Shown: piece after piece, positions 1 through 64,000 of the stretch
How positions within the stretch are numbered: the first letter of the stretch is position 1
Layout of the letters: every line of letters starts with the position of its first letter
Virus record (IMG/VR): IMGVR_UViG_3300027734_000045
Coordinates: 1 to 64,000 of that record
Direction: 5' to 3' (one strand)
Length of the DNA stretch: 64,000 nt
Source: a virus
Translations under genes and position numbers: made by a program
The notes under the pieces: model-generated
What the model was told of the DNA's origin: nothing
Database searches by the model: none
What the model saw: only the letters and a program-made list of their open reading frames with translations

Positions 1-127
1 TTGAATACCTTGTAAGCCTTGGACTCCTTGAGAACCTGTTGCGCCTTGAGAACCTGTTGCGCCTGTAGTTCCTTGAATACCTTGTAAGCCTTGGACTCCT
101 TGAGAACCTGTTAGGCCTTGTGCGCCT
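1..127. repeat. 127-bp direct repeat, copy 1 (second copy 3118-3244)
   Basis: Bases 1-127 are identical to bases 3118-3244 by direct reading; the next base differs (g versus t). Both lie inside the collagen-repeat part of the fibre gene in the same frame. The copy may extend left of the window. Confidence 0.9.
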
Positions 128-3100
128 GTTGTACCTGTTGTTCCTGTTAGGCCTTGGATACCTTGTGTTCCTTGAGAACCTGTAGCGCCTGTAGTTCCTG
201 TTAGGCCTTGTGCGCCTGTAGTTCCTTGTGTTCCTTGCGAACCTGTAGTTCCTTGTGAGCCTGTTGTTCCTTGTGAGCCTGTGTCGCCTTTATCGCCTGT
301 TCTTACAAAGGTGACTATAATGTCGTCTGAGTTTGCAAATGTGGCTGGGTTTCCAGACACGTAAGAACCAGTTACGGTGAACCAGCCTGTGTTGTTAGTT
401 AATGCTGTGATAGTAAATAATGCAAATACACTGGCATCAAATTTCTTTGCAATTCTAAAGTGACCCTTAATAGCAGAACTAGAGTCGTCAATAGTGTTAA
501 GGAAGCTGGATACATCGGTTGTTGCATCATTACTTGCATCAACATACATCTGAGTTGCAGATGAGATTGTAGCGTTGTTAAATCTTATAAAACCGGTGCC
601 TGGGTCAGCTGCTGTAGTAGTTGTGCTGTAGGTGTAGTCGAAGGTTGCTCCACCAAAGTTACCATCTCTACCTGTAAATCCTTGAATGCCTTGGACTCCT
701 TGAGAACCTGTGGCACCTTGCGCACCTGTGGCGCCTGTAGTTCCTGTTAGGCCTTGGATTCCTTGTGTTCCTTGCGAACCTGTAGTTCCTTGTGAGCCTG
801 TGGCGCCTTGCAGACCTTGCAGACCTTGGATTCCTTGTGCGCCTGTAGTTCCTTGCGCACCTGTTGCGCCTTGAGAACCTGTTGCGCCTGTAGTTCCTTG
901 AATACCTTGGTTTCCCTGAAGACCGGTTGTACCTTGGGTACCGACGTTACCGGCTCTAGCAAATGAAATAACTAATGCTTCTGAGTTGGAAGGTAAGGTT
1001 CCAGAGTAGATAGAGATAGGTACTGTATGCCATCCAGTATTGTTGACAACTGCTCCATTAACAAAAGCCAAAACATAGGTATTATCAGAGTTTGTATTTG
1101 ACTCAATTGTTATCCAGCCTCTGTTAGAACTTGTTGACGCACCCCATGCGTCAATGTATGCACTAACGTCTGCTCCCTCAACAGTAAGTGAGTCAATATA
1201 TAGTTGAGTGACTGAACCTACTGTTGCGTTGTTAAATCTAATTTTTCCTTGCCCTGGGTCTGCAGCTGTGGTGCTGGTATCAAAGCTATATCTGACTCCA
1301 CCTTTATCACCTTGAGTACCAGTTGTTCCTTGGGCTCCAACTGGACTTATAGAATCAAGTGAGCCGTCACCCTTTACATACTGAGCAGAAGTTCCACCTT
1401 GAGTGATGAACTTATCGGCGTTGATGTACTGGAAGTAGTCAATGGAGTTGGTGGTGCCGCCGGTTCCTGACGAGGCAACCAGGGTCGAGTTTGGCTTGTC
1501 GTACACGCAGTTGAGTATTGAGTAGAACCCGTTCAAAACGACTGGTGCGACATTGTTTAGTGCGGAAGTCAGTAGTTGACAGTTTGCTAAAGTAATCACA
1601 CTTGAGGCAGCCGATGTCACGGCATTGGTCACAGCAGCAACGACTACAGAATCTACAAGGCTTAGAGTTCCAGCAGTTAGAACAGGAGCAACGGTGACAG
1701 CACTTTTTACAATCACATTGGCACTAGCGTTGTTGACGGTTATGAGGTTTGGGTTACCACCAAAAATGGCGACTAGACCAGACCCAGTGATGCTTGCGGC
1801 AGCAAGGTCACACAAACGAAGGACAACGTAGTCAGCATTGCTGCTTTTTGTGAAAGTTCCAGAAATTTCACAGTTTAGAATGTTTACGTTTCCCGTGCCC
1901 GTTGGCGTGGTCACGGTCAGGTTGGTCATCTTTAGCCCAGAGATGGTGCAGCCAGTACTCGTGCTCACCGTTCCAGAGATTACGATGTTTCCACCAACAA
2001 GACCAGGTCCAGTTATGGTTGTGTACTGAGTAGTTATTGATGGGCTTTCAGTGTAAGTTCCTGGATGAACAATAATTGTTTTACGTTGTGAACCTACTAA
2101 AGTCAACGCCTTAGTAATAGAAGCGACTGGAGTAAGCAAATCACCATTACCAGTAGTATCATTTCCATCTACTTGACTAACGTGAATTTCGTAGTCGTAG
2201 CCTGTGAAGGTTGTGCCTTGTGCACCTTGAATACCTTGGATTCCTTGCAGACCTTGTAATCCTGTTGCACCTTGAGTTCCAGTTGTACCCTGTGCTCCTG
2301 TAGTTCCTGTGGCACCTGTTGTACCTTGTGCACCTGTGGTGCCTTGAGACCCTGTTAGGCCTTGTAGTCCAGTTAATCCTTGGATACCAGTAGTTCCCTG
2401 CAATCCTTGAACACCTTGAACACCTTGGTCACCGTTACCTCTAAACTCGACTACTACCGAACCGGTACTTATGCTTCCAGAGACGTAAGCAACTGGAATC
2501 TTGTAGTATCCGGTGCCGTTAATTATTGACCCAGTAATGTTAAAAATTATTGAGTTGGTAATTGCAGAGGCTAATAATTGAATTATCAGCTGGCCTTTTA
2601 TGGCTGATGTCGAGTCATCAAAGCTGTTGTACCAGGCTGTTTGGTCAGCGGAAGCTAAGTCGTTTTGGTCGATGTAGATAAAGGTTGTTAACGAGTCGGT
2701 GGCATTGTTAAATCTCATGTTTCCGCTGCCAGGGTCGCTATCAGTGGTAATAGAGCTTAAGGTGTAGCGAACTCCGCCTCGAGCTCCTGTGGCGCTAGTT
2801 CCCTGGATACCTTGCGTACCTTGATTACCTTGGATACCTGTTGTGCCTTGCACGCCCCCAGTACCTTGTACTCCTTGATTACCTTGAATACCTTGAGTGC
2901 CTTGAGCTCCAGTTGCGCCTTGAGTCCCGGTCTGACCTTGAATACCTTGAGTGCCTTGAGCTCCAGTGGTACCTTGCAGACCGTTGGTTCCTTGAGACCC
3001 GGTTAGACCTTGAAGACCGGCTAGTCCTTGAAGACCGTTTGTTCCTTGCGCGCCTGTTGCGCCTGTAGTTCCTTGCGCACCTGTTGCGCCTTGAGAACCT

Positions 3101-3630
3101 GTTGCGCCTGTAGTTCCTTGAATACCTTGTAAGCCTTGGACTCCTTGAGAACCTGTTGCGCCTTGAGAACCTGTTGCGCCTGTAGTTCCTTGAATACCTT
3201 GTAAGCCTTGGACTCCTTGAGAACCTGTTAGGCCTTGTGCGCCTTGAACTCCTTGGAGACCTTGCAGACCTTGAATGCCTTGTGTACCTTGCGCGCCTGT
3301 AGTTCCTTGCAGACCTTGCAGACCTTGCGCGCCTGTGGCACCTTGTGAGCCTGTAGTTCCCTGAAGACCTTGAACTCCTTGGAGACCTTGTGTTCCTTGT
3401 GCGCCTATTAGACCTTGGATTCCTTGCAGACCTTGAACGCCTTGGATTCCTTGTCGACCCTGGACTCCTTGAAGACCTTGAGTACCTTGAAGACCTTGAA
3501 CGCCTTGCGCGCCTTGTGGTCCGCCAATCCCGATTTCGACGTGGTTAGGTTGTTCTTGGACGATAACCTTGTTTACGTCGCGTGGGTTGACTATGACCTT
3601 GTTTGGTTGGTCTTCAAAATGAGATGTCAT
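1..3630 (-). CDS. collagen-like modular tail fibre protein (partial, 3' end outside window)
   Basis: One minus-strand frame stays open from the ATG at 3630 to the window edge, so at least 1,210 residues are encoded. I read the frame through the non-repeat parts and found no stop. The product starts MTSHFEDQPNKVIV and soon enters Gly-X-Gln type collagen repeats (GIQG, GLQG, GVQG). Three copies of a globular module interrupt the repeats, at about 2780-2430, 1320-960 and 660-300, each carrying a DPGSGN..RFNNAT signature. A segment at about 2215-1400 begins DGNDTTGNGDLLTPVASI and looks like a DUF1565/pectate-lyase type beta-helix. Such proteins form phage fibres that contact the host surface; that role is inferred. 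Its start overlaps the upstream gene's stop by one base (TAATG), so translation is probably coupled. Confidence 0.85.
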   Translation of the reverse strand, partial: MTSHFEDQPNKVIVNPRDVNKVIVQEQPNHVEIGIGGPQGAQGVQGLQGTQGLQGVQGRQGIQGVQGLQGIQGLIGAQGTQGLQGVQGLQGTTGSQGATGAQGLQGLQGTTGAQGTQGIQGLQGLQGVQGAQGLTGSQGVQGLQGIQGTTGATGSQGATGSQGVQGLQGIQGTTGATGSQGATGAQGTTGATGAQGTNGLQGLAGLQGLTGSQGTNGLQGTTGAQGTQGIQGQTGTQGATGAQGTQGIQGNQGVQGTGGVQGTTGIQGNQGTQGIQGTSATGARGGVRYTLSSITTDSDPGSGNMRFNNATDSLTTFIYIDQNDLASADQTAWYNSFDDSTSAIKGQLIIQLLASAITNSIIFNITGSIINGTGYYKIPVAYVSGSISTGSVVVEFRGNGDQGVQGVQGLQGTTGIQGLTGLQGLTGSQGTTGAQGTTGATGTTGAQGTTGTQGATGLQGLQGIQGIQGAQGTTFTGYDYEIHVSQVDGNDTTGNGDLLTPVASITKALTLVGSQRKTIIVHPGTYTESPSITTQYTTITGPGLVGGNIVISGTVSTSTGCTISGLKMTNLTVTTPTGTGNVNILNCEISGTFTKSSNADYVVLRLCDLAAASITGSGLVAIFGGNPNLITVNNASANVIVKSAVTVAPVLTAGTLSLVDSVVVAAVTNAVTSAASSVITLANCQLLTSALNNVAPVVLNGFYSILNCVYDKPNSTLVASSGTGGTTNSIDYFQYINADKFITQGGTSAQYVKGDGSLDSISPVGAQGTTGTQGDKGGVRYSFDTSTTAADPGQGKIRFNNATVGSVTQLYIDSLTVEGADVSAYIDAWGASTSSNRGWITIESNTNSDNTYVLAFVNGAVVNNTGWHTVPISIYSGTLPSNSEALVISFARAGNVGTQGTTGLQGNQGIQGTTGATGSQGATGAQGTTGAQGIQGLQGLQGATGSQGTTGSQGTQGIQGLTGTTGATGAQGATGSQGVQGIQGFTGRDGNFGGATFDYTYSTTTTAADPGTGFIRFNNATISSATQMYVDASNDATTDVSSFLNTIDDSSSAIKGHFRIAKKFDASVFALFTITALTNNTGWFTVTGSYVSGNPATFANSDDIIVTFVRTGDKGDTGSQGTTGSQGTTGSQGTQGTTGAQGLTGTTGATGSQGTQGIQGLTGTTGTTGAQGLTGSQGVQGLQGIQGTTGATGSQGATGSQGVQGLQGIQ
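3118..3244. repeat. 127-bp direct repeat, copy 2
   Basis: Identical to 1-127. A shorter match to the same block is also present near 860-912. Long exact repeats 3.1 kb apart in one gene are substrates for recombination that would delete or duplicate fibre modules. Confidence 0.9.
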
Positions 3631-3998
3631 TACCGGGTTACCTCGGCACTAACCTTAAAGTTTCCCTCTAGGATTCTGTCCACCACTCCTGTTGAGGAGA
3701 CAAGCTCTAGGTCGTACACGTACAGACCAGGAGTTAGAGCAGCCGTAGTTGTTGCTGAGACTAGTAGATTCACCTGGCCTTTTGTTCCGGCTGTATTTCC
3801 TAAAATAATTCTTCCATTTGCTGTTGTCAGCTCTAGAACTATTGACGTAGAGGCTACGGTAGCACGCACCTGCATTCGTGCCGTATAATTACCTATGTCA
3901 TAAGGTTGACGAGCAGAGTCAGTCCAAGTAATTGTGCGGCGAAACGTGGTGCCTTGACTACATGTGATGTTGTAAGTTCCAGCTATAGAGCAGCTCAT
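3630..3998 (-). CDS. small phage structural protein, probably baseplate or fibre attachment
   Basis: The protein has 122 residues and begins MSCSIAGTYNITCSQGTTFR. It is rich in beta-strand-forming residues and contains a TFRRTITWTDSARQPYDI stretch like the N-terminal Ig-like fold of small phage baseplate or adaptor proteins. It is directly upstream of the tail fibre on the same strand, with a TAATG overlap, which supports a joint role in the tail tip. Exact function is not recognisable; the structural assignment rests on context and composition. Confidence 0.6.
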   Translation of the reverse strand: MSCSIAGTYNITCSQGTTFRRTITWTDSARQPYDIGNYTARMQVRATVASTSIVLELTTANGRIILGNTAGTKGQVNLLVSATTTAALTPGLYVYDLELVSSTGVVDRILEGNFKVSAEVTR

Positions 3999-4018
3999 CT
4001 AGTTGTCCTTTTGCGCGG

Positions 4019-4128
4019 AGAGATTGGGCTAATAACCCATCGTTAATTATCACACAAAAAGCGCAAGGTGTCTAAGAAAAGTGCCACCTAGACGTATAGA
4101 GTCGTTAGGATTATGGAGGTTATAGAGC
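4019..4128. promoter_or_regulatory. divergent intergenic region with candidate promoter for 4129
   Basis: This gap separates the minus-strand fibre operon from the plus-strand genes. On the plus strand a GTTAGGATTAT near 4107-4117 resembles the GTTAGGATAG before 4426, and a strong ribosome site (ATGGAGG) precedes the ATG at 4129. No tRNA or ORF is seen. Confidence 0.4.
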
Positions 4129-4347
4129 ATGTCTAGCACTCAAATTATCGAGCACCCAGTAGACACGAAAAATAATGAGTCGGAGCAGTTTGCGCACTAC
4201 GCGAACGCGGCAAAGGTGACCGAAGGATACGTGATGGGCACGGAGGTTAGAGCTCTTTGCGGAAAGGTGTTCATACCCTCACGCGACCCAGAAAAATTAC
4301 CAATCTGCTCTGAGTGCAAAGAGATAAAAGAGCTCTACTCTTTCTAG
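4129..4347 (+). CDS. DUF3039 family protein
   Basis: The 72-residue product carries FAHYANAAKVTEGYVMGTEV, then ALCGKVFIPSRDPEKLPICS and a final CxxC (CSECKE). This matches the DUF3039 pattern of actinobacteria and their phages (HY...K...A...G..V.ALCGK.W.P.RDP...P.CP.CK). Three cysteines suggest a metal-binding fold. Function is unknown. A GGAGG ribosome site sits 10 bases before the ATG. It stands just before the ribonucleotide reductase gene but has its own terminator-free gap of 78 bases to it. Confidence 0.8.
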   Translation: MSSTQIIEHPVDTKNNESEQFAHYANAAKVTEGYVMGTEVRALCGKVFIPSRDPEKLPICSECKEIKELYSF

Positions 4348-4425
4348 GCTAAATGCACTTTCACTGGATAAAAAAGTGTTAGGATAGTCTTCTAATCCTT
4401 TACTTTACACAGACAGTGGTGCCTC

Positions 4426-6471
4426 ATGAGCTTATTTTCTTTCCGCCTAAACGATGACTTTGTCAACGAGTACAGAACCAAAAAGTCGCCTTTTGGCTAC
4501 CGCGACGCAGCCGACAACTCGGTAGGCGAAATCACCTTCCTTAGGACCTATTCCCGTTTAAAGGAGGATGGCACCAAGGAGACCTGGGTTGATGTCTGTG
4601 AAAGAGTCACCAATGGAACTTACTCGATTCAGAAGGACGAGTGCCGTGCACGTCGTCTTCCATGGAACGACTCAAAGGCACAGGCTTCCGCTAAGGAGTT
4701 TTTTGACCGTTTATTCAACCTAAAGTGGTCTCCTCCTGGACGCGGTCTTTGGGTTATGGGAACCGACATCGTAAACAACCAGAAGAACTCGGCTGCTTTG
4801 CAGAACTGTGCCTTTGTGTCTACTTTGGAAATGACTAAGCAGAACCCGGCAAAGCCGTTCGCATTTCTGATGGAGGCGTCGATGCTTGGTGTAGGTGTGG
4901 GCTTTGACGACAAGGGCGCTGACAAGGGCTTTGAAATCTACGCTCCTGACATCAAGGACGCGATGGTGTACAACATTCCAGACACGAGAGAGGGATGGAT
5001 GGAGTCTACAGTATTTTTACTGAACTCCTATCTAAAGCAAAATCACCCGGCTATGGCTTTTGGCTATGAGCAGATTCGTCCTTATGGCGCGCCTATCAAA
5101 ACCTTTGGTGGAACGGCTGCCGGTGCTGACCCGCTAAAGAAACTTCACCACAAGATTAGCGAGCTATTCGCTGGACGCGCAGGTGAAAAACTTACCCGCA
5201 GAGACATAGCTGACATTGGAAACCTAATCGGTGTTTGCGTTGTTTCTGGAAACGTCCGTCGTTCAGCTGAGTTGCTGATTGGTCGCATTGACGACGAGGA
5301 CTTCCTAAATCTCAAAAACGCTGAACGCTTCCCTGAAAGAAACTCCTACGACCCTGAAAATCCAGGTTGGGCTTGGATGAGTAATAACTCCGTTGAGGTT
5401 TCTGTTGGAACTGACTTTGCGCCTATCGTAGATGGCATCGCAAGAAATGGCGAGCCGGGCGTGATTTGGATGGACGTATCGAAGGCGTATGGCAGACTTG
5501 CTGATGCTCCCAACAACAGGGACTGGAGAGTGGCAGGCTACAACCCTTGCGCAGAGCAGAGCCTTGAAAGCTTTGAGATGTGCACGCTTGTTGAGACTTA
5601 TCTAAACCGTCACGAGAACTTGGAAGATTTTAAGCGTACGCTAAAGTTTGCGTACCTCTACGCAAAAACTGTAACTCTTCTGCCTACCCACTGGGAGGAG
5701 ACCAACGCCATCATGCAACGTAATAGACGCATTGGAACTTCTATCTCCGGTGTCGCGAACTTTGCTGACAGGAAGGGTCTCCCTGTTCTACGTCAGTGGA
5801 TGGACGAGGGGTACTCGACTATTCAAAGATACGACAACACTTACTCTGAATGGCTAGGCGTTCGTGAGTCAATCAAGACCACGACTGTCAAGCCGTCGGG
5901 CACTGTGTCTATCTTGGCTGGAGAATCTCCAGGCGTGCACTGGACACCAGGCGGTAAGTTCTTCAACCGTGCTATTCGTTTCTCGAACACGGACCCGATG
6001 CTTCCACTATTTAAAATGGCTAACTATAGAGTAGAGCCTGCTGCTGAGTCTCCTGACACTACTTCCGTCGTGTTCTTTCCAATTAAATCAGACGCGGAAC
6101 GCGCAGAGCGCGACGTGACTATCTTTGAGAAGATGGCACTTGCTGCCACCGCTCAGAGATACTGGTCAGATAACTCTGTTTCGGTGACTATCTCCTTTGA
6201 CCCTGAGAAGGAAGCAGAGCATGTTGGCACTGTACTTCACATGTACGATGGTCAGCTAAAGACAGTCTCATTCCTACCTTCTGGAAACTTTACCTACCCG
6301 CAGATGCCTTACACTCAAATCACTGAGGAGGAATACGTGGCTGCCACGGAGAAACTATTCCCGATAGACTTTGTTGGAGTGTACGCGGGAATGGCAGCTG
6401 ACGCTGTAGGCGAGGCATACTGTACCACAGATGCTTGTGAGGTAAAATTAATTACGGAGAACACGAAGTAG
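4426..6471 (+). CDS. nrdJ: adenosylcobalamin-dependent ribonucleoside-triphosphate reductase (class II)
   Basis: This 681-residue enzyme reduces ribonucleotides to deoxyribonucleotides for phage DNA synthesis. It has the landmarks of the monomeric Lactobacillus-type enzyme: an N-terminal cysteine in LQNCAFVSTL, the active-site NPCAE with a second cysteine 11 residues later (FEMC), matching the C408/E410/C419 spacing, and a C-terminal CTTDAC pair five residues apart like C731/C736. GNVRRSAELLIG and RNRRIGTSISG are further family motifs. Length is slightly below the usual ~740. It needs vitamin B12 from the host and a thiol donor; a thioredoxin is encoded at 14858. Start at the ATG 4426 lacks a strong ribosome site, but the downstream frame is certain. 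Confidence 0.95.
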   Translation: MSLFSFRLNDDFVNEYRTKKSPFGYRDAADNSVGEITFLRTYSRLKEDGTKETWVDVCERVTNGTYSIQKDECRARRLPWNDSKAQASAKEFFDRLFNLKWSPPGRGLWVMGTDIVNNQKNSAALQNCAFVSTLEMTKQNPAKPFAFLMEASMLGVGVGFDDKGADKGFEIYAPDIKDAMVYNIPDTREGWMESTVFLLNSYLKQNHPAMAFGYEQIRPYGAPIKTFGGTAAGADPLKKLHHKISELFAGRAGEKLTRRDIADIGNLIGVCVVSGNVRRSAELLIGRIDDEDFLNLKNAERFPERNSYDPENPGWAWMSNNSVEVSVGTDFAPIVDGIARNGEPGVIWMDVSKAYGRLADAPNNRDWRVAGYNPCAEQSLESFEMCTLVETYLNRHENLEDFKRTLKFAYLYAKTVTLLPTHWEETNAIMQRNRRIGTSISGVANFADRKGLPVLRQWMDEGYSTIQRYDNTYSEWLGVRESIKTTTVKPSGTVSILAGESPGVHWTPGGKFFNRAIRFSNTDPMLPLFKMANYRVEPAAESPDTTSVVFFPIKSDAERAERDVTIFEKMALAATAQRYWSDNSVSVTISFDPEKEAEHVGTVLHMYDGQLKTVSFLPSGNFTYPQMPYTQITEEEYVAATEKLFPIDFVGVYAGMAADAVGEAYCTTDACEVKLITENTK

Positions 6472-6486
6472 TAAGAGGAGAACGAC

Positions 6487-6690
6487 GTGCCAACGTACGA
6501 GTATAAATGCGAAGCGCGGCCTGAGGACCAGGAACATCGCTACAAAGAGACTAGGTCTATCACAGCTGCCGAGCCTAGAAAACTTACCTGTAAGGTTAAG
6601 GGCTGTGGAGCCAAGCTAATAAAGATCTTTTTTGCTCCACCTATCAACTTCAAAGGTGGAGGATTTAGCACCAAGGAAGAATGGCGATAG
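6487..6690 (+). CDS. FmdB-like zinc ribbon protein
   Basis: GTG start with an AGAGGAG ribosome site, 15 bases after the nrdJ stop, so probably co-transcribed. The 67-residue product opens PTYEYKCEARPEDQEH, has a CKVKGCG knuckle and ends NFKGGGFSTKEEW, the layout of the FmdB putative regulatory zinc-ribbon family. The first knuckle has only one cysteine instead of CxxC, so zinc binding may be incomplete. Role is unknown. Confidence 0.75.
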   Translation: MPTYEYKCEARPEDQEHRYKETRSITAAEPRKLTCKVKGCGAKLIKIFFAPPINFKGGGFSTKEEWR

Positions 6691-6695
6691 CTCGA

Positions 6696-6725
6696 TTGTA
6701 CAGTGCGGGCTCTTAATGTTAAAAT
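6696..6725 (+). promoter_or_regulatory. candidate promoter for whiB-like gene
   Basis: TTGTAC at 6696-6701, an 18-base spacer, then TAAAAT at 6720-6725 preceded by TG (extended -10). The downstream gene starts at 6752. Confidence 0.5.
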
Positions 6726-6751
6726 GATTCTAACGAATACGTTAGGACGAC

Positions 6752-7069
6752 ATGAGCATTGAGAACTTAGTTCCAGAGGACTACCCTGACTTTTTTGCTC
6801 AAGGAGAACCTATTTGCTCGCAGGTCGACCCGGAGGCTTTCTTTCCTCAAGAAAAAAATGGAAATAGGTTATCAAGTTACTACGACGAAAGAGGAGCAAA
6901 AGGTCTTTGCTCGACTTGTCCATATAAAGTGGCTTGCTTAGTTTACGCACTTAAATACGACGAGGCTGGTATCTGGGGTGGAACTACTGAGGGGCAGAGA
7001 AGACTAATGAAAAAAGATGCAAAAACTAGAGGCGTTTCTTTTGAAGAAATAGCGGTTGAGATACCATAG
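6752..7069 (+). CDS. WhiB-family iron-sulphur transcriptional regulator
   Basis: The 105-residue protein has the WhiB signature: a lone cysteine (EPICSQVDPEAFFP), a CSTCPYKVAC cluster, and the GIWGGTTEGQRR turn, followed by a basic RRLMKKDAK tail. The four cysteines would hold a 4Fe-4S cluster. WhiB proteins occur only in actinobacteria and their phages and act through the host sigma factor. A phage copy may redirect host transcription or block superinfection, as known for mycobacteriophage WhiB proteins. It has its own promoter candidate at 6696-6725. Confidence 0.93.
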   Translation: MSIENLVPEDYPDFFAQGEPICSQVDPEAFFPQEKNGNRLSSYYDERGAKGLCSTCPYKVACLVYALKYDEAGIWGGTTEGQRRLMKKDAKTRGVSFEEIAVEIP

Positions 7070-7131
7070 TAAAATGTAATTAGTCCTTGGGAGAGGGGTG
7101 AATCACTCACATCTATCCTAGGGAGAAAACC

Positions 7132-7401
7132 TTGAAAGTACTACTAACAATCCTCAAGAGAACCATCGCTCTTGTAATCCTAAAAGTCAGCGCTGTTTTG
7201 GCTGCTGGTTCTATCGGTGGCGTTGAACTGTGGAAGTCAGCATTGATCGCTGCTTTCGTTGGAATCATGGAAGTCGCTGAATCCTTGGCTCGTGCTTATG
7301 TTGTCGATGGAAAACTAGACCAAGACGAAATCGATGTTGCTTTTGCTTCTTCAGCAGAGGCGGCTTTGGCTGAAACTAAGAAAAAAGGCTCAGCTGAGTA
7401 A
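7132..7401 (+). CDS. small membrane protein, holin candidate
   Basis: TTG start chosen because GGGAGAAAACC lies just upstream and the frame has no better start. The 89-residue product has two hydrophobic stretches (IALVILKVSAVLAAGSIGG and WKSALIAAFVGIMEVAESLA) and an acidic/charged tail ending KKKGSAE. That topology fits a two-helix holin, but it is far from the M23 endolysin, which has its own membrane partner at 15865. It ends before a strong bidirectional terminator. Function by topology only. Confidence 0.5.
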   Translation: MKVLLTILKRTIALVILKVSAVLAAGSIGGVELWKSALIAAFVGIMEVAESLARAYVVDGKLDQDEIDVAFASSAEAALAETKKKGSAE

Positions 7402-7490
7402 AAATAGCCGCTTAGCCTGATACAGTTCTTATGTTGCATAAACATGCAACTTGGCAACCAGGCGTACTGATTACCAAAATAACTAAATAA

Positions 7491-7520
7491 AAAGCCCCCT
7501 AGTTAGCGCCAGGGGGCTTT
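7491..7520. terminator. bidirectional intrinsic terminator
   Basis: A perfect 10-bp stem, aaagccccct / agggggcttt, with a 10-base loop lies between the convergent genes ending at 7401 and 7535. It has A-runs on the left and T-runs on the right, so it can stop transcription in both directions. Confidence 0.9.
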
Positions 7521-7534
7521 TACTTTAACGGGAT

Positions 7535-7996
7535 TTAGTGATTGTTGCGCTGACGACTTCTATTGACTCCATAGTAAAGCGGGTAGGAGCCAGTCATGCC
7601 GAGAGCCGAAGCCAGTTTACCTAGAGAAACTCCGCGGTCGTACTCTGTGGCGAGCTGGTTGTGGTAATCAACGGTTCCGAGCTTTCTTGCTTCCTGCACT
7701 CTCTTGACCGCTGCCTGGAACTCGCTTGGCTCCAGTTTTGAGTGCGTTCTAGAATCTCTCATTGGAGAAGCGGCCATCGAAACTCGACGACGTAGTGAAG
7801 CGTAGGTGACTCCTAGTTCCTTGGCAAGTCTTACTAGACTGCCGCCCTCTTTTGAGTACTCTATAAGGAGTTCAGTGTATTCTCTGCTTGCCTCGTGGGC
7901 AGGTGATTCTGTGGTGCGGGCTCCATAGGCCTTGCGCGCAAGCGGCAAGAGTTTGGCCAATCGCTCTGTGTACTTTTGTACGAGCATGTCACTCAT
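7535..7996 (-). CDS. helix-turn-helix DNA-binding protein, paralogue of 43610 and 49309
   Basis: The 153-residue protein carries LLPLARKAYGARTTESPAHE and then YTELLIEY...LAKELGVTYASLRRRVS, a helix-turn-helix. The same arrangement (L-PLA-...-T..L......G.....LA...GVT....R.R) recurs in the proteins at 43610-44188 and 49309-49809, both next to packaging genes. A second HTH-like segment follows (LATEYDRGVSLGKLASALGM). It is a likely regulator or DNA-recognition protein; which one is open. It is transcribed alone on the minus strand, with an AAGGA site before the ATG. Confidence 0.7.
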   Translation of the reverse strand: MSDMLVQKYTERLAKLLPLARKAYGARTTESPAHEASREYTELLIEYSKEGGSLVRLAKELGVTYASLRRRVSMAASPMRDSRTHSKLEPSEFQAAVKRVQEARKLGTVDYHNQLATEYDRGVSLGKLASALGMTGSYPLYYGVNRSRQRNNH

Positions 7997-8055
7997 TTGA
8001 GTAACCGTCCTTTCTTCTTGGTGAATGATTTTGTCGTGATTATCTCGACTAGACC

Positions 8056-8061
8056 ATTATA
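8056..8061 (-). promoter_or_regulatory. minus-strand -10 (TATAAT) for 7996
   Basis: On the minus strand GATTATAATGG lies 60 bases before the start codon at 7996, with an upstream CTTTGCC box that recalls the module seen at 24-48 kb. Confidence 0.5.
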
Positions 8062-8110
8062 ATCTACCTAACTCTAGGCAAAGTTATAAAAAAGAAATTA
8101 TTCTAGAGCA

Positions 8111-8138
8111 TTGCGATGTCAGCGGCCTGTGATACAAT
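8111..8138 (+). promoter_or_regulatory. promoter for 8161
   Basis: TTGCGA (8111-8116), 16-base spacer and TACAAT (8133-8138), followed by AGGAGTAAGGAG and the ATG at 8161. Confidence 0.6.
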
Positions 8139-8160
8139 TGAGGAGTAAGGAGCATTGATT

Positions 8161-8307
8161 ATGGCTAAAGGTAAGAAGGCGGCAGCTCCGGCTCCGCAAA
8201 AACAAGGCGACAACAAGAGTCGCAACAATGGCAAGGCGCAGAAAAAAAGACCTAAGGTATTTGACAAGATAAGACGTCGCCTAGTCACCAATAAAGACGC
8301 GAGCTAA
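8161..8307 (+). CDS. small basic protein, 48 residues, unknown
   Basis: The frame starts at an ATG with a strong AAGGAG site and reads MAKGKKAAAPAPQKQGDNK, continuing with many lysines and arginines (KAQKKRPKVFDKIRRR). The composition suggests nucleic-acid binding or a disordered tail. It ends one base before the TTG start of the methyltransferase, so the two are probably one transcript. No family recognised. Confidence 0.65.
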   Translation: MAKGKKAAAPAPQKQGDNKSRNNGKAQKKRPKVFDKIRRRLVTNKDAS

Positions 8308-8308
8308 G

Positions 8309-9031
8309 TTGAACGACTACGGGGACTACTGGAGCAAGAACACCTTTGCGGCGGCAGAGAGAGTTAGGACCATTAGAAGTCTGCTAAACCTAAAAAACGC
8401 CAGCAGTGTTAGATACGCCAGATTTGGAAGCGCTGGAGATGGTGGTTACGTTTTAGTAGACGACATCCCTTCTGGAGTCTCTTTGGTGTCGTATGGAGTT
8501 GACGTAAACGTAGACTTTGAAAAGCATCTAAGCGACCTAGGTTGCCAGGTAGTGATGTACGACGACTCTGTTGACGGACCGCCGATTGAAATTGACGCGG
8601 TGTTCCATAAGAAGAGAATTGGAGTCCACGCTGGAGAAATCAAGATAGATGAAACTCTAACTGATAACTGTATTCTAAAGATAGACATTGAGGGTTCTGA
8701 GTGGGACGTGCTGGCTGAGGCTAAGGACCTAGGCAAGTGCCGTCAAATAACTATAGAGGCTCACTGGATGCTTGACATAGTGTATGACGCTTTCTACTAT
8801 AAGGTAGTTGAGGCTCTTGAAAATCTAAACAGAACGCACTTTCCAGTGTGGCTGCACGCCAACAACGACCAACCACTGGGAGTTATTGGCGGGCAACCGG
8901 TTCCAAACGTCTTTGAGGTGTTGTTTCTCAATAGAAAAATCTACTCGTACACGGAGGTAGTAGACAGATTCGTTAAGCTAAATGCTCCAAATAATCCGGC
9001 GTTTCCGGACATATGTTTATCGTTTCCATAG
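8309..9031 (+). CDS. FkbM-type SAM-dependent methyltransferase
   Basis: 240 residues from a TTG start one base after the preceding stop. It contains GDGGYVLVDD near the N-terminus and the hallmark CILKIDIEGSEWDVL with the acidic SAM-binding segment, as in FkbM-like enzymes that methylate sugars or small molecules. The C-terminal part has FEVLFLNRKIY, also typical of this group. In phages such enzymes may modify glycans on virions or host surface; the substrate cannot be told. Strong family match, weak substrate knowledge. Confidence 0.8.
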   Translation: MNDYGDYWSKNTFAAAERVRTIRSLLNLKNASSVRYARFGSAGDGGYVLVDDIPSGVSLVSYGVDVNVDFEKHLSDLGCQVVMYDDSVDGPPIEIDAVFHKKRIGVHAGEIKIDETLTDNCILKIDIEGSEWDVLAEAKDLGKCRQITIEAHWMLDIVYDAFYYKVVEALENLNRTHFPVWLHANNDQPLGVIGGQPVPNVFEVLFLNRKIYSYTEVVDRFVKLNAPNNPAFPDICLSFP

Positions 9032-9040
9032 AAAACAGTG

Positions 9041-9046
9041 TATAAT
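9041..9046 (+). promoter_or_regulatory. tmRNA promoter -10
   Basis: AGTGTATAATCG with TATAAT at 9041-9046 sits 42 bases before the mature tmRNA 5' end. Confidence 0.6.
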
Positions 9047-9087
9047 CGTATTGCACCAAAAATTGACAACTAAATAGAGAACAACAA

Positions 9088-9434
9088 GGGGATGACTGGT
9101 TTCGACAGTTGTCTTGATGTTAGTGAAGCAAGCCGAGACGGCCACGCACTTGTAAGTGTGGCAAAAACATAAATGCTGAATCTCGTTCCGCATTCGCTTT
9201 AGCAGCGTAATCTAATTACAACGCTTCGGCCCCTAACAAAGCACTAGTTCTAGGTGGGCAGTTAGGTCTTAAATAAATAGAACAAAACAAAGACTTTTCC
9301 CACGGAGTCTTAAAATCGTGGTAACGTCTAGACGGGTCTGGTAGGTTGTCCGTCTAGTCGCACCTAATCTACCTAAGCTTGTAGAAGAATAACTGAACGT
9401 CAATTGGACCGGGGTTCGATTCCCCGCATCTCCA
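9088..9434 (+). ncRNA. ssrA: transfer-messenger RNA (tmRNA)
   Basis: The 5' end GGGGATG pairs with CATCTCC at 9427-9433 to form the tRNA-like acceptor stem, and the T arm is CCGGGGTTCGATTCCCCG. The tag frame can be read from GGC at 9160 to TAA at 9208-9210 as GKNINAESRSAFALAA; the AFALAA ending is the degradation signal seen in actinobacterial tags. CCA is not encoded. tmRNA rescues stalled ribosomes and tags unfinished proteins for proteolysis by Clp. A phage-encoded copy could replace the host one during infection. The exact resume codon is inferred. Confidence 0.93.
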
Positions 9435-9493
9435 CGCTTGTAGACAAAGGAGCGTAAAGCGGTCTACCCGTCCTAGGCAACGGAAATCTCCAA

Positions 9494-9559
9494 GGACTGG
9501 CATAGCCAAGGTGCTATGAGTCAACTCTCGAAGTTGGTAGTGCAAATCTACACAGTCCA
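9494..9559 (+). tRNA. tRNA-like sequence, possibly degenerate
   Basis: A 6-bp acceptor (GGACTG / CAGTCC), a D-arm like hairpin (TAGC..GCTA), a middle hairpin (TCAAC / GTTGG) and a T-arm like hairpin (GTAG..CTAC) occur in tRNA order. But position 33 of the loop would be C, the T-loop is TGCAAAT, and the molecule is only 66 bases. It may be a decayed tRNA or a tRNA mimic; the identity cannot be assigned. Confidence 0.35.
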
Positions 9560-9629
9560 CTGCCACGGTATGGCAACTAGCCGTGGATAACTCCGCCTGT
9601 TGTTTCGTCATCAGGAATAGTTGCACTAA

Positions 9630-9700
9630 TGGTTCTAAGTGTTACGGCAGCACGGCGGTCTCCAACACCGCAGGCCTGGGTTCGACTCCCAGAGAACCGG
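9630..9700 (+). tRNA. tRNA-Trp (CCA)
   Basis: Acceptor GGTTCT / AGAACC (plus a terminal wobble), short D stem GTG/CAC, anticodon stem GCGGT/ACCGC with loop CTCCAAC (anticodon CCA at 9662-9664), and T arm CTGGG-TTCGACT-CCCAG. CCA end is not encoded. The D stem is only 3 bp and position 8 is A, so it is somewhat unusual. Confidence 0.75.
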
Positions 9701-9834
9701 CGAAGCTCATAGACATAAACTAATTAGCTCATGGAGCACTTGTCTATTGACGTGGTTAGGATGCATCCGGTTGCAAACGGTCTCCTATAAAGCGTCAGAT
9801 CGCGCCGGCTGGTTGAGCTAGGAAGGTGCCGGCG

Positions 9835-9931
9835 GAACTAAATGGGGATGCTCCTCCTCTGCTTCGGGAGAGATGTTTGACCGCTTCGGCGGCAGGCGTG
9901 AGAGAGGTCGGTTCGAGACCGACGTAGTTCG
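9835..9931 (+). tRNA. tRNA-Ser-like (GCT), long variable arm, shortened D arm
   Basis: Acceptor GAACTA / TAGTTC, T arm GTCGG-TTCGAGA-CCGAC, and an anticodon stem CTCCT/GGGAG with loop CTGCTTC (anticodon GCT). A long variable arm folds as a 9-bp hairpin with a TTCG loop, as expected for a type II tRNA. The segment where the D arm should be has only about 11 bases, and position 37 is T. It is either an aberrant serine tRNA or a relic. Confidence 0.5.
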
Positions 9932-10001
9932 CTTGTATAATAGTAAATAGAAAACCTAGCACTGCTCCAATATAAAGCACGATAGTACAATAAGATGATG
10001 T

Positions 10002-10031
10002 ATAAACTTAGGTTTATCTTTATAGGATAGA
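10002..10031 (+). promoter_or_regulatory. promoter with inverted repeat before 10066
   Basis: A perfect inverted repeat ATAAAC-TTAG-GTTTAT (10002-10017) overlaps the -35 area of a TATAGGATAGA box (10021-10031). The same TATAGGATAGA occurs near 19466. It likely drives the small-gene operon that starts at 10066. Confidence 0.5.
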
Positions 10032-10065
10032 CACTAAGGAATGACCAATAGACATAAGGAGACCA

Positions 10066-10293
10066 ATGAACAACGAGAACAACTTTGAACAGCAGATGGA
10101 GATAGATGACATCGTAGATGGCATCATGGCTGATAACGAAAAACGAGTGCAAGAGATGGCAAGTAATCTTGTGAAGGAAATAATCAAGCAGGAGCACGCT
10201 AGAATCGCTGAGATAGTTGAAGATTACTTTGGTTCAAACCCGATGACACAAGAAATCGTCGACCTAATAAAAGGTAAATCTCCTAATGTGTAA
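10066..10293 (+). CDS. small helical protein of the 10-11.5 kb paralogous set
   Basis: 75 residues, acidic N-terminus (NNENNFEQQMEIDDIVDGIM), long helix, and an ending EIVDLIKGKSPNV that matches the ALIKGE/ELIKGE endings of its neighbours. An AAGGAG site precedes the ATG. It is the first gene of an operon in which stops and starts overlap. Function unknown. Confidence 0.65.
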   Translation: MNNENNFEQQMEIDDIVDGIMADNEKRVQEMASNLVKEIIKQEHARIAEIVEDYFGSNPMTQEIVDLIKGKSPNV

Positions 10294-10558
10294 TGGAAAC
10301 TGCGTCTGCGGACAAGAAGCCAACGAAGACAAGACCGCGAGCCGTGGCGCGGCTATTCCAGTAGTTAGTGCTGCAGAAATGAGCTGGCTTAGACAAGGAC
10401 TTGAAGAGGGCAAGTATCGCGAGCGCGAACGCCTCGTGCAGCTGCTACAAAAGGAATTCAACTCATCGACTACTCTCGATGAAATTATAGAACTTATCAA
10501 TGACGAAACAACAAACAACAACACAAAGGAGATACAAAATGAAAAAGACAACAGCTAA
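10286..10558 (+). CDS. small protein of the paralogous set, with N-terminal cysteines
   Basis: 90 residues, overlapping the upstream gene by 8 bases. MCNGNCVCGQEA gives a CxxxCxC cluster that may bind metal. The core GLEEGKYRERERLVQLLQKE followed by LDEIIELINDE matches the family pattern of the neighbours (G..EG...ERERI..LL ... D.I.LI...). Its own end overlaps the next gene's start region. No known function. Confidence 0.65.
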   Translation: MCNGNCVCGQEANEDKTASRGAAIPVVSAAEMSWLRQGLEEGKYRERERLVQLLQKEFNSSTTLDEIIELINDETTNNNTKEIQNEKDNS

Positions 10559-10781
10559 GCAAAAGAGCACCGAGGCTTACGACTGGTTCGTAAACAAGTA
10601 CACCAAGCGTGGCTACCGTTCATTGAGCCACTTTGCCGAGGAGACTGGCATGCAGAAGTCTAGCCTAAGCAGATACTTCCACCTTGAGCGTCAGATTCCA
10701 TCTGGCACAGTTGGCAAGCTTTGCGCTATCCTAAACGTAAAGCCTACTGAACTACTAACCGTAATCGGCGCACTAGACTAG
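10539..10781 (+). CDS. XRE/Cro-like helix-turn-helix regulator
   Basis: Start at 10539 chosen because AAAGGAGATACAAA precedes this ATG. The 80-residue protein reads ...SLSHFAEETGMQKSSLSRYF..., a compact HTH, then IPSGTVGKLCAILNVKPTEL, typical of Cro/C1-type repressors. It sits inside the operon and is probably an early regulator of the phage. Confidence 0.8.
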   Translation: MKKTTAKQKSTEAYDWFVNKYTKRGYRSLSHFAEETGMQKSSLSRYFHLERQIPSGTVGKLCAILNVKPTELLTVIGALD

Positions 10782-10987
10782 TGAGCAGTGGCATACCTGG
10801 TTCGATGACGGACATTGCGTTTGGCGCGGGGGAAATTGCTGCGCGTGTCCGCATCGCCGGGTTGCTGCGAGCCGAAATTGAACGGGTTAGTAATCCGATG
10901 ATGGTTGACCGCGAGTACCTAGACGGGCTTGAGGCAGCACTTGAGATAGTTGAAGAGTTTAAGGTTGCCGAACATGGAAAACGCTAA
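10781..10987 (+). CDS. small protein of the paralogous set
   Basis: GTG start overlaps the preceding stop (TAGTG), which suggests coupled translation; an ATG eight codons later (10805) is the alternative. The 68 residues include GAGEIAARVRIAGLLRAEIE and a middle DREYLDGLEAALEIV, a variant of the G..E.A.R.RI..LL plus C-terminal helix pattern, but it lacks the KGE ending. Function unknown. Confidence 0.55.
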   Translation: MSSGIPGSMTDIAFGAGEIAARVRIAGLLRAEIERVSNPMMVDREYLDGLEAALEIVEEFKVAEHGKR

Positions 10988-11153
10988 GGCCTTTGTTCTT
11001 GGATTTGAGGCTGGAGAAGCAGCCGAGAAGGAGCGCATTGTGAAGTTGCTGAGTGGTATTGCTTGGGCAAGTATCTGTAAGACTAATGATGAATCTCGCG
11101 TGGTCGGCACTAGAGACTTGATTGCTCTTATCAAAGGAGAGACGAATGAATGA
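10974..11153 (+). CDS. small protein of the paralogous set
   Basis: 59 residues starting MENAKAFVLGFEAGEAAEKE, continuing RIVKLLSG and ending LIALIKGETNE. This is the clearest form of the shared pattern: Gly-rich helix, E-K/R-E-R-I-V-K-L-L, then a D.IALIKGE tail. It overlaps both neighbours by 8-14 bases. Start chosen at the internal ATG that gives the family N-terminus. Confidence 0.65.
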   Translation: MENAKAFVLGFEAGEAAEKERIVKLLSGIAWASICKTNDESRVVGTRDLIALIKGETNE

Positions 11154-11370
11154 CTACCCACATGACCCGGAGCAAGAAGCTATTGATATTAGACGAGGAA
11201 TTGTTCGTCAACAGCAAGCTTCATATGAAAGCTTTATTAAAACAGAAGAACGTACTCGCATCATAAACCTGCTAGTAGAGAGCAGTAAATGCACTTTGGA
11301 TGGTGGGCATAATCAACTTGGCTATTGTTTTTGCGAGGCTGTAGAGCTTATTAAGGGAGAGAACAAATGA
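11146..11370 (+). CDS. small protein of the paralogous set
   Basis: 74 residues (MNDYPHDPEQEAIDIRRGIV...). Contains ERTRIINLLVESSKC and ends CEAVELIKGENK, matching the family pattern. AAAGGAGAGACG precedes the ATG at 11146, which overlaps the upstream stop by 8 bases. Function unknown. Confidence 0.65.
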   Translation: MNDYPHDPEQEAIDIRRGIVRQQQASYESFIKTEERTRIINLLVESSKCTLDGGHNQLGYCFCEAVELIKGENK

Positions 11371-11549
11371 GCGGTATTGAAGCCTACGATTTGGGTAGAG
11401 AAGATGGGGCTGCTGAAGAGCGCAAGCGCATCCTGGATTGGCTTGAAAAGAATCGTACAGGAATTGAAATAGACGATGGCGTGTTTATGTACCGAGACCA
11501 CTTCCGTTCTGAAGACATCATTGCCTTTATCAAGGGAGAAACTGAATGA
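11367..11549 (+). CDS. small protein of the paralogous set
   Basis: 60 residues: YDLGREDGAAEERKRILDWL in the N-terminal half and EDIIAFIKGETE at the end. ATGA overlap with the upstream stop and a GGGAGAG ribosome site. Same layout as the genes at 10974 and 11146. Function unknown. Confidence 0.65.
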   Translation: MSGIEAYDLGREDGAAEERKRILDWLEKNRTGIEIDDGVFMYRDHFRSEDIIAFIKGETE

Positions 11550-11869
11550 GCGAAAAAGTAAATACACATAGGATTTGGGAATGTGTCAAAGACGACGTGG
11601 ACTTAGCCAAAGAGTTTGGTGAGCACGAATTTGAGACGCAACGCTTGGTGGTGCGGACTGCTCACTCTTACATAATGCGACGAGACGACCTGCACCTTCA
11701 ACTAAAGACCTTGTACAAAAACATCTCTCAAACTGAACTTACTGATGAAGAATTTGGTGAGGCTATTGCATCACTTGAGCATCTTACCAAGGAGGCAATG
11801 CTTTTGCTACGCAGAGATGAAGAAATAACTGAAGTAATCTGGAAGATGATGGAGCCGATAAATGAATGA
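11546..11869 (+). CDS. unknown helical protein, 107 residues
   Basis: ATGA overlap with the upstream stop. Predicted mostly helical by composition (EEFGEAIASLEHLTKEAMLLLRR), neutral to acidic, no cysteines apart from one. No family recognised. It belongs to the same operon and overlaps the next start by 8 bases. Confidence 0.6.
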   Translation: MSEKVNTHRIWECVKDDVDLAKEFGEHEFETQRLVVRTAHSYIMRRDDLHLQLKTLYKNISQTELTDEEFGEAIASLEHLTKEAMLLLRRDEEITEVIWKMMEPINE

Positions 11870-12050
11870 CAAAGTAAGTAAAAAAGAGATTCTGGTATTT
11901 GCTGGGATTTTCACTGTGATGATTGGAGCCCTGATTTACGGGTTCTTTTTCGCAGGTGCTGGACAGGTAGACAACTGCTGGGACAAGTACACGACTGAGC
12001 AGGAAGCAATAATGAACTGCGAAACTCACGGACCAATTGAGGAGGACTAG
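11862..12050 (+). CDS. single-span membrane protein, 62 residues
   Basis: The segment ILVFAGIFTVMIGALIYGFF is a clear transmembrane helix. A short tail with two cysteines (DNCWDK..., NCETHG) follows, probably on the outer side given the lysines before the helix. Unknown role; could act on the host membrane. Confidence 0.6.
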   Translation: MNDKVSKKEILVFAGIFTVMIGALIYGFFFAGAGQVDNCWDKYTTEQEAIMNCETHGPIEED

Positions 12051-12251
12051 ATGAAAGAACTAATAGTGATGATGGAGCCGATGGCAGAGTCTAGTGATGT
12101 CGGTCTACAAATCTTTGGCGCCGTTGTGGTGTCTGTATTTTTGACCACGCTGGTAGTCTCATTGGCGGCCGCTGTAATTAACCGGGCTGAAGCGATTAGA
12201 CGACTAGAGCAGGAGATAAAGAGGTTAACAGATGTCATCGCCAATAAGTAA
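12051..12251 (+). CDS. membrane-anchored coiled-coil protein, 66 residues
   Basis: Starts directly after the previous stop. One hydrophobic helix (IFGAVVVSVFLTTLVVSLAA) followed by a heptad-like RAEAIRRLEQEIKRLTDVI. The layout resembles phage Rz-type or holin-like proteins, but there is no lysis gene beside it. Overlaps the next gene by 20 bases. Confidence 0.55.
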   Translation: MKELIVMMEPMAESSDVGLQIFGAVVVSVFLTTLVVSLAAAVINRAEAIRRLEQEIKRLTDVIANK

Positions 12252-12594
12252 GCTGCCTGACAAGATAAAGATTGGTCCACAGTACTTTACCGTAGAGCAG
12301 AGAAACCGTAACGAGGACGCCACTCTTAACGATGGCGCGTACGGATACACTATTGACGATGGCAACATAATAGTCTTAGACCAAGGCGTAAGCAAAACTA
12401 AGAAACAGGTCACGCTGCTTCATGAAATCATGCACAGCATTAGGATGATAAACGACGCGTTCCCTAAGCCGGGCAAGGAAGATGACTTTGAAGCGTGGGA
12501 GCACTTCTTTATCGCCATGTGGGAGTCTAACCTTTTGATGGTGCTAAAGGATAATCCAAAACTAACTGATTGGTTGCTAGACAAAAATGAATAA
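12232..12594 (+). CDS. ImmA/IrrE-like metallopeptidase
   Basis: The 120-residue protein contains LLHEIMHSIRMINDAF, an HExxH zinc-protease motif, and a later acidic helix (DDFEAWEHFFIAMWES). IrrE/ImmA proteases often cleave phage or ICE repressors, and an XRE-type repressor-like gene lies at 10539. Whether that is the target is a guess. It overlaps the upstream gene by 20 bases. Confidence 0.75.
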   Translation: MSSPISKLPDKIKIGPQYFTVEQRNRNEDATLNDGAYGYTIDDGNIIVLDQGVSKTKKQVTLLHEIMHSIRMINDAFPKPGKEDDFEAWEHFFIAMWESNLLMVLKDNPKLTDWLLDKNE

Positions 12595-12778
12595 AAAAGA
12601 TGTAGTCTTGGCGCTTACTTTTTGGGTAGGCTATACTTCTATAATCGCTGGACTGTACGCGGCAGCGGCTAACTGGGAAGCACATTCTATAATTGGCGGA
12701 ACCTTTTTTGTGATTATCTCTAGTTGTCTTATAACTGCTTTGACAGTTGGAAGTCAAAACAAAGATAGAGATGACTGA
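12587..12778 (+). CDS. two-span membrane protein, 63 residues
   Basis: Two hydrophobic segments (VVLALTFWVGYTSIIAGLYA and GGTFFVIISSCLITALTV) with short charged ends. Overlaps upstream and downstream genes by 8 bases each. No known family. Confidence 0.55.
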   Translation: MNKKDVVLALTFWVGYTSIIAGLYAAAANWEAHSIIGGTFFVIISSCLITALTVGSQNKDRDD

Positions 12779-13445
12779 CGCCGCTACGAGTGGTGACCCA
12801 GGAATTGCGCTACTATACGCTCGTGTCTCTACGCAACTACAGGTAAATGACGGCGTCTCTCTTGACGTTCAAGAACGCTCACTGCGAGCCGCGGCCAGTT
12901 TGGCTGGGTTCGACAAGATGGAACTTGTCCGCGAAGAGGGTCGCTCAGGCAAAAGCATTAGCGGACGACCAGCGCTTACTGAGAGCTTGCGTAGATTAGA
13001 CGCAGGCGAGGCACAGGCGCTGTTCGTGACGCGCATCGATAGGCTTGCAAGAAGCACCAAGGACTTCCTGTCAATAGTTGATAGGGCAAATACAAATGGC
13101 TGGCGCATCGTGATGTTAGACCTAAACCTAGACACCTTGACTTATCAGGGAAGATTTGTAGTGACCATCATGTCAGCGCTTGCTGAGATGGAACGCGCCA
13201 TCATCGCTGAGCGTCAAAAGGACGTGCACAAGGATAGGCGAGACCGTGGAATCAAGTGGGGAGTGGACATGGGTCCGATGAACAAAACCCCGCAGGAGAT
13301 AAAGGATTACATCGCTAAACTGCGAGCCGCTGGCATGAGCTACGCTAAGATAGCGGATAGACTAAACGCAGACGAGACACCTACTCAGAATGGAAGACGT
13401 TGGTACGCAACAACGGTGAAAAACATCTATGACACAATCAAGTGA
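12771..13445 (+). CDS. small serine recombinase (resolvase/invertase family)
   Basis: 224 residues. ALLYARVSTQLQ holds the catalytic serine (Ser20), and RIDRLARS plus EMERAIIAERQK are further motifs of the resolvase core. The C-terminal part (AAGMSYAKIADRLNADETPT) is a helix-turn-helix. It lacks the long domains of serine integrases, so it more likely resolves or inverts DNA than integrates. The ATG at 12771 is chosen because the longer frame would overlap the previous gene by 32 bases. Confidence 0.88.
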   Translation: MTDAATSGDPGIALLYARVSTQLQVNDGVSLDVQERSLRAAASLAGFDKMELVREEGRSGKSISGRPALTESLRRLDAGEAQALFVTRIDRLARSTKDFLSIVDRANTNGWRIVMLDLNLDTLTYQGRFVVTIMSALAEMERAIIAERQKDVHKDRRDRGIKWGVDMGPMNKTPQEIKDYIAKLRAAGMSYAKIADRLNADETPTQNGRRWYATTVKNIYDTIK

Positions 13446-13452
13446 GGAAGAC

Positions 13453-13560
13453 ATGAAGCTAAAGGTAAAGCGGTTCAAGGAAGCTCGGGCAGCTGAAAGA
13501 AAACGTGAGTTTGAAAAGGCTAAGAGAGAACGTAAGAAGAAAGAGAAAAATGAAGGCTAA
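13453..13560 (+). CDS. short lysine-rich peptide, 35 residues
   Basis: Frame MKLKVKRFKEARAAERKRE... with almost half Lys/Arg/Glu, a charged single helix. It overlaps the methyltransferase start by 11 bases and follows the recombinase by 7, with GAGGAAGAC ahead of the ATG. Possibly a DNA-binding or leader peptide. Confidence 0.45.
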   Translation: MKLKVKRFKEARAAERKREFEKAKRERKKKEKNEG

Positions 13561-14830
13561 CTACAAAACAAAGGACGCCGTGGTCTATCACGGCAACTGC
13601 CTTGACGTACTGAAGACCTTGGCTGATAACTCAGTTGACGCCATAATCACCGACCCGCCTTATGACCTGACCGGAGGCGATGGCTCTAAGGGTGGATTCA
13701 TGGGCAACAGTTGGGACGCCACTGGAGTTGCCTTTAGAAAAGAAACTTGGGAGGAGTGCCTGCGCGTACTAAAACCTGGCGGGCATCTACTTTCGTTTGG
13801 AGGAACGCGAACCTGGCACCGCATGGCGACTGCAATCGAGGACGCAGGCTTTGAGATTCGCGACAACATCATGTGGATTTATGGAAAGGCATTTCCAAAG
13901 TCGCACAACATCAGCAAGGCTATCGATAGGAAACTGGGAGCCGTCAGGCAGGTAATCGGAGTCAACAAGAACGTAGTTAGAGAATCAAAGAAACGCGGAG
14001 GAAGCGACTACACTGGTTTCACCAAGGCAAACCCTGAGATTACGGCCGCAGCGACAGACGAAGCTAAACAGTGGGAAGGCTGGGGCACTGCGCTAAAGCC
14101 TTGCGTTGAGCCGATAGTTCTTGCGCGCAAACCGGTTGAAGGCACCGTCGCGGAAAACGTTCTGAAGTGGGGAACAGGTGGAATCAACATCGATGGTTCG
14201 CGCATTCCTGCTGGAGCTAATGAAACATTCGAAAACGTGACAGGGCAACCGATTACAAAACTTGCAACGCGACGAGCCGGCGAGACAGATGAGGAATATG
14301 AGAACAGAGTCAACAACTCTCCAGAGCAACAGGTCGCGCTTGATAAGCTAAAGAACATTGGAAGGTTTCCAGCGAACATCATTCTTGACGAGGAGGCCGC
14401 TGCCTTGATGGATAAGCAAAGTGGACACAGCAAATCAGGTGGTGCGATAAATCGCTGGAAGGGAGGAGCACGACCTTGGGGAGGAGCTGCGGGCAAGGAG
14501 TACGAATCTGTTCCTGGTCCGAGTGACGAAGGTGGAGCATCGAGGTTCTTCTACGTAGCGAAGGCTGGCGCCAAGGACCGCAGTGAGGGTCTAGAGGGAT
14601 TCAAAAATGAGCACCCGACCGTCAAGCCGACTAAGCTAATGCAGTACCTCTGCGACCTAATCACGCCTCCTGGAGGTACAATTCTAGACCCGTTTACCGG
14701 GTCAGGCTCAACGGGCAAAGCTGCTCTGCTAAACGGATACAAGTTTATTGGAATAGAGATGACTGAGGAGTACCTGCCAATAATCGAGGCAAGACTTAAG
14801 CACGCGGCTAAAAACAACCGTGTAAAATAG
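13550..14830 (+). CDS. DNA methyltransferase, N4-cytosine/N6-adenine beta-type
   Basis: 426 residues from the ATG at 13550. DPPY at residues 35-38 is the catalytic motif IV, followed by the C-terminal LDPFTGSGSTGKAAL (motif I) and GIEMTEEYLPI. Motif IV before motif I is the beta-class order. The product would methylate phage DNA to avoid host restriction. No restriction enzyme is next to it, so it is an orphan. The target site cannot be read from sequence. Confidence 0.92.
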   Translation: MKANYKTKDAVVYHGNCLDVLKTLADNSVDAIITDPPYDLTGGDGSKGGFMGNSWDATGVAFRKETWEECLRVLKPGGHLLSFGGTRTWHRMATAIEDAGFEIRDNIMWIYGKAFPKSHNISKAIDRKLGAVRQVIGVNKNVVRESKKRGGSDYTGFTKANPEITAAATDEAKQWEGWGTALKPCVEPIVLARKPVEGTVAENVLKWGTGGINIDGSRIPAGANETFENVTGQPITKLATRRAGETDEEYENRVNNSPEQQVALDKLKNIGRFPANIILDEEAAALMDKQSGHSKSGGAINRWKGGARPWGGAAGKEYESVPGPSDEGGASRFFYVAKAGAKDRSEGLEGFKNEHPTVKPTKLMQYLCDLITPPGGTILDPFTGSGSTGKAALLNGYKFIGIEMTEEYLPIIEARLKHAAKNNRVK

Positions 14831-14857
14831 ACGAGACAAAGAAAGAAAAGGTGCAAG

Positions 14858-15178
14858 ATGACAGTTAAAGAAATACACGCAGACGACTTTATTCCTGAGG
14901 TAGTCCGGGCAGGTGGACTTGTTTTAGTAGACTTCTGGGCTCCGTGGTGCGGACCGTGCAAGATGATGAACCCGGTGTTTGAAGACATCGCTACAGAGTA
15001 CGATGGCGCAATCAAGGTCGTAAAGATAAACGCCGATGAAGCTCCAGAGATGACTCAGGAGTTTGGAATCAGTTCTATTCCGACTACCATTGTTTACAAA
15101 GATGGAGTAAGAGTGAAGACTATTGTTGGAGCAAAGCCTAAGCCGGGTCTACTAAAAGAATTGCAAGATTTTATGTAA
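14858..15178 (+). CDS. trxA: thioredoxin
   Basis: 106 residues with LVDFWAPWCGPCKMM (the CGPC active site), a cis-proline region (GISSIPTTIVY) and normal family length. It may reduce the C-terminal cysteine pair of the phage ribonucleotide reductase at 4426. A GTGTAAAATAG box just upstream (14820s) could be its promoter, and it has an AAAGG ribosome site. It ends before the hairpin terminator at 15227. Confidence 0.95.
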   Translation: MTVKEIHADDFIPEVVRAGGLVLVDFWAPWCGPCKMMNPVFEDIATEYDGAIKVVKINADEAPEMTQEFGISSIPTTIVYKDGVRVKTIVGAKPKPGLLKELQDFM

Positions 15179-15226
15179 GCTTGTGTTATAGTTGTATTGG
15201 ACATGGTGTTGCTGTTGTCCTTCCTT

Positions 15227-15273
15227 AAAAAGATTCCCTCAGGTAGTTGCCCGCCTGAGGGATTTCTTTTTAA
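15227..15273 (+). terminator. intrinsic terminator
   Basis: AAAAAGA-TTCCCTCAGG pairs with CCTGAGGGATTTCTTTTT around a loop of about 10 bases, with T-run at the end. It lies between the thioredoxin and the convergent endolysin and works in both directions. Confidence 0.88.
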
Positions 15274-15280
15274 GAAGTGA

Positions 15281-15811
15281 TTACGCCTTCTTGGTAGGAA
15301 CTACCTTCTTGACTGCGCCAACAACCTTAGCTGCTACAGACTTCTTAGGAGCTGCATTGAAAAGCTTTAGTGGGTCGACTAGACGCTCGAATGGAAGCAG
15401 GTGAGCTTCTACTCCTGCGAAGTTCTTTCCCATTGTTGCAACGGTCATGTGTAGGTGAGCTCCTGTTGAAGCTGAGCCTGAAGGGGTGTTCTTTCCTCCG
15501 CCGACTAGACCTAGTACAGTCTGTCCACCGACAACCTTGTCACCCTTCTTTAGGGTTGGTGCTGCTGCAAGGTGAGCGTAAAGAACCCAGTGCTTAGCGT
15601 CTGCTGATGAGTGAACGATGATGTGACCAAGCACGTCTGTCCAGCCAACAAGTCCAACGGTGCCATCGCAGATTGCCTTGATTGGACTCTTCTCCTTTGG
15701 CGCCCAGTCCTGTCCTCTGTGTGGACGTCCGTTGCGGTATGGTGCTAGGTTGCCGAGCTCGTCTCCGCGAAGCTTTGGGTCAAATGGTTCGTAATAAATT
15801 ACGTCTGCCAT
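15281..15811 (-). CDS. endolysin, M23 metallopeptidase
   Basis: 176 residues. Zinc ligands appear as HRGQD (His31, Asp35) and the HLH pair (His119, His121), with a YAHL motif (His80) between, the M23/lysostaphin layout. The tail is lysine/alanine-rich and may bind the wall. There is no signal peptide, so it needs a holin; the gene upstream at 15865 encodes a membrane protein. M23 enzymes cleave peptide cross-bridges of peptidoglycan. Confidence 0.88.
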   Translation of the reverse strand: MADVIYYEPFDPKLRGDELGNLAPYRNGRPHRGQDWAPKEKSPIKAICDGTVGLVGWTDVLGHIIVHSSADAKHWVLYAHLAAAPTLKKGDKVVGGQTVLGLVGGGKNTPSGSASTGAHLHMTVATMGKNFAGVEAHLLPFERLVDPLKLFNAAPKKSVAAKVVGAVKKVVPTKKA

Positions 15812-15864
15812 GTTTTTCTCCTTAGTAAATGAATGGGGGTTTGCGGTTAATTCTAACTTAGTTC

Positions 15865-16059
15865 TTACTCGTCGTCTTTTTCACGACGGATAGGAAACGT
15901 TAGCACCCAAATTAGCAAGGTGATTCCAATCAACTTGCCAACTATTTCTCTGGCAGAGCCTTCTAGAAGAACCCAACCTAGCGCGAGACCTAGTAGGGTC
16001 CAAGCCTGGTCGAGCAAATCCTTGAATAGGTCTGCGATGAACTTTGTTATTTTCTTCAT
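15865..16059 (-). CDS. small membrane protein, holin candidate
   Basis: 64 residues: MKKITKFIADLFKDLLDQAW, then two hydrophobic parts (TLLGLALGWVLLEG and LIGITLLIWVLTF) and a charged end RREKDDE. Start at 16059 is set by the AGAAAGCAG before that ATG; the long upstream frame would run through the 961-residue gene. Its position just before the endolysin on the same strand fits a holin. Confidence 0.65.
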   Translation of the reverse strand: MKKITKFIADLFKDLLDQAWTLLGLALGWVLLEGSAREIVGKLIGITLLIWVLTFPIRREKDDE

Positions 16060-16060
16060 G

Positions 16061-18946
16061 TTACTGCTTTCTTCTAAATGAACCGCTTGAGCTAGCTGAA
16101 GCCATAGCGGCTGTCTGTGCGATTTGTCCAACGACAAGTGTGGTGACCACGAGTGTTTGTGCCTTTTTACGAGCCTTAGGTGAGATGTCGGCACCAACGT
16201 TTCCAACTAAGTTGAAGATTGCAACTACCGCCTTGGCTGCCTCTCCAACACCTGGAATAGAAGCCAGTGTTTCGTCGACTACGATGTCGTCCTGTTGGGC
16301 AGCTAGGAGCAACGCGTCAAGAGCTTGCTCGTATTCGGCGGAGCCTTCCTCGGCTGTTTCAAAAGTTTCTAACGCTGCCACTACAAGTTGCTCTGCCTGC
16401 GCCTCGGTAAGTTCCGTTGGGTCTACCTGCGCTAGGTCGATCTCCATAAGGTTATCCGCGGACAGGTCTTCAGGAATATCGGGTGAGCCCTCTGGTTCTG
16501 GAGCTGGGATGTCGATGGTTGCCTGCGCTTCTTCGAACGCCTGTGGAATACCTGTTGTGTCGACTGCGTCGTACGAGGAGGCGAGGGTGAGTGTTGAGGT
16601 AGACAGTGAGGTTTCAGCGGCTGACTTATCCAAGAGCGCAGTCTGTTCTAAACCTTGAGCCGAGACCAGTTCTACGGAGACGGAATCGACGTTGGTTTTG
16701 ATGTTGTTGGTTGTTTGGGTTGTGGCTGCTAGTTCTGACTGACGGGATTCCACCTCCGTGGTTGCTGCCTTCTCGTCGTTGACCGCCATGGCTAGGGACG
16801 TATCCGCGATTGCCTTATCCTGTCGCGCGGTTGCAAGTGAGAAGGCCGCCTGCTCGTTTTCAGACTGCGCGGTGGCCTCATCATCAACGGCGCTAGATAG
16901 TGAGGAGGTAGCCGCGTCTACGTTATCTTGAGCCGTGTTGGCAGCTATGGTCGCGCCTGAGTGCTCGTCTGTAAGAGTATTGTACGCCTGCTGGTTCTCT
17001 GAGACGACTTGGCTTAGCGGGTCGACCTCGGCGGACAAGGCGTTGAGTACACCCGCTGTATCGATGACGTTGTAGTATCCTGTCTGCGAATCTTGAGCCG
17101 CCTGCTGCTGGTTAGCTTGAGCTACAGTCCAGGCTTGCGTTGCCTCCTGCGCTGTCTGCGTTGCCTGGTCGTACTCCTGCTGCGCAAGTTGAAGAGCCGG
17201 GAGCAGAGACGGGTCGTTGATAAAAGGAGTGACCTGACCAGGAACTATCTCGGTGGTGTAGTAGGTTTCCTCGACGTAGGTGGTGACCTCTTCGTAGACG
17301 GTTTCTGTGGTCGCGGTCGTACCTAGGTAGGCGGCAGGAACAAGTTGATAGCCTGTTTGAGGAGTGTAGTAATAAAGCCAGACGTTAGCTCCGCCACCGT
17401 TCTCGTAATAATAAAGAGTGATGCTGTGGGTAGAACCGCCCTCTAGGTAGATTGGAGCAGAGGTAGAACCGCCACCTCCTTTATCTCGCCAGTCGCTGAT
17501 GATTTGAACTCCGTCGATTTGGAGAATTGTTCCGTCGTCCGCTGGAGAGTAGAACTGGTAGCTGCCAGAGGTTGGGAATGAGATGTTTCCAGTAAAGCGA
17601 ACGATCACGTCCTCGGAACGCCCTGAGCCTAGAACCTCTCCTCCTCCCCAGTTGAAGTTGACATCTGGAACTGTGACCGTGCGGATAGGTCTTTCATTCT
17701 GAGTAGGCAGAGGCGGAGCGTTGTTATAGCCCTGTCTGTTGAAGACGTCCGCCGTTAGACCACCTGTAAGAGTTGTGACGGTGCGAGGAACTAGAGTCAT
17801 GGTTGGAACTAAGCGGGTGTGCGCTTGCTCGTAGGTGAGCGGACTCCAGGCTGGGTCCTGTATTAGATAGGTGTCGTAATCAGACTGGCGCTGTTGCAGA
17901 ATTGCTTGTTTTTGATTTAGGTTTTGCTGAGTCTCTTGCGCGTTTGCCTGAGCCGCTAGGTACTCGCCATAGACTGTATTATAGGTGTCTAGTAATTGGT
18001 TATAGCGGACCACTACGTTATCGTAGTTTGACCTGGCAGTTGAGACCTCGAGCTGCTTGGCAGACAGAGCTTGTTGAGCCGAGGTCAGTTCCTCGAGTGA
18101 GACGCCTTTTCTTGAGAGGGTGTCAGATAGATAGGTGTTTGCTTCCTGTAGGTTTTGTTGAGCCGTGGTGAGGATTAGACGGGCTGTCTCGGTCTTAGCC
18201 TTCGACTGCTCCAGTTTGAGTGACGCCTTGTTGGCCGCTATAGTTCTGACGTTTAGTTCGCTGGTCGCTCCGGATGAGACCTGCTCGGCCTGGACCCTGG
18301 CAGAGGTTGCGGAGTTGAGAGCCGCGAGCGCGTTGGCTGCGTTTGAGGTAGCCTGGTCGAGATTTTGTTGGGCAAGTGTATAATCGACGTTTAGAAGACG
18401 GAGCCTCTCCTCGGTCGCAGTTCTTGAGGAGACCGCCTGGTTGTAGCGGGTGACGATCTTTGCTAGAGTCTCGGCCGCAGTTTGATAGGCAACTAGTTCC
18501 TGGCGGAGCTGTCTTACCTTACCCTCAAGGACCCTTATTTGACCCTCAAGGACCATAACCTTTTGGTCTAGGGTTTCCTTATTGGCTGGGTCAAGTGGAC
18601 TCTGAGAGGTCAGATTTGCAAGTTTTTCCTGGTAATTTGATAGAATAGACTCAGCGGCGGAAACATCCGCCTCTGTTATTAGATTAGGAGTCTGTGATGA
18701 AAGTTTCGTTTGAAGGATTCGACCTTGGAAGCTACCTGCTTGGAGTGGCAACCCCGCTTGTGCTTCTCTTTGTAGTTGCCGTTGTACAGGGAGTCCGAGC
18801 GCTGATACGCTCTCGTTCATAGCCATGGCCGACTGCGCCATGCAAAGCGGCGTAGAGAATAGAAGCACTGTTAGAGCAATCTGCGGTGCTTTTTTCTTTA
18901 GTTGTTTTGAGCGCTCTCCCTCGCCCCTGTTCGGGCGGAGTCTCAT
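16061..18946 (-). CDS. secreted coiled-coil protein with PA14 domain
   Basis: 961 residues. An N-terminal signal peptide follows a basic start (KKKAPQIALTVLLFSTPLCM...AMA). Residues about 80-380 and 580-790 are long alanine/glutamine-rich coiled coils. Between them (about 420-540) lies a PA14-like domain, with FTGNISFPTSGSYQFYSPAD, DGTILQIDGV and a DWRDKGGG loop. A hydrophobic helix stands near the C-terminus. PA14 domains often bind sugars. The gene precedes the holin and endolysin by one base, so it may be a surface or release-related protein rather than a virion part. Role inferred. Confidence 0.75.
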   Translation of the reverse strand: MRLRPNRGEGERSKQLKKKAPQIALTVLLFSTPLCMAQSAMAMNESVSALGLPVQRQLQREAQAGLPLQAGSFQGRILQTKLSSQTPNLITEADVSAAESILSNYQEKLANLTSQSPLDPANKETLDQKVMVLEGQIRVLEGKVRQLRQELVAYQTAAETLAKIVTRYNQAVSSRTATEERLRLLNVDYTLAQQNLDQATSNAANALAALNSATSARVQAEQVSSGATSELNVRTIAANKASLKLEQSKAKTETARLILTTAQQNLQEANTYLSDTLSRKGVSLEELTSAQQALSAKQLEVSTARSNYDNVVVRYNQLLDTYNTVYGEYLAAQANAQETQQNLNQKQAILQQRQSDYDTYLIQDPAWSPLTYEQAHTRLVPTMTLVPRTVTTLTGGLTADVFNRQGYNNAPPLPTQNERPIRTVTVPDVNFNWGGGEVLGSGRSEDVIVRFTGNISFPTSGSYQFYSPADDGTILQIDGVQIISDWRDKGGGGSTSAPIYLEGGSTHSITLYYYENGGGANVWLYYYTPQTGYQLVPAAYLGTTATTETVYEEVTTYVEETYYTTEIVPGQVTPFINDPSLLPALQLAQQEYDQATQTAQEATQAWTVAQANQQQAAQDSQTGYYNVIDTAGVLNALSAEVDPLSQVVSENQQAYNTLTDEHSGATIAANTAQDNVDAATSSLSSAVDDEATAQSENEQAAFSLATARQDKAIADTSLAMAVNDEKAATTEVESRQSELAATTQTTNNIKTNVDSVSVELVSAQGLEQTALLDKSAAETSLSTSTLTLASSYDAVDTTGIPQAFEEAQATIDIPAPEPEGSPDIPEDLSADNLMEIDLAQVDPTELTEAQAEQLVVAALETFETAEEGSAEYEQALDALLLAAQQDDIVVDETLASIPGVGEAAKAVVAIFNLVGNVGADISPKARKKAQTLVVTTLVVGQIAQTAAMASASSSGSFRRKQ

Positions 18947-18970
18947 TTATACCTTTGCGTTAGTTAAGAA

Positions 18971-19012
18971 ACTCGAGTGCGCCGGTCACCATGACTGGTG
19001 AACGACTTGAGT
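18971..19012. repeat. imperfect inverted repeat upstream of the 961-residue gene
   Basis: ACTCGAGT and TCACCA pair with TGGTGA and ACTTGAGT around a small centre. It lies between divergent genes (18946 minus, 19110 plus) and could be a regulatory site. Nothing else is recognisable in 18947-19109. Confidence 0.4.
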
Positions 19013-19109
19013 TGGGCCGTCTGGTCGATTACTCGAACCTCGGTGAATGTGTGCATTCCGGCGAACTCGGTCTCAGTATCATTGTACATGAGTTTAGAAA
19101 CGACGACTT

Positions 19110-19316
19110 ATGACGAAGACAAGCGACGAACTTGCTGTGAAATACACCAAACTTGTGAATCTCAACCTTAGAGACGGCGACGGGAAATCATTGGCAGGAG
19201 AGCCGAAAAACTGGGCTAAAGAGGTAGAAAATAGAGAAGTGGAGCAAATGAGTGGAAAAGTTAACATTAGCTATACTAAGCGAAAAAATGCAGAGAAACT
19301 CTGCGTTGCTGCATAG
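19110..19316 (+). CDS. doubtful small ORF, 68 residues
   Basis: Starts MTKTSDELAVKYTKLVNLNL, hydrophilic and lysine-rich, ends KNAEKLCVAA. No good ribosome site; only the length and direction support it. No family recognised. Confidence 0.3.
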   Translation: MTKTSDELAVKYTKLVNLNLRDGDGKSLAGEPKNWAKEVENREVEQMSGKVNISYTKRKNAEKLCVAA

Positions 19317-19357
19317 TACTCCGAATCTTGTGAATGTTGTGAAATGATTGATTATTT

Positions 19358-19427
19358 GATACTGAACTATTTTTACTATTACGCGTGGTGTATGCTCTAG
19401 GGGGGTCAGAAATAATAGTTGAGTATC
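19358..19427. promoter_or_regulatory. 14-bp inverted repeat in intergenic region 19317-19516
   Basis: gatactgaactatt (19358-19371) and aatagttgagtatc (19414-19427) are inverted copies with one mismatch, 42 bases apart, flanking a G6 run. Downstream a TATAGGATAGA box (about 19466) matches the one at 10021 and probably drives 19517. Confidence 0.45.
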
Positions 19428-19516
19428 AGAGTTTCAATTGATTCAGGTTTATTCAAAACTAGTATAGGATAGATTTGTGAATCTATGAAACTGTGATTCT
19501 TTGAATAAGGAGACAA

Positions 19517-19987
19517 ATGGAAGAGACAACAAACGAAGCAGAGGGCTTCGAGTTCCTAGACATCAGCTATAACGACGTAGTCGAGGCTGAGAGAGAAATT
19601 GGAAAAGGAGACGGCGGGCGAGACAAAAGAATCTGTGTCTGCGGTCACCCAGTCGGCAGGCACTCAAATGCGTCAGGAATCGTATACTGCAAGCCGTCAA
19701 GAATGGAGTGTCCATGTAAGGACATTAGAGCGGTGATTCGAGTTGCGGACGCGAGAAGCTTCCTAAGAAAGACAGAAGGAAGTGGAGCACTGCACGCGTT
19801 AGGTCGAGGAATCAAGGCAGCCGTAGACGCCAAGCAAAAGGTCGAGTGGCTGATTGAACAACGGTGCGACAGATGCAAGGAGCCAGGCAAGGTTGGTCCA
19901 GTAGCGGTGACACAGCGCGGAGTGATAGTTCAGAGTGCCACTGGATACGACGCACTATTGTGTGCTAAATGCCGCCAATCTGCGTAG
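19517..19987 (+). CDS. protein with two zinc-binding clusters, unknown
   Basis: 156 residues. An N-terminal cluster ICVCGHPVGRHSNASG...C...CPCK and a C-terminal one RCDRCKEPG...LCAKCRQ (two CxxC knuckles) suggest two metal sites. Strong ribosome site AAGGAGACAA. Similar Cys/His-rich proteins are common in actinophages but have no assigned role. Confidence 0.65.
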   Translation: MEETTNEAEGFEFLDISYNDVVEAEREIGKGDGGRDKRICVCGHPVGRHSNASGIVYCKPSRMECPCKDIRAVIRVADARSFLRKTEGSGALHALGRGIKAAVDAKQKVEWLIEQRCDRCKEPGKVGPVAVTQRGVIVQSATGYDALLCAKCRQSA

Positions 19988-20000
19988 TTCCTGTTATAAT
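19961..20000 (+). promoter_or_regulatory. promoter module copy 1 (drives 20029)
   Basis: TGCTAAATG box and CCTGTTATAATC with TATAAT at 19995-20000. This is the leftmost plus copy of the module found throughout 24-48 kb. Confidence 0.7.
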
Positions 20001-20028
20001 CAAATAATGACAACAACTACGGAGAGAC

Positions 20029-20376
20029 ATGCAGATAAAACAAGTAGCGCGTCCTAGACTAAAAGGCGGAAGACATAGGCCTTCGGTTGAGATGCACGTG
20101 TTCCTAACTCAGCAAGAAGTGGAGCAACTTGGACTTGACCTTGTGACAAGCAAGGAAGCCGCAAGAGCCTCTAACCGAGCGGTGTCAATGATAGGCTATT
20201 GGGTCCGAAGAGGATACGTAAAAAAGTATTATGTCTTTGGAAATGAGTACAACTATCAGGTTGACCTAGATGAGGTATTGGAGCAAGAGCAGCTAGGTCG
20301 AGGCAGGATTAGAAACCCTCACGACAAGAGCTACTATCTACCAAGCAACAGACATAAAGACGGGAAATTCAAATGA
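20029..20376 (+). CDS. MerR/excisionase-like DNA-binding protein
   Basis: 115 residues. LVTSKEAARASNRAVSMIGY followed by WVRRGYVKKYYVFG and a NYQVDLDEVL segment is the winged-helix layout of excisionase and MerR-like proteins. It could regulate transcription or assist the serine recombinase at 12771. Overlaps the next gene by 4 bases (ATGA). Confidence 0.65.
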   Translation: MQIKQVARPRLKGGRHRPSVEMHVFLTQQEVEQLGLDLVTSKEAARASNRAVSMIGYWVRRGYVKKYYVFGNEYNYQVDLDEVLEQEQLGRGRIRNPHDKSYYLPSNRHKDGKFK

Positions 20377-20684
20377 CAAAGCACAGAGGCGTAGATATAG
20401 ACGCTCCTCTTACATTCGAGCAAATGGACAACTTCGTGGAGCTAATGGAGCTAAAGGGCAAGAAAGTGACGTTCATCTACGCGGCCAACACGTCAGGTAG
20501 CATAACTCCATTTACCACAACTGGAATCCTCAACAGAGTCGAGATACACAACATCTTTTCATCATCTGCAAAAGACTACATGGTTTGGCTAGACATGCAA
20601 GTCGGAGACAACCCAGCAGCAACCCAGCAGCAACTGAGTTGCCGCTATTGGAAACTACTCAAAGAAATACCCTTGGAAGACTAG
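20373..20684 (+). CDS. unknown protein, 103 residues
   Basis: Reads TFEQMDNFVELMELKGKKVT and contains beta-rich parts (GILNRVEIHNIFSSSAKDYM). No family recognised. ATGA overlap with upstream gene, 8 bases before the next start. Confidence 0.55.
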   Translation: MTKHRGVDIDAPLTFEQMDNFVELMELKGKKVTFIYAANTSGSITPFTTTGILNRVEIHNIFSSSAKDYMVWLDMQVGDNPAATQQQLSCRYWKLLKEIPLED

Positions 20685-20692
20685 GAGAGCAA

Positions 20693-21169
20693 ATGGCAAA
20701 GAAAACAAGTGGAGCAGACACCTGGCACGGAACAAGAACGGTTATCTGGAACTCAGTTCCATGTGGCTGGTGTATGGACGCAAAGATTACTGGCCAGGAC
20801 ACATACCATCGCGGATGCAAGCATGAGACAGCCTACTATGAAAAGCTTTATCTATGCTCCTGTGACTGCAACTTAGAGTGGAAGCCTAAGGCAGTGGTCG
20901 TGAACAGAGACGGAACTCTTGGAGAAGTCCCCGCCGACCTTGTCATCGAAGACAAAATGGAGCGGAAGAGACCTGGAAAGAAGAAACCAGACGAGGCAAC
21001 CACAGAAGTGGAGCAGTCTGATACTACCGACGAGATAGACGAATCCATAGTAATCGTAGTTCATTCTGATGAAGAAAGCACGAGCAGTTTAGAAGAGCAA
21101 CCTGACGCGGATAATGAATCTGTTTCTGAAGAGGCAAAACCTATCTCAGAGAGCCCTCACTCCGAATAA
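20693..21169 (+). CDS. cysteine-containing protein with long acidic tail
   Basis: 158 residues from the ATG with AGGAGAG ahead. The first half has WNSVPCGWCMDAKITG, HRGCKHE and YLCSCDCNLEW, a set of Cys/His that may bind zinc. The second half is a highly acidic, serine-rich disordered tail (DEESTSSLEEQPDADNE). Possible nucleic-acid mimic or scaffold; not recognised. Confidence 0.6.
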   Translation: MAKKTSGADTWHGTRTVIWNSVPCGWCMDAKITGQDTYHRGCKHETAYYEKLYLCSCDCNLEWKPKAVVVNRDGTLGEVPADLVIEDKMERKRPGKKKPDEATTEVEQSDTTDEIDESIVIVVHSDEESTSSLEEQPDADNESVSEEAKPISESPHSE

Positions 21170-21271
21170 AACTTCCGAGAACAGTATACGATTACAACTA
21201 CCGCGTAGTAGACGAATGACTTAAATCGCCTGCGCGGTTTGTCGCATCGTAGGCTCGCGGTCGTTCGCGGA

Positions 21272-21312
21272 GCGGACGGTGCCCGAGACTCTCCCCAGTA
21301 GGTGCCGTCCGT
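21272..21312. promoter_or_regulatory. hairpin in leader of 21332
   Basis: CGGACGG (21273-21279) pairs with CCGTCCG (21305-21311) within a GC-rich stretch. The gap 21170-21331 marks a visible shift from AT-rich to GC-rich sequence and holds no gene. Confidence 0.4.
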
Positions 21313-21331
21313 TCCGTTTTACATTTGCCTA

Positions 21332-22249
21332 ATGGAAAATGATAAAGAACTTGCTGCGTTCGGTGCTCCAGTCGAGGAGACTCCAATTATCGAAATCGAC
21401 GAGCCAACGAACCTTCGCCCCGACCTCTCGGAAATCGGCATCGTGGAAGCGGAGCGAGGCGTCTGCGAGGACACCTACGAAAACCGCTCCATTCTTCGCC
21501 GAGCGAAGATGGGCTGGGACACCGTGTACGCGAGCAATGGCGTGCCAACCGGACTAATCATGGCTCGCTCAGACGCGATGAACAAGGAGCGTAGGCTCCT
21601 CTCACTCGCCGAGAAGAAACCGATTATGGTCGACCCAAACGATAAGAACTCGGATTACCTAACCGGCTTGGACCTCATCGTGGAGAGTGCCTCAGACTAC
21701 CTCGTTCCGCCCTGGGTAATTGGAGCAACCAAGATGTGGCTAAAGGAGCAGGACGAACCCCAGCTCTCAGCTAAGAGAAAACCCACCGCACTTCCTCACC
21801 GCTGTCGCGCGGTGAAGGACGACGGAATCCGCTGTATGCTTTGGACCTCCGGCCGCCCGAAGGACGACGGCCTCTGCCGCGTCCACCTCCGCACCCAGTC
21901 TCGGAAACCGAGCGATGACATCGAACGTGCCCGCCAGCGGCTTATGCAGTCCGCTCCATTTGCGGTGAACGTCCTCGAGGAACTAATGGAGACCGCGGAA
22001 TCCGAGCCTGTAAAACTTAAGGCGGCAACGGAGATTCTGGACCGCGCCGGGGTAAGAGGTGGTGTAGAGTTAGATACGACCGTAAGTATCGACGTCCGCC
22101 CAGCGGCCGCGGTAATCGCGGAACGGTTGCAACGGCTTGGTCTGGCTGCAAGTCAGGCAGCCGCCAGGCTCGTGGATTCAGGAGTCGAGGTTCCCGTAGA
22201 CGCAGAGATCGTGGTTGAAGAGGAGAAGGAAGAAGAGAATGAAGGATAG
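21332..22249 (+). CDS. unknown phage protein with zinc-knuckle and helical C-terminus
   Basis: 305 residues from the ATG at 21332 (a GTG ten codons upstream is possible but lies in the hairpin). A central HRCRAVKDDGIRCMLWTSGR...CRVHL is a Cys/His cluster. The C-terminal half (KLKAATEILDRAGVRGGVEL) resembles the helical region of small terminase-like phage proteins, and the tail is glutamate-rich. It may be a packaging or DNA-recognition protein. Codon use is more GC-rich than in the flanks. Confidence 0.5.
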   Translation: MENDKELAAFGAPVEETPIIEIDEPTNLRPDLSEIGIVEAERGVCEDTYENRSILRRAKMGWDTVYASNGVPTGLIMARSDAMNKERRLLSLAEKKPIMVDPNDKNSDYLTGLDLIVESASDYLVPPWVIGATKMWLKEQDEPQLSAKRKPTALPHRCRAVKDDGIRCMLWTSGRPKDDGLCRVHLRTQSRKPSDDIERARQRLMQSAPFAVNVLEELMETAESEPVKLKAATEILDRAGVRGGVELDTTVSIDVRPAAAVIAERLQRLGLAASQAAARLVDSGVEVPVDAEIVVEEEKEEENEG

Positions 22250-22412
22250 CGAAATCCGAGAACTTGCGGCAACGGCTCGCGCCCTGGCGGAGGTCCTCAC
22301 CGGGGACGTCTCCCTAGCGTCCACCCGGGAGGAGCACATCCGGCTTACGGCTCGTGCAAATGAAGCCCAGACCCTAGCCACTTCCCTGGAGGAAGTGACC
22401 GATGAACCTTAA
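22239..22412 (+). CDS. small helical protein, 57 residues
   Basis: MKDSEIRELAATARALAEVL, alanine/glutamate-rich and probably all helical. Overlaps both neighbours by about 11 bases, with AGGAAGAAGAG before the ATG. Unknown. Confidence 0.5.
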   Translation: MKDSEIRELAATARALAEVLTGDVSLASTREEHIRLTARANEAQTLATSLEEVTDEP

Positions 22413-23202
22413 CCTTCGGCTAGAGGTTCAAGGTTTCACCTCCTCGAAGGTTCTCCGCTCCAAGTTTGTGGAGCAGGCGCTCTCATACGAGGGGCAGCAG
22501 GCAATGGAGCGTGGAGGGATTTCCACCTTTGGTTCCCGGGTTGGCTACGGCAGTGCGCCCTGGGACGGTGCATTTGTAGACGTTGTGGGCCGCGAGGCGG
22601 GCGTTTACCTCCCGTCCTGTGTTTCCACCTCCGCCGCGCTTTCCGAGTTCATACTGGACGACCGGGTACGTTCTCGCCCCAGGGTGGGCGACCTAGTCTT
22701 TTTCGCCGTTTCGTCCGAGGCGTTTGGCCAACCCCGGCTCGGAATCGTGGTTTCCGTGGAGGGATGGGAGCGAAGCGGCAGGTTCATCACCATCGAGGGT
22801 AACTCCTCCTCCGGCCTACCCCGGAGCAACGATCTTCCTACCGGGGTCTTCCGCCGCACTCACTTCAACACGGAGGTTCTCGCCTTCGCTCGCCCCAGAT
22901 TCCGAGCCTTAAATTCCGTGAAACCGGTTTCAGACAAGGTTGACACGCCTGTTGTCAACTTTTCCTACCTCACCTCCTCGCGGAAGAACAAGCACATCCG
23001 CGCCGTTCAGCTCGCCCTGGCACAGGCCGTGGGCTTACGCGGGTACGAACCGGGGAGCTGGTGCCGGCTCACGGTTAGCGCCTTTGCGCGCTACCAACGC
23101 CGCATCGGCTTCGCCGGCAGGGACGCGACGGGCGAGCCAAACCACACGGCCATAGCGCGCCTAGCGGAGCAGACCGGGTTGTTTGTTATCGAAAAGTTAT
23201 AA
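22402..23202 (+). CDS. CHAP-like protein lacking catalytic residues, with peptidoglycan-binding-like C-terminus
   Basis: 266 residues. The N-terminal 150 follow the CHAP amidase layout: FGSRVGYGSAPWDGAFVDVV where active enzymes have PWCxxFV, and PRVGDLVFF...RLGIVVSVEG where active ones have HVGIV. Both the cysteine (here Asp) and histidine (here Arg) are replaced, so hydrolase activity is unlikely. Residues about 200-266 (LTVSAFARYQRRIGFAGRDA) resemble a peptidoglycan-binding repeat. It may be a wall-binding virion protein. Confidence 0.65.
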   Translation: MNLNLRLEVQGFTSSKVLRSKFVEQALSYEGQQAMERGGISTFGSRVGYGSAPWDGAFVDVVGREAGVYLPSCVSTSAALSEFILDDRVRSRPRVGDLVFFAVSSEAFGQPRLGIVVSVEGWERSGRFITIEGNSSSGLPRSNDLPTGVFRRTHFNTEVLAFARPRFRALNSVKPVSDKVDTPVVNFSYLTSSRKNKHIRAVQLALAQAVGLRGYEPGSWCRLTVSAFARYQRRIGFAGRDATGEPNHTAIARLAEQTGLFVIEKL

Positions 23203-23207
23203 TCTTT

Positions 23208-23248
23208 TTATCAAATGTGCCACCGAGCTGCGAGAAACCTGTTATAAT
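23208..23248 (+). promoter_or_regulatory. promoter module copy (drives 23288)
   Basis: ATCAAATGTGC box, then AACCTGTTATAATG with TATAAT at 23243-23248, 40 bases before the ATG. Confidence 0.75.
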
Positions 23249-23287
23249 GTTATTACGCGGAAAAACAAACGCGGGTTGGAGAGACGG

Positions 23288-23488
23288 ATGGCAATAAAGA
23301 AAACCATTTGGATTGTGGACTACCGGGACGAAGCCGGGAACGCCAAGTACGTGGCACGGCAAGCCGACACCGAGGCGGAACTCCGCGGGCTGATAGCCAG
23401 GGAGTCGCCGGGCTCCAAGGTGGAGCGGGTGTGGCTCTTCATGGAGCCGCAGGAACCGGCCGCAACCCGGGAGCCGTCGGAGACCTAA
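23288..23488 (+). CDS. unknown small protein, 66 residues
   Basis: MAIKKTIWIVDYRDEAGNAK then ARQADTEAELRGLIAR. It has a beta-rich N-terminus and one helix, no cysteine. GGAGAGACGG ribosome site. It is the only gene under the promoter at 23243 before the hairpin array. Not recognised. Confidence 0.6.
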   Translation: MAIKKTIWIVDYRDEAGNAKYVARQADTEAELRGLIARESPGSKVERVWLFMEPQEPAATREPSET

Positions 23489-23559
23489 CCGGGCATTAGT
23501 TTTCCGGGCGAAGTCTCCAAGGGGTTGGAAGTTGGGCTCGGAATTGGTCGCGGGTTAAC

Positions 23560-23945
23560 CGGGTTCAGTGAAACCCGGACCCGCGGCTCACACTTTCGCC
23601 GGGTTCAACCCGGGGAGCACTCGGAAAGCAGCCGGGCTGCCAAATTCCGAGCGTTTGCAACCCGGGGACAGGGGAATCTCTGCCGGGCTGCCTTTTTCTC
23701 GGAAATGCAACCCGGGGGCAGGTAAACCTGCGCCGGGCTGTGTTTTTTGCAACGTGCAACCCGGGGGGACTAAATCCGTGCGCCGGGCATCACTTTTCGA
23801 AAGTGCAACCCGGGGGGCACGGAATTAGCGACGGGCTGCCTTTTTTGAAGTGCAACCCGGGGGGCACGGAATTAGCGACGGGCTGCCTTTTTTGAAGTGC
23901 AACCCGGGGGAGGTGCACAAGTGCGACGGGCTGTGTTTTTGGGTT
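23560..23945 (+). repeat. tandem array of terminator-like GC hairpins, 47-50 bp period
   Basis: GCAACCCGG recurs at about 23657, 23707, 23756, 23805, 23852 and 23899, and CGGGCTG (or CGGGCAT) at about 23632, 23683, 23733, 23783, 23832, 23879 and 23926. In each unit GCA-a-CCCG can pair with CGGG-c-TGC, and a T-run follows the second arm in most units. The last two 47-bp units are identical. The left edge has perfect palindromes such as CCGGGTT-C-AACCCGG. No ORF in it has a ribosome site. Confidence 0.75.
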
Positions 23946-23966
23946 GCTCCAATATTTATTATGAAA

Positions 23967-23998
23967 TTTCGCCTTTTCAGGCGAAACCAGGTTATAAT
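23967..23998 (+). promoter_or_regulatory. promoter with overlapping operator-like inverted repeat (drives 24058)
   Basis: TTTCGCC-TTTTCA-GGCGAAA (23967-23986) stands directly before CCAGGTTATAATCG (TATAAT 23993-23998). The inverted repeat covers the -35 to -20 area, unlike other module copies, so this copy may be repressed by a dimeric regulator. Confidence 0.65.
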
Positions 23999-24057
23999 CG
24001 AATCATGAAGCCAAATCCCTAGGTTTCCAACGATAAAAAGACAAGGAGTGATGTCTA

Positions 24058-24669
24058 ATGACAACACCAAGTAAAAAATTAAGTCCTGGACTTGCTACTT
24101 TTATAGAAGAGCGAGTCTTTAATTCTCTGCTTTTTCGAGAAGAGATCCAAAATATTCTGAAAAAGCAATCGCAACCTTTAACAATTCCAGAAATCAAGGC
24201 ACTTGTTTCAAAGGAAACTGGGCGCAACGTTGACAAGATGACAATGTACACGCACGTCAAAGAGCTCATCAACGAAGGAGCTTTAGTCTCTCGCGTCGAA
24301 ACTATCGAAGAGCGTGCATTGCGCGCCAAAAATAGGGTTACGACAGGAAAGTTTGCGACTCTTTATATTACTCCGCGCACTTGGAGCCAAGACGTTCCAG
24401 CGCGCACTGTAGCTGAAGCAGTCCCTGGAGTAGTTCTCTCCTCCACCAGCGATCGTCGTCCAAGAAAACCAAAGGCGAAAAAGCGTGGTCGTCCAATTGG
24501 AAGCAAGAACAGACCTAAGACCGAAGCCAAAACAGACAACCTGCACGACCTCGTTGCGCAAGTTGTTAAGGCTCACCAAACTTCTATCTCGCAAGAGCTG
24601 GAGGAAACCAAGGGAAAACTGGAGTTGGTGACGAAGACTCTCTCCGAGCTTCTTCAAAAAATCAGTTAG
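24058..24669 (+). CDS. winged-helix protein with AT-hook
   Basis: 203 residues. The N-terminal half (PLTIPEIKALVSKETGRNVD and VDKMTMYTHVKELINEGALV) is a winged helix-turn-helix. KAKKRGRPIGSKNRPK at about 137-152 is an AT-hook (RGRP core) for minor-groove binding. The last 50 residues form a coiled coil. It is the first gene after the hairpin array and may be the main regulator of the 24-48 kb region, whose AT-rich promoter boxes would suit an AT-hook protein (inference). Confidence 0.75.
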   Translation: MTTPSKKLSPGLATFIEERVFNSLLFREEIQNILKKQSQPLTIPEIKALVSKETGRNVDKMTMYTHVKELINEGALVSRVETIEERALRAKNRVTTGKFATLYITPRTWSQDVPARTVAEAVPGVVLSSTSDRRPRKPKAKKRGRPIGSKNRPKTEAKTDNLHDLVAQVVKAHQTSISQELEETKGKLELVTKTLSELLQKIS

Positions 24670-24682
24670 CTCCAGTTGAGTT

Positions 24683-24946
24683 ATGGTGGCTTCTAGGAAA
24701 CTGGAGGCCACCATTACTCGTATCGAAGTCATTATCGTTGAGAGCGAAGAAGACCTAGCGGAATTGTCCGCAGGCGAAGACATCGACATTCTCCCTGGAG
24801 AAGAGTGCGCGCACTGCGGAGAAGACATCGACGACTTCGAATCCGGGGACTTCGAGCCATTTGTCGTCGTCATCGACTCAGATGACTCATTCTGGCCTCT
24901 CTGCGTCGAGTGCTCGCTCCCGGTGATCGATCCAAAGGTTCACTAA
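24683..24946 (+). CDS. small acidic zinc-binding protein
   Basis: 87 residues with ECAHCGED and LCVECSLP, two CxxC knuckles, in a very acidic background (ESEEDLAELSAGEDIDILPG). 13 bases after the previous stop, same transcript. Not recognised beyond the zinc motif. Confidence 0.6.
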   Translation: MVASRKLEATITRIEVIIVESEEDLAELSAGEDIDILPGEECAHCGEDIDDFESGDFEPFVVVIDSDDSFWPLCVECSLPVIDPKVH

Positions 24947-24952
24947 ACTTTT

Positions 24953-24993
24953 TTTGCAAATGGGAATAATTCTGCGGAGATTCCTGTTATTAT
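24953..24993 (+). promoter_or_regulatory. promoter module copy, GGGAAT type (drives 25024)
   Basis: TTTGCAAATGGGAATAAT followed by TTCCTGTTATTATAG; -10 TATTAT at 24988-24993. Confidence 0.75.
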
Positions 24994-25023
24994 AGTCATA
25001 GGTAAACGACACAAGGAGACTCA

Positions 25024-25362
25024 ATGATTAAAGAGAGACCTATTCAGCAGGACAGATTATTTGTCAGCGGAATGAACATGAATCCGCAATTCCCAAACGG
25101 CTCGCCGCTCTATCGAATCGAGCACGTTGGCTACATACTTTCGAAAGAAGACGAACCTTGGAAATACAGAATCGTCACGAGCAATAAGTTCACGGCAGAC
25201 TGGGACCTCTCAACAAAGCACGAAATCTTTAGAGAGGGCACGGGAACTTGTCTTGGAGTTTTCAACGTTGTTGGGTTCATCAGATTCTATACGATGGAGA
25301 CTCGCGGTTATGTCCCTACGAAAAAGATTCCACACTGGATAGACAGAGAAGAGAAGCTATGA
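25024..25362 (+). CDS. unknown protein, 112 residues
   Basis: Reads MIKERPIQQDRLFVSGMNMN, with aromatic-rich beta segments (EPWKYRIVTSNKFTADWDL). No cysteine clusters, no known family. ATGA overlap with the next gene, so the two are translated together. Confidence 0.6.
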   Translation: MIKERPIQQDRLFVSGMNMNPQFPNGSPLYRIEHVGYILSKEDEPWKYRIVTSNKFTADWDLSTKHEIFREGTGTCLGVFNVVGFIRFYTMETRGYVPTKKIPHWIDREEKL

Positions 25363-25640
25363 GATATCGCACTGTGCTTGGCGAAGCAATCTACAAAATT
25401 CGTTTAGAGAAGAATCTCACGCTAAGAGACGTTTCACAGAGAGGCGCTCTCTCAATCGGACATCTTTCTGAAGTAGAGAGAGGAATGAAAGAGGCAAGCA
25501 GCGAAATCCTAGAAGCGATAGCGACAGGTCTCGATATCTCTCTTTATCAAATCATTATCGAGGCAGGTTATCGCCTTGGTGAGTATGAAGGAGCTTTTGA
25601 TAGAGTACCGGAGACTTTTGCGGTCGAGAAAAAAGTTTAA
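25359..25640 (+). CDS. ClgR-like XRE-family regulator
   Basis: 93 residues. LGEAIYKIRLEKNLTLRDVS, LSIGHLSEVERGMKEASSEI and LEAIATGLDISLYQII closely follow actinobacterial ClgR (LR.VS....VSLGYLSEVERG.KEASSELL..I...L). ClgR controls clp protease genes in the host. The C-terminal activation region of ClgR is not obvious, so this may be a dominant-negative or rewired copy (inference). Start overlaps the upstream stop (ATGA). Confidence 0.8.
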   Translation: MRYRTVLGEAIYKIRLEKNLTLRDVSQRGALSIGHLSEVERGMKEASSEILEAIATGLDISLYQIIIEAGYRLGEYEGAFDRVPETFAVEKKV

Positions 25641-25646
25641 AAAATC

Positions 25647-25687
25647 TTTGCAAATGGGAATAAAAGCAGAGCTTTTCCTGTTATTAT
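25647..25687 (+). promoter_or_regulatory. promoter module copy, GGGAAT type (drives 25728)
   Basis: TTTGCAAATGGGAATAAAAG then TTCCTGTTATTATAG; TATTAT at 25682-25687. Confidence 0.78.
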
Positions 25688-25727
25688 AGTTAGGTAGCAA
25701 AAAGACAAAATGACAAAAGGAGTCGCT

Positions 25728-25913
25728 ATGACAGACAGCAAAAAACCAGAAATGATGCTCGAGCTTGAAGCGTTGGTTAGAGCAAAAAACCCTCAATACA
25801 CAACACAGGTGACTTACGCGGCGCTGTTTGGAATTCTCGCTGCGTTCATCTCGGAGGAAGACTTCCAGAGAGCGATAGACATCTGGCCTAAAATCGACGA
25901 GAAGAAAGCGTAG
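25728..25913 (+). CDS. unknown helical protein, 61 residues
   Basis: Start at 25728 preferred to 25710 because AAAGGAGTCGCT precedes it. MTDSKKPEMMLELEALVRAK then LFGILAAFISEEDFQRAIDI. Probably helical. Unknown role; first of two genes. Confidence 0.6.
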   Translation: MTDSKKPEMMLELEALVRAKNPQYTTQVTYAALFGILAAFISEEDFQRAIDIWPKIDEKKA

Positions 25914-25919
25914 AGATAA

Positions 25920-26168
25920 ATGAGCGAAATCAAGTTGAGAAAAGCACAGTTCTATAAGGACGCAAAAGATAATCGCTACGTCTGGGACGCAGTAGAAGCT
26001 TGGACAGACAGTCCGTTCCATCCACTGCCTTCGAGCAAAGTGGTCTGCAAGGTCTGCGGAGAGCAAACTCCTCGCATGCTCATGCAATTCTACACAAAGC
26101 CTCTCGTCTTCTTTTGCGGAGAGCACTTACCGGAGAATCTTGAGAAATGGTACCGAAGAGGTCCGTAA
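25920..26168 (+). CDS. small zinc-binding protein, 82 residues
   Basis: VVCKVCGEQTPRMLMQFYTK and FFCGEHLPENL give a CxxC...CxxH cluster, a zinc-ribbon-like fold. Begins MSEIKLRKAQFYKDA, the MSEIK start shared with several neighbours. Six bases after the previous stop. Confidence 0.6.
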   Translation: MSEIKLRKAQFYKDAKDNRYVWDAVEAWTDSPFHPLPSSKVVCKVCGEQTPRMLMQFYTKPLVFFCGEHLPENLEKWYRRGP

Positions 26169-26184
26169 AACTTTTTCAAAAATC

Positions 26185-26225
26185 TTTGTAAATGTGCAGC
26201 ATATTTGCTAAAAACCTGTTATTAT
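26185..26225 (+). promoter_or_regulatory. promoter module copy (drives 26286)
   Basis: TTTGTAAATGTGCAGCATAT and AACCTGTTATTATAG; TATTAT 26220-26225. Confidence 0.75.
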
Positions 26226-26285
26226 AGATAAGTAGCAAAAACAACTGAATATCGAGTAAACGAAAAAACGACAGAAGGAGCTCAC

Positions 26286-26717
26286 ATGAGCGAAATCAAA
26301 ATCAGTAAATTGGAAAAATCAGTGTACCCACGAAAGTACGAGTACAAGCAGCAGAGAAGCGATCGACCAGATTCACCATCACGAGTCTTTTTAGACTTCG
26401 GTGAAAATGTTTGGGAGCACTTAGAGAACAGACGCTCGAGAGACTACAACACTTTGCGTCCACTCGTTGCAGAGAAGCTTCGCGAAATGGGAGTCGACTT
26501 CGAAAAGCTAAGTTGGAATCGATACGCAGGATGCGACATGTGTCCTTGCTCCGGTGGATTCGTTTTGAAAGACGGAGAGAACGGAATCGACTACTGGGCG
26601 AAATTCGAAAGCGTCGAGTCACCAGACGTTTCAGTTTGCAGTCATCCAACAGAGTGCTTCGTTGAAGCGACATCAAGTTGCGGAGTCTGCCAAGAAGTTT
26701 TGGAGGTGGTCGCATGA
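26286..26717 (+). CDS. cysteine-rich protein, 143 residues, unknown
   Basis: AGCDMCPCSGGFVLKDG in the middle and VCSHPTECF plus SSCGVCQEVL near the end give eight cysteines in pairs, likely metal sites. Start MSEIKISKLEKSVYPRKYEY with AGAAGGAG ahead. Similar proteins occur in actinophages without known function. ATGA overlap with the next gene. Confidence 0.6.
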   Translation: MSEIKISKLEKSVYPRKYEYKQQRSDRPDSPSRVFLDFGENVWEHLENRRSRDYNTLRPLVAEKLREMGVDFEKLSWNRYAGCDMCPCSGGFVLKDGENGIDYWAKFESVESPDVSVCSHPTECFVEATSSCGVCQEVLEVVA

Positions 26718-26926
26718 GTGAAATCAAAGAAGTCTACGTTGGAACTTTAGAGACTTCAAGTTTCAAGTTCCTAATCTGCGGCGACAGCGAAGAGCACGTG
26801 ATTGCTCTCGCTGAAGCAGCATGGAACAAACATCGCGCAGACACTGGAGCGCGGTGGGAATGGCAAGATGTCGAAGACAGTCTTTACATCTTAAAGATGC
26901 AACCCGGACAAGTTCAGAAGAACTAG
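26714..26926 (+). CDS. unknown protein, 70 residues
   Basis: MSEIKEVYVGTLETSSFKFL, then EEHVIALAEAAWNKHRADTG. Mixed alpha/beta, one cysteine. The ATG overlaps the preceding stop. Not recognised. Confidence 0.6.
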   Translation: MSEIKEVYVGTLETSSFKFLICGDSEEHVIALAEAAWNKHRADTGARWEWQDVEDSLYILKMQPGQVQKN

Positions 26927-26939
26927 AGAGCGAGACAAA

Positions 26940-27284
26940 ATGAAAACATTCAAATTAGTGTCAGACGAAAAATCAAACGCAACGTACAGAGTAAACACTC
27001 TGCGCACAACGCGAAACGTTCTCACGCAAATCTTCGGAGAGCCTGAGGAAGTCGAATCGTTCGATAACAAGGTAACTGTCCGTTGGACGATCGCTATCGA
27101 AGACTCAGTGATTGTGACTCTGTACGATTATAAACGCTATGAACTTGGAACTCCTAGGCTCAATGAAGTGTATGATTGGCATGTCGGAGGTTTCAGCGAT
27201 GAAGCTTACGATGAGTTGCTCTCTGTTGTATTGGAGCAGTTCAACGAAATCGTAAAAAAGAAAGCTGAAGAAGAAGATGAGTGA
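26940..27284 (+). CDS. unknown protein, 114 residues
   Basis: MKTFKLVSDEKSNATYRVNT and RTTRNVLTQIFGEPEEVESF; an alpha/beta fold with an acidic lysine tail. Reminiscent of small single-domain proteins that are frequent in this promoter region. No family recognised. Confidence 0.55.
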   Translation: MKTFKLVSDEKSNATYRVNTLRTTRNVLTQIFGEPEEVESFDNKVTVRWTIAIEDSVIVTLYDYKRYELGTPRLNEVYDWHVGGFSDEAYDELLSVVLEQFNEIVKKKAEEEDE

Positions 27285-27414
27285 TTACGCTAAAGAGCAC
27301 ATTTGCGAAAAGTGCTTCCTAACCTATAGCAACTATCAAAGACACATGGAGCTCGAACACGGAGAAGCTGTCGTTGACTCGAGTGACGAAGAAGACGCGT
27401 CGAAAGAGGACTAA
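27277..27414 (+). CDS. C2H2-type zinc-finger-like peptide, 45 residues
   Basis: MSDYAKEHICEKCFLTYSNY followed by QRHMELEHGEA. The C-x2-C ... H-x4-H order is that of a classical zinc finger, but only nine residues separate the Cys and His pairs instead of about 12. An acidic tail follows. It overlaps the upstream gene by 8 bases. Confidence 0.6.
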   Translation: MSDYAKEHICEKCFLTYSNYQRHMELEHGEAVVDSSDEEDASKED

Positions 27415-27430
27415 AAACTTTTCGAAAAAG

Positions 27431-27473
27431 TTTGCTCTTTTGGGAATAAAATCTATCTAAACATGATTATAAT
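27431..27473 (+). promoter_or_regulatory. promoter module copy, GGGAAT type, no gene directly after
   Basis: TTTGCTCTTTTGGGAATAAA and ATGATTATAATAG (TATAAT 27468-27473). No start codon with ribosome site occurs before the next module at 27537, so two promoters are in tandem for 27617. Confidence 0.7.
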
Positions 27474-27506
27474 AGATAGGTAATAAAAAACGGCAAAAAC
27501 TAGTGA

Positions 27507-27577
27507 TTATAACAGAATGATAACTTTCAAAAAAAGTTTGCTAAATGAGCAGTTTTATAGCAAAAACCTGTTATAAT
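27507..27577 (+). promoter_or_regulatory. promoter module copy with upstream extension (drives 27617)
   Basis: TTATAACAGAATGATAAC (27507-27524), then TTTGCTAAATGAGCAG and AACCTGTTATAATG (TATAAT 27572-27577). The upstream part matches the element before the minus-strand promoters at 46-48 kb. Confidence 0.78.
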
Positions 27578-27616
27578 GATTAGGTACCAAAAATAAACGA
27601 CAAAAGGAGTCTGCAC

Positions 27617-27925
27617 ATGAGTGTAAACGAAAACGAAAAGTACCAAACAATCAGCTTGTCAACTGCAGTTGCAAATGGCGAGTACTGGTCCATAAACGAC
27701 ATCAACGACCTGCGTTCAATGAAGGCAGCGAAGATGGCAGCTGTAGAGATCGCTCGAGCACTCGGACGAACCTACTACTCAGTGAACACAAAGCTTATTG
27801 AGCTTGGACTCACAAAGAGACAGTCAAAGCCAAGAGCAAGAGTCATCAAGAACGTCTACACACAAGCGCTTCCAACTTGTGACAACTGCTTCATGGTGTT
27901 GAGTGCTAGAGTCCACGACTGCTAG
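27617..27925 (+). CDS. HTH-like protein, 102 residues
   Basis: EYWSINDINDLRSMKAAKMA, then AVEIARALGRTYYSVNTKLI is a helix-turn-helix like those of SANT/Myb-type or GcrA-like phage regulators. A C-terminal CDNCFMV knuckle and a final cysteine follow. It may control genes from the promoter modules around it. AAGGAG ribosome site. Confidence 0.6.
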   Translation: MSVNENEKYQTISLSTAVANGEYWSINDINDLRSMKAAKMAAVEIARALGRTYYSVNTKLIELGLTKRQSKPRARVIKNVYTQALPTCDNCFMVLSARVHDC

Positions 27926-27948
27926 CACTCAAAAAAGATTTAAAAATC

Positions 27949-27989
27949 TTTGCTAAACGAGCAGTTTGTTAGCAAAAACCTGTTATAAT
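27949..27989 (+). promoter_or_regulatory. promoter module copy (drives 28051)
   Basis: TTTGCTAAACGAGCAG, then AACCTGTTATAATCG; TATAAT 27984-27989. Confidence 0.78.
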
Positions 27990-28050
27990 CGAATAGTACC
28001 AAAAAATAACTAAATACAAAATGACAAAAAGACAAAAGGAGTTGGTCAGT

Positions 28051-28296
28051 ATGACTGAAACAAAGTGGGTTCTCTTGAGTGAATCAGATGGTGCACGCGG
28101 AGACAACGGTAAGAAGAAGGTTTACGAGATCGTTGTCAAGGACAACATGTTGTTTACCTCATGGGGAATGGCAGAGAAGTCGACTCGAGCATCGAGCACG
28201 AAGTTCTTTGGCAGTCACAACGCAGCGATGTCAGAAGCTCTTGAAAAGCTTTCGGCGAAGACTGCAAAGGGTTATGTGATTGCGTACAAAGCGTAA
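28051..28296 (+). CDS. WGR-domain-like protein
   Basis: 81 residues. KKKVYEIVVKDNMLFTSWGM followed by AEKSTRASSTKFFGSHNAAM and a final TAKGYVIAY matches the WGR fold (K.YE....+....+RWG..G.......F.+...A......K...K...GY). WGR domains bind nucleic acid in PARPs and in bacterial regulators. A paralogue lies at 48181-48426. ATG at 28051 chosen because AAAAGGAGTT lies before it. Confidence 0.6.
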   Translation: MTETKWVLLSESDGARGDNGKKKVYEIVVKDNMLFTSWGMAEKSTRASSTKFFGSHNAAMSEALEKLSAKTAKGYVIAYKA

Positions 28297-28348
28297 TCAC
28301 TAACCCGAGCACCAAAGCAAAAGACAAACGACAAACAGAGGAGTTCAC

Positions 28349-28525
28349 ATGAGTGAAAAGATAAAAGTCACATTGGAGCTAACCGAAAAGCAACTCGCGC
28401 TTCTGCAAGAAGCAATTTACGACGCAATGGATTCGGACAACTGGGAAGGCGACGAAAAGTTCGTTGACGAGATGTTCGGTGAAATGTACAACACAGTTAC
28501 TAAAGCTTTGAAGGGAGCTAAATAA
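28349..28525 (+). CDS. small acidic helical protein, 58 residues
   Basis: MSEKIKVTLELTEKQLALLQ..., then EAIYDAMDSDNWEGDEKFVD. GAGGAG ribosome site; stop overlaps the next start (TAATG). Pattern of an anti-CRISPR-sized acidic protein, but no family match can be claimed. Confidence 0.6.
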   Translation: MSEKIKVTLELTEKQLALLQEAIYDAMDSDNWEGDEKFVDEMFGEMYNTVTKALKGAK

Positions 28526-28839
28526 TGACGACTAAAGAAGACATCATGGTAAGCAACTTATCCGAATTCAAAAGAGTCCTGGCGAAGCCTGGAGTCACTT
28601 TGACAATAACGTCATGTGTTCACCCGGTGACGGAAGCAAACCTTCCTCACAAGTACTTGAACGTCACAAGACGCATTCGAAAACTGCAGAGCAATAGCTT
28701 TGTGTTGGAGACATCACCAGGCATGAACGTAAGTTGGGGAGACTACGACAAAGCTTCCCGCTGGTCTTTTGACGAAGACACAGCGACAGTCAGATACGAC
28801 CACATAGTTCTCACATACAAAATCGGAATAGGAGCATAA
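28525..28839 (+). CDS. unknown protein, 104 residues
   Basis: MTTKEDIMVSNLSEFKRVLA; beta-rich middle (SFVLETSPGMNVSWGDYDKA). Coupled by TAATG to the previous gene and 2 bases before the next. A similar layout is found in single-domain phage proteins of unknown role. Confidence 0.6.
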   Translation: MTTKEDIMVSNLSEFKRVLAKPGVTLTITSCVHPVTEANLPHKYLNVTRRIRKLQSNSFVLETSPGMNVSWGDYDKASRWSFDEDTATVRYDHIVLTYKIGIGA

Positions 28840-28841
28840 GT

Positions 28842-29198
28842 ATGAGCGAAAACAAAAGCAACACAGTGCGGACGATAAGAATCTCCGCAGACAGCAAGGT
28901 GGATGAGTTGGCAGTAGACTTCTCATCCTTAGAGGACACTCAAAAGTTGGTTGGTGGATTACTACAGGTAATCGACTTCTCACCCACACTGAGTGCCTGG
29001 ATGAATGAAGAAGGTAAGCTGATGCAGCTACCTGTCAACCTGTCAGCTACAAAAGTCTGGGAGTTCTTCTTTGGATTCTCAGATGTCTTGTGCGGAGACG
29101 TTCTCTTCTCTGGAGGAGTAGACAGCGACGGAAACGTCGTAGGCATTGGAGACCGAGAGATTGCGATGCTGCGAGGCATCTTGGCTGGAGGTAACTAA
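28842..29198 (+). CDS. DUF3846-like protein
   Basis: 118 residues. LEDTQKLVGGLLQVIDFSPT, WMNEEGKLMQLPVNLSATKV and CGDVLFSGGVDSDGNVVGIG follow the DUF3846 order (lqk.VGG.ie.v......l.vNEeGkl..LP.N..At......d.I.Gdv...g.D..G.). This family is widespread in actinobacterial plasmids and phages; function unknown. ATGA-like coupling with the next gene. Confidence 0.75.
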   Translation: MSENKSNTVRTIRISADSKVDELAVDFSSLEDTQKLVGGLLQVIDFSPTLSAWMNEEGKLMQLPVNLSATKVWEFFFGFSDVLCGDVLFSGGVDSDGNVVGIGDREIAMLRGILAGGN

Positions 29199-29494
29199 TG
29201 AAGCTGCGTAAAGAAGTGAAGACGTTTTACGGAGACGTCGAAGTCGCGAACGCTGAAGCGCTATCACACATCGCAGATGTCTCTGGAGCGCAGATGAGAC
29301 ACTGGCTCAAGGATGCAAGGTATTCGGATGGCAGACCGCAACCAGTCATCGTAGAGAACTCTAAGAGCATCTACTACAATCTCAACGAAGTGATGCAGTG
29401 GCTTGAGCCTCTCATTGCCAAGACGCGAAGTCGTCAGCTGAGTGGAGTCGGAAGGCCGAGAAGCCTGAGAACTCCGGTAACAAAGCAGTTATAA
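29198..29494 (+). CDS. MerR/excisionase-like winged-helix protein
   Basis: 98 residues. EALSHIADVSGAQMRHWLKD, GRPQPVIVENSKSIYYNLNE and VMQWLEPLIA resemble the DNA-binding domain of excisionases. Basic C-terminus (KTRSRQLSGVGRPRSLR). Overlaps the upstream stop by one base (TAATG). Confidence 0.6.
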   Translation: MKLRKEVKTFYGDVEVANAEALSHIADVSGAQMRHWLKDARYSDGRPQPVIVENSKSIYYNLNEVMQWLEPLIAKTRSRQLSGVGRPRSLRTPVTKQL

Positions 29495-29509
29495 AACTTT
29501 TCAAAAATC

Positions 29510-29551
29510 TTTGCTAAATGGGAATAAAAACAGGCTAAAACCTGTTATAAT
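29510..29551 (+). promoter_or_regulatory. promoter module copy, GGGAAT type (drives 29589)
   Basis: TTTGCTAAATGGGAATAAAA and AACCTGTTATAATG; TATAAT 29546-29551. Confidence 0.78.
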
Positions 29552-29588
29552 GATTAGGTAGCAAAAACAAACGACACAAGGAGTCAAA

Positions 29589-29882
29589 ATGGCAAGAATG
29601 AAATCAATCAAGATAACCACAGCAACAATCGACTTCGGCGACTGGAAGCTCGAGGCATCTGGTCAGCTCGAAGAGTTTTACGACTGGAGATTCACAATGA
29701 ACTTCAAAGGCGTAATCTCAAGCAGCGACTGGACAACGAACGAGTACTTCAGCGACCAGGAAGAGCTCGAGACTTACATGTGGGAAGAAGTCGAGAGACT
29801 CAACAAGAAGTACTCATCTTGCGTGTTCACCGAATCAACCGAAGAGGTTGAGGACGAGGACTACGAAGAGGACGAAGAGTAG
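29589..29882 (+). CDS. acidic protein, 97 residues
   Basis: MARMKSIKITTATIDFGDWK starts a beta-rich part; the C-terminus is strongly acidic (EEVEDEDYEEDEE). Acidic small proteins of phages often mimic DNA, but nothing specific shows here. AAGGAG site. Confidence 0.6.
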   Translation: MARMKSIKITTATIDFGDWKLEASGQLEEFYDWRFTMNFKGVISSSDWTTNEYFSDQEELETYMWEEVERLNKKYSSCVFTESTEEVEDEDYEEDEE

Positions 29883-29904
29883 TCCTCAAAACTTTTTCAA
29901 AAAA

Positions 29905-29946
29905 GTTGCAGAATGTGCAGCTAATTTGGAGAATACCTGTTATAAT
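29905..29946 (+). promoter_or_regulatory. promoter module copy (drives 30016)
   Basis: GTTGCAGAATGTGCAGC and TACCTGTTATAATG; TATAAT 29941-29946. Preceded by an AACTTTTT-C-AAAAAAGTT hairpin that may end the upstream transcript. Confidence 0.78.
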
Positions 29947-30015
29947 GAATAGGTACCAAAAAATAACTGAATATCGAAAACCTCACTACATACACAATGA
30001 CAATAGGAGTCTAAA

Positions 30016-30387
30016 TTGAGTGAAATCAAGGTAGCAACAAAGGCAACAAAGGTTACGACAACCGTCGTATCATCATCAACCGTCGCAACTACTAAGGTAG
30101 TTGTAGACCTAACTGGAACAGATGTCCAGAAGTGGACAGACCAGTTAGCTCAAGCTCGCGAAGCCATCAAGGCTTTTGAGGCTATGGAAAACGAAGCTAA
30201 AGAAGCTTTGCAGTCACTGATGGGTGACGCAGACTTCGGTGCAGTTGAAGGCATCAACGTCGTTCAGACAATGAACGGAAAGTCAACTGGAATCGATCGC
30301 GCCATCTTGAAGGAAGCGTTCCCAGACGCATACACTGCAACTTACTGGGAGAAGCCAACCCGCTGGTTCAAGGTTCTCTCCAAGTAA
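30016..30387 (+). CDS. unknown protein with coiled-coil and basic C-terminus, 123 residues
   Basis: TTG start after TAGGAGTCTAAA. Threonine/valine-rich N-terminus, then a helix (LAQAREAIKAFEAMENEAKE) and FGAVEGINVVQTMNG...GIDRAILKEAFPDAYTA. The last part resembles small proteins that accompany phage recombination exonucleases, but no exonuclease is near. Function unknown. Confidence 0.6.
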   Translation: MSEIKVATKATKVTTTVVSSSTVATTKVVVDLTGTDVQKWTDQLAQAREAIKAFEAMENEAKEALQSLMGDADFGAVEGINVVQTMNGKSTGIDRAILKEAFPDAYTATYWEKPTRWFKVLSK

Positions 30388-30391
30388 TCTG

Positions 30392-30433
30392 AGGAGGTTG
30401 CCTGACGGCGAAAGCCGTCAGGTACCTGCCTCC
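30392..30433 (+). terminator. stable hairpin after 30387, GAAA loop
   Basis: CCTGACGGC-GAAA-GCCGTCAGG is a perfect 9-bp stem, extended by GGAGG..CCTCC. No T-run follows on the plus strand, so it is either a processing/stability element or an atypical terminator. Confidence 0.55.
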
Positions 30434-30441
30434 AAAAAAGT

Positions 30442-30482
30442 TTTGCAAATGTGCAGCATAGAGCACGAAAACCTGTTATAAT
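30442..30482 (+). promoter_or_regulatory. promoter module copy (drives 30527)
   Basis: TTTGCAAATGTGCAGCATAG and AACCTGTTATAATCG; TATAAT 30477-30482. Confidence 0.8.
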
Positions 30483-30526
30483 CGAACTACGGTGAAAACC
30501 AAATACAAAAAGACGAAGGAGTTCAA

Positions 30527-30976
30527 ATGAACGAAACGACAAAGAACAAAAAAGCAATGTACATGGAGTTCCAAACTGGAAACTTCATAGTTCAAATGCT
30601 AATCACACCAGAAGGTGAGAGACTGGGGAGCACAGTTCCATTAGTAATCTACCGTCGACGTGTGAGCAACGACTCACCAAAAAGCCAATGGAAGGGTTAT
30701 CCAGCAGTCACTAAAACGACTCTTGGACAAACGGTAGACACAAAGTCTGCGGCACTCAACATCGGAAAGATGAGAGTCGCTCACATCGATTCTCTGCTGA
30801 AGCAGCTTGAGACTCGTGGCTACAAACTAGTGAATCAGCCATTCGTGGTCGACTTCACTCAAGAAGACTTGGCGGATACTTGTGCACTCAAGACTCCGTA
30901 CAAGGTTTTGAACAGAGTGCTAAAAAGCAGAACTTACTTAGGTTTCGCAGAATTACCAAAAACTGTTGCAAAATAG
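30527..30976 (+). CDS. unknown protein, 149 residues
   Basis: MNETTKNKKAMYMEFQTGNF with beta-rich N-terminal half (FIVQMLITPEGERLGSTVPL) and a helical C-terminal half. The stop lies next to the -10 of the next promoter. Not recognised. Confidence 0.6.
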   Translation: MNETTKNKKAMYMEFQTGNFIVQMLITPEGERLGSTVPLVIYRRRVSNDSPKSQWKGYPAVTKTTLGQTVDTKSAALNIGKMRVAHIDSLLKQLETRGYKLVNQPFVVDFTQEDLADTCALKTPYKVLNRVLKSRTYLGFAELPKTVAK

Positions 30977-30984
30977 GTTATAAT
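30964..30984 (+). promoter_or_regulatory. shortened promoter copy (drives 31026)
   Basis: GTTGCAAAATAGGTTATAATAG: TATAAT 30979-30984 with GTTGCAAA only about 9 bases upstream. The long box spacing of the other copies is missing. Confidence 0.6.
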
Positions 30985-31025
30985 AGACCTAGGCAACAAA
31001 CAACGAAAAAACGACAAGGAGCATT

Positions 31026-32000
31026 ATGGAATATTTAGAGAAGCAATACAGTGGAATCACGGAAGCAATGTACGCAGTCGCAGGACAAGGCGTACACGCA
31101 GAGGCAACAGACTACATTCCAGCGAAGATGGTAATCGCTGCTGGTACAGTAGACGTCAAGGTCGCAAAGAAGAAGGTGGTTACAGTGACAGAGATAGCGT
31201 CACTCACAGGTTTAGTGAAGTATCCTAGACCAAACGGTGAAGACTACTTTGCTCGTCTTTGGGGTGGACACTCAGATGTCGAGGCAGTTCGCAAGTCAAG
31301 AGCGAAGAATCACTTCGTCTTGCTTTACGGAGCACCAGGCTGTGGAAAGACTGCTTTGGTTGAAGCTGCTTTTGGCGAAGAGCTCGAGACAATCATCGGA
31401 ACCGGTGACACCGAAGTTGGAGACTTCATCGGTGGATACGTTCAGACTCCAAGCGGAGGATTCGACTGGGTCGATGGTCCACTTGTTAGAGCTGCAGAGC
31501 AAGGTAAAGTTCTGCTAATCGACGAGATTGGTCTGATCGATCCAAAGGTGCTTTCGCTGGTGTACGGTCTGATGGATGGACGTGATGAATTAGTAGTCAC
31601 TGCGAATCCAGAGAGAGGCACAGTGAAGGCCAAGGACGGATTCTACGTGATTGCGGCCACTAACCCGAACGCACCAGGAGTGAACCTCTCTGAGGCTCTC
31701 TTGTCCCGATTCAGCATCCAGGCGGAGATGTCAACAGATTACTCGTTGGCAAAGAAGCTCGGTGCTCCACAGTTGATTGTGACTGCGGCAATGAATCTCG
31801 CGAAGAAGCAAGCGAGCCAAGAAGTGTCTTGGGCTCCGCAGATGCGCGAGCTTCTAAAGTTCAAGCAAATCAGCGAGGACTTTGGAACTACATGGGCAAT
31901 TTCGAATCTACTCGCTTGTGCTCCGTTTGAGGATCGTCCAGTCGTCGCAGACGTATTGACGAGAGTCTTCGGTGAAGAGTTCAAGCCAGCCAAAATCTAA
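31026..32000 (+). CDS. MoxR/CobS-like AAA+ ATPase
   Basis: 324 residues. Walker A GAPGCGKTAL (about 101-110), GTGDTEVGDFIGGYVQTPSG, Walker B VLLIDEIGLIDP (about 161-172), and sensor ATNPNAPGVNLSEALLSRFS. This is the MoxR/CobS branch. Such ATPases act with VWA-domain partners as chaperone-like complexes; the partner is encoded next, at 32215. The target in phage infection is unknown. Confidence 0.9.
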   Translation: MEYLEKQYSGITEAMYAVAGQGVHAEATDYIPAKMVIAAGTVDVKVAKKKVVTVTEIASLTGLVKYPRPNGEDYFARLWGGHSDVEAVRKSRAKNHFVLLYGAPGCGKTALVEAAFGEELETIIGTGDTEVGDFIGGYVQTPSGGFDWVDGPLVRAAEQGKVLLIDEIGLIDPKVLSLVYGLMDGRDELVVTANPERGTVKAKDGFYVIAATNPNAPGVNLSEALLSRFSIQAEMSTDYSLAKKLGAPQLIVTAAMNLAKKQASQEVSWAPQMRELLKFKQISEDFGTTWAISNLLACAPFEDRPVVADVLTRVFGEEFKPAKI

Positions 32001-32009
32001 CGCGTAAGC

Positions 32010-32077
32010 TTCGGGTCGTTTTTCTTCGTCGTTTCTCGACCCGAAATGACAGTCGGTTTTTTCGTTTCCCGACTGTC
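32010..32077 (+). terminator. two consecutive hairpins after the ATPase gene
   Basis: TTCGGGTCG/CGACCCGAA (32010-32045) and GACAGTCGG/CCGACTGTC (32048-32077), with T-rich loops. A further GGAGG/CCTCC pair follows. They separate the ATPase and VWA genes and may reduce read-through. Confidence 0.6.
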
Positions 32078-32135
32078 GGAGGGAGGGGACTGTGTCCATT
32101 CCGGTCTCCTCCTTCTCAAAACTTTATATAAAAAG

Positions 32136-32176
32136 TTTCCAAAAATGACAGATTCTAGAGTATTTCCTGTTATAAT
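32136..32176 (+). promoter_or_regulatory. promoter module copy (drives 32215)
   Basis: TTTCCAAAAATGACAG in place of the usual box, then TTCCTGTTATAATCG; TATAAT 32171-32176. Confidence 0.75.
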
Positions 32177-32214
32177 CGTATTAGGCAAGTAAGAGACAGA
32201 ACGAAGGAGAACAC

Positions 32215-34074
32215 ATGGCTCACTTGAAAGACGGAACAACAAAGGCACAGAACACGCCACCGCAGTGGTTGCCTGTAGGTGCAAACATCGGTCGAGTAGT
32301 AAATGACTGGGCGAACCGAGGAGACCTAGTTGTCTATCTTGGTCCAGGCGCTGGAGGACCTGCTCCAGCATGTTACACTCCATCTCTCGCTGAAATTGAA
32401 ATCAACACAGACGTAGCGTTCGGAGCTATCACAGACCCGAAGACAATCGGAGACCTATCTGTTCGCAAGAATCAGTACAAGTATCCAAAGGCGATTGGCG
32501 CTATCATGCACGAATCATTCCACGCACGCTTCACTCGCTGGGACTTGGTTGCGGCAGCTAAGGCTCTTCAACCTGATGAGCTTGCTGCTCTGCATTGGCT
32601 GGAAGAGACTCGAATCGAAAAGTTTGGACTTAGGTCTATGCCGAAGAATCGCGCGTTCCTTCGCAGTTGTGCTTTGGAAATCGTTATCGACGACATGCAC
32701 GAAGGAATCAAGTCAGCGAAGTCAGTCGAGGCGGTTGCGCAGATAGCAGCTTTAGTTCTCGCAAGAATCGACGCAGGAGTAATCGATCGCGTTGACGTGT
32801 ACGCACTGGCTCCGATGATTGAGTCGATGCTCGGTGAAGAGCTACTTGCAAGTCTTCGTGAAATCTGGTTGGAATTCCAGGAACACGATGAGCACGCGAA
32901 TCCACTTCCACTTTACGACTTAGCTCGCGAATGGGCGAAGCTCGTTAGAGAAGTAGCCGAAGAAGGAGAAGGCGAAGGCGAAGGCGAAGGCGAAGGCGAA
33001 GGCGAAGGTTCCGGTGAAGGCGATTGCGAAAAACCTGGCAGTGGCAAAGGTAAAGGCAAGGGTAAAGGCACAGGAGACTACGAAGTACTCGTGCAAGAAC
33101 TTGTAGATGCTCTCAGCGAAGCTGCCGAAGACGCAATCATCAACGCTCAATCAGAACTTGACGACCAGGAACTAAGTGACGACTACAAAGAAGAAGCAGA
33201 CATGCGAACTCGCTACAATCAAGAAGTTGCGAAGAACGCCGAAGTCGCTAAGAACGTTTTCTCAAGAGCCACTGGACCAGGCAGTGGACAGGCAACTTCA
33301 TCAAGTCTTATTGAATCTCGCGTGCCAACATCTAAAGAGAGAATTGCGGCAGTGCAGGTTGCCAACGCGTTGAAGAAGGCAAAATACCGTGATCGTTCAG
33401 AGACCACAGTGTCATCTGTGATTCCACCTGGACGTCTGCGTACTCGCACTCTGGTGCAGGGAACTGCGGCGAAGACTAAAAACCCGATGGCTTCTGTTGA
33501 GCCATGGCGTCAAACAAAGCGTAAGCACGTGGACGACCCAGAACTTAAAATCGGAGTGATGGTTGACATCTCTGGTTCTATGGGTGGAGCGATGCAGCCA
33601 ATGGCTTCTGCAGCTTGGATTCTTTCAGAGGCGACCAAGCGAGTTCAAGGAAAAGCAGCAATGGTCTACTACGGTAGCAGCGTCTTCCCGACTCTAAAGC
33701 CTGGACAAAACCTAGACAAGGTGAATGTCTACTCGGCTCCGGACGGAACTGAAGAGTTCGACACAGCGTTCAGAGTTCTTGACGGAGGTCTGAACTTGAC
33801 TGCTGGGACAGGAGCTCGTCTGCTCGTCGTAGTTTCCGATGGACACTACACTCCTGAGCAGACTAAGCTTGCGAAAGCTGCAGTGGCAAAGTGCGCGAGT
33901 GCCGGAGTTGGAGTTCTCTGGATTACGTTCCAGCGAGATGGTGGAGTAATCCAAAACTATCTGAATGGAAAGCCTGGAACAAAGTTAGTCCAAGTTCTTG
34001 ACAAGGACTTCACCAAAGCAGCGATGGAAATCGGTGCGGCAGCTGCGCAGGCATTGACTGCAGCAGGAAGATAA
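32215..34074 (+). CDS. VWA-domain protein, CobT-like partner of the MoxR ATPase
   Basis: 619 residues. The C-terminal VWA domain has the metal-ion site DISGSMGG (about 451-458) and LLVVVSDGHYTPEQ. The N-terminal region has IMHESFHARF, an HExxH-like motif that could be a protease site or chance. A Glu-Gly repeat and a Gly-Lys repeat form a flexible linker (about 250-285). The layout of N-terminal region, charged linker and C-terminal VWA is that of CobT and related proteins. Same order as ATPase-VWA pairs in bacteria. Confidence 0.88.
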   Translation: MAHLKDGTTKAQNTPPQWLPVGANIGRVVNDWANRGDLVVYLGPGAGGPAPACYTPSLAEIEINTDVAFGAITDPKTIGDLSVRKNQYKYPKAIGAIMHESFHARFTRWDLVAAAKALQPDELAALHWLEETRIEKFGLRSMPKNRAFLRSCALEIVIDDMHEGIKSAKSVEAVAQIAALVLARIDAGVIDRVDVYALAPMIESMLGEELLASLREIWLEFQEHDEHANPLPLYDLAREWAKLVREVAEEGEGEGEGEGEGEGEGSGEGDCEKPGSGKGKGKGKGTGDYEVLVQELVDALSEAAEDAIINAQSELDDQELSDDYKEEADMRTRYNQEVAKNAEVAKNVFSRATGPGSGQATSSSLIESRVPTSKERIAAVQVANALKKAKYRDRSETTVSSVIPPGRLRTRTLVQGTAAKTKNPMASVEPWRQTKRKHVDDPELKIGVMVDISGSMGGAMQPMASAAWILSEATKRVQGKAAMVYYGSSVFPTLKPGQNLDKVNVYSAPDGTEEFDTAFRVLDGGLNLTAGTGARLLVVVSDGHYTPEQTKLAKAAVAKCASAGVGVLWITFQRDGGVIQNYLNGKPGTKLVQVLDKDFTKAAMEIGAAAAQALTAAGR

Positions 34075-34085
34075 GAGGAGAGCAA

Positions 34086-34226
34086 ATGAAAGAGTCAAAA
34101 AAGTATACGCTGGTTGAGTACCTACTTGACGGCAACAAGGTTGTCTCTGCGATTCATTACCGAGACTTTTGGCAGTTCATGCGTGAGCATCCAGAAGCTG
34201 TGATAGTGAAATCTACCGGCAAATAG
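34086..34226 (+). CDS. small protein, 46 residues
   Basis: MKESKKYTLVEYLLDGNKVV, then SAIHYRDFWQFMREHPEAVI. AGAGGAGAGCAA ribosome site, 11 bases after the VWA gene stop, same transcript. Unknown. Confidence 0.55.
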   Translation: MKESKKYTLVEYLLDGNKVVSAIHYRDFWQFMREHPEAVIVKSTGK

Positions 34227-34350
34227 ATTTTGGTCCTGGGCAACCTACTCCTTCAGGTTGTCCAGGCCAAAGCTCTCAGAGGTCCAATGAGACCACGAGA
34301 CACGGAGACCATAGTAGTTGCCATCCGGCTAGTTCAAGGGTCTCACGGAG
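34227..34350 (+). ncRNA. structured non-coding stretch between 34226 and the promoter at 34373
   Basis: TTTGG-t-CCTGGgCAACCT pairs with AGGTTGtCCAGGCCAAA (34227-34272), a 15+ bp stem. A second helix TGAGACC/GGGTCTCA encloses about 50 bases further on. No ORF with a ribosome site. Could be a terminator plus leader or a small RNA. Confidence 0.45.
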
Positions 34351-34372
34351 GCTCAAAAAATCTTAAAAAATC

Positions 34373-34414
34373 TTTGCAGAATGGGAATAAAAGCGGAGCA
34401 AAACCTGTTATTAT
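34373..34414 (+). promoter_or_regulatory. promoter module copy, GGGAAT type (drives 34448)
   Basis: TTTGCAGAATGGGAATAAAA, then AACCTGTTATTATAG; TATTAT 34409-34414. Confidence 0.78.
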
Positions 34415-34447
34415 AGATAGGTAGCAACTAAACGAAGGTAGAAAAAC

Positions 34448-34630
34448 ATGGACAAACAAAAAGTCAATGGGGTCTGGGAAATCAGAACGAAGAACGACGA
34501 CAAGATGATTCTCAGATTCAGAGCGTATAAGCAGAGAGACATCAACCTCCAACTCAAGAAGGCGGAGATTGGATTGAAGATTCCAGCCGACAACTTGGTT
34601 GCGGTATTCATAGCCGAATGGCTAGATTAG
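34448..34630 (+). CDS. unknown protein, 60 residues
   Basis: MDKQKVNGVWEIRTKNDDKM then ILRFRAYKQRDINLQLKKAE. Basic N-terminal half. Ribosome site GAAGG. Overlaps the next frame by 13 bases. Unknown. Confidence 0.55.
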   Translation: MDKQKVNGVWEIRTKNDDKMILRFRAYKQRDINLQLKKAEIGLKIPADNLVAVFIAEWLD

Positions 34631-34806
34631 TGAGAAGGCGCGAAGACAGAGTGCTGGTTCTGTTGGCCAAGGATTCTGACAGTCTAGAGGGACGCAAGGG
34701 AGTCTTAGAGCTGGTGTCCTGTAGACGCGGTAAGCACTGTGAGATTCACGGACAAAAGCGTTTACAAAAAAGTTATAAAAAGTTTCGCAAATGTGCAGCA
34801 AAGTAG
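34618..34806 (+). CDS. doubtful basic ORF, 62 residues
   Basis: MARLVRRREDRVLVLLAKDS, basic, two cysteines. It runs into the promoter box at 34783, and its last codons are part of the conserved module, so the C-terminal end is questionable. Overlap with the upstream gene is the only support. Confidence 0.28.
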   Translation: MARLVRRREDRVLVLLAKDSDSLEGRKGVLELVSCRRGKHCEIHGQKRLQKSYKKFRKCAAK

Positions 34807-34824
34807 AGCGAAACCTGTTATAAT
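34783..34824 (+). promoter_or_regulatory. promoter module copy (drives 34876)
   Basis: TTTCGCAAATGTGCAGC and AACCTGTTATAATCG; TATAAT 34819-34824. Confidence 0.78.
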
Positions 34825-34875
34825 CGAATAGTAGCAAAAACCAAATACAAATGACAAACGACAAAAGGAGTCAAC

Positions 34876-35112
34876 ATGGCAACTGTAAAAAGCCTAATCG
34901 AACAACTTCAAGAAATTGAAGACCAGAACCAACCAATCATCTTTCAGTACTACATCGCTGAACACTTCATCGACCCGGAGACAAACGACAACCTGGAGCC
35001 AAAGCGCTTTGAAATAGTTGCGGAAAACGTCGAAAGAATCGATGGACTTTGGGAAGACATCTACGAAGAAATTGCAACCAACGTAATGGCATTGGAGAGC
35101 GACAATGAGTAA
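34876..35112 (+). CDS. acidic protein, 78 residues
   Basis: MATVKSLIEQLQEIEDQNQP, very acidic, no cysteines. 8-base overlap with the next start. AAAAGGAG ribosome site. Unknown. Confidence 0.6.
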   Translation: MATVKSLIEQLQEIEDQNQPIIFQYYIAEHFIDPETNDNLEPKRFEIVAENVERIDGLWEDIYEEIATNVMALESDNE

Positions 35113-35326
35113 TCAAACCACAATCGAAATCACAACTCAACGCTGCATGTTTTGCGGAGACAACTCCGTGATGACAGTTGATGCGGCAAGTTACGTGGCA
35201 TGGAAAGATGGAGCATTGATTCAGGATGCTTTTCCAGAGTTCGACGCAGCAACAAGAGAAGTAATCAAAACTGGAACTCACGGCAAATGCTGGGAGCAAA
35301 TGTTCGGTATTCCGGACACACTGTAG
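35105..35326 (+). CDS. small zinc-binding protein common in actinophages, 73 residues
   Basis: RCMFCGDNSVMTVDAASYVA...AFPEFDAATREVIKTGTHGKCWEQMFG. One CxxC and a final GxCWE motif; this pattern of a zinc knuckle plus AFP.....RE..ITG.H..CW is recurrent in actinobacteria and phages. Role unknown. Confidence 0.7.
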   Translation: MSNQTTIEITTQRCMFCGDNSVMTVDAASYVAWKDGALIQDAFPEFDAATREVIKTGTHGKCWEQMFGIPDTL

Positions 35327-35339
35327 AGACGGAGAAACT

Positions 35340-35726
35340 ATGAAAGAAAAAATCCTAGTTGAAGGCACAGAAACAAACGCAGCTGCTTATCCAAACGCAC
35401 TAAATGGTCCTTGGACAGCATCTATTCACCAGATACTTCACAACGACGACAGACTCTGGTACGTCATCGAGTACACGAGTCCAAACTACGGTGAAGGCAA
35501 ATACTCTTGCACTTATAAAGGCGGAGCGACCCTCGAGTTGATGAAGCAAGCTCTTGCCGACCAGATTACCAAGGTCTCAGAATCTGATGTCACGGAAGAC
35601 ACTCCACGCTTTGGTTCGTGCACCTACTGCGACCGCAAAGCGACTCCTGCTGGATACCAACTAAGTTCTCTACTCCCTTGGGCTATTGAGGACGACAACT
35701 ACGATGGTTGCCGAGGTTGGGACTAA
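35340..35726 (+). CDS. unknown protein, 128 residues
   Basis: Beta-rich N-terminus (ASIHQILHNDDRLWYVIEYT), a single helix, and a CTYCDRKATP knuckle near the C-terminus. Same operon as the two preceding genes. Not recognised. Confidence 0.6.
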   Translation: MKEKILVEGTETNAAAYPNALNGPWTASIHQILHNDDRLWYVIEYTSPNYGEGKYSCTYKGGATLELMKQALADQITKVSESDVTEDTPRFGSCTYCDRKATPAGYQLSSLLPWAIEDDNYDGCRGWD

Positions 35727-35742
35727 AAATAGTCGAAAAATC

Positions 35743-35783
35743 TTTGCTCAAATGCAGCTTTTGCTCTAAATACCTGTTATAAT
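35743..35783 (+). promoter_or_regulatory. promoter module copy (drives 35814)
   Basis: TTTGCTCAAATGCAGC and TACCTGTTATAATCG; TATAAT 35778-35783. Confidence 0.78.
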
Positions 35784-35813
35784 CGTATTAGACAAAAAGA
35801 CGGAGGATTCAAA

Positions 35814-35975
35814 ATGGCAAATACACACGCACATTCAATCGAAAACAAAAGCTACATCAAGGCGATGCGCGAGATTCGCAGAAGCAACGCGGCAGGATTA
35901 CACGCCGACAAGCGAACACGGAGAGCACGCACTCGTTCAGCATCACTAACCCGCGCAATGCGCGATTACAACTAG
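35814..35975 (+). CDS. small arginine-rich protein, 53 residues
   Basis: MANTHAHSIENKSYIKAMRE..., then KRTRRARTRSASLTRAMRDYN. Strongly basic, possible DNA or RNA binding. CGGAGGATTC ribosome site. Eight bases before the next ATG. Confidence 0.6.
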   Translation: MANTHAHSIENKSYIKAMREIRRSNAAGLHADKRTRRARTRSASLTRAMRDYN

Positions 35976-35983
35976 GAGAAAAA

Positions 35984-36361
35984 ATGACAGAAAACGAAAA
36001 CACAAACGAACTGGTCTCGCTAGAACGCGAGCTAACCGAGACTGAGGCAAGAAGCCTAAGTCGTGAGCAGGTGGCAACTCGAAAGAAGCTGAAGTGGGAA
36101 AACTATCCTGCTGTCCACGGACACATCGTAAAGCACATCACCGAGCTCGAGCACTCTCCTGTAGAGTACTACGAGTGGTTTTGGACAAAGGCACCAGAGT
36201 GTCCTAGTTGCGGTGGATTCATTCCAAACAATGAGAACCCTGGGGCTTACATGGGAGCAATCTCACGGAAAGATAACAAGACCGAAATCTGTTCTGCTTG
36301 CGGAACGATCGAGGCAATAGCAGACTTTTACGAAAGTCAGAAGGCAGGTAGCAATGAGTAG
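35984..36361 (+). CDS. zinc-ribbon protein, 125 residues
   Basis: APECPSCGGFIPNN and TEICSACGTIEAI form a four-cysteine zinc ribbon. Helical N-terminus with acidic residues (LERELTETEARSLSREQVAT). The C-terminal IEAIADFYESQKAG resembles ribbons fused to small regulatory helices. Overlaps the next gene by 8 bases. Confidence 0.65.
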   Translation: MTENENTNELVSLERELTETEARSLSREQVATRKKLKWENYPAVHGHIVKHITELEHSPVEYYEWFWTKAPECPSCGGFIPNNENPGAYMGAISRKDNKTEICSACGTIEAIADFYESQKAGSNE

Positions 36362-36725
36362 CGAAATCAAAGAAGAAATGACTCTTGACGCATTGATGAG
36401 CAAAGTTCTGGAGATTCTTCCGGATGCGATTCTCTCTGAAGAATCTGGAGAAATCGTGATTGCCACTGGGTTGCGGGAAAACTCTCCCGGTGACGTGCTG
36501 ACTCCAGCAGATGTCATCGATGGAGATACGGTATCCTCAACTCACTACTTCACAGACGATGGAACCTACGGCTCCGTCGATGGGATGGAAATCATGGACA
36601 CCTCGGCTTGGACTTCAGAGGACTGGGAACGAATCGAGGAAGCCGGAGACTCTGCTCGCCTCGCTGAGGCAAGAGTAATCTCAAGTCTCAGAAAAAAGCA
36701 AAACGAAAAAGAAGGCGGTAACTAA
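36354..36725 (+). CDS. unknown protein, 123 residues
   Basis: MSSEIKEEMTLDALMSKVLE; a beta-strand-rich middle (TVSSTHYFTDDGTYGSVDGM). Acidic. One-base overlap with the next start (TAATG). Unknown. Confidence 0.6.
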   Translation: MSSEIKEEMTLDALMSKVLEILPDAILSEESGEIVIATGLRENSPGDVLTPADVIDGDTVSSTHYFTDDGTYGSVDGMEIMDTSAWTSEDWERIEEAGDSARLAEARVISSLRKKQNEKEGGN

Positions 36726-36919
36726 TGTTCGATTACGATTCATGGAAAACCAGTGGGTACGGAGACGATGAAGTTGCAATGACTGTCTCCTTTGAGTGCG
36801 ACAAGTGCGAGCATCAAAACGATGACATGGAAGCTGTCGGCTCACGTCGAAGTGACGAAGTCTACGTTGAATGTGAAGAATGCGGTAAAGAAAACTGCGT
36901 TAGCGTCGGTGGAGACTAG
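36725..36919 (+). CDS. zinc-ribbon protein, 64 residues
   Basis: SFECDKCEHQNDDMEAVGSR and VECEECGKENCVSVGG give a four-cysteine ribbon. Very acidic. TAATG coupling with the gene before. Confidence 0.65.
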   Translation: MFDYDSWKTSGYGDDEVAMTVSFECDKCEHQNDDMEAVGSRRSDEVYVECEECGKENCVSVGGD

Positions 36920-36941
36920 TTACAAAAAAGTTATAAAAAAC

Positions 36942-36982
36942 TTTGCAAATGTGCAGCTTTTTGCTCCAGTTCCTGTTATAAT
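36942..36982 (+). promoter_or_regulatory. promoter module copy (drives 37023)
   Basis: TTTGCAAATGTGCAGC, then TTCCTGTTATAATCG; TATAAT 36977-36982. Confidence 0.8.
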
Positions 36983-37022
36983 CGAACTAGAAACAAAAAG
37001 ACAAACGACAAAAGGAGCTCAA

Positions 37023-37328
37023 ATGACCGAATTCGCGGAATGGCTAGAAAAGTCAAAGGTAGTAGCTGAAGCACGCAAAACCGAAATCTGGAGTACGGAG
37101 AACGGAGAACTTGTATGCGTAGACAGTAGCTGCATGGGAAACAGGATGTACACTGAAGTCACTTCAAGTAAGCGTAAGAAGACTACTCAAGATGGTGGAT
37201 ACTTACTTGACGCTCGCGAAATCGAGTACATGAGAAACTTCTTAATCAATGAAATCGGAGAAAAATCTCCAACCTGCACTTGCGGCAGGGTAGAAATCAA
37301 AGTCGCTGAAGCAATAAGCGTCAGCTAA
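37023..37328 (+). CDS. unknown protein, 101 residues
   Basis: Start after AAAGGAGCTCAA. MTEFAEWLEKSKVVAEARKT, then a CVDSSCMGN pair and a CTCGRVEIKV end. Probable metal site from four cysteines. Longer frames upstream cross the promoter and are not used. Confidence 0.6.
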   Translation: MTEFAEWLEKSKVVAEARKTEIWSTENGELVCVDSSCMGNRMYTEVTSSKRKKTTQDGGYLLDAREIEYMRNFLINEIGEKSPTCTCGRVEIKVAEAISVS

Positions 37329-37344
37329 ACAGAAAGAAGCAAAG

Positions 37345-37530
37345 ATGAAAATCTACTCACTAAAAATCACACCTGCTAACGCAGACCACGCTTCACCTAT
37401 TTACGAAGTTCATTCTTGGGAAAAGGTAGAAGAAATCATCAAATCGACAAAAGAACTCTACAACGGAGAATTCACTTTTGAAGTCTTCGGTAGAGTAGAA
37501 GCTCGAGTAGCGGAAACGGAGACACTATGA
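37345..37530 (+). CDS. unknown protein, 61 residues
   Basis: MKIYSLKITPANADHASPIY, EVHSWEKVEEIIKSTKELYN. Small alpha/beta protein. ATGA overlap with the next gene. Confidence 0.55.
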   Translation: MKIYSLKITPANADHASPIYEVHSWEKVEEIIKSTKELYNGEFTFEVFGRVEARVAETETL

Positions 37531-37748
37531 GTATGAAAATATACTGGGACGAAATGTCTGAAGCAGAAATGAAAAAGTCTGGTGCCGAATACCACGCTTG
37601 CAACAACAAAGCCTGCGGACACACACCACTCATCTGGCAGCAAGCCGTTGGAGACGCAGTCTGCGAAGGTTGCGGTAAATGGCAAAATGAAGAAGAAGAA
37701 GAAGAAGAAGAAGAAGAAGAAGAAGAAGAAAGCGAGAAAAGCGAATGA
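37527..37748 (+). CDS. zinc-ribbon-like protein with poly-glutamate tail
   Basis: 73 residues. HACNNKACGHTPL and AVCEGCGKWQN form a zinc ribbon. A run of about 14 glutamates, encoded by a GAA microsatellite (about 37688-37729), follows. Overlaps both neighbours by 4 bases. Confidence 0.65.
   Translation: MSMKIYWDEMSEAEMKKSGAEYHACNNKACGHTPLIWQQAVGDAVCEGCGKWQNEEEEEEEEEEEEEESEKSE
37688..37729 (+). repeat. (GAA)n microsatellite within coding sequence
   Basis: About 14 consecutive GAA codons. It keeps the reading frame because the unit is 3 bases, so slippage would change only the length of the acidic tail. Confidence 0.9.
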
Positions 37749-38050
37749 GTGAAAACCAACCAACGCAAGAAGAAATCCTATTCAATCTAACGCAGGCTCT
37801 GCAGAACGCCAACGCACTGCTTGGACAACTAGAGCAAACTGACTTGGTGAAACTTCACCGCAGACGAATCGGCAAACTTTGGTCTTTCTATCTGAAGAAG
37901 CGAGTCGCTGCAGCGCAAAAAATAACCTGGGGCGAATGGCTTTCTGACGAGGCGAACATGGCCAAGTTTAAGGCTTGGTTATTTAATGACGAAGTCGACG
38001 AAGAACTTATCTCTCTTAGCAACGGAGAAGAAGGCGAGAAAAACCAATGA
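37745..38050 (+). CDS. unknown helical protein, 101 residues
   Basis: LFNLTQALQNANALLGQLEQ and KLHRRRIGKLWSFYLKKRVA suggest a helical basic/amphipathic protein, ending with an acidic part. ATGA overlap upstream and downstream. Unknown. Confidence 0.6.
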   Translation: MSENQPTQEEILFNLTQALQNANALLGQLEQTDLVKLHRRRIGKLWSFYLKKRVAAAQKITWGEWLSDEANMAKFKAWLFNDEVDEELISLSNGEEGEKNQ

Positions 38051-38292
38051 GAACTATCGGTCGTTTCTTGATTGCGGTAGTCACCGCACCAATCGTACTA
38101 ATCGCCTACGGACTTCTCTGGGTTCTTTTGATAGGACTCGGAGCAGAGGATAACGGAATGTTCTATTCGAACCTTCCATTCATTGCAGCCGGCTGGATTA
38201 CAACGCTAACTGCGTTCCCGTGGCTGATGAGATTAACGGATTCCATCGACAGATGGATGGAAAACCAAGCACGAACACCATACAAAAAATAA
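38047..38292 (+). CDS. two-span membrane protein, 81 residues
   Basis: FLIAVVTAPIVLIAYGLLWV and LPFIAAGWITTLTAFPWLMR are transmembrane segments; basic C-terminus (RTPYKK). Overlaps the upstream gene by 4 bases. Role unknown. Confidence 0.6.
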   Translation: MRTIGRFLIAVVTAPIVLIAYGLLWVLLIGLGAEDNGMFYSNLPFIAAGWITTLTAFPWLMRLTDSIDRWMENQARTPYKK

Positions 38293-38304
38293 GGAGAGAC
38301 AAAA

Positions 38305-38625
38305 ATGTCTGAAAAAACCAAAGCAGCACCAAAAACCCGTTTAGAGTCGCTTCCGCGCCTTCCAGAAGGCGTGCAGTTGCCGGAAGGGTATGTACCTGCC
38401 TACTACCGTAAACGCGCCAGTCTCGCGGTCCTAAGGGCCTTAGACGGCAGCGGATACAAGGTTCTTGAGGTACAAACCGGAATCATTCACGACGCAAAAA
38501 CCACAAGAGAGACATCTCGCTTGATGGCACAAATTGGCCGCGACATTAGAGCGGTAAGAGAAGCATCTAAGCCCGCGAAGGTGACAGTTTCAACTGAAAC
38601 CCTGGTAGAATCAAAGGAAGCCTAA
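38305..38625 (+). CDS. unknown basic protein, 106 residues
   Basis: LPEGVQLPEGYVPAYYRKRA then SLAVLRALDGSGYKVLEV and two helices. Ribosome site AAGGAG. Ends before a gap (38626-38701) with a stem CGACC/GGTCG around the next ribosome site. Unknown. Confidence 0.6.
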   Translation: MSEKTKAAPKTRLESLPRLPEGVQLPEGYVPAYYRKRASLAVLRALDGSGYKVLEVQTGIIHDAKTTRETSRLMAQIGRDIRAVREASKPAKVTVSTETLVESKEA

Positions 38626-38701
38626 ACTTTAGGTCCAGGAGATAACCAAAACCCCTGAACACAATACGACCGAGTACTAACTCACGGAAAGGTAGGTCGG
38701 A

Positions 38702-39268
38702 ATGAAAAAGAAGAAATGGTTATCGTTTGTGCTGACTGCGTTGTTCACGCTAGCTCTTGCTAGTGGAAGCGATGCGGCAGTAGGCACGGAGGTCCGAGCG
38801 TCGCAAGACGTAAAGGTAAAGTCTGTGCCTTCAAGTGAAACAACCCAAGCGAATTTCGCTTTCGTCCAGAAGCTAATAAAAGCATCGGAGAGAAAGAGAA
38901 TCGCGCAAGTCGTGCGGAGGCTGAAGTACTATGTTGGTAAAACAAGATACGTATTTTCTGGTGACACTCCTCAAGGCTGGGACTGCTCGGGTCTCGTCCG
39001 CTGGACGTACGAGAAACTAGGAGTCACTCTAGAGCATTCTGCTACAAAGCAGAAGAACTCTGGAACCCTGGTAAAAAACCCTCTTCCCGGGGATATCGTG
39101 GCCTTCAGCTACGGTAGCGGAAGTAGTTTCTACCACTCGGGTATCTACATCGGAAATGGAAAAGTTCTTCATGCTCAACAGGCACGCGGAACATTCATCA
39201 GTTCGTTAGATAGCCCGCTCTTCGCAGGTAATAAGATTACCTTCACGCGAATCATAATAAACCAATAA
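38702..39268 (+). CDS. secreted NlpC/P60 peptidoglycan endopeptidase
   Basis: 188 residues with an N-terminal signal peptide (KKKKWLSFVLTALFTLALAS). The catalytic cysteine is in GWDCSGLVRW (Cys95), the histidines in YHSGIYIG (His145) and VLHA (His157), with PLPGDIVAF between. NlpC/P60 enzymes cut D-gamma-Glu-mesoDap bonds. As a Sec-exported protein it can act on the wall from outside during infection, without a holin. It may help release or prevent superinfection. Confidence 0.9.
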   Translation: MKKKKWLSFVLTALFTLALASGSDAAVGTEVRASQDVKVKSVPSSETTQANFAFVQKLIKASERKRIAQVVRRLKYYVGKTRYVFSGDTPQGWDCSGLVRWTYEKLGVTLEHSATKQKNSGTLVKNPLPGDIVAFSYGSGSSFYHSGIYIGNGKVLHAQQARGTFISSLDSPLFAGNKITFTRIIINQ

Positions 39269-39284
39269 TCCCGTTCAGGGGAAT

Positions 39285-39323
39285 CTCCGGTCACCGTCGG
39301 CTTCTGTCGGCGGTGATCTTTTT
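39285..39323 (+). terminator. intrinsic terminator
   Basis: GGTCACCG(tcgg) pairs with CGGTGATC around a short loop and is followed by TTTTT, 17 bases after the NlpC/P60 stop. Confidence 0.7.
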
Positions 39324-39394
39324 CGCCTTGAAGCGCAAAGTCACGCGGAAAGCACCCTTGCTAGAATCGCACTATGAATCTGAAGGGAAATCAA

Positions 39395-39634
39395 ATGAAA
39401 GACAAAATCTCACCTATCGTAGCGGATACATCAGGCTGGTACCGTAAAGCTCAGGACGCGGAATTGTATTGCGGATGGTGCTTACCAGCGAGAGCAGCTC
39501 TAGCTCACCAAGCGCACCCTGAACGAAAGTGGATTGCCACGGAAACCGGCGACTTCCTAGTTCTCGTCGGAGACGTCTTGGACAAAGTCTCTGAGGCAGA
39601 AAAGAACCTGCATCGCAGCTGCGAAAACGGATAG
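39395..39634 (+). CDS. unknown protein, 79 residues
   Basis: Two starts are possible: the ATG at 39374, which lies only seven bases after a TAGAAT -10 box (leaderless), or the one at 39395 with GAAGGGAAATCAA. I list the second. Content: CGWCLPARAALAHQAHPERK and a late cysteine. Unknown function. Confidence 0.5.
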   Translation: MKDKISPIVADTSGWYRKAQDAELYCGWCLPARAALAHQAHPERKWIATETGDFLVLVGDVLDKVSEAEKNLHRSCENG

Positions 39635-39640
39635 TTCTAA

Positions 39641-39687
39641 AAAAGTTATAAAACTAGGTGTACTTTCTGCCAAGTACCTGTTATAAT
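39641..39687 (+). promoter_or_regulatory. promoter module copy, diverged box (drives 39728)
   Basis: GTTATAAAACTAGGTGTAC in the upstream position, then GTACCTGTTATAATG; TATAAT 39682-39687. Confidence 0.7.
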
Positions 39688-39727
39688 GATTATACGGTAA
39701 TCATAACGACAGAAAGAGGTGAGTGCC

Positions 39728-39931
39728 ATGGAAATACAAGTAGGAAAAATCTCGACTTGGTTAAGTCCAAACGGAGAAGTCTGTAGAGTAAAAGTAGTTT
39801 CTGTAGAAGACGGAAGACAAGGTAAAGTCTTTACGGGCTACAGAGTGAATGAGAAAGACGAGCCTTTGCAAAACGAAGCAGGCTTCTTTTATCCAACCTT
39901 CTCCGGAATGGCAGAATCTCTCGGAGGTTAA
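39728..39931 (+). CDS. unknown protein, 67 residues
   Basis: MEIQVGKISTWLSPNGEVCR; short beta-rich protein. ATG at 39728 preferred because AAAGAGGTGAGTGCC precedes it. Unknown. Confidence 0.55.
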   Translation: MEIQVGKISTWLSPNGEVCRVKVVSVEDGRQGKVFTGYRVNEKDEPLQNEAGFFYPTFSGMAESLGG

Positions 39932-39987
39932 CGGCAAATTGCAACTCGATGCGGTAAAATAATACAAAGAAACCAATCGAGGTAGAA

Positions 39988-40224
39988 ATGTCTGAAAACC
40001 CGCAAATCGGAAGCAGAGCGGTAGCAAGAAACTTAGTGATGCGTCTTCTACAGCAATACGAAAGACATCAGCTAAATCCGCTCGACCTCTCTTATCAAGA
40101 GCTAGCTCACATAAACTACGCAATAAAGCTTGCAGACCTGGGAAGAGATTCCGAGTCGCTGAATGACTTTGCGGAAGCAATAGAAAAACTCTTCACAATC
40201 TTCACTCCAAAGTTCGAAGACTAA
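39988..40224 (+). CDS. unknown helical protein, 78 residues
   Basis: AVARNLVMRLLQQYERHQLN, SYQELAHINYAIKLADLGRD: helical. A GCGGTAAAATAAT box near 39950 may be its own promoter. GAGGTAGAA ribosome site. Confidence 0.55.
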   Translation: MSENPQIGSRAVARNLVMRLLQQYERHQLNPLDLSYQELAHINYAIKLADLGRDSESLNDFAEAIEKLFTIFTPKFED

Positions 40225-40238
40225 AATAAGGAAAACAA

Positions 40239-40466
40239 ATGACGCAACACGGTTACGACAAAAGAAGCTTTGAATCTGGCCAGCGCGATGGCATTCGCCG
40301 AGGATACAACTCCGCTATCGACAAGATGCTGGCGGAAATAGACAAATGCACGGAGCTCGCTCGGGGAAATAAGAAAGCCACAAAAGAAAACATAAACCCT
40401 CTGACGATTCTTTCGATGCTCCGAGACTTCTGCGTTGACTTGGACCAAAATCTTTACGAAGAGTAG
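40239..40466 (+). CDS. unknown protein, 75 residues, distant member of the 10-11.5 kb set?
   Basis: GYDKRSFESGQRDGIRRGYN then SAIDKMLAEIDKC. The Gly-spaced N-terminal helix resembles the small proteins at 10.3-11.5 kb, but the LIKGE tail is missing. 14 bases after the previous stop. Unknown. Confidence 0.55.
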   Translation: MTQHGYDKRSFESGQRDGIRRGYNSAIDKMLAEIDKCTELARGNKKATKENINPLTILSMLRDFCVDLDQNLYEE

Positions 40467-40493
40467 ACTTTTGGGCTAAATGCCTGGTATAAT
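40467..40493 (+). promoter_or_regulatory. short promoter copy (drives 40538)
   Basis: TTTTGGGCTAAATGCCTGGTATAAT; TATAAT 40488-40493. The box lies closer than usual. Confidence 0.55.
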
Positions 40494-40537
40494 AAACTTG
40501 CGATTCACAATTTACACCTCAAAAAAGGAATGATACA

Positions 40538-40816
40538 ATGAGAACTGACCAAAAGCTAGAAGTGTTAGCGGTTGATTGCCACAGAAACGGAATCGACGGC
40601 TTGCCATTCAAGGTCGCTATCGTTTACGATTCTTTTTACGGAGATAAGAAACTTGTAGTGATGTTTGAAGAAAAGAACGCTACCGCGGTGTTCAGTCTCG
40701 ATAAACTAATTGCGGAAGCGGACATAAAAAGCATCTCTAACTCTTGGCGCGGAGACATTTACGACGAAGCTCTAAGAAAAGAGCTTTGGCCAAAAGAGAG
40801 TGAGAAAAATGCTTGA
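40538..40816 (+). CDS. unknown protein, 92 residues
   Basis: LEVLAVDCHRNGIDGLPFKV, then IVYDSFYGDKKLVVMFEEKN: a beta-rich fold with one cysteine. Overlaps the next start by 8 bases. Unknown. Confidence 0.6.
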   Translation: MRTDQKLEVLAVDCHRNGIDGLPFKVAIVYDSFYGDKKLVVMFEEKNATAVFSLDKLIAEADIKSISNSWRGDIYDEALRKELWPKESEKNA

Positions 40817-41018
40817 AATTCTAGGAATACTCATCATAGTAGTCGGCGTCGTTCTTTTAGTGTGCCTTGTCGCAGCAGGATTCTTGATTCTTATGGGAAC
40901 TGTTGCCGGTTTAGACATCTACGACCACGATGAAATCGAAGAAAACGAACCGACTGCTCTTCTCGGAGTAGTTTCGCCAAAAAACCATTCAAATTCAAAA
41001 GGAGACATCAATGCTTAA
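40809..41018 (+). CDS. single-span membrane protein, 69 residues
   Basis: ILGILIIVVGVVLLVCLVAA and GFLILMGTVAGL form one long or two short membrane helices; acidic outer/inner tail (DHDEIEENEP). ATG at 40809 chosen over GTG at 40800. Overlaps the next gene by 8 bases. Confidence 0.55.
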   Translation: MLEILGILIIVVGVVLLVCLVAAGFLILMGTVAGLDIYDHDEIEENEPTALLGVVSPKNHSNSKGDINA

Positions 41019-41184
41019 ACTACTTATCGCCCGCTTACGCGAGCTCGTTTGGCCAGCGGTCATTTCCGTGCTACTAATCGCGGTGTCCTTGGTCATCGTC
41101 GTAGTTTCTCCCGGGTTCTCAACTGGGGCAGGAGTCTTTGCCTTGGCTGGAATTGGGTTCGCAATCCTGGCTCAGAGGGCCTAA
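41011..41184 (+). CDS. two-span membrane peptide, 57 residues
   Basis: MLKLLIARLRELVWPAVISV then LLIAVSLVIVVVSPGFSTGA and GVFALAGIGFAIL. AAAAGGAGACATCA ribosome site. Codon use here is richer in GC than in neighbours. Unknown role. Confidence 0.6.
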   Translation: MLKLLIARLRELVWPAVISVLLIAVSLVIVVVSPGFSTGAGVFALAGIGFAILAQRA

Positions 41185-41201
41185 AAAATAGTTCAAAAAT
41201 C

Positions 41202-41242
41202 TTTGCAAATGTGCAGCTTTCTGCTCTAAAACCTGTTATAAT
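41202..41242 (+). promoter_or_regulatory. promoter module copy (drives 41282)
   Basis: TTTGCAAATGTGCAGC and AACCTGTTATAATAAA; TATAAT 41237-41242. Confidence 0.8.
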
Positions 41243-41281
41243 AAATAAGTAATAAAAAACGAGTTCCTTTAGGAGGAAATT

Positions 41282-41836
41282 ATGGCAGATACAATGATTC
41301 AAGCAACCGGACCTCAGGTCAACTTTGTGAAGGTTCTTTTGGCAGAACGAGTAATCGATGACGTAGACTGGGCAGAAGAGATTGCGGCAAAAATCGACGA
41401 AAACAAACTAAGCAAAAAAGATGCAAGTCAGGTAATTGACAAGTTGATAAACGCGAAGAGAATCCCGAAAGACCCTGTACTTCAGAGCGTTCTTTCTTCA
41501 ATTCCAAAATCAAAGTACGCAATCCCGACTTCAGAACTTGACGTCTTCGTAGAAGAAAAAGTAAACGGAGACTTGTTGTTCGTCGAAGTCAAAGAGTACA
41601 TGAACATACTTTACATGAGAAAACTTCTCGGTGCACCTGGCGGATTCACAAGAACCAAGCTTTCAGTTTCTGACGTGAAAGAAATCGTAAACATCATCGC
41701 TGCAGACCCTGTAAAGTACGCGAGAATCTTCGGTGAACACTACAGCTGCTGCGGTAAGTGTGGAGCAGAGTTGACAGACCCGATAAGCAGAAAACTGCAG
41801 TTCGGACCAACATGTCGAGCAGAGTTTGGACTGTAA
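41282..41836 (+). CDS. protein with DUF3072-like N-terminus and DUF6011-like zinc C-terminus
   Basis: 184 residues. The start MADTMIQATGPQVNFVKVLL followed by LSKKDASQVIDKLI is a small helical domain that also occurs twice in the giant protein at 54690. The C-terminal CCGKCGAELTDPISRKLQFG and PTC motif matches a DUF6011-type zinc site (C..C...LTDP.S...G..C). These combined domains are known in phage single-strand or DNA-metabolism proteins but have no proven role. AGGAGG ribosome site. Confidence 0.65.
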   Translation: MADTMIQATGPQVNFVKVLLAERVIDDVDWAEEIAAKIDENKLSKKDASQVIDKLINAKRIPKDPVLQSVLSSIPKSKYAIPTSELDVFVEEKVNGDLLFVEVKEYMNILYMRKLLGAPGGFTRTKLSVSDVKEIVNIIAADPVKYARIFGEHYSCCGKCGAELTDPISRKLQFGPTCRAEFGL

Positions 41837-41898
41837 AGTCCAAATTCTCGCTTCGGCGAAAGCAAAAACCAAATGACAAAAAGAAAGCGAGGTAGCTC

Positions 41899-42339
41899 AT
41901 GTGGCTATTTACGGAAACCGGATTCATGAGTGCTGTGAGACATCGAACGTCTCCAGACAACCTAGTAGTTAGAGCAAGAGACAGACAGTCTCTACTCGAG
42001 CTTTCGGAGTTCTCTAAAGAAGAGATACAGTTTACTCCGTATGCCGACTATCCATACAGAGTCATCGTTCACGAGAAGCAACTAAGAACTTTTATGGACG
42101 ACGCTCTTAAAAATCTGAAGTACGATAACTTCAAGAGTAGAGTTCAGAAGACTCGCGGACTACAGTTCGTCGATGCTCTGCAGGATGTCTGGGCAACAAT
42201 GCACAAAGTCGAAGACTTAGAGTCTGCAAACCGCTGGGAAAAGTATCCGGTGGAAGAGACTCTTCCTGGATTCGACGATTCACCAGACCCTTACGATTAC
42301 GATTCATTTCCAGACTGGGAGCCGGATGAAAAGTCCTAA
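41899..42339 (+). CDS. conserved hypothetical protein (MWLFTETGF family)
   Basis: 146 residues. MWLFTETGFMSAVRHRTSPD, NLVVRARDRQSLLEL, ADYPYRVIV and YDNFKSRVQKTRG follow a widespread bacterial and phage family that starts MWLFT..GF.S.V and has ADY.YR. and Y.NFK motifs. Function unknown. It may be host-derived. Overlaps the next gene by 14 bases. Confidence 0.72.
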   Translation: MWLFTETGFMSAVRHRTSPDNLVVRARDRQSLLELSEFSKEEIQFTPYADYPYRVIVHEKQLRTFMDDALKNLKYDNFKSRVQKTRGLQFVDALQDVWATMHKVEDLESANRWEKYPVEETLPGFDDSPDPYDYDSFPDWEPDEKS

Positions 42340-42907
42340 AGTAGCGGCTGCGTTGGTGCTTGCGTTTGCTTTTGTAAGCGCAGGTATTCAACCAACTGTT
42401 CCGCAAGAAATAAAAATCGTGCAACAAAAAGAAAAAGAAAAAGAAAAAGAAAAAGTCTCCCCGGTGGAGAAGTTTCGAAACGCAAAGAAGCTAAACGGAA
42501 TCCAACTCGCGGCAATTTTAGCGCACGTTGGGTTTCGCGGGAACTCGCACAAAATCGCTTGGGCTCTTGCAATGAGAGAATCTCACGGGAACCCGTTATC
42601 ACACAACCGCAACGCTGCTACGGCTGATGACTCGTATGGGCTCTTTCAAATAAACATGCGTGGATACCTGGGTAAGGCAAGAAGAGTGACTTACGGGCTC
42701 TCTAGGGACTCTAAACTGTTCGACCCGTTGACTAATGCGTGGGTAGCGTATCGGATGAGTAAAGGGGGCAGAGACTTTGGTCCCTGGGGCATAGGCCCGA
42801 ACGCCTACAGAGCGAACCGGGGAATCGGAACCATCTCTAAGCATTTTGCGTCTTATCCTGGGTATCCAAAGACAAAAACGGTACACAGCGGTAAGAAATC
42901 CAAATAA
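42326..42907 (+). CDS. secreted lytic transglycosylase-like protein
   Basis: 193 residues with a signal peptide (SPKVAAALVLAFAFVSAG) and a Lys-Glu repeat linker (KEKEKEKEK, about 35-43). The SLT-type domain has the catalytic glutamate in ALAMRESHGNP (Glu85) and SYGLFQINM (about 103-111). These enzymes cleave the glycan strands. Export by Sec would let it act without a holin. The C-terminus is basic. Confidence 0.85.
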   Translation: MKSPKVAAALVLAFAFVSAGIQPTVPQEIKIVQQKEKEKEKEKVSPVEKFRNAKKLNGIQLAAILAHVGFRGNSHKIAWALAMRESHGNPLSHNRNAATADDSYGLFQINMRGYLGKARRVTYGLSRDSKLFDPLTNAWVAYRMSKGGRDFGPWGIGPNAYRANRGIGTISKHFASYPGYPKTKTVHSGKKSK

Positions 42908-42937
42908 AATCTTACAAAATCAAGTTTTGGAGAAAAA

Positions 42938-43495
42938 ATGTCTGAAGAAATCGTAAACCCTGAAGAAAACATCACCCCGGAAGACACTTCAGCCCCCGAA
43001 GAGAGCCAAGAGCCGGAAGTCCAGGTGGATACCCCGGAAATCCGTGAAGAGGCTGTCACCCCGGAAGAGAGGCCAGTTGCGACCCCGATTCCGGCTCCAA
43101 TCCGGGTCTCCGTTCCGGAAAAACCAAAGCAGGAGAAGAAAATTGCAGTTCCTGTTGCGGTAAGTGCTGAAGAAATAGAAAAAGTAGTAGAGAAATCTAC
43201 AAATTCGGTGATTGTTGGAACAGGCGACAAGGACGAAGTTAAGTTGTCGGCAATAGTCTACAAAAACTTTCAGTCAACTCGTTCTGTGAGCGTTTTCCAC
43301 GTTCAAAGAAGACTTTACGAACTTGGATACCAGGATTCTGCTTCAGACAGAAGAGGCTTTTTCGGAGACAACACAAAAAACGCACTCACCTACTTTCAAA
43401 GTGCAAATGGCTTAGAAGCAAGTGGACTTCCGAACGCTGAAACTCTAACTCTTCTCTTCACCGGAGACGAAAACGTTTCTCTAACTTTAGACTAA
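42938..43495 (+). CDS. peptidoglycan-binding protein with long acidic N-terminus
   Basis: 185 residues. The first ~85 are proline/glutamate-rich and disordered (EENITPEDTSAPEESQEPEV). Residues about 115-180 (FHVQRRLYELGYQDSASDRR, GFFGDNTKNALTYFQ) match the PG_binding_1 repeat. No signal peptide. It may be a virion component or an accessory of the transglycosylase before it. Confidence 0.75.
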   Translation: MSEEIVNPEENITPEDTSAPEESQEPEVQVDTPEIREEAVTPEERPVATPIPAPIRVSVPEKPKQEKKIAVPVAVSAEEIEKVVEKSTNSVIVGTGDKDEVKLSAIVYKNFQSTRSVSVFHVQRRLYELGYQDSASDRRGFFGDNTKNALTYFQSANGLEASGLPNAETLTLLFTGDENVSLTLD

Positions 43496-43518
43496 GAGAT
43501 TCTTCTATCCCGATTATT

Positions 43519-43546
43519 ATTATACCATACTTTTAGCTAAAAGTTT
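43519..43546 (-). promoter_or_regulatory. minus-strand promoter copy with 16-bp palindrome, no minus gene downstream
   Basis: The plus sequence ATTATACC followed by ACTTTTAGCTAAAAGT (43529-43544, perfect palindrome) reads on the minus strand as AGTATGGTATAATAATAATC. It nearly repeats the promoter at 45927. Transcription from it would run antisense to 42938-43495. Confidence 0.6.
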
Positions 43547-43592
43547 CTCTATTTATCAAACAGTTATAAAACTTACTGTTTTTAGTCTACGG

Positions 43593-43600
43593 TATACAAT
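43593..43600 (+). promoter_or_regulatory. promoter -10 for leaderless start of 43610
   Basis: GGTATACAATTG: a TACAAT at 43595-43600 places the transcript start within a few bases of the ATG at 43610, with no ribosome site. This suggests a leaderless mRNA, common in actinobacteria. Confidence 0.5.
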
Positions 43601-43609
43601 TGCATCATC

Positions 43610-44188
43610 ATGAATGCGATTACAAAACAAAATCACAAGCTTCCAACGACTGTAGCTTTCGTCTTCAAAGAAATCGCCACAACGCGAGAGCTAAGAGACA
43701 ACTACATCTCTGTTCTTAGAGAAAATGAATGGACTTTACAGTCGATTGCAGATTGCTGCGAACTCACTAGGGAGAGAGTCAGACAGCTTGCTTCTCGGAA
43801 ATCAGACCCCGGAGTAGTCTCCGAACTCATTCGCCTTGGGGCTGTGATTCCGACTCCACCGGAGAAACCTAAACGGGAAGTTGCCTTCAAGCCGGAAATA
43901 AAACCGGAGACCCTAGAGAAATTGCTAGAACTTCAGCCGCTTGCGCAACAAGTTCGCTCAAATAGCACGAAGTTCCGGGAAGAAGCTGAAGTCTACACGG
44001 CTCTTTTGTTTGACGCGTATAAAAACCAGGGAGTTTCTCTGTATCGGCTTGCAAAACTTCTCGGAGTTACTCATGGGGCGATAAGATTTAGGCTGGCGAG
44101 ATACGGATACATAAAACCTCAAGGCGGAAGCAGCAAAGTTTACGCTCTCGTAAAATCAGAAAACAGGGTGAAAATCTCAAATGGCTAA
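43610..44188 (+). CDS. two-HTH protein upstream of terminase, small-terminase candidate
   Basis: 192 residues. The first HTH (TLQSIADCCELTRERVRQLA) looks like sigma region 4; the second (GVSLYRLAKLLGVTHGAIRF preceded by LQPLAQQVRSNSTKF) matches the domain in 7535-7996 and 49309-49809. It overlaps the large terminase start by 8 bases, the place of the small terminase subunit. Function is inferred from place and the DNA-binding motifs. Confidence 0.65.
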   Translation: MNAITKQNHKLPTTVAFVFKEIATTRELRDNYISVLRENEWTLQSIADCCELTRERVRQLASRKSDPGVVSELIRLGAVIPTPPEKPKREVAFKPEIKPETLEKLLELQPLAQQVRSNSTKFREEAEVYTALLFDAYKNQGVSLYRLAKLLGVTHGAIRFRLARYGYIKPQGGSSKVYALVKSENRVKISNG

Positions 44189-45578
44189 AAGCATTATGGA
44201 ACAGTTAGCTCTTTTGCCGGAAGCGGAGAGATTAGAGATTCTTGCGGGCATGGACCCTGATACTTTGCTGTGGGATTGGTCGGTATGGGGAAGACCAGAA
44301 CAGCAAGCGCCTCAGGGTGAGTGGTCTATTTGGATGTATCTAGCCGGAAGAGGCGCGGGAAAAACGAGAGCTGCAGCGGAGTGGATTCGTGAAGAAGCAA
44401 AGTACACTACAACTGGGCAGAGAAGATTCGCCCTCGTTGCGAGAACTGCAGCAGACGTTAGAGATGTCATCGTTGAAGGTGAGTCGGGAATCATTTCCGT
44501 TACTCCGCCTTCCGAACGCCCTCTTTACGAGCCTTCGAAACGTCGACTCACTTGGCCAAATGGAAATACGGCAACTTGCTTCACAGCTGACGAACCTGAT
44601 TCACTCCGTGGACCTCAGTTTACTCACGCTTGGGGAGATGAGGTTGCGGCATGGAGGCAAACTCCGGACGCTGCCGGGATGACTGCTTTCGACAACTTGC
44701 GCGTTGGAACTCGTTTGGGCTCAAATCCAAAAATCATGATAACCACTACACCAAAAAGAGTGCCCTTGCTCTATCAGCTTTTAGAAGAAGAGAGAAAGAC
44801 GGGAAGAGTCGTCGTAACTCGTGGGTCGACTTTGGATAACTCAGGGAACTTATCAAGCTCTTACATCGATGCTATCACAGGAGTTTACGCTGGTACGAGA
44901 CTCGCGGCTCAAGAGCTTTACGGTGAAATGTTAGATAACGTTGAAGGCGCTCTGTGGACTGAAGAAATGATCGATAAAGGAAGAGAAACTGTCTTTCCAA
45001 TTGGATCTCCATTGAGAGTAATCGGTGTCGACCCTTCGGTTGCCGAGAACCCTAGAGACGAATGCGGTATCGTTGTCGTTGCTTCAACTGCAGAAAGAGA
45101 TTTATATAAACGACACGCTTGGGTTTTAGAAGACGCAACGATTCTCGGCTCGCCAGAAACTTGGGCGAATAAAGTAGTCGCCATGGCTCGTAAATGGGGA
45201 TGTCCAGTCGTTGCTGAAGTGAATCAGGGAGGCGCATTAGTTAGAAACGCAATTAACGCAATCGACCCTAACATCAAAGTTTTCGAAGTTCACTCAAAGT
45301 ACGGGAAAGCTCTTCGCGCAGAACCGGTGACTCTTGCTTACGAACAGAACAGAGTTCATCACGTAAACTACTTACCCGAACTTGAATCTCAAATGTATTC
45401 TTGGATTCCGGGAGAAGGAAAGTCTCCAGACCGAGTCGATGCTTTAGTTCACGCGCTTACTGCTCTGCTAATTAAACCACCGCAAGGTTTCGTCGGTGGA
45501 AAGATTACCGCAAAGTCAGTTGCTCACAGAAAGTTCGATACGGGAAGAGGCGGCGGAGGAATCTTCAAAGTTCGCTAA
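44181..45578 (+). CDS. terL: terminase large subunit
   Basis: 465 residues. Walker A AGRGAGKTRAAAEW (about 55-68), Walker B HAWGDEVAAW, and C-terminal nuclease motifs VIGVDPSVAENPRDE and RVDALVHALTAL. This is the packaging motor that cuts and translocates phage DNA into the prohead. Length is normal. The next gene on the plus strand in the packaging order, the portal, lies 5 kb away because of the inserted minus-strand block. A terminator follows at once. Confidence 0.95.
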   Translation: MAKSIMEQLALLPEAERLEILAGMDPDTLLWDWSVWGRPEQQAPQGEWSIWMYLAGRGAGKTRAAAEWIREEAKYTTTGQRRFALVARTAADVRDVIVEGESGIISVTPPSERPLYEPSKRRLTWPNGNTATCFTADEPDSLRGPQFTHAWGDEVAAWRQTPDAAGMTAFDNLRVGTRLGSNPKIMITTTPKRVPLLYQLLEEERKTGRVVVTRGSTLDNSGNLSSSYIDAITGVYAGTRLAAQELYGEMLDNVEGALWTEEMIDKGRETVFPIGSPLRVIGVDPSVAENPRDECGIVVVASTAERDLYKRHAWVLEDATILGSPETWANKVVAMARKWGCPVVAEVNQGGALVRNAINAIDPNIKVFEVHSKYGKALRAEPVTLAYEQNRVHHVNYLPELESQMYSWIPGEGKSPDRVDALVHALTALLIKPPQGFVGGKITAKSVAHRKFDTGRGGGGIFKVR

Positions 45579-45589
45579 GAGAGATTAAA

Positions 45590-45622
45590 GAAATCGCCCT
45601 CTTTCGAGGGCTTTTTCTTTTT
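45590..45622. terminator. bidirectional terminator between terL and 45633
   Basis: GCCCTC-TTTC-GAGGGC flanked by AAAGAAA and TTTTTCTTTTTT; convergent genes end on both sides. Confidence 0.9.
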
Positions 45623-45632
45623 TCTCTTTCGC

Positions 45633-45887
45633 TTACTTATTCGCAGCGATTGCGCATGGGTAAACTTTTACGTCTCGAGACCAAATCCACGGGTCGTCGT
45701 AACCATTCTCTTCGCTCATGTCTTCGTTGAAGTTTTTCTCTGCGGTCGCTAAGTCAACTTCTTCGTAGTAGACATCGCTGAACTTTCTAGCTTTTTGCAA
45801 GTCGCTGCAACCAACTCTGTGGCAAACATCTGTTCCGTCGATTTCTCTGATAACTGCTACTGCTTTTGTGTTTTCGTTTACGTTCAT
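45633..45887 (-). CDS. unknown acidic protein, 84 residues (insulated unit 4)
   Basis: Start MNVNENTKAVAVIREIDGTD chosen because AAAGGAAAACAA precedes it. Two cysteines (DVCHRVGCSDL) and an aromatic acidic part (NGYDDPWIWSRDVKVYPC). Own promoter at 45927-45967. Function unknown. Confidence 0.6.
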   Translation of the reverse strand: MNVNENTKAVAVIREIDGTDVCHRVGCSDLQKARKFSDVYYEEVDLATAEKNFNEDMSEENGYDDPWIWSRDVKVYPCAIAANK

Positions 45888-45926
45888 TTGTTTTCCTTTT
45901 GTCATTTTGTTTTTGTTTCTAAGATT

Positions 45927-45967
45927 ATTATACCATACTTTTAGCTAAAATACTGCACATTTGCAAA
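45927..45967 (-). promoter_or_regulatory. minus-strand promoter module copy (drives 45887)
   Basis: Minus strand: TTTGCAAATGTGCAGTATTT, then GTATGGTATAATAATC; TATAAT at 45932-45927. Confidence 0.8.
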
Positions 45968-46136
45968 GATTTTTCTATTATTTATCATTTTGTTATAAAG
46001 CTGTTTTGCGGTAGATTTGCGGTAGTTTCTCTTCGTTCTCTTCAAGCTTTCTCTCAGCTTTTTCTCTTTTAGAGAAGCTTCTCTTCAAGCTCTCTGCTTC
46101 TCTCAGATTTCTCTTTTTCCTTCCTTCAGCTTGAAC

Positions 46137-46179
<43 letters not shown>

Positions 46180-46188
46180 AAAAGAAAG

Positions 46189-46209
46189 CGACCGCTTTTT
46201 CGGCGATCG
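46189..46209 (-). terminator. terminator of unit 3 (minus strand)
   Basis: On the minus strand CGATCGC-(c GAAAA a)-GCGGTCG followed by CTTTCTTTTT, 18 bases after the stop of the gene at 46228. Confidence 0.8.
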
Positions 46210-46227
46210 ATTTCTAAGTTTTCGACT

Positions 46228-46521
46228 TTAGATTTCGGAGACTTTCTTTGCGAAGATTTCATACTCTTCTTTTGAAGTCAAGAATCTCTTTACGCATTCG
46301 TTTCCAAGTCTCTTCACTTTAGCGTCTGCTTGCTCTTCTGCGAACGGAACTAAAGAATCTGTTTTCCAATTCCAACTAACTAACCAACCAGAATCTTCTG
46401 TCATCGCCTTTGCGCAATGTTCGCACCAAGTTTCAAAGTTGTTTTTGTAGTTTCTCTTCATGTTCATTTCGTACTGAGTGTGAGCTCCGAATCCATAACA
46501 CTTGATTTCGTTTACGGTCAT
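46228..46521 (-). CDS. unknown protein, 97 residues (insulated unit 3)
   Basis: MTVNEIKCYGFGAHTQYEMN with a CEHCAKAMTEDSGW knuckle; mixed alpha/beta. AAAGGAAAAAGCAA ribosome site. The CxxC suggests a metal site. Single gene between its own promoter (46564-46604) and terminator. Confidence 0.6.
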   Translation of the reverse strand: MTVNEIKCYGFGAHTQYEMNMKRNYKNNFETWCEHCAKAMTEDSGWLVSWNWKTDSLVPFAEEQADAKVKRLGNECVKRFLTSKEEYEIFAKKVSEI

Positions 46522-46563
46522 TTGCTTTTTCCTTTTGTCGTTTTGTTTTTTGTTTCTAAGATT

Positions 46564-46604
46564 ATTATAACAGGAACTTAGCAAAATAAACACACTTTAG
46601 CAAA
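46564..46604 (-). promoter_or_regulatory. minus-strand promoter module copy (drives 46521)
   Basis: Minus strand: TTTGCTAAAGTGTGTTTATT, then GTTCCTGTTATAATAATC; TATAAT at 46569-46564. Confidence 0.8.
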
Positions 46605-46640
46605 GATTTTTAGACAAGTTATCATTTTGTTATAAAGTTG

Positions 46641-46825
46641 ATTCCGGCTTGAACTACGGTGAAAGTTCGCACTTCGATGAGAAGTTTTCTACTTTTTCTG
46701 AAGTCTTTCGATTTCAAAAAGTTCTAAGTTTTCTGCGAAAGCAAAAAGCTTGAAGAGAGTAGAGTTGAGATTTCTCTTTTCTTAGATTTCTGAAGTCTTC
46801 AGATTTTTCTTCGTTGAGAGAGTTA
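46641..46825. repeat. low-complexity polypyrimidine spacer
   Basis: Repeats of TTTCTGAAGTCTT(C/T) and related words without an ORF. It begins with attccggcttgaactacggtgaaagtt, which also starts the spacer at 47263. Confidence 0.7.
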
Positions 46826-46830
46826 AAAAG

Positions 46831-46856
46831 AATCGACCGCATTTCTGTGATCGATT
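46831..46856 (-). terminator. terminator of unit 2 (minus strand)
   Basis: Minus strand AATCGATC...GGTCGATT followed by CTTTTT, 16 bases after the stop of the gene at 46872. Confidence 0.75.
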
Positions 46857-46871
46857 TCTTCTCGCTTTCGC

Positions 46872-47144
46872 TTATTCCCAAATGCTCGAGAAGTCAGTTC
46901 TCTCTTTTTTGTTCGTCAAGACGATTTCTTGTCGAGTGATTGGATTTTTAGCAATGATTCCGTACTTGTATTTTGCATCTTCTCCAAAGACTTTGACGTT
47001 TGTTTCGATAACTTTGTACTTTGTTGAGAAGTAGAAGACTGTGTCTCCAACTTTCTTTTCTCCAAGTGAGAACATTGCTCTTGCCAACTTGTTTAATTCT
47101 GGATTGCTGTTGTAAAGTACGTTGTCTTTGATTACTTCGTTCAT
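46872..47144 (-). CDS. unknown protein, 90 residues (insulated unit 2)
   Basis: MNEVIKDNVLYNSNPELNKL, then GEKKVGDTVFYFSTKYKVIE: lysine-rich, beta-strand-rich, no cysteine. AAAGGAAAAGCGA ribosome site. Own promoter and terminator. Unknown. Confidence 0.6.
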   Translation of the reverse strand: MNEVIKDNVLYNSNPELNKLARAMFSLGEKKVGDTVFYFSTKYKVIETNVKVFGEDAKYKYGIIAKNPITRQEIVLTNKKERTDFSSIWE

Positions 47145-47186
47145 TCGCTTTTCCTTTTGTCGTTTATTTATTTTTGGTACATAATC

Positions 47187-47228
47187 ATTATAACATGAAC
47201 TTAGCAAAAATACTGCACATTTAGCAAA
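47187..47228 (-). promoter_or_regulatory. minus-strand promoter module copy (drives 47144)
   Basis: Minus strand: TTTGCTAAATGTGCAGTATT, then TTCATGTTATAATGATT; TATAAT at 47192-47187. TTATAACAAAATGATAAC lies further upstream (about 47258-47240). Confidence 0.82.
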
Positions 47229-47262
47229 GATTTTCTACTTGTTATCATTTTGTTATAATCAC

Positions 47263-48130
47263 TATTCCGGCTTGAACTACGGTGAAAGTTTGCGGTAAAA
47301 GCTCACACTCTCTGAAGTTTCTGAAGTTTCTGAAGTTTCTGAAGTCTTCAGATTTCGCTTTCACTTTTGAGCTCTCTGTCGAAAGCAAAGTTGCGATTTT
47401 GAGTTCTCTGTCGAAAGCTGAGATTTTGTTTAGAGCTCTCAATCGAAAGCTGAGATTCATTTTTCTCTCTCTGTCGATTTCTTAGTTTCGATTTAGATCT
47501 CTTTATCAAAAGTAGAGATTCGATTTCTGAAGTCTTTAGAGTTCTTTAGATTTCTTTCGATTTCTTAGAAGTTTCTAAAGTCTTCAGATTTTCGATTTTG
47601 TTTTTAGATTTCTCTTTCGATTTCTGAAGTCTTTAGATTCTTTAGATTCTTTAGAAGATTTTCTAAGTTTTCTAAAGTTTTCTGAAGTTTCTAAAGTTCT
47701 CTGAAGTTTTTCTTTCGCTACTAAAGTTCTCTGAAGTTTCTAAAGTTCTCTAAAGTCTTTCGATTTCTTAGAAGTTTCTAAAGTCTTTCGATTTCTCTTT
47801 CGATTTCTGAAGTCTTTCGATTTCTGCTTTTCTCTTTTGACTTCTCTTTTGATTTCTGAAGTTTTTAGATTTCTTCAAAGTCTCTGAAGTCTTTAGATTC
47901 GTTTAGTTGATTGCGGTAAATGATTGCGGTGAATTCGAACTCTCTTCAAAGTTTCTGAAGTCTTTCGATTTCTGAAGTCTTCAGATTTTTGATTTTAGTT
48001 TTTCGATTTCTGAAGTCTTCAGATTTCTTTCGCAACTTTAGATTTCTTTAGATTTCTTTCGCAACTTTAGATTTCTTTCGCAACTTTAGATTTCTGTTTT
48101 TCTTTTTCTCTTTCTCTTTAGAGTTAAGAA
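47263..48130. repeat. 870-bp low-complexity spacer of short degenerate repeats
   Basis: Words such as TTTCTGAAGTCTTCAGATTT, GAAGTTTCTGAAG, TTTCGATTTCT and CTCTGTCGAAAGCTGAGATT recur with variations. The plus strand is pyrimidine-biased. There is no frame with a start, ribosome site and plausible composition. It lies outside the promoter-terminator units. Confidence 0.8.
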
Positions 48131-48134
48131 AGAA

Positions 48135-48156
48135 GCGACCGTTTTTCAACGATCGC
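48135..48156 (-). terminator. terminator of unit 1 (minus strand)
   Basis: Minus strand GCGA-CGTT...AACG-TCGC followed by TTCTTTCTT, 25 bases after the stop of the gene at 48181. Confidence 0.75.
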
Positions 48157-48180
48157 AACTTTTGTTGAGTGATTTCTTAC

Positions 48181-48426
48181 TTACACAACGTAAGCAAGAA
48201 CGTATCCACCATTCAATTTCTCTTGAACTTTTTCTTGAGCGATTGAAAGTGCACTTTGGTTTGAGTAAGCGTTTACAACTTTGTTCTGTCTCTGTGATTT
48301 CTCTGCCATTCCCCAAGACATTGAAACTTTATTATCAACAACGATTACTTCATAGATTTTCTTCTTGCCATTTAGTCCACGGTTTCCGTCACTGACCTTT
48401 AGTAGACACCATTTCTTTTCGTTCAT
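48181..48426 (-). CDS. WGR-domain-like protein, paralogue of 28051 (insulated unit 1)
   Basis: 81 residues: KKWCLLKVSDGNRGLNGKKK, IYEVIVVDNKVSMSWGMAEK, and an end NGGYVLAY. It aligns over its full length with the protein at 28051-28296 (K-W-LL..SDG.RG.NGKKK.YE..V.DN....SWGMAEKS). AAAGGAAAAAA ribosome site. Nucleic-acid binding is inferred from the WGR similarity. Confidence 0.65.
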   Translation of the reverse strand: MNEKKWCLLKVSDGNRGLNGKKKIYEVIVVDNKVSMSWGMAEKSQRQNKVVNAYSNQSALSIAQEKVQEKLNGGYVLAYVV

Positions 48427-48474
48427 TTTTTTCCTTTTGTCGTTTTGTCGTTTATTTATTTTTGGTACATAATC

Positions 48475-48515
48475 ATTATACACTATTTTTAGCAAAATAG
48501 CTGCACTTTAGCAAA
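48475..48515 (-). promoter_or_regulatory. minus-strand promoter module copy (drives 48426)
   Basis: Minus strand: TTTGCTAAAGTGCAGC, then AATAGTGTATAATGATT; TATAAT at 48480-48475. Confidence 0.78.
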
Positions 48516-48559
48516 GATTTTTGCTAAGTTATCACTTTGTTATAAAGAGTTATTTTGCG

Positions 48560-49010
48560 GTGATTTGCGGTGATTTCTTGATTTTTCTCGTATTTTTGAA
48601 CAAATGTTCAGGTCGCTAAGATTCATTATAATCAACTGTCTTTTGTTCTTGACTTTGATTTCTCTTTGTCATTTTGTGGAGCAATTCTGGGCGACATGAC
48701 AAAAGGGCACAAAAAGCTACAATGAGCGCAAAGTCTCTTCTTTTCTCAATTTCTCACTTTCTTCGCACTCTCTCACTCTCACTCACTTTCGTCGACTTTC
48801 TCTTCTTTTCTCTCGCTCTCGCTTTCTCTCACTCTCTCACTCTCACTTTCTCTCGCTATTTTTCTCTCGCTCTCGCTCTCGCTCTCTTCTTCTCTCACTT
48901 TGGCTCACACAAAAGCTCACGCAAAAGCGAAAGACTTTTCGACTTCTCGCTCTCTTCTTCTCTCACTCTAAGCGCTTTCATGAGCTTCTTTTTTCTTTAG
49001 AGAGTCTCGG
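48560..49010. repeat. CTCTCA/CTCGCT low-complexity region
   Basis: Long runs of CTCTCA, CTCGCT and CACTTTC words between the minus-strand block and the plus-strand structural genes. No supported gene; the one long frame has only Leu/Ser/Phe repeats. Confidence 0.75.
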
Positions 49011-49011
49011 C

Positions 49012-49164
49012 TGTGTGGAGTGAGCGCAGTTATAAAAATGTTATCATTAGAGTTGTGTGGAGTGAGAGAAGTCGTGTGATTGTGTGGTGTGGAGTGTAAT
49101 GAGAAAGTTATAATTGGTCGGTTTGGTGATTCGGGTCTCTGTTTGGGTCGGTTTGGTGATTCGG
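49012..49164. repeat. direct repeats: TGTGTGGAGTG (three) and GGTCGGTTTGGTGATTCGG (two)
   Basis: TGTGTGGAGTGAG at about 49012 and 49054, with a shorter copy near 49087. The 19-base GGTCGGTTTGGTGATTCGG is at 49116-49134 and again at 49146-49164 (30 bases apart). Such iterated sites are typical of operators or replication initiator sites. Confidence 0.75.
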
Positions 49165-49295
49165 TGGAGACGTTTTCAAGAAGCTCACACACTAACCGCA
49201 ACCCTCTCTTTCACCAAAGACACCTAACCTTACTGTACTGCTTCCTCTCCTCTGTACACAACCTCTCCGCCGTAGTCAGTTGTACACTCGCATGA

Positions 49296-49301
49296 TACAG
49301 T
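49296..49301 (+). promoter_or_regulatory. promoter -10 for leaderless start of 49309
   Basis: TGATACAGT with TACAGT at 49296-49301 puts the transcript start at about the ATG of 49309, which has no ribosome site. Confidence 0.45.
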
Positions 49302-49308
49302 ATCTCGC

Positions 49309-49809
49309 ATGGAAGATAAGGCGAGAGTCGCGGCGCGAGGTCAGGCGCTCCCTCCCTCGGAGGCGAGCCTGCTCGCCGGTCTGCAACCGCGAGCCGTAAG
49401 GCAGCGCTGCGCGGACCTCTATAAGGCTGGGTGGACGCTTGACGCGATAGGCAACGCGCTCGTTCCGCCGCGTGGTCGCTCCACCGTTCGGTCGTGGGTC
49501 GCAAAGAGCACCTCAACACTCAAGGAGACACTTCCTCCTCTTCCTCTACCAACTGCCCGTCCGGCTCATAAAAGTGCACCCACGACCCATCCAGGTATCC
49601 CCGAGGCCACGGTCTCCCGAATACGAGAACTGGCTCCGCTTGCCCGGCATTACCGTTCTAGAACGGCGTCCACCTCAACGGCGGCCCGCGCGAACACTGA
49701 GCTAACCGCTCTCTGTCTTAGTTTACACGCCAGCGGCGTGACCACCGCTGAACTAGCCCGTGCCGCGGGAGTGACGTACCGTGCAATGGCACGCCGTCTT
49801 GGAAGATAA
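49309..49809 (+). CDS. two-HTH protein, paralogue of 43610 and 7535
   Basis: 166 residues. An N-terminal HTH (RCADLYKAGWTLDAIGNALV) and a C-terminal one (GVTTAELARAAGVTYRAMAR) preceded by LAPLARHYRSRTASTS. The C-terminal domain is shared with the proteins at 7535 and 43610. Higher GC codon use than those. It starts the structural operon and may be the true small terminase subunit or an operon regulator. Confidence 0.65.
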   Translation: MEDKARVAARGQALPPSEASLLAGLQPRAVRQRCADLYKAGWTLDAIGNALVPPRGRSTVRSWVAKSTSTLKETLPPLPLPTARPAHKSAPTTHPGIPEATVSRIRELAPLARHYRSRTASTSTAARANTELTALCLSLHASGVTTAELARAAGVTYRAMARRLGR

Positions 49810-49824
49810 AGGAGAAAATAAAGG

Positions 49825-50202
49825 GTGAGAATTCTACAGGACACCTTTCCAGCGCTGGTCTCAGTTGCTGGAAGTCCACCGCCCGCTGGGGAGACAATTC
49901 CTCCCGGCTCAAGAAAGTATCGCGCCAAGGTTGTTGACCGCGCGAGAGTTATCGTCACCGCGGACCGAGTTATCATTGCCGTTGACGGCACCAGCGACGA
50001 AGGTCCGCTTATCGTCTTTAGTCAGCCGTACTCTGCCGGGAACTTTGTCAAGGCAGGCAACGCGGATAACGCGTCAACGGTTATCACCGACAACGGAGCG
50101 TACGTCTCCTTCTCGCGAGGACAGGACTGCGCCTGCGGCTCACGTCTTCGCGGCTGGAACCCGTTTAGAGCCATAAGCTCAAGCAGAGACCCACAGGTGT
50201 AG
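49825..50202 (+). CDS. unknown structural-operon protein, 125 residues
   Basis: GTG start after GGAGAAAATAAAG. Beta-rich (RARVIVTADRVIIAVDGTSD), then CACGSRLRGWNPFRAI near the end, a motif found in small phage proteins around portal genes. Function unknown. Confidence 0.6.
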   Translation: MRILQDTFPALVSVAGSPPPAGETIPPGSRKYRAKVVDRARVIVTADRVIIAVDGTSDEGPLIVFSQPYSAGNFVKAGNADNASTVITDNGAYVSFSRGQDCACGSRLRGWNPFRAISSSRDPQV

Positions 50203-50203
50203 A

Positions 50204-50494
50204 GTGCAGGACCTAGTAGAACTAATAGTCTTAGCCCTCGCTGTTTTTCGCGTGACCCGGCTCGTCACCACGGACTATATAACTGAGCCAATTCGAAACT
50301 TTATCTGGAAACGCTTCCCGCCGGAGTCCACGAAAACAGGTTATCTATTCACCTGCGACTGGTGCACGTCAATCTGGGTTTCGTCACTGTTTGCGATTCC
50401 TTATACGATAGTTCCAACGGAGACCGTGGCGGTTTCGCTCATACCAGCGTTGTCTGCAGTCGCCTCCATAATAGCCGCGCGAGTTGATAGATGA
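50204..50494 (+). CDS. DUF1360-like membrane protein
   Basis: 96 residues from a GTG. LVELIVLALAVFRVTRLVTT, GYLFTCDWCTSIWVSSLFAI and a last hydrophobic segment follow DUF1360 (FR.TRL...D.i..P.R......  G.L..C..C...W). Present in many phages of Gram-positives; role unknown. Confidence 0.75.
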   Translation: MQDLVELIVLALAVFRVTRLVTTDYITEPIRNFIWKRFPPESTKTGYLFTCDWCTSIWVSSLFAIPYTIVPTETVAVSLIPALSAVASIIAARVDR

Positions 50495-50533
50495 TGTCGA
50501 CCGTTCCGCAATCTAAAGACGAGGAGTTAACCA

Positions 50534-52267
50534 TTGGGTGTATTTAGCCGAGAGCCACAGCCGCTTCGTGCAAGTGGCGCGACAGGCCGCATAGCTCCTC
50601 CGTCTATCCTGTCTACCACCTTTGGCAATGGATACCAAAGTCTTCCGTACTCAGCTCCTCGAGGTCTAACTGCCGCTGCCGCGCAGATAAGACTAAACGA
50701 TAAGGGAGAGGCCGAGCAGTTCAAGGCTCGTCGCGCAACCGCGGTATCCGCCTGGCAAAACGAGGCGTGGGAATACTACGACGCAATCGGTGAAATCAAG
50801 TACGCCTTTAATCTAGTTTCCTCCGTCGTAAGCCGCATTCGTCTATACGTGGCCGTTGTCGAAAACCCGGCCCAGACTCCAGTTGCAGTTAGAAGTGCCG
50901 CCAGCGTTGACGGTCGACTAGCCGGAGCCGCCGAGCGCGCGCTTGACCGTCTGAACTCAGCGTATGGAGGACAGGCAGGTCTTCTCAGAGACGCGGCACT
51001 AAACCTGTCCGTCACTGGAGAGTGCTATCTTGTTCAAATTCCAGAGCGCCTAGGTTCCGGTATCCCTGAGAGCTGGGACATCCGCTCAACCGACGAGCTC
51101 CTAATCGACTCAAGAGGAAACTACGCGATCGCGCCAAGACGCGACCTCACCGTAGCTACCGGAGGCGGAGATAAGAAGGGGATTATCCAGCTGCCGACCA
51201 ACGCATTTGTTGGCAGAATCTGGCGTGCACATCCGCGCTACTCAGAGGAGGCCGACAGTTCTCTACGCGGTCTGCTAGACATGTGTGCCGAACTACTACT
51301 TCTAAACCGCACCTTCCGTGCAACGGCGCGTTCCCGTCTGAACGCTGGTGCGCTCTATCTCCCAGACGGCCTAAGCGTCGCGGCTGGACCAGACCCTAAC
51401 TATCCTTACGATGACCCGGACGGTCTGACCGACGCTCCGACTCCTGAGGAGATGCAGGACGAGTTCGAGGACCAACTTGTTGACGCGATGACCACTCCTA
51501 TTAGAGATGAAGATTCTGCCTCAGCGGTTGTTCCACTTATTATTCGTGGTCCTGCGGAACTTGGCGACAAGATTAAGCAGTTTAAATTTGAACGCTCATT
51601 TGACCCGGCGTTGGCAGAGCGCTCAGACCGCGTTCTTGAGAGAATCCTTCAGGGACTAGACGTTCCAAAGGACGTGGTCACTGGACTTGCCAACGTAAAG
51701 TATTCAAACGCGCTGCAGATTGATGAGGCACTTTACAAGGCACACATCGAACCGATGATGCTGCTTATCGCGGATGCCATTACCGTTGTCTATCTTCGTC
51801 CTTATCTTATTGCAAATGGATTTGACGCGGTTGACGTCAATAGACTGGTTATCTGGTATGACCCGTCTCTAGTCGCAACCCGCAACGACCGCGCGATGGA
51901 CGCGGACGCAGGATTCGACCGCATGGCAGTTTCATTCGAAACATGGAGACGCGCGCACGGATTCTCAGACGCAGACGCTCCAAGTCCAACTGAGCTTGGT
52001 CTACGTCTACTTGTCGAGAAGGGCGCGATTACTCCTGAGCTAAGCGAGGCCCTGCTGAACGCGGTCGCACCTGACATCATGAAGGCTGCCCGTGATGCCT
52101 CACAGGCAACGAGCGTTGCGCCAATTCCAGACATGGTAAACCAGATGCTTAGCGGACAGGCTCCAGCAGCACCAGCAGCTCCAGCAGCAGAGCCAATCGC
52201 GCCAGCAGACGCAGCGCCGCCTCCACCCGAGGAAGCTCCACCAGGATTAGCAGAACCAATAGTATAG
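50534..52267 (+). CDS. portal protein
   Basis: 577 residues from a TTG after GAGGAGTTAACCA. AWQNEAWEYYDAIGEIKYAF and the central LLLLNRTFRATARSRLNAGA and FKFERSFDPALAERSDRVLE...ILQGLDVPKDVVTGL are typical of phage portals. It forms the dodecameric DNA gate at the head vertex. The C-terminus is a proline/alanine-rich tail. Follows small packaging-type genes and precedes the Dps fusion by 14 bases. Confidence 0.88.
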   Translation: MGVFSREPQPLRASGATGRIAPPSILSTTFGNGYQSLPYSAPRGLTAAAAQIRLNDKGEAEQFKARRATAVSAWQNEAWEYYDAIGEIKYAFNLVSSVVSRIRLYVAVVENPAQTPVAVRSAASVDGRLAGAAERALDRLNSAYGGQAGLLRDAALNLSVTGECYLVQIPERLGSGIPESWDIRSTDELLIDSRGNYAIAPRRDLTVATGGGDKKGIIQLPTNAFVGRIWRAHPRYSEEADSSLRGLLDMCAELLLLNRTFRATARSRLNAGALYLPDGLSVAAGPDPNYPYDDPDGLTDAPTPEEMQDEFEDQLVDAMTTPIRDEDSASAVVPLIIRGPAELGDKIKQFKFERSFDPALAERSDRVLERILQGLDVPKDVVTGLANVKYSNALQIDEALYKAHIEPMMLLIADAITVVYLRPYLIANGFDAVDVNRLVIWYDPSLVATRNDRAMDADAGFDRMAVSFETWRRAHGFSDADAPSPTELGLRLLVEKGAITPELSEALLNAVAPDIMKAARDASQATSVAPIPDMVNQMLSGQAPAAPAAPAAEPIAPADAAPPPPEEAPPGLAEPIV

Positions 52268-52281
52268 GAAAAGGAACATAA

Positions 52282-54693
52282 ATGCTTGACATTCTCCCGG
52301 ACGACCCGCTGGGTAGGGAAGAGCTTGCCGACGCGCTAGCCGAGACCTTATCTAACGTAGTTGTCTTTCAATACATGGCTCACGGTTTCCACTGGAACGT
52401 AAAGGGTCCGCACTTTGCTCAGTTCCACGAGTTCTTTGGAGAAATCTACGAGGACGCTCAAGGTTCAGAGGACGACCTAGCCGAAAACATTAGAAGAATC
52501 GGATACGACGCTCCGTCTGCGTTGCCACAGTTCATGGCACTATCAAACGTTCAATACGTTGAGTGTTCAAGTGACCCGCTAGAGATGAGCCAGGTTCTAC
52601 TGGAGGCCAACTCAGTTGTAATCGACTCGCTAAATGGTACGTTCACAATCGCCAACGCGATAAATGAACAAGGAGTTGCAAACCTAATCGCCGAGCGCAT
52701 CGACATGCACAAGAAATGGCAGTGGCAGCTAATCTCTACGCTAGGTCTTGACGAAAAGTCAATGGGAAAATCTAAGGCTGAATCTCCTTTAGAAGTATCG
52801 GACCACGATTACTCGTTGTTCGAAACGGACGTTCAGCCAGAAGAAGTTTTTGTTCCAACAACGGCTGCGGTTGGAAAAATAGTCTCAGAGGAGCAGGACC
52901 TAGCACAGGCTCTTCTTGACATCGCAAATAAGTATGGAAAGTTTAACGAAGACGATACCGGTATCTGGGCTGGGTACACTCCAGCGGCAGAAAACGAAGT
53001 TGCAGCCATTGGCGTCAAGTGCAGCAACTGCGTTCTTTATCGTGGCGGCTCAGAATGTGCAATCATCTCTGCTGAAGTAGAGCCTGAAGGCAAGTGCCGC
53101 TTTGCGGTAATTCCAGATGGCGTAGTTAGTTTAGACGAAAATCCTATAGAGAAGATGTTTTCTAAGCCACCTTACCTAGCTCAGGACGAGCTAAAGCAAA
53201 AGGTAGAAGACCTAGACGACTACGAGGAAGAATACCTAAACATCTCTGATTTGATTCCAACTCAGACTCATCTAGACCCAAGTAAGTTTAAGGACGCTCG
53301 CTCAATCACGAAGCCGGTAATCGTTTACGAAGACGCCGACGGATATAAGTTAGTTGACGGACATCATAGATGCGCTTCTAAGGCCATCGCAGGTGAAACT
53401 AAGATTATGGCAAGGGTCTACAGAGGTTTAGTAGCGGCAGCTTCATTGTTTACCGCGATACCAATAAGTCCTGACGACATAGAGCTTTCAGCCGATGGCC
53501 CTTGCTGGGACGGCTATGAGCAAATCGGCATGAAGATGAAGAACGGCAAGAAGGTTCCTAACTGCGTTCCGATAAACGCCGCCGCGACTGAGTTCGCTGC
53601 AACTGAAGATTCCTGTCCACCTGCCACTAGAGACATCGTTCTAAACGTCACCAACAGACAGAACGCCATCGACAACGTTGGCTACGGACCACTAAACCCA
53701 CTCGAGCCAAACGACGAGTTCTGGCAGGAGAAGGCAGACCGCTGGAAGACAACCCCAGAAGAGTCAAAGAAAAGCATTTGCGGAAACTGTGTATTCTTCG
53801 TGAGAACACCGAGCATGCTTAATTGCATTGAAGGCGGACTTGCCGAGGGTGGCTCAGGAGAACAAAACGCCTGGGACGCAATCGACAAAGCAGAGCTAGG
53901 CTACTGCGAAGCGCTTGACTTCAAGTGCGCTGCGTCTAGAACATGCAACGCGTGGGCAGCTGGTGGACCAATCACCGAGGAAAAGAGCTCTACTGAGACG
54001 TCAGACGACACCGTCAGCTACTCACCTGCCGACGCTCGCAACGCAGTCTACGCGTCTGGTTCTAAGCCTGCGCCAAAGAAGGACCGCATAAAAGGTTCTA
54101 AGAAAAACGCCCCAGGCTCTGCTAAGAACAAGAAAAAGGTAATAACCTTTTCAAAGGAAGTAGAGGCCTCTCTTCGCAAGAAGGTCACAGACCACAACGC
54201 TAAAGCGAAGACCGAGGGTCGTCAGGCAACATTGCCAATGCTAAAGGCCGTTTACCGCCGAGGAGCCGGAGCGTACTCAAGTTCTCATAGACCAAACATC
54301 TCTCGCGCAGCCTGGGCAATGGCAAGAGTAAACGCTTTCCTACACCTGCTCAAGACAGGTAAGCCTGCTAGCGTGAAGTACACCCAAGACAACGATCTAC
54401 TTCCAGCTAAGCATCCAAAAGCTCCAGGCGCGATTACCGCAAGTATTTTTAGCGAGCTTGCCGTTGAGCTTAAGGAAGAAAATGAATACGCGTCTCCAGA
54501 ACATGCTATATTTGCACTAGCAGAGTTCTCGGGAATGGGTTACGAGATTATTCCTGCACTTCGCGCAAGCTGGGCAAGAGCTGTTAAAAACGACGAAACA
54601 CCTTACAAACGAGCAATGAACCTTGCCACAAAGTTGTACAATAGTAATGACGCTGACCTGCTACCAGCAGATAAGAAAGGCACCTTAGAGTGA
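52282..54693 (+). CDS. fusion protein: Dps-like ferritin domain + Cys-rich parts + ParB-like domain + phage C-terminal domain
   Basis: 803 residues. Residues 1-155 are Dps-like: HWNVKGPHFAQFH (two His 12 apart), then EDDLAE with Asp 15 residues after the second His and Glu 4 later, the exact spacing of the E. coli ferroxidase ligands. About 243-275 is CSNCVLYRGG...C...GKCRF. About 317-385 is ParB-like (NISDLIPTQ, VDGHHRCASKAIAG). About 405-566 holds two more Cys-rich parts (GNCVFFVRT, CEALDFKCAASRTC). About 640-710 is AVYRRGAGAYSSSHRP and YTQDNDLLP, common in phage head genes. Likely a virion protein; iron oxidation is inferred from residues only. Confidence 0.8.
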   Translation: MLDILPDDPLGREELADALAETLSNVVVFQYMAHGFHWNVKGPHFAQFHEFFGEIYEDAQGSEDDLAENIRRIGYDAPSALPQFMALSNVQYVECSSDPLEMSQVLLEANSVVIDSLNGTFTIANAINEQGVANLIAERIDMHKKWQWQLISTLGLDEKSMGKSKAESPLEVSDHDYSLFETDVQPEEVFVPTTAAVGKIVSEEQDLAQALLDIANKYGKFNEDDTGIWAGYTPAAENEVAAIGVKCSNCVLYRGGSECAIISAEVEPEGKCRFAVIPDGVVSLDENPIEKMFSKPPYLAQDELKQKVEDLDDYEEEYLNISDLIPTQTHLDPSKFKDARSITKPVIVYEDADGYKLVDGHHRCASKAIAGETKIMARVYRGLVAAASLFTAIPISPDDIELSADGPCWDGYEQIGMKMKNGKKVPNCVPINAAATEFAATEDSCPPATRDIVLNVTNRQNAIDNVGYGPLNPLEPNDEFWQEKADRWKTTPEESKKSICGNCVFFVRTPSMLNCIEGGLAEGGSGEQNAWDAIDKAELGYCEALDFKCAASRTCNAWAAGGPITEEKSSTETSDDTVSYSPADARNAVYASGSKPAPKKDRIKGSKKNAPGSAKNKKKVITFSKEVEASLRKKVTDHNAKAKTEGRQATLPMLKAVYRRGAGAYSSSHRPNISRAAWAMARVNAFLHLLKTGKPASVKYTQDNDLLPAKHPKAPGAITASIFSELAVELKEENEYASPEHAIFALAEFSGMGYEIIPALRASWARAVKNDETPYKRAMNLATKLYNSNDADLLPADKKGTLE

Positions 54694-57600
54694 GCATCCA
54701 AAACATAGTCCTACCTCTGTCTCTTCGACTTCGCATTGCCGAAATCGTATCCGAAAAGAACAACTCGGTACTTGCGGCTCGTCAGGTTCCGTTGACCGCT
54801 GCCTACGTGGTTGCCAGACGTGCAATCGCCCTGACGGCAAGCCTCGACCCTTCAGTTGAAGGCTACGTGGCAATCAAGGCAGTCACCGCCTTTACCACGC
54901 TTGCGATCGACGGTAGGACGTCCCTTACCGCAAGCAGCGGGTTAGACATCTACCGCGACGTGCTTCCAATTGGTCACCCTGAGTTTTCAAACGCGGCCGT
55001 CTTGCCAATTAAGACGCTTAGAGCTGCCCGCGCAGAATGGCTAGCCGCAGACCCACGAATCGCCGACGAGTACCGTCCGCTAGTTGCCTCTGCGTTTGGA
55101 GCGACTCCTGGCTCGCTTGAACAGCGCCACGCCCGTGCGCGTTTAGACCGCGTCGACTCTCACAGCGTGCCGCTCGACATCGTACTTGCTCCACTAATTG
55201 CCGCTGCTAGAAAAATTGACATCGCAGCTCTAAAGGCTCGTGTTGCTGACCAGCTCCGCGACCCACACACTGGACAGTGGATTGAGGAAGGCCACTTTGC
55301 GATGTTTGACCTAAAGGGTCCTAGCGGAAAGATTCGCAAGGTGTTCGGTCAACTTGTTGGTGGTAACGACATGCTCGGCTACGGTGAGATTCACGTGACC
55401 GATGACCCAGACCTCGGCACCGGTGTAGTCAAGGTAAACAAGGCTAACATTACAGCTGTAGGCGGTATGCTTACAGACGAAAACCTAGAAAAAGCAGGCG
55501 TTGACCCACAGGGCAAGCAGAGAGTTTACCTAAACACTGATGCACAGAGTCTAAACGACCTAGCTAAGACCATGGACGTCGCGCCTAGTGACTGGACCTG
55601 GGATGCAAACGAAGACAACTCAAACGGCAGCAAGGGAGCGTTTATCTCTGCCGACGGTTTCAAGGCCGTTCCTGTTGGCGAAGGCGGACAGAACGCCAAG
55701 ACCTTCGACATCTTTGACGCAGATGACAAGCCGATTGAAACTCTGCAGGGTGAAGGTTGGGGAAACATCCAGGGCGGTCTACAAAAGATTCGCCAGGACA
55801 TGGCAAAGAAGGTGGACGCAGGTAAGCCTGCAACCGAGAGCACCGGTACCGCGCAGATGATTCCTGCTGGAAAGCTCCAGGCTGGAGACAAGGTTGACGT
55901 GGCAGGCAAAGAGAACACCGTTGTCTCAGTTAGCAAGCCGTATAAATACAAGGTAAAGCCTACTGACCTAAAGCAGACCAAGTCTGGCTATAGAAACGTG
56001 GTAGACGTCACCCTTGAAGACGAGAACGGCGAGCGCGTCACTAAGCGCTGGAACCCTGCGACTGAAATCCAGGCTATTCGTCCAGAAGGCAAGGAAGAAG
56101 CTCCAGCAGTCGAAGGAGAAGTAGAACACGGTCTATCCGATACTTGGACCAGCGTAATGAACGGCGCGTTAGGCAAGCGCGAGCAGCAGCTGCGCGACCT
56201 TGAAAAGTCATTCCCGCCAGACGCCGCGGCAACCGCTGAAATGAACGAGTTAGCAGCGGCTAGAGCAAGAATCAAATCAGGAGTGGTCACCGAGGCAGAC
56301 CTTGAAAAGGTCAAAGAACTTCTCAGTCAGGAGGACGGCGCCGATAGCCTGTTTACAAAGCCAGGTTCAACGATATCCCAAATCGACAAGCTTCTAAAAT
56401 ACAAGTTTGGTAAAGACGGTGCTCCTAGGAGCATGAGCCAAGAGTCCGATGACGCCGGTAAAACTCCTATCGAACCTGGCCAGAAGGTTAAGGGAGGCGT
56501 TTCTGACCTTCTCGACGACTACGATAAAGAATTACAGAAGAGCGGCTTCGACGTAGGAATGCGCGACGGCACCTGGACATCAGCAGATGGCCGTTTGGAA
56601 CTCTCTTACGAGGATGACGCATGGAACGTCAAGTTCGATGGAGAACTAGCGGCTAAGGTCACCATATGGGAAGAAGACGAGAACGGTAAGTATTACGAAC
56701 CCGACGACGACAGCATCTATGAGTCAATTTTCGACAGTCTTTATGGCGAACTAACAAAGGACTTTACCAAGGAAGACTACGTCGACGACATGGTCAGCAG
56801 CGGCCAAAGATCGATCCAAGAAATAAAGGACCTTGGAAAACTTCCTGACGAATCTGATGAAGACTTTGGTGCAAGAATCAAGAAACTAGAAGACGGCCTA
56901 TCATCTTTAGAAAGCTACATACGCTCAGATGACTTTAAGTACCTTCCAGATTCAATGAGAACAGAAGCCTATGGCACCTACACTCCGGGTACCAAAGCCT
57001 CTCCTATGGAACAAAAGCTAAACTCGCTATTAGAGTCTGCAAGACACGCTGGTTATAAGTCTCGTGAACTGTATTTGAAAGATCTCTTCGCTAAGAAGAA
57101 GGCCGAAATAGACGAAGCTAGTAAAGCTACAGGACCTTCACCTGATGCTGCCGCTGAAGGCAAGGTGAAGGCCAAGAACAAGGCCGAGGCAAAAGGCAAG
57201 ATGGCCGAGCCTGCCACGGACGCGCAAAAAAACTACGTAAAGGCAATGCTGAAGAACCCAGCAGTTCCAGACGATGTTCGCTCTAGAATTCAGGCTGACC
57301 TCGATGAGCAAGGCGACGCGATAAACAAGAACGACATCGGTCTTCACATCGCTGAGCTAAAGAACTACCCGAGCAAGAGTCTGCCGACAGACAAGATGTA
57401 TAACTCGATACAGCGTGAGCTCTACGCCCGCGGAGCCTCTCCTGAAGAAGTCGATAAGATTCTTGCTGACCTGCCTAACATGGACAAGAAGCAGGCCTCA
57501 GACCTAATCGGTTCGCTGAAGGAGAAACCAGACCTTGCCGGCGAAGAGGCAACTAAAAACGGATTTGAAGAAACCACCAATGAGTCTGATAAGTACGATG

Positions 57601-60600
57601 GTCAGCGCCGCTGGACGAAGGTTGAAGCAGGTAAGCGAACTACAGTTCTGCTAAACGGTGATGGCTGGAGAGTTAATCACCAAAGCAACGTAGACCCAGC
57701 AACTGGAACCTGGAACGACTCGCAAATGCAGTCGATAGACCACGACTCAGAAAAGAGTTCCAGCGCCGACGACGTGTTTAAGAACGCGGCTGACACCCAC
57801 GAAACTCTCGGAGCCAAGGAAGAGCTTCCAATCGACGAGAGTGCTGTTGCCGCTGACGTAGCCGCAGAAGTTAAGGAGCTTAGCGACAAGCAAAAAGAGC
57901 CTGCCACCGATAAGCAGCGCGCGTTTGTTGATAGTCTTCTTGCCAACCCAAAGGTTCCAGCCGACGTAAAGAGTGACATCGAGTCTAAACTTGCCGCAAA
58001 GCCAGACATGAACAAGGCAGAGATTGGCGAGATTATTGGTGCCCTAAAGAAGCTCCCTGGCTCAGACGCACCTACCAGTAAGATGCTCAACTCAGTAAAG
58101 CGCGAGCTCATCGCACGTGGCGTTCCAGTCAACGAGGCGAATGAGACTAGAGCTAACCTAGACGGCATGAGCAAGAGCGAGGTCTCAGACCTAATCAGCA
58201 AGCTAAAGAGTAAGGACGATGCCGCAGGAGCTCAAGCAGCGGCTAACGGCTTTGTTGAGGCCACCACTCCAGAGGACCAGGCAGGCGGAGTTCGCAGGTT
58301 CAACCTACTTGGAAGTGACGATGAGCTTCTAGCTGCACTTACGCTAGACGGCGAAGGCTTCACCGTGAACCGCAAGGATGAGAACGGCGAGGACGACGAG
58401 TTGTTCCTTGGTCGCAACCTAGGTAGCTTTGAGAGAATCGCAAACGCGGCTAAGGCTGCGCAGGACCTAAAGAACACAGACGTCACTAAGACTCCTGGAT
58501 TCGACAGTGAGTCAGACAGAGAAAAGAAGATTGCTACGGCTACGTACAACAGACCTGGAGACAGTGGCACCTGGATGGAGGGCAAGACTCCAGATGGACA
58601 GCGCGGTTGGTCGTACTACGATGCCGATGGAAATGTTACTGAGGTAACTGAAAATCCCGATGGCTCATTTACTAGACGCAGCAGCGACGCCCCTGAGCCT
58701 GTCACCTTTGATAGCGTAGACGAGGCGTTCTCGCTTGACAGTAAGCCAAGCGACACTGGCAGTAAGATGTCAGACTTCCAGGACGACTTTGACGACATAA
58801 TCGAGGCGGTTCAAGGACTAGACTTGTCAGGAGACGATGAGTCAAGCGACGACACTCCTGCGTCAGACCTAAAGAACTACGTGTCTAATCAAGTTACGCA
58901 AGCGGAAGAGCTCATCAAGAAAGGTGACCTTCTCTCCGCGCAGGCCTCGCTGGCCCTTGCCGCGGCTGACGCAAACGATTCAGACGTCCCTGGAGCAGAT
59001 GAGCTAGGAGACGCGCTGAACAACGCAGCTAAGTCGATAGCTGACATTAGAGAAGCGCAAAAGGCACTTGGCCAAGGTAGTGGCGGCGGAGATGAGCCTC
59101 CAAGCACTAACGCTCCTTCGTCTGCAGGCGACGACGACTTTGAAAACAACGTACGTGACGTCTCTGGCGACATCATGAGCATAGGCGAGGAACTAGACAA
59201 GAACCTCAAGAGCTCTGCGATAAACGCCATAGAAGAGCGCGAGGTTGCAGACGGTAGAACTATTCTAAAGAACGCAGAAGACTCAATGGGTCAGGCGCAG
59301 GAGGCACTTGCCGCTGGAGACACTGAGACTGCAAGAAAGCTTATCGACCAGGCAGCTAGTCAACTAGCCGACGCGTCAGACGTCTTCGAAAACATCTTGG
59401 ACCAGTCCGATGAAGGCAAGGCGGTAAGAAAGCTTGGAAAGAGTGCCGGTGACCTCGCTCTTAAGATAAGAGAAACTCTTCTTGATGGACAACCGCGAGG
59501 CGGAGGATCTGCCGGTGACAGAATCTTTGGCAAGGCTGGAATCTCCGATGACAGAATCATGCAGGCCATGGAGGACGTTGACGACTGGGTGGCATCCGAG
59601 AAAGGCAACGAGGTTTCTGGATGGGATAACAAGGTAGGCAACCTAGACCAGATGATTTCTAGTTTCAACGACGAGCCAGAGGCGCGCATGCAGAAGACCG
59701 CAGAGGCTCTGTACGAGCTAGGTCGTGAACTTGAAGACAATGGCTACAAGGATTCTGCGAACACCTTGTTCGACATGTCCAAGGCACTTTCAGACGAGTT
59801 CTACGGTGACTCTGACGAAGACGAAGACGAGACCTCCACTTCAGGCACTGCAGAGTACGCGCCGGCGACAGACTGGACTCCTGCTGAGAACGGGTTTAAC
59901 TTTACTGGCGGAGATGAGCCGGGAGAGGTCTCAGCAGCCTTAGCTAAAAAGAAGAAAAAGGTAGAAGACCTTATCGCAGATGGCGACTACGGAGGCGCGC
60001 TAGACGAGCTCTTCGACGGAGCGGCGAGCATTCCAATGAGCCGCGCCATGGAAGACGACCTCTCTGGATCGTACGACGGCATTCAAGATGGAGACGTCTT
60101 CTACCAAAACGCCGATACCATAGTCTATAAAACCAAGGATGGTCGCTGGAGAGTCTACTCTAAAGACGAGACGGACGGGTTTATCGACACCGGAGAGCCT
60201 GCCACTGACCAACTAGCCGACGAGCTTCTTAAGGAGATGATGGCGCCAAAGAGTGATTGGACACAGGCAAGATTCTATGACCCTCGCCTAAATGACTTGT
60301 TCCACGCCAACAACGCGCCTGGCCCGAGCGGAAACCCAGCTAACCACACGAGTACTCCTAACTACAAGATTAGCTTCGACGGTCTTCGCATGCCAGACGA
60401 CTGGGCAGGTGACCTTGGTCTTCCTGAAAAGGGCGAGGAAGAAGAACCTTACTCTGACGGTGAACTAATCGACACCTGGCTAAAAAATAACGGTCTAGAT
60501 GAGCTTGGCGTAAAGTGGGACCCAAGCTCAACAGAGACTACGTTTGGCGGAGCAAACGTCAACTTTGAGATTCCTGAAGGTGCCAAGGACAAGTTTGGCG

Positions 60601-63600
60601 AGGCCTACTATGGAGAAGGTGCCACCTGGAAGGACCTCGAAGACGACGAGATTCCAGAGGCCATCGAAGGCGGAGAACCCTCTTCATCAATCTATTCAGA
60701 CACCGAGAAAGCTGCGATGAATCGCAATATCGGCGACAGCGTAGTAGTAGTTGGTAAGAAGGGCAAGGAGAAGCCTGGAAAGATTATCGGCGTCGTACCT
60801 AGTTCTATCGGACAGTACATAGTAGAGCACGATGATGGAAGCACCTCTCTTCCTTGGTACTTTGACCTCAAGCCAGAAGGCGCAGAAACTCCTTCCGCTG
60901 ACAAAAAGCCTACAGAGGCCAGATTCAACGGCAAGATTGGCGACAGCGTAGTAGTAGTTGGTAAGAAGGGCAAGGAGAAGCCTGGAAAGATTATCGGCTA
61001 CGTACCTGGCTCAATCGGGCAGTACATCGTAGAACACGATGACGGAAGCTCCTCTCTTCCTTGGTACTTCGACATGAAGGCAGACGGCTTAGAAACTCCT
61101 TCCGCAGATGGAGAAGGTACTACAACCTCTCCAGCAGAAACTGAGAAACCTAAAAAGGGTAACCAGATTGGCGAACGTATCGTCGTGATTGGTAAGAAGG
61201 GCAAGGAGAAGCCTGGAAAGATTATCGGCTACGTACCTGGCTCAATCGGGCAGTACATCGTAGAACACGACGATGGAACAACATCTCTTCCTTGGTCCTA
61301 CGAAACTAAACCTGAAGGTGGAGAAACTAACCTAGGCTCAAGCGGCAGAAGCTCCGAGCAAGTGGCTAGAGACGCAGAAAACGCTAAGAAGACTGCGAAC
61401 GAGCTTGCCGCGGAGTGGAACAGCAAACCTTTCCCTATCGCAGACCCAGACAGTCTTGCCAGTGAAGAGTCTCTCACTAAGATGAGAAACATACTGCTAG
61501 ACGGCGCAACCAACTCTGATTACTTTGGTCCAGCGTTGAAGGCAATAGACGACCCAAATCTGTCAGGCACCGAGAAACTACAAAGAATCGCTGACGCGCT
61601 AACTGAACGTGGAGTTGGCTCTGATGGAAAAGGCGTCGACCTCCCTAATGCAAACCCTGGACTTCCTCTAAACGGAGACTACTCTGGAAGAGAAAAGGCC
61701 TTGTGGGCTAAGTCAAACATAACAAGGGCGCTAAATCTAAATGGAATTTTCTCTACCAAGGAAAAAGAAGCAGGAAAAGATAAGCTAAGTCCTAGGCTAC
61801 AAAAAATCGTTGACGCAGAGCTAAAGAAGCGCAGTGAAGGTGACGAGGGCAACGAAGGTACAGGTGGTGTCGACCCAAAAGTACCAAGCCCTAGTAAGCC
61901 AGGGGGAGGTGGCGCAGAGGCTAGTACCAGCGAAAACTCCTCGCCGGAGCTCACGTCAAAGGTAGAAGGAACAAACGCGCAGCTCACAAAGCGCTTTGCC
62001 TCTCGCGACGAACGAGACGCCTGGCTAAAAAGCATTCCTAAAGGAGCAGAGGCCGGAATTGCAATATCTATATCCAGCCCGACTGACTTTGATTTTTACA
62101 ACAAAAAGCGTGAACACTACGAAGTAAAAATCGACTTCGACACGCGCACCGAGGGGCTAGGCGTGCCTAAGGGGTTAGGCGCAGGTAGAAAGAAGGCTAT
62201 CGAGTGGGCCGAAAAGGAAGGATTCGATCTCTCTGAGGGAGAGCACAGCAGCGAATCCCTGGTTCCAAAGGTTAACGTTGACGACAAGATTACAATGTCC
62301 AACATTAGATTTGATGACAAGATCGACCAAGCCGAAAAGATTGAGGCTAAACTAAAGCCTGGAGAAGAAAAGGACTCAGCGAGACTTAGAATTAAGTTGG
62401 CTAGAGACAAGATTTCTAAGGCAAGAAAGGCTCGCCTAGACGGAGACCTCGAGGAAAGCGAAAAGCTAACTGAGGAGGCCTCGGCCGAGCTAACCGCGAT
62501 GGCTGAGGACATAGAAAAATACATGGTTAGCCCAAAAAGCCAAGACGCTAAGTATGGATTAAAGAACAAAGAGATACGAGAAGACGCAGCAAAGCTAGCC
62601 AAAGCAGTCGAAGCAGTTACGGCAAAAAGTAGAATAGCCTTTGCTGAAGAAAAAGAGGCTAAGTCGACTGAGTCTTCTGCATCTAGCTCAAGTACCATAA
62701 CAGGCGACAAGTACAAGAAACTTATCGACAACGCGTACGAAAAGTACGACCCGGGAGTAGCTCAGCACAGCTGGGACACAAAGGGAATTGGCGAGTCAAT
62801 CATGTCTCACCTTACCGGGATAGCTGACGACATCAAGTCAGGCAAGGAACTAGACGCCAAGGACGCCGCAAAGAAGATGCGTCAGCTTGCCTCGATGTAC
62901 AACGAACTTGCTGACGCAGCAACTGGCAGTGAGGGAGAAGATGGAGCTGAGTGGAGCACAGACGACTCCTCGATACAGGACCTTATCCAAGGTGCCCAAG
63001 AACTTGAGAAGCAGGCTGACCTGCTTGACCCTAAGGCGGTCGATAGCCCAAAAGCTGAAGCGCCTAGCGAACCTGACAGCGGTGAAACACAGGAGCCTAT
63101 TTCAGTAGACAGTGTACTTACAGATGGAAGTTTAGCCAGCAAAATTACAAAGAACGCAGACATGGACGCAGCTGAGCTCGAGCAGCTGAGCACCAGAATA
63201 GCTAAAGAGTTAGAGAACAATCCTCAACTAGCCGCGGTGCTAAAGCTTAGTGGAGATAGTCCTATTCTTAGCGCCCTTGAAGAACTAAACTCCTCTAATG
63301 GAGAGTCTTCACAAGGTTTAGAAGGCGACCTCAACGTTCTAAGAGACACCCTAGACTCTACAATAGAAGACAGCGAACTAATAGACTCGCTAACTAGGCT
63401 GCTAAAGAGCGTAGAAAAGAAAAACAACACCAAGAACCTAACTGGTTTTAAAAAGATTAGCGAGGCCAAGGGCTCTAACCCAGGTGGAATCTACGAGGAC
63501 CCTAAGACAGGCGAGCGCTTCTACGTAAAGTTCCCTAAGTCAACACTTCATGGCGAAAACGAGGCACTTGCCTCAGCCATCTACGAAGAGCTAGGTGTAC

Positions 63601-64000
63601 GCTCAGTCAAGGTCGAGCAGGGAGAACTTGATGGCAAGCCTGTCACCTACACCAGGATGATAGACGGCGCTAAGAGTGACCTAAAGGATAAGCTATCAGA
63701 CAAGTTCTACATGAAGCAGCTGCAGGAAGGCTTTGCGGTTGACGCTCTTCTTGCCAACTGGGACGTGGCCGGCCTAGAGTACGACAACGTGGTATCTGAC
63801 GCAGAGGGACTTCCTGTTCGCGTTGACCCAGGAGGCGCGCTTCTGTTCCGCGCTCAGGGAACTCCAAAGACAGACGACCAGTTCAATGAAAACGTACCCG
63901 AGCTGGACACCTTTACCGACAAGAACAGCTCGCGTCCTGCCGCCAAGATATTTAGCTCGATGACTGCAAGTGAAAAGTTGGACTCCGCGGTAAAGCTTAG
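54690..64000 (+). CDS. giant multi-domain structural protein (partial, 3' end outside window)
   Basis: A GTG overlapping the previous stop (GTGA) opens a frame that I checked at many points to the window edge: at least 3,103 codons. Recognised parts: an N-terminal head-protein-like segment with RDPHTGQWIEEGHFAMFDLK (about 185-205); two copies of a PATD.Q..FV..LL helical domain (about 841 and 1071); acidic helical repeats (about 1400-1700); three KOW/SH3-like repeats (VVVGKKGKEKPGKIIG, about 2013, 2083, 2159); and a HipA-like kinase domain at the end (YVKFPKSTLHGENEALAS, LLANWDVAGLEYDNVV, RVDPGG). Head-associated or injected protein is inferred. Confidence 0.85.
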   Translation, partial: MSIQNIVLPLSLRLRIAEIVSEKNNSVLAARQVPLTAAYVVARRAIALTASLDPSVEGYVAIKAVTAFTTLAIDGRTSLTASSGLDIYRDVLPIGHPEFSNAAVLPIKTLRAARAEWLAADPRIADEYRPLVASAFGATPGSLEQRHARARLDRVDSHSVPLDIVLAPLIAAARKIDIAALKARVADQLRDPHTGQWIEEGHFAMFDLKGPSGKIRKVFGQLVGGNDMLGYGEIHVTDDPDLGTGVVKVNKANITAVGGMLTDENLEKAGVDPQGKQRVYLNTDAQSLNDLAKTMDVAPSDWTWDANEDNSNGSKGAFISADGFKAVPVGEGGQNAKTFDIFDADDKPIETLQGEGWGNIQGGLQKIRQDMAKKVDAGKPATESTGTAQMIPAGKLQAGDKVDVAGKENTVVSVSKPYKYKVKPTDLKQTKSGYRNVVDVTLEDENGERVTKRWNPATEIQAIRPEGKEEAPAVEGEVEHGLSDTWTSVMNGALGKREQQLRDLEKSFPPDAAATAEMNELAAARARIKSGVVTEADLEKVKELLSQEDGADSLFTKPGSTISQIDKLLKYKFGKDGAPRSMSQESDDAGKTPIEPGQKVKGGVSDLLDDYDKELQKSGFDVGMRDGTWTSADGRLELSYEDDAWNVKFDGELAAKVTIWEEDENGKYYEPDDDSIYESIFDSLYGELTKDFTKEDYVDDMVSSGQRSIQEIKDLGKLPDESDEDFGARIKKLEDGLSSLESYIRSDDFKYLPDSMRTEAYGTYTPGTKASPMEQKLNSLLESARHAGYKSRELYLKDLFAKKKAEIDEASKATGPSPDAAAEGKVKAKNKAEAKGKMAEPATDAQKNYVKAMLKNPAVPDDVRSRIQADLDEQGDAINKNDIGLHIAELKNYPSKSLPTDKMYNSIQRELYARGASPEEVDKILADLPNMDKKQASDLIGSLKEKPDLAGEEATKNGFEETTNESDKYDGQRRWTKVEAGKRTTVLLNGDGWRVNHQSNVDPATGTWNDSQMQSIDHDSEKSSSADDVFKNAADTHETLGAKEELPIDESAVAADVAAEVKELSDKQKEPATDKQRAFVDSLLANPKVPADVKSDIESKLAAKPDMNKAEIGEIIGALKKLPGSDAPTSKMLNSVKRELIARGVPVNEANETRANLDGMSKSEVSDLISKLKSKDDAAGAQAAANGFVEATTPEDQAGGVRRFNLLGSDDELLAALTLDGEGFTVNRKDENGEDDELFLGRNLGSFERIANAAKAAQDLKNTDVTKTPGFDSESDREKKIATATYNRPGDSGTWMEGKTPDGQRGWSYYDADGNVTEVTENPDGSFTRRSSDAPEPVTFDSVDEAFSLDSKPSDTGSKMSDFQDDFDDIIEAVQGLDLSGDDESSDDTPASDLKNYVSNQVTQAEELIKKGDLLSAQASLALAAADANDSDVPGADELGDALNNAAKSIADIREAQKALGQGSGGGDEPPSTNAPSSAGDDDFENNVRDVSGDIMSIGEELDKNLKSSAINAIEEREVADGRTILKNAEDSMGQAQEALAAGDTETARKLIDQAASQLADASDVFENILDQSDEGKAVRKLGKSAGDLALKIRETLLDGQPRGGGSAGDRIFGKAGISDDRIMQAMEDVDDWVASEKGNEVSGWDNKVGNLDQMISSFNDEPEARMQKTAEALYELGRELEDNGYKDSANTLFDMSKALSDEFYGDSDEDEDETSTSGTAEYAPATDWTPAENGFNFTGGDEPGEVSAALAKKKKKVEDLIADGDYGGALDELFDGAASIPMSRAMEDDLSGSYDGIQDGDVFYQNADTIVYKTKDGRWRVYSKDETDGFIDTGEPATDQLADELLKEMMAPKSDWTQARFYDPRLNDLFHANNAPGPSGNPANHTSTPNYKISFDGLRMPDDWAGDLGLPEKGEEEEPYSDGELIDTWLKNNGLDELGVKWDPSSTETTFGGANVNFEIPEGAKDKFGEAYYGEGATWKDLEDDEIPEAIEGGEPSSSIYSDTEKAAMNRNIGDSVVVVGKKGKEKPGKIIGVVPSSIGQYIVEHDDGSTSLPWYFDLKPEGAETPSADKKPTEARFNGKIGDSVVVVGKKGKEKPGKIIGYVPGSIGQYIVEHDDGSSSLPWYFDMKADGLETPSADGEGTTTSPAETEKPKKGNQIGERIVVIGKKGKEKPGKIIGYVPGSIGQYIVEHDDGTTSLPWSYETKPEGGETNLGSSGRSSEQVARDAENAKKTANELAAEWNSKPFPIADPDSLASEESLTKMRNILLDGATNSDYFGPALKAIDDPNLSGTEKLQRIADALTERGVGSDGKGVDLPNANPGLPLNGDYSGREKALWAKSNITRALNLNGIFSTKEKEAGKDKLSPRLQKIVDAELKKRSEGDEGNEGTGGVDPKVPSPSKPGGGGAEASTSENSSPELTSKVEGTNAQLTKRFASRDERDAWLKSIPKGAEAGIAISISSPTDFDFYNKKREHYEVKIDFDTRTEGLGVPKGLGAGRKKAIEWAEKEGFDLSEGEHSSESLVPKVNVDDKITMSNIRFDDKIDQAEKIEAKLKPGEEKDSARLRIKLARDKISKARKARLDGDLEESEKLTEEASAELTAMAEDIEKYMVSPKSQDAKYGLKNKEIREDAAKLAKAVEAVTAKSRIAFAEEKEAKSTESSASSSSTITGDKYKKLIDNAYEKYDPGVAQHSWDTKGIGESIMSHLTGIADDIKSGKELDAKDAAKKMRQLASMYNELADAATGSEGEDGAEWSTDDSSIQDLIQGAQELEKQADLLDPKAVDSPKAEAPSEPDSGETQEPISVDSVLTDGSLASKITKNADMDAAELEQLSTRIAKELENNPQLAAVLKLSGDSPILSALEELNSSNGESSQGLEGDLNVLRDTLDSTIEDSELIDSLTRLLKSVEKKNNTKNLTGFKKISEAKGSNPGGIYEDPKTGERFYVKFPKSTLHGENEALASAIYEELGVRSVKVEQGELDGKPVTYTRMIDGAKSDLKDKLSDKFYMKQLQEGFAVDALLANWDVAGLEYDNVVSDAEGLPVRVDPGGALLFRAQGTPKTDDQFNENVPELDTFTDKNSSRPAAKIFSSMTASEKLDSAVKL
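60729..61310 (+). repeat. three in-frame repeats of a KOW/SH3-like module
   Basis: GGTAAGAAGGGCAAGGAGAA and the bases around it occur three times (starts about 60729, 60938 and 61166), nearly identical in DNA. The encoded unit reads GDSVVVVGKKGKEKPGKIIG, then SIGQYIVEHDDG and SLPW. Near-identity suggests recent duplication. Confidence 0.88.

What the first reader, a model, noticed from the sequence alone, without database searches (positions are those of the whole stretch)
54690..64000. One open frame of more than 3,100 codons after the portal
The frame has no stop over 9.3 kb and runs off the window. It combines duplicated helical domains, triplicated KOW-like repeats, long acidic repeats and a HipA-like kinase end. 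Giant proteins of this kind in the head operon are rare and their purpose is unclear; they may be processed, packed in the head or injected.
Basis: partly seen in the sequence, partly recalled or inferred. Interest (0 to 1): 0.7.

Follow-up and report, generated by a model that had tools for sequence, protein, structure and literature searches.

The report
Giant phage protein with enzyme cargo
A freshwater bacterial virus carries one enormous gene beside its DNA-portal gene whose 4,391-residue protein strings together a kinase-like enzyme, an ADP-ribosyltransferase-like enzyme and many linkers, and comparison with relatives suggests it is loaded into the virus head and injected to take over the host cell.

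Summary
The frame is real and longer than seen: 54690 to 67865 of the 121,061-base phage record, 4,391 codons. It is no assembly accident. Relatives keep one giant ORF at the same place, between portal and capsid protease, in a fixed order: N-terminal module (NT), kinase-like domain (KIN), C-terminal domain (CT); 29 of 67 non-redundant ORFs have all three and none has another order. The frame is under purifying selection even outside the domains. KIN keeps the HipA/PI3K-type catalytic residues in 114 of 114 aligned sequences. CT folds like DarT (Z 9.4), so the kinase is not 'the end'. NT ends in a disordered RDxxG[RK][FW] tag plus SH3 barrel. The same tag opens post-portal giants of cultured phages (Atuin gp71, Mimi gp77, Zooman gp70, Pumpernickel gp82). 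NT also heads proteins carrying exonuclease, helicase and primase. In bacterial genomes 8 of 9 KIN+CT proteins carry the head domain MuF instead. Best reading: a new family of head-packaged 'polyvalent' effectors with a swappable cargo region. Packaging, injection and processing are inferred, not shown.

The parts
54690..64000 (+). Giant CDS, 4,391 aa; continues outside the window to record position 67865
54717..55181 (+). NT helical domain (protein residues 10-164); related to the DUF5824 region of the upstream 803-aa protein
55206..55298 (+). Tag in the flexible linker (residues 173-203), a divergent form (RDPHTGQW) of the family's QRRDRxGRFAEMGG motif; pLDDT below 50 at model residues 169-185
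55284..55466 (+). SH3/Tudor-like barrel (residues 199-259)
   Evidence: best Z 7.2, a common small fold
57186..57578 (+). Helical repeat, copy 1 (residues 833-963), phrog_636-like
57876..58265 (+). Helical repeat, copy 2 (residues 1063-1192)
60729..60884 (+). KOW/SH3-like unit 1
60936..61091 (+). KOW/SH3-like unit 2
61167..61322 (+). KOW/SH3-like unit 3
63408..64000 (+). KIN, HipA/PI3K-like kinase domain (residues about 2907-3159; runs past the window end): G-loop GSNPGG 2928, K2947, E2958, D3025, N3033, D3046. The CT/ART domain (residues 3895-4391) lies outside the window at record 66372-67862
50534..52267 (+). Portal protein (phrog_776)
52282..54693 (+). 803-aa protein: ferritin/Dps-like domain, ParB-like stretch, DUF5824-like C-terminus; overlaps the giant gene by 4 nt
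44181..45578 (+). Terminase large subunit

Best explanation
[quoted passage not shown] The N-terminal module (helices, flexible tag, SH3 barrel) would address it to the assembling head next to the portal. The helical part may be removed at the flexible linker. The KIN domain would phosphorylate, and the DarT/KptA-like C-terminal domain would ADP-ribosylate, host molecules at the start of infection. The 2,640-residue stretch before KIN and the 750-residue stretch after it are fast-changing cargo and linker space; in relatives such space holds exonuclease, helicase, primase or NUDIX domains. Shown by computation: the frame, its selection in relatives, gene order, domain order, conserved catalytic residues, the DarT-like fold, tag sharing, and MuF-KIN-ART relatives. 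Inferred: packaging, injection, processing, enzymatic activity, targets.
For: Fixed NT-KIN-CT order in 29 of 67 non-redundant closed ORFs, no other order. Portal within 4.5 kb upstream in 57 of 67 giants with enough upstream sequence; protease or capsid gene downstream in 27 of 36. dN/dS 0.12-0.28 over whole frames and 0.09-0.29 outside the three domains, 9 of 9 pairs. Kinase K, E, D, N, D invariant in 55 of 55 viral and 59 of 59 bacterial-genome sequences; ART H, R, Y in 21 of 21 and E in 20 of 21. CT model pLDDT 85, pTM 0.87; top seven structural matches all DarT, Z 8.3-9.4. MuF head domain in 16 of 70 bacterial-genome KIN proteins and in 8 of the 9 that also have CT. Tag found only in proteins between portal and capsid genes: 2 of 1,419 ORFs in Mimi; in DSL-LC01 plus this phage, four proteins among 1,723 ORFs, one read twice. 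Published precedent: in Burro virions a ~250 kDa band was ascribed to the >4,400-residue protein encoded next to the portal (PMC7302621 section 20, read).
Against: No virion proteomics for any homologue; location in the head operon does not prove packaging. Burro gp27 and Akoni gp31 are not homologous by our profiles (E at least 0.08), so they are an analogy only. KIN and CT fall below all curated family cut-offs and have no solved relative by sequence. The tag of this very protein is divergent. The putative cleavage motif does not single out the capsid junction. The NT module has no known function.
Confidence: 0.68

Rival explanations
1. The giant is mainly structural: an internal core, scaffold or portal-proximal plug of the head, with KIN and CT as relic or regulatory decorations.
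For: Gene lies between portal and protease/capsid. NT is helical with a linker. Long acidic, linker-like stretches resemble scaffold. The capsid protein has a long acidic N-terminal region of its own.
Against: Catalytic residues of KIN and ART are kept without exception or nearly so. Cargo is swapped for helicase, primase, exonuclease or NUDIX domains. Length varies from 1,935 to 4,396 residues (stop to stop) in ORFs with all three domains, odd for a size-determining scaffold.
Confidence: 0.15
2. A late enzyme that stays in the producing cell, for example modifying head proteins or arresting the host during assembly, and is not packaged.
For: Late-operon position alone would allow it; DarT- and HipA-like folds are usual in intracellular toxins (recalled).
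Against: KIN+ART is attached to MuF, a head structural domain, in 8 of 9 bacterial-genome proteins with both; the tag is shared with neighbouring head-operon proteins.
Confidence: 0.12
3. The long frame is an assembly or annotation artefact, or a polyprotein cut into independent proteins that do not work together.
For: Some relatives are split: L046 and L082 have CT in an overlapping second frame, L026/L029 and L140 have the helical part in its own ORF.
Against: 55 closed frames with all three domains (redundant count), 31 different lengths; purifying selection along the frame in relatives. L082 looks like a frameshifted copy of the L083 type.
Confidence: 0.05

Closest known systems
Polyvalent proteins of phages and conjugative elements (Iyer et al. 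2017, PMC5512222; abstract and passages read)
   Same: Very large multidomain proteins joining disparate enzymes (ART, NUDIX, helicase or ParB-type domains), encoded with portal/terminase-type packaging genes, proposed to be packaged and injected.
   Different: A fixed NT-KIN-CT frame with a HipA-like kinase ('hipa' has 0 occurrences in that text; the kinase described there is a Ser/Thr/Tyr-type lacking its C-terminal part). No HExxH (zincin) motif in 15 of 15 giants by regular expression. The tag/SH3 head module is not in the passages read.
MuF-effector fusions / MuF polymorphic toxins (PMC5512222 passages; PMC5576092 seen in search listing only)
   Same: A head-borne N-terminal domain with C-terminal effectors; relatives in bacterial genomes read MuF-KIN-ART.
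   Different: The window protein has no MuF-like domain by our profile and uses the NT/tag module instead.
T4 Alt and other head-packaged ARTs (PMC9503650, passages read)
   Same: ART encoded with head genes and thought to act at once on entry.
   Different: DarT/KptA-like fold instead of the Alt/VIP2 type, and inside a 4,391-aa protein with a kinase.
DarT DNA ADP-ribosyltransferases
   Same: Fold: Z 9.4, rmsd 3.3 over 148 residues against DarT1.
   Different: Sequence identity 11-13%; no Pfam DarT match; target unknown.
Giant (>4,400-residue) portal-adjacent proteins of Microbacterium phages Burro and cluster EK (PMC7302621, section 20 read)
   Same: Size, position next to the portal; ~250 kDa protein in Burro virions ascribed to gp27 or a processed part.
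   Different: Encoded upstream of the portal and not homologous by our profiles.

Membership tests
Polyvalent proteins | Two or more domains of disparate biochemistry in one polypeptide | tested here: met
   Kinase-like and ART-like domains plus SH3/KOW and helical repeats; relatives add exonuclease, helicase, primase, NUDIX
Polyvalent proteins | Encoded beside phage packaging/virion genes | tested here: met
   Portal within 4.5 kb upstream in 57 of 67; protease or capsid gene downstream in 27 of 36
Polyvalent proteins | Packaged in the virion and injected | not testable with these tools
   Needs virion mass spectrometry and an injection assay
HipA / PI3K-like kinase fold | G-loop, Lys, Glu, D...N catalytic loop and metal-binding Asp | tested here: met
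   Invariant K, E, D, N, D in 55 of 55 and 59 of 59; the roles of these residues are recalled, and the fold itself was not modelled
Pfam HipA_C (PF07804) / HipA_2 (PF20613) | Score over the curated cut-off | tested here: not met
   Window protein: no match. Relatives: best E 0.0014-0.0021, 4-5 of 59; L202 19.7 bits against a cut-off of 30.5; 2 of 55 and 1 of 55 at E up to 0.1. hhalign of the bacterial KIN profile to HipA proteins: probability 71, E 3.7e-5 over 41 columns; viral KIN profile only 7
ADP-ribosyltransferase superfamily (DarT/KptA side) | ART fold | tested here: met
   Top seven matches DarT, Z 8.3-9.4, then KptA/Tpt1 Z 6.6; next Z 5.5 is the other half of the model. Foldseek alone is weaker (best E 0.012)
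ADP-ribosyltransferase superfamily (DarT/KptA side) | Catalytic Glu and NAD-binding residues in equivalent places | tested here: inconclusive
   H, R, Y invariant in 21 of 21 and E in 20 of 21; residue-by-residue equivalence with DarT not computed
DarT family proper (PF14487) | Score over the curated cut-off | tested here: not met
   No match
MuF fusion proteins | MuF domain in the protein | tested here: not met
   MuF-like profile hits 1 of 118 viral-locus KIN ORFs (L055), not this one; Pfam none
N4-type virion RNA polymerase | RNA polymerase domain | tested here: not met
   No RNAP family in Pfam or PHROGs for the whole protein

The most novel reading that the evidence does not exclude
Large actinophages share a modular head-loading address, RDxxG[RK][FW] plus an SH3 barrel, that marks several giant proteins between portal and capsid genes. 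It lets them pre-load not only host-modifying enzymes (kinase + DarT-like ART) but a replication start kit (exonuclease-helicase-primase in one 3,170-aa chain, L145) into the virion. The window's protein would be one loadout of this system. The helical domain in front of the tag would be a chaperone or scaffold part clipped by the neighbouring protease.
Probability: 0.4. Interest if true: 0.87.

Novelty: new variant of a known kind. Interest (0 to 1): 0.7.

Why it matters
Giant phage genes of unknown purpose are a standing puzzle; published work on Burro stops at 'specific role is not known' (PMC7302621). This case ties one such gene to a widespread family with a fixed skeleton and swappable cargo. 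It names the two likely enzymes, and it finds cultured, genome-sequenced phages of laboratory Arthrobacter and Microbacterium strains with the same N-terminal tag. So packaging and processing can be tested by ordinary virion proteomics. If the tag is a true loading address, it would be a portable way to put proteins into phage heads.

Tried and rejected
Led nowhere or went against the reading. Whole-protein Pfam and PHROG scans gave almost nothing (Dna2_Rift and YajC are below cut-off). DNA-level search of phages: no match. Solved-structure sequence searches for KIN, CT, NT: nothing credible. NT in 84,980 bacterial and archaeal genomes: 50 pattern hits, none a relative, so no host is named that way; two WhiB genes and the DSL-LC01 paper point to an actinobacterial host. 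DarT searched in 12 bacterial genomes: none. The idea that the conserved A[LIV]xA linker motif is the capsid-protease site: 7 of 9 capsid proteins share ITAGADIPGYTAG at the likely junction, but a matrix built from the giants' linkers ranks an internal site (EALVA[AS]GG) first in 5 of 9 and the junction first in only 2 of 9, and shuffles reach the top score in 2 to 105 of 200 runs; left as a hypothesis. Burro/Akoni homology: rejected. A canonical ART before KIN in DSL-LC01, guessed by eye, has no Pfam match and is not claimed. Fold matches not claimed: the N-terminal half of CT (Z up to 5.5) and any function from the SH3 barrel (Z 7.2 and many ties). The polyvalent paper also reports kinases in Verrucomicrobia phages; our KIN occurs in Verrucomicrobia genomes too, and I could not check whether they are the same family. 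Paper searches for the isolates, for DUF5824 and for HipA with polyvalent or MuF terms found no description of this family; the library lacks most subscription papers.

Full report
OBSERVATION. The window is the first 64,000 bases of a 121,061-base virus record. The frame starts with GTG at 54690, overlapping the end of the upstream gene by four bases. It runs without a stop to 67865: 4,391 codons. From the base composition the chance of such a frame is about 10^-91. An identical copy of each searched piece lies in a second IMG/VR contig, but I do not know whether the sample is independent.

SURROUNDINGS. Upstream lie terminase, portal and an 803-aa protein with a ferritin/Dps-like domain, a ParB-like stretch and a DUF5824 region. 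Downstream are a 220-aa protein, a 1,342-aa protein with a prohead-protease-like part, and a capsid protein with a long acidic N-terminal region. Two WhiB genes fit an actinobacterial host. The nearest annotated relative, DSL-LC01, is itself assembled from a lake metagenome (PMC10611076, abstract and passages) and has a 3,289-aa protein at the same place.

DOMAINS. Comparison with DSL-LC01 leaves three conserved blocks: NT (residues 10-269, 32% identity), KIN (2920-3142, 48%) and CT (about 3906-4388, 30%). Between them are two copies of a helical domain, three KOW/SH3-like units and acidic linkers.

KIN. It has the pattern GSNPGG, K, E, DAxLxNWD, DN, RVDPGG. The catalytic K, E, D, N, D are invariant in 55 of 55 viral and 59 of 59 bacterial-genome sequences. 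Pfam gives only sub-threshold HipA hits and one PI3/PI4-kinase hit among 15 giants. A profile of the bacterial relatives aligns to HipA proteins over the K-to-E region (probability 71, E 3.7e-5); the viral profile does so only faintly (7), and the CT and NT controls stay below 1. So: probably a kinase fold of HipA/PI3K type, likely active, not a member of a curated HipA family.

CT. The AlphaFold model is good (pLDDT 85, pTM 0.87). Its last 190 or so residues match DarT in the top seven places (Z 8.3-9.4), then yeast tRNA 2'-phosphotransferase (Z 6.6); unrelated rows start at Z 5.5 and use the other half. Foldseek also ranks DarT first, though with E 0.012. H, R and Y are invariant in 21 of 21 and the late Glu is present in 20 of 21. 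So: a DarT/KptA-like ADP-ribosyltransferase fold; sequence membership in DarT fails.

NT AND THE TAG. The model shows helices (9-164), a disordered linker (169-185) and an SH3/Tudor barrel. The linker region carries the most conserved motif of the module, roughly NSSAARSxRAKxQRRDRxGRFAEMGG; the window's copy is divergent. The motif with the barrel also occurs without the helices in neighbouring head-operon proteins, and it forms the very N-terminus of post-portal giants in cultured phages: Zooman gp70 (1,764 aa), Pumpernickel gp82 (2,235), Mimi gp77 (2,709) and Atuin gp71 (3,113), the last two annotated 'DNA helicase'. In all of Mimi it is found (E below 1) in 2 of 1,419 ORFs, both between portal and capsid gene. 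In the window's phage plus most of DSL-LC01 it is in four proteins among 1,723 ORFs, one of them read twice because two loci overlap. The helical part is related to the DUF5824 region of the upstream protein (E 1.4e-10). In two sets of relatives the helical part is a separate ORF that ends just before the tag.

FAMILY. Of 67 non-redundant closed ORFs of at least 1,000 aa with any of the domains, 29 read NT-KIN-CT, 22 NT, 8 KIN, 5 NT-KIN, 2 KIN-CT, 1 CT; no other order occurs. Portal lies within 4.5 kb upstream in 57 of 67 giants with at least 3.5 kb of upstream sequence (52 with too little sequence, 32 duplicates and 11 open at the 5' end were dropped); at least three of the ten misses have a portal that overlaps the start or lies farther off. 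Protease or capsid genes follow within 5.5 kb in 27 of 36. dN/dS in nine pairs that I chose is 0.12-0.28, and 0.09-0.29 outside the domains; two pairs are near saturation at synonymous sites. No pair includes the window's own protein, which has no close enough relative.

CARGO. L145 joins NT to an exonuclease, a UvrD helicase and a DnaG primase in 3,170 aa; L168 has NT, exonuclease and UvrD; L022 has a NUDIX domain between KIN and CT. In bacterial genomes KIN is in 70 ORFs of at least 400 aa; 16 have a MuF-like domain, 9 the ART half of CT, 8 both, with MuF confirmed by Pfam for two. Elsewhere KIN is paired with a different ART family (Jeremy and Mecenats66 in the same protein; Mareelih in the next-but-one gene), and it follows the portal directly in Gordonia phages GodonK and Mareelih.

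INTERPRETATION. MuF is a known structural part of phage heads with effector fusions (PMC5512222, passages). That the same kinase-ART pair rides on MuF in one set of phages and on the NT/tag module in another is the strongest argument that this giant is head cargo. The concept is known as polyvalent proteins. New here are the family with its fixed skeleton, the HipA-like kinase, the DarT-like end, and the shared tag. A virion-associated giant protein next to the portal has been reported for Burro (PMC7302621, section 20), but it is not homologous by our profiles.

LIMITS. Nothing here is an experiment. Packaging, cleavage, injection, activity and targets are inferred. Statements that the family is not described rest on ten full-text searches in an open-access library.

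Noticed in passing
window 9088-9435 and 9630-9701: The phage encodes its own tmRNA (tag AESRSAFALAA) followed by tRNA-Trp.
   Followed up: no
window 45600-49000: AT-rich island (GC 0.35 at 46-48 kb) with many imperfect repeats; a leader of about 70-156 nt recurs 3-4 times (45.9, 46.5, 47.1, 48.4 kb) before small minus-strand ORFs of similar start sequence.
   Followed up: partly
window 52282-54693: 803-aa protein joining a ferritin/Dps-like domain, a ParB-like stretch and a DUF5824-like region; relatives often have these as separate small genes between portal and giant.
   Followed up: partly
L002 14545-18573 (record 68544-72572): 1,342-aa protein with a prohead-protease-like C-terminus and two copies of a 'DxNRGNAExLRRYWxxGKGAxKIRWGT' stretch (phrog_6439) of unknown role.
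   Followed up: no
record 73213-75288: Capsid protein with a long acidic N-terminal region ending in AITAGADIPGYTAG (ITAGADIPGYTAG in 7 of 9 capsid proteins looked at) and an insertion of roughly 90 residues absent from DSL-LC01.
   Followed up: partly
L059: One giant ORF carries two kinase domains (residues 302-535 and 2694-2972).
   Followed up: no
L082 versus L083: L082 has CT in an overlapping separate frame while L083 has one frame: a frameshift in one copy or assembly.
   Followed up: no
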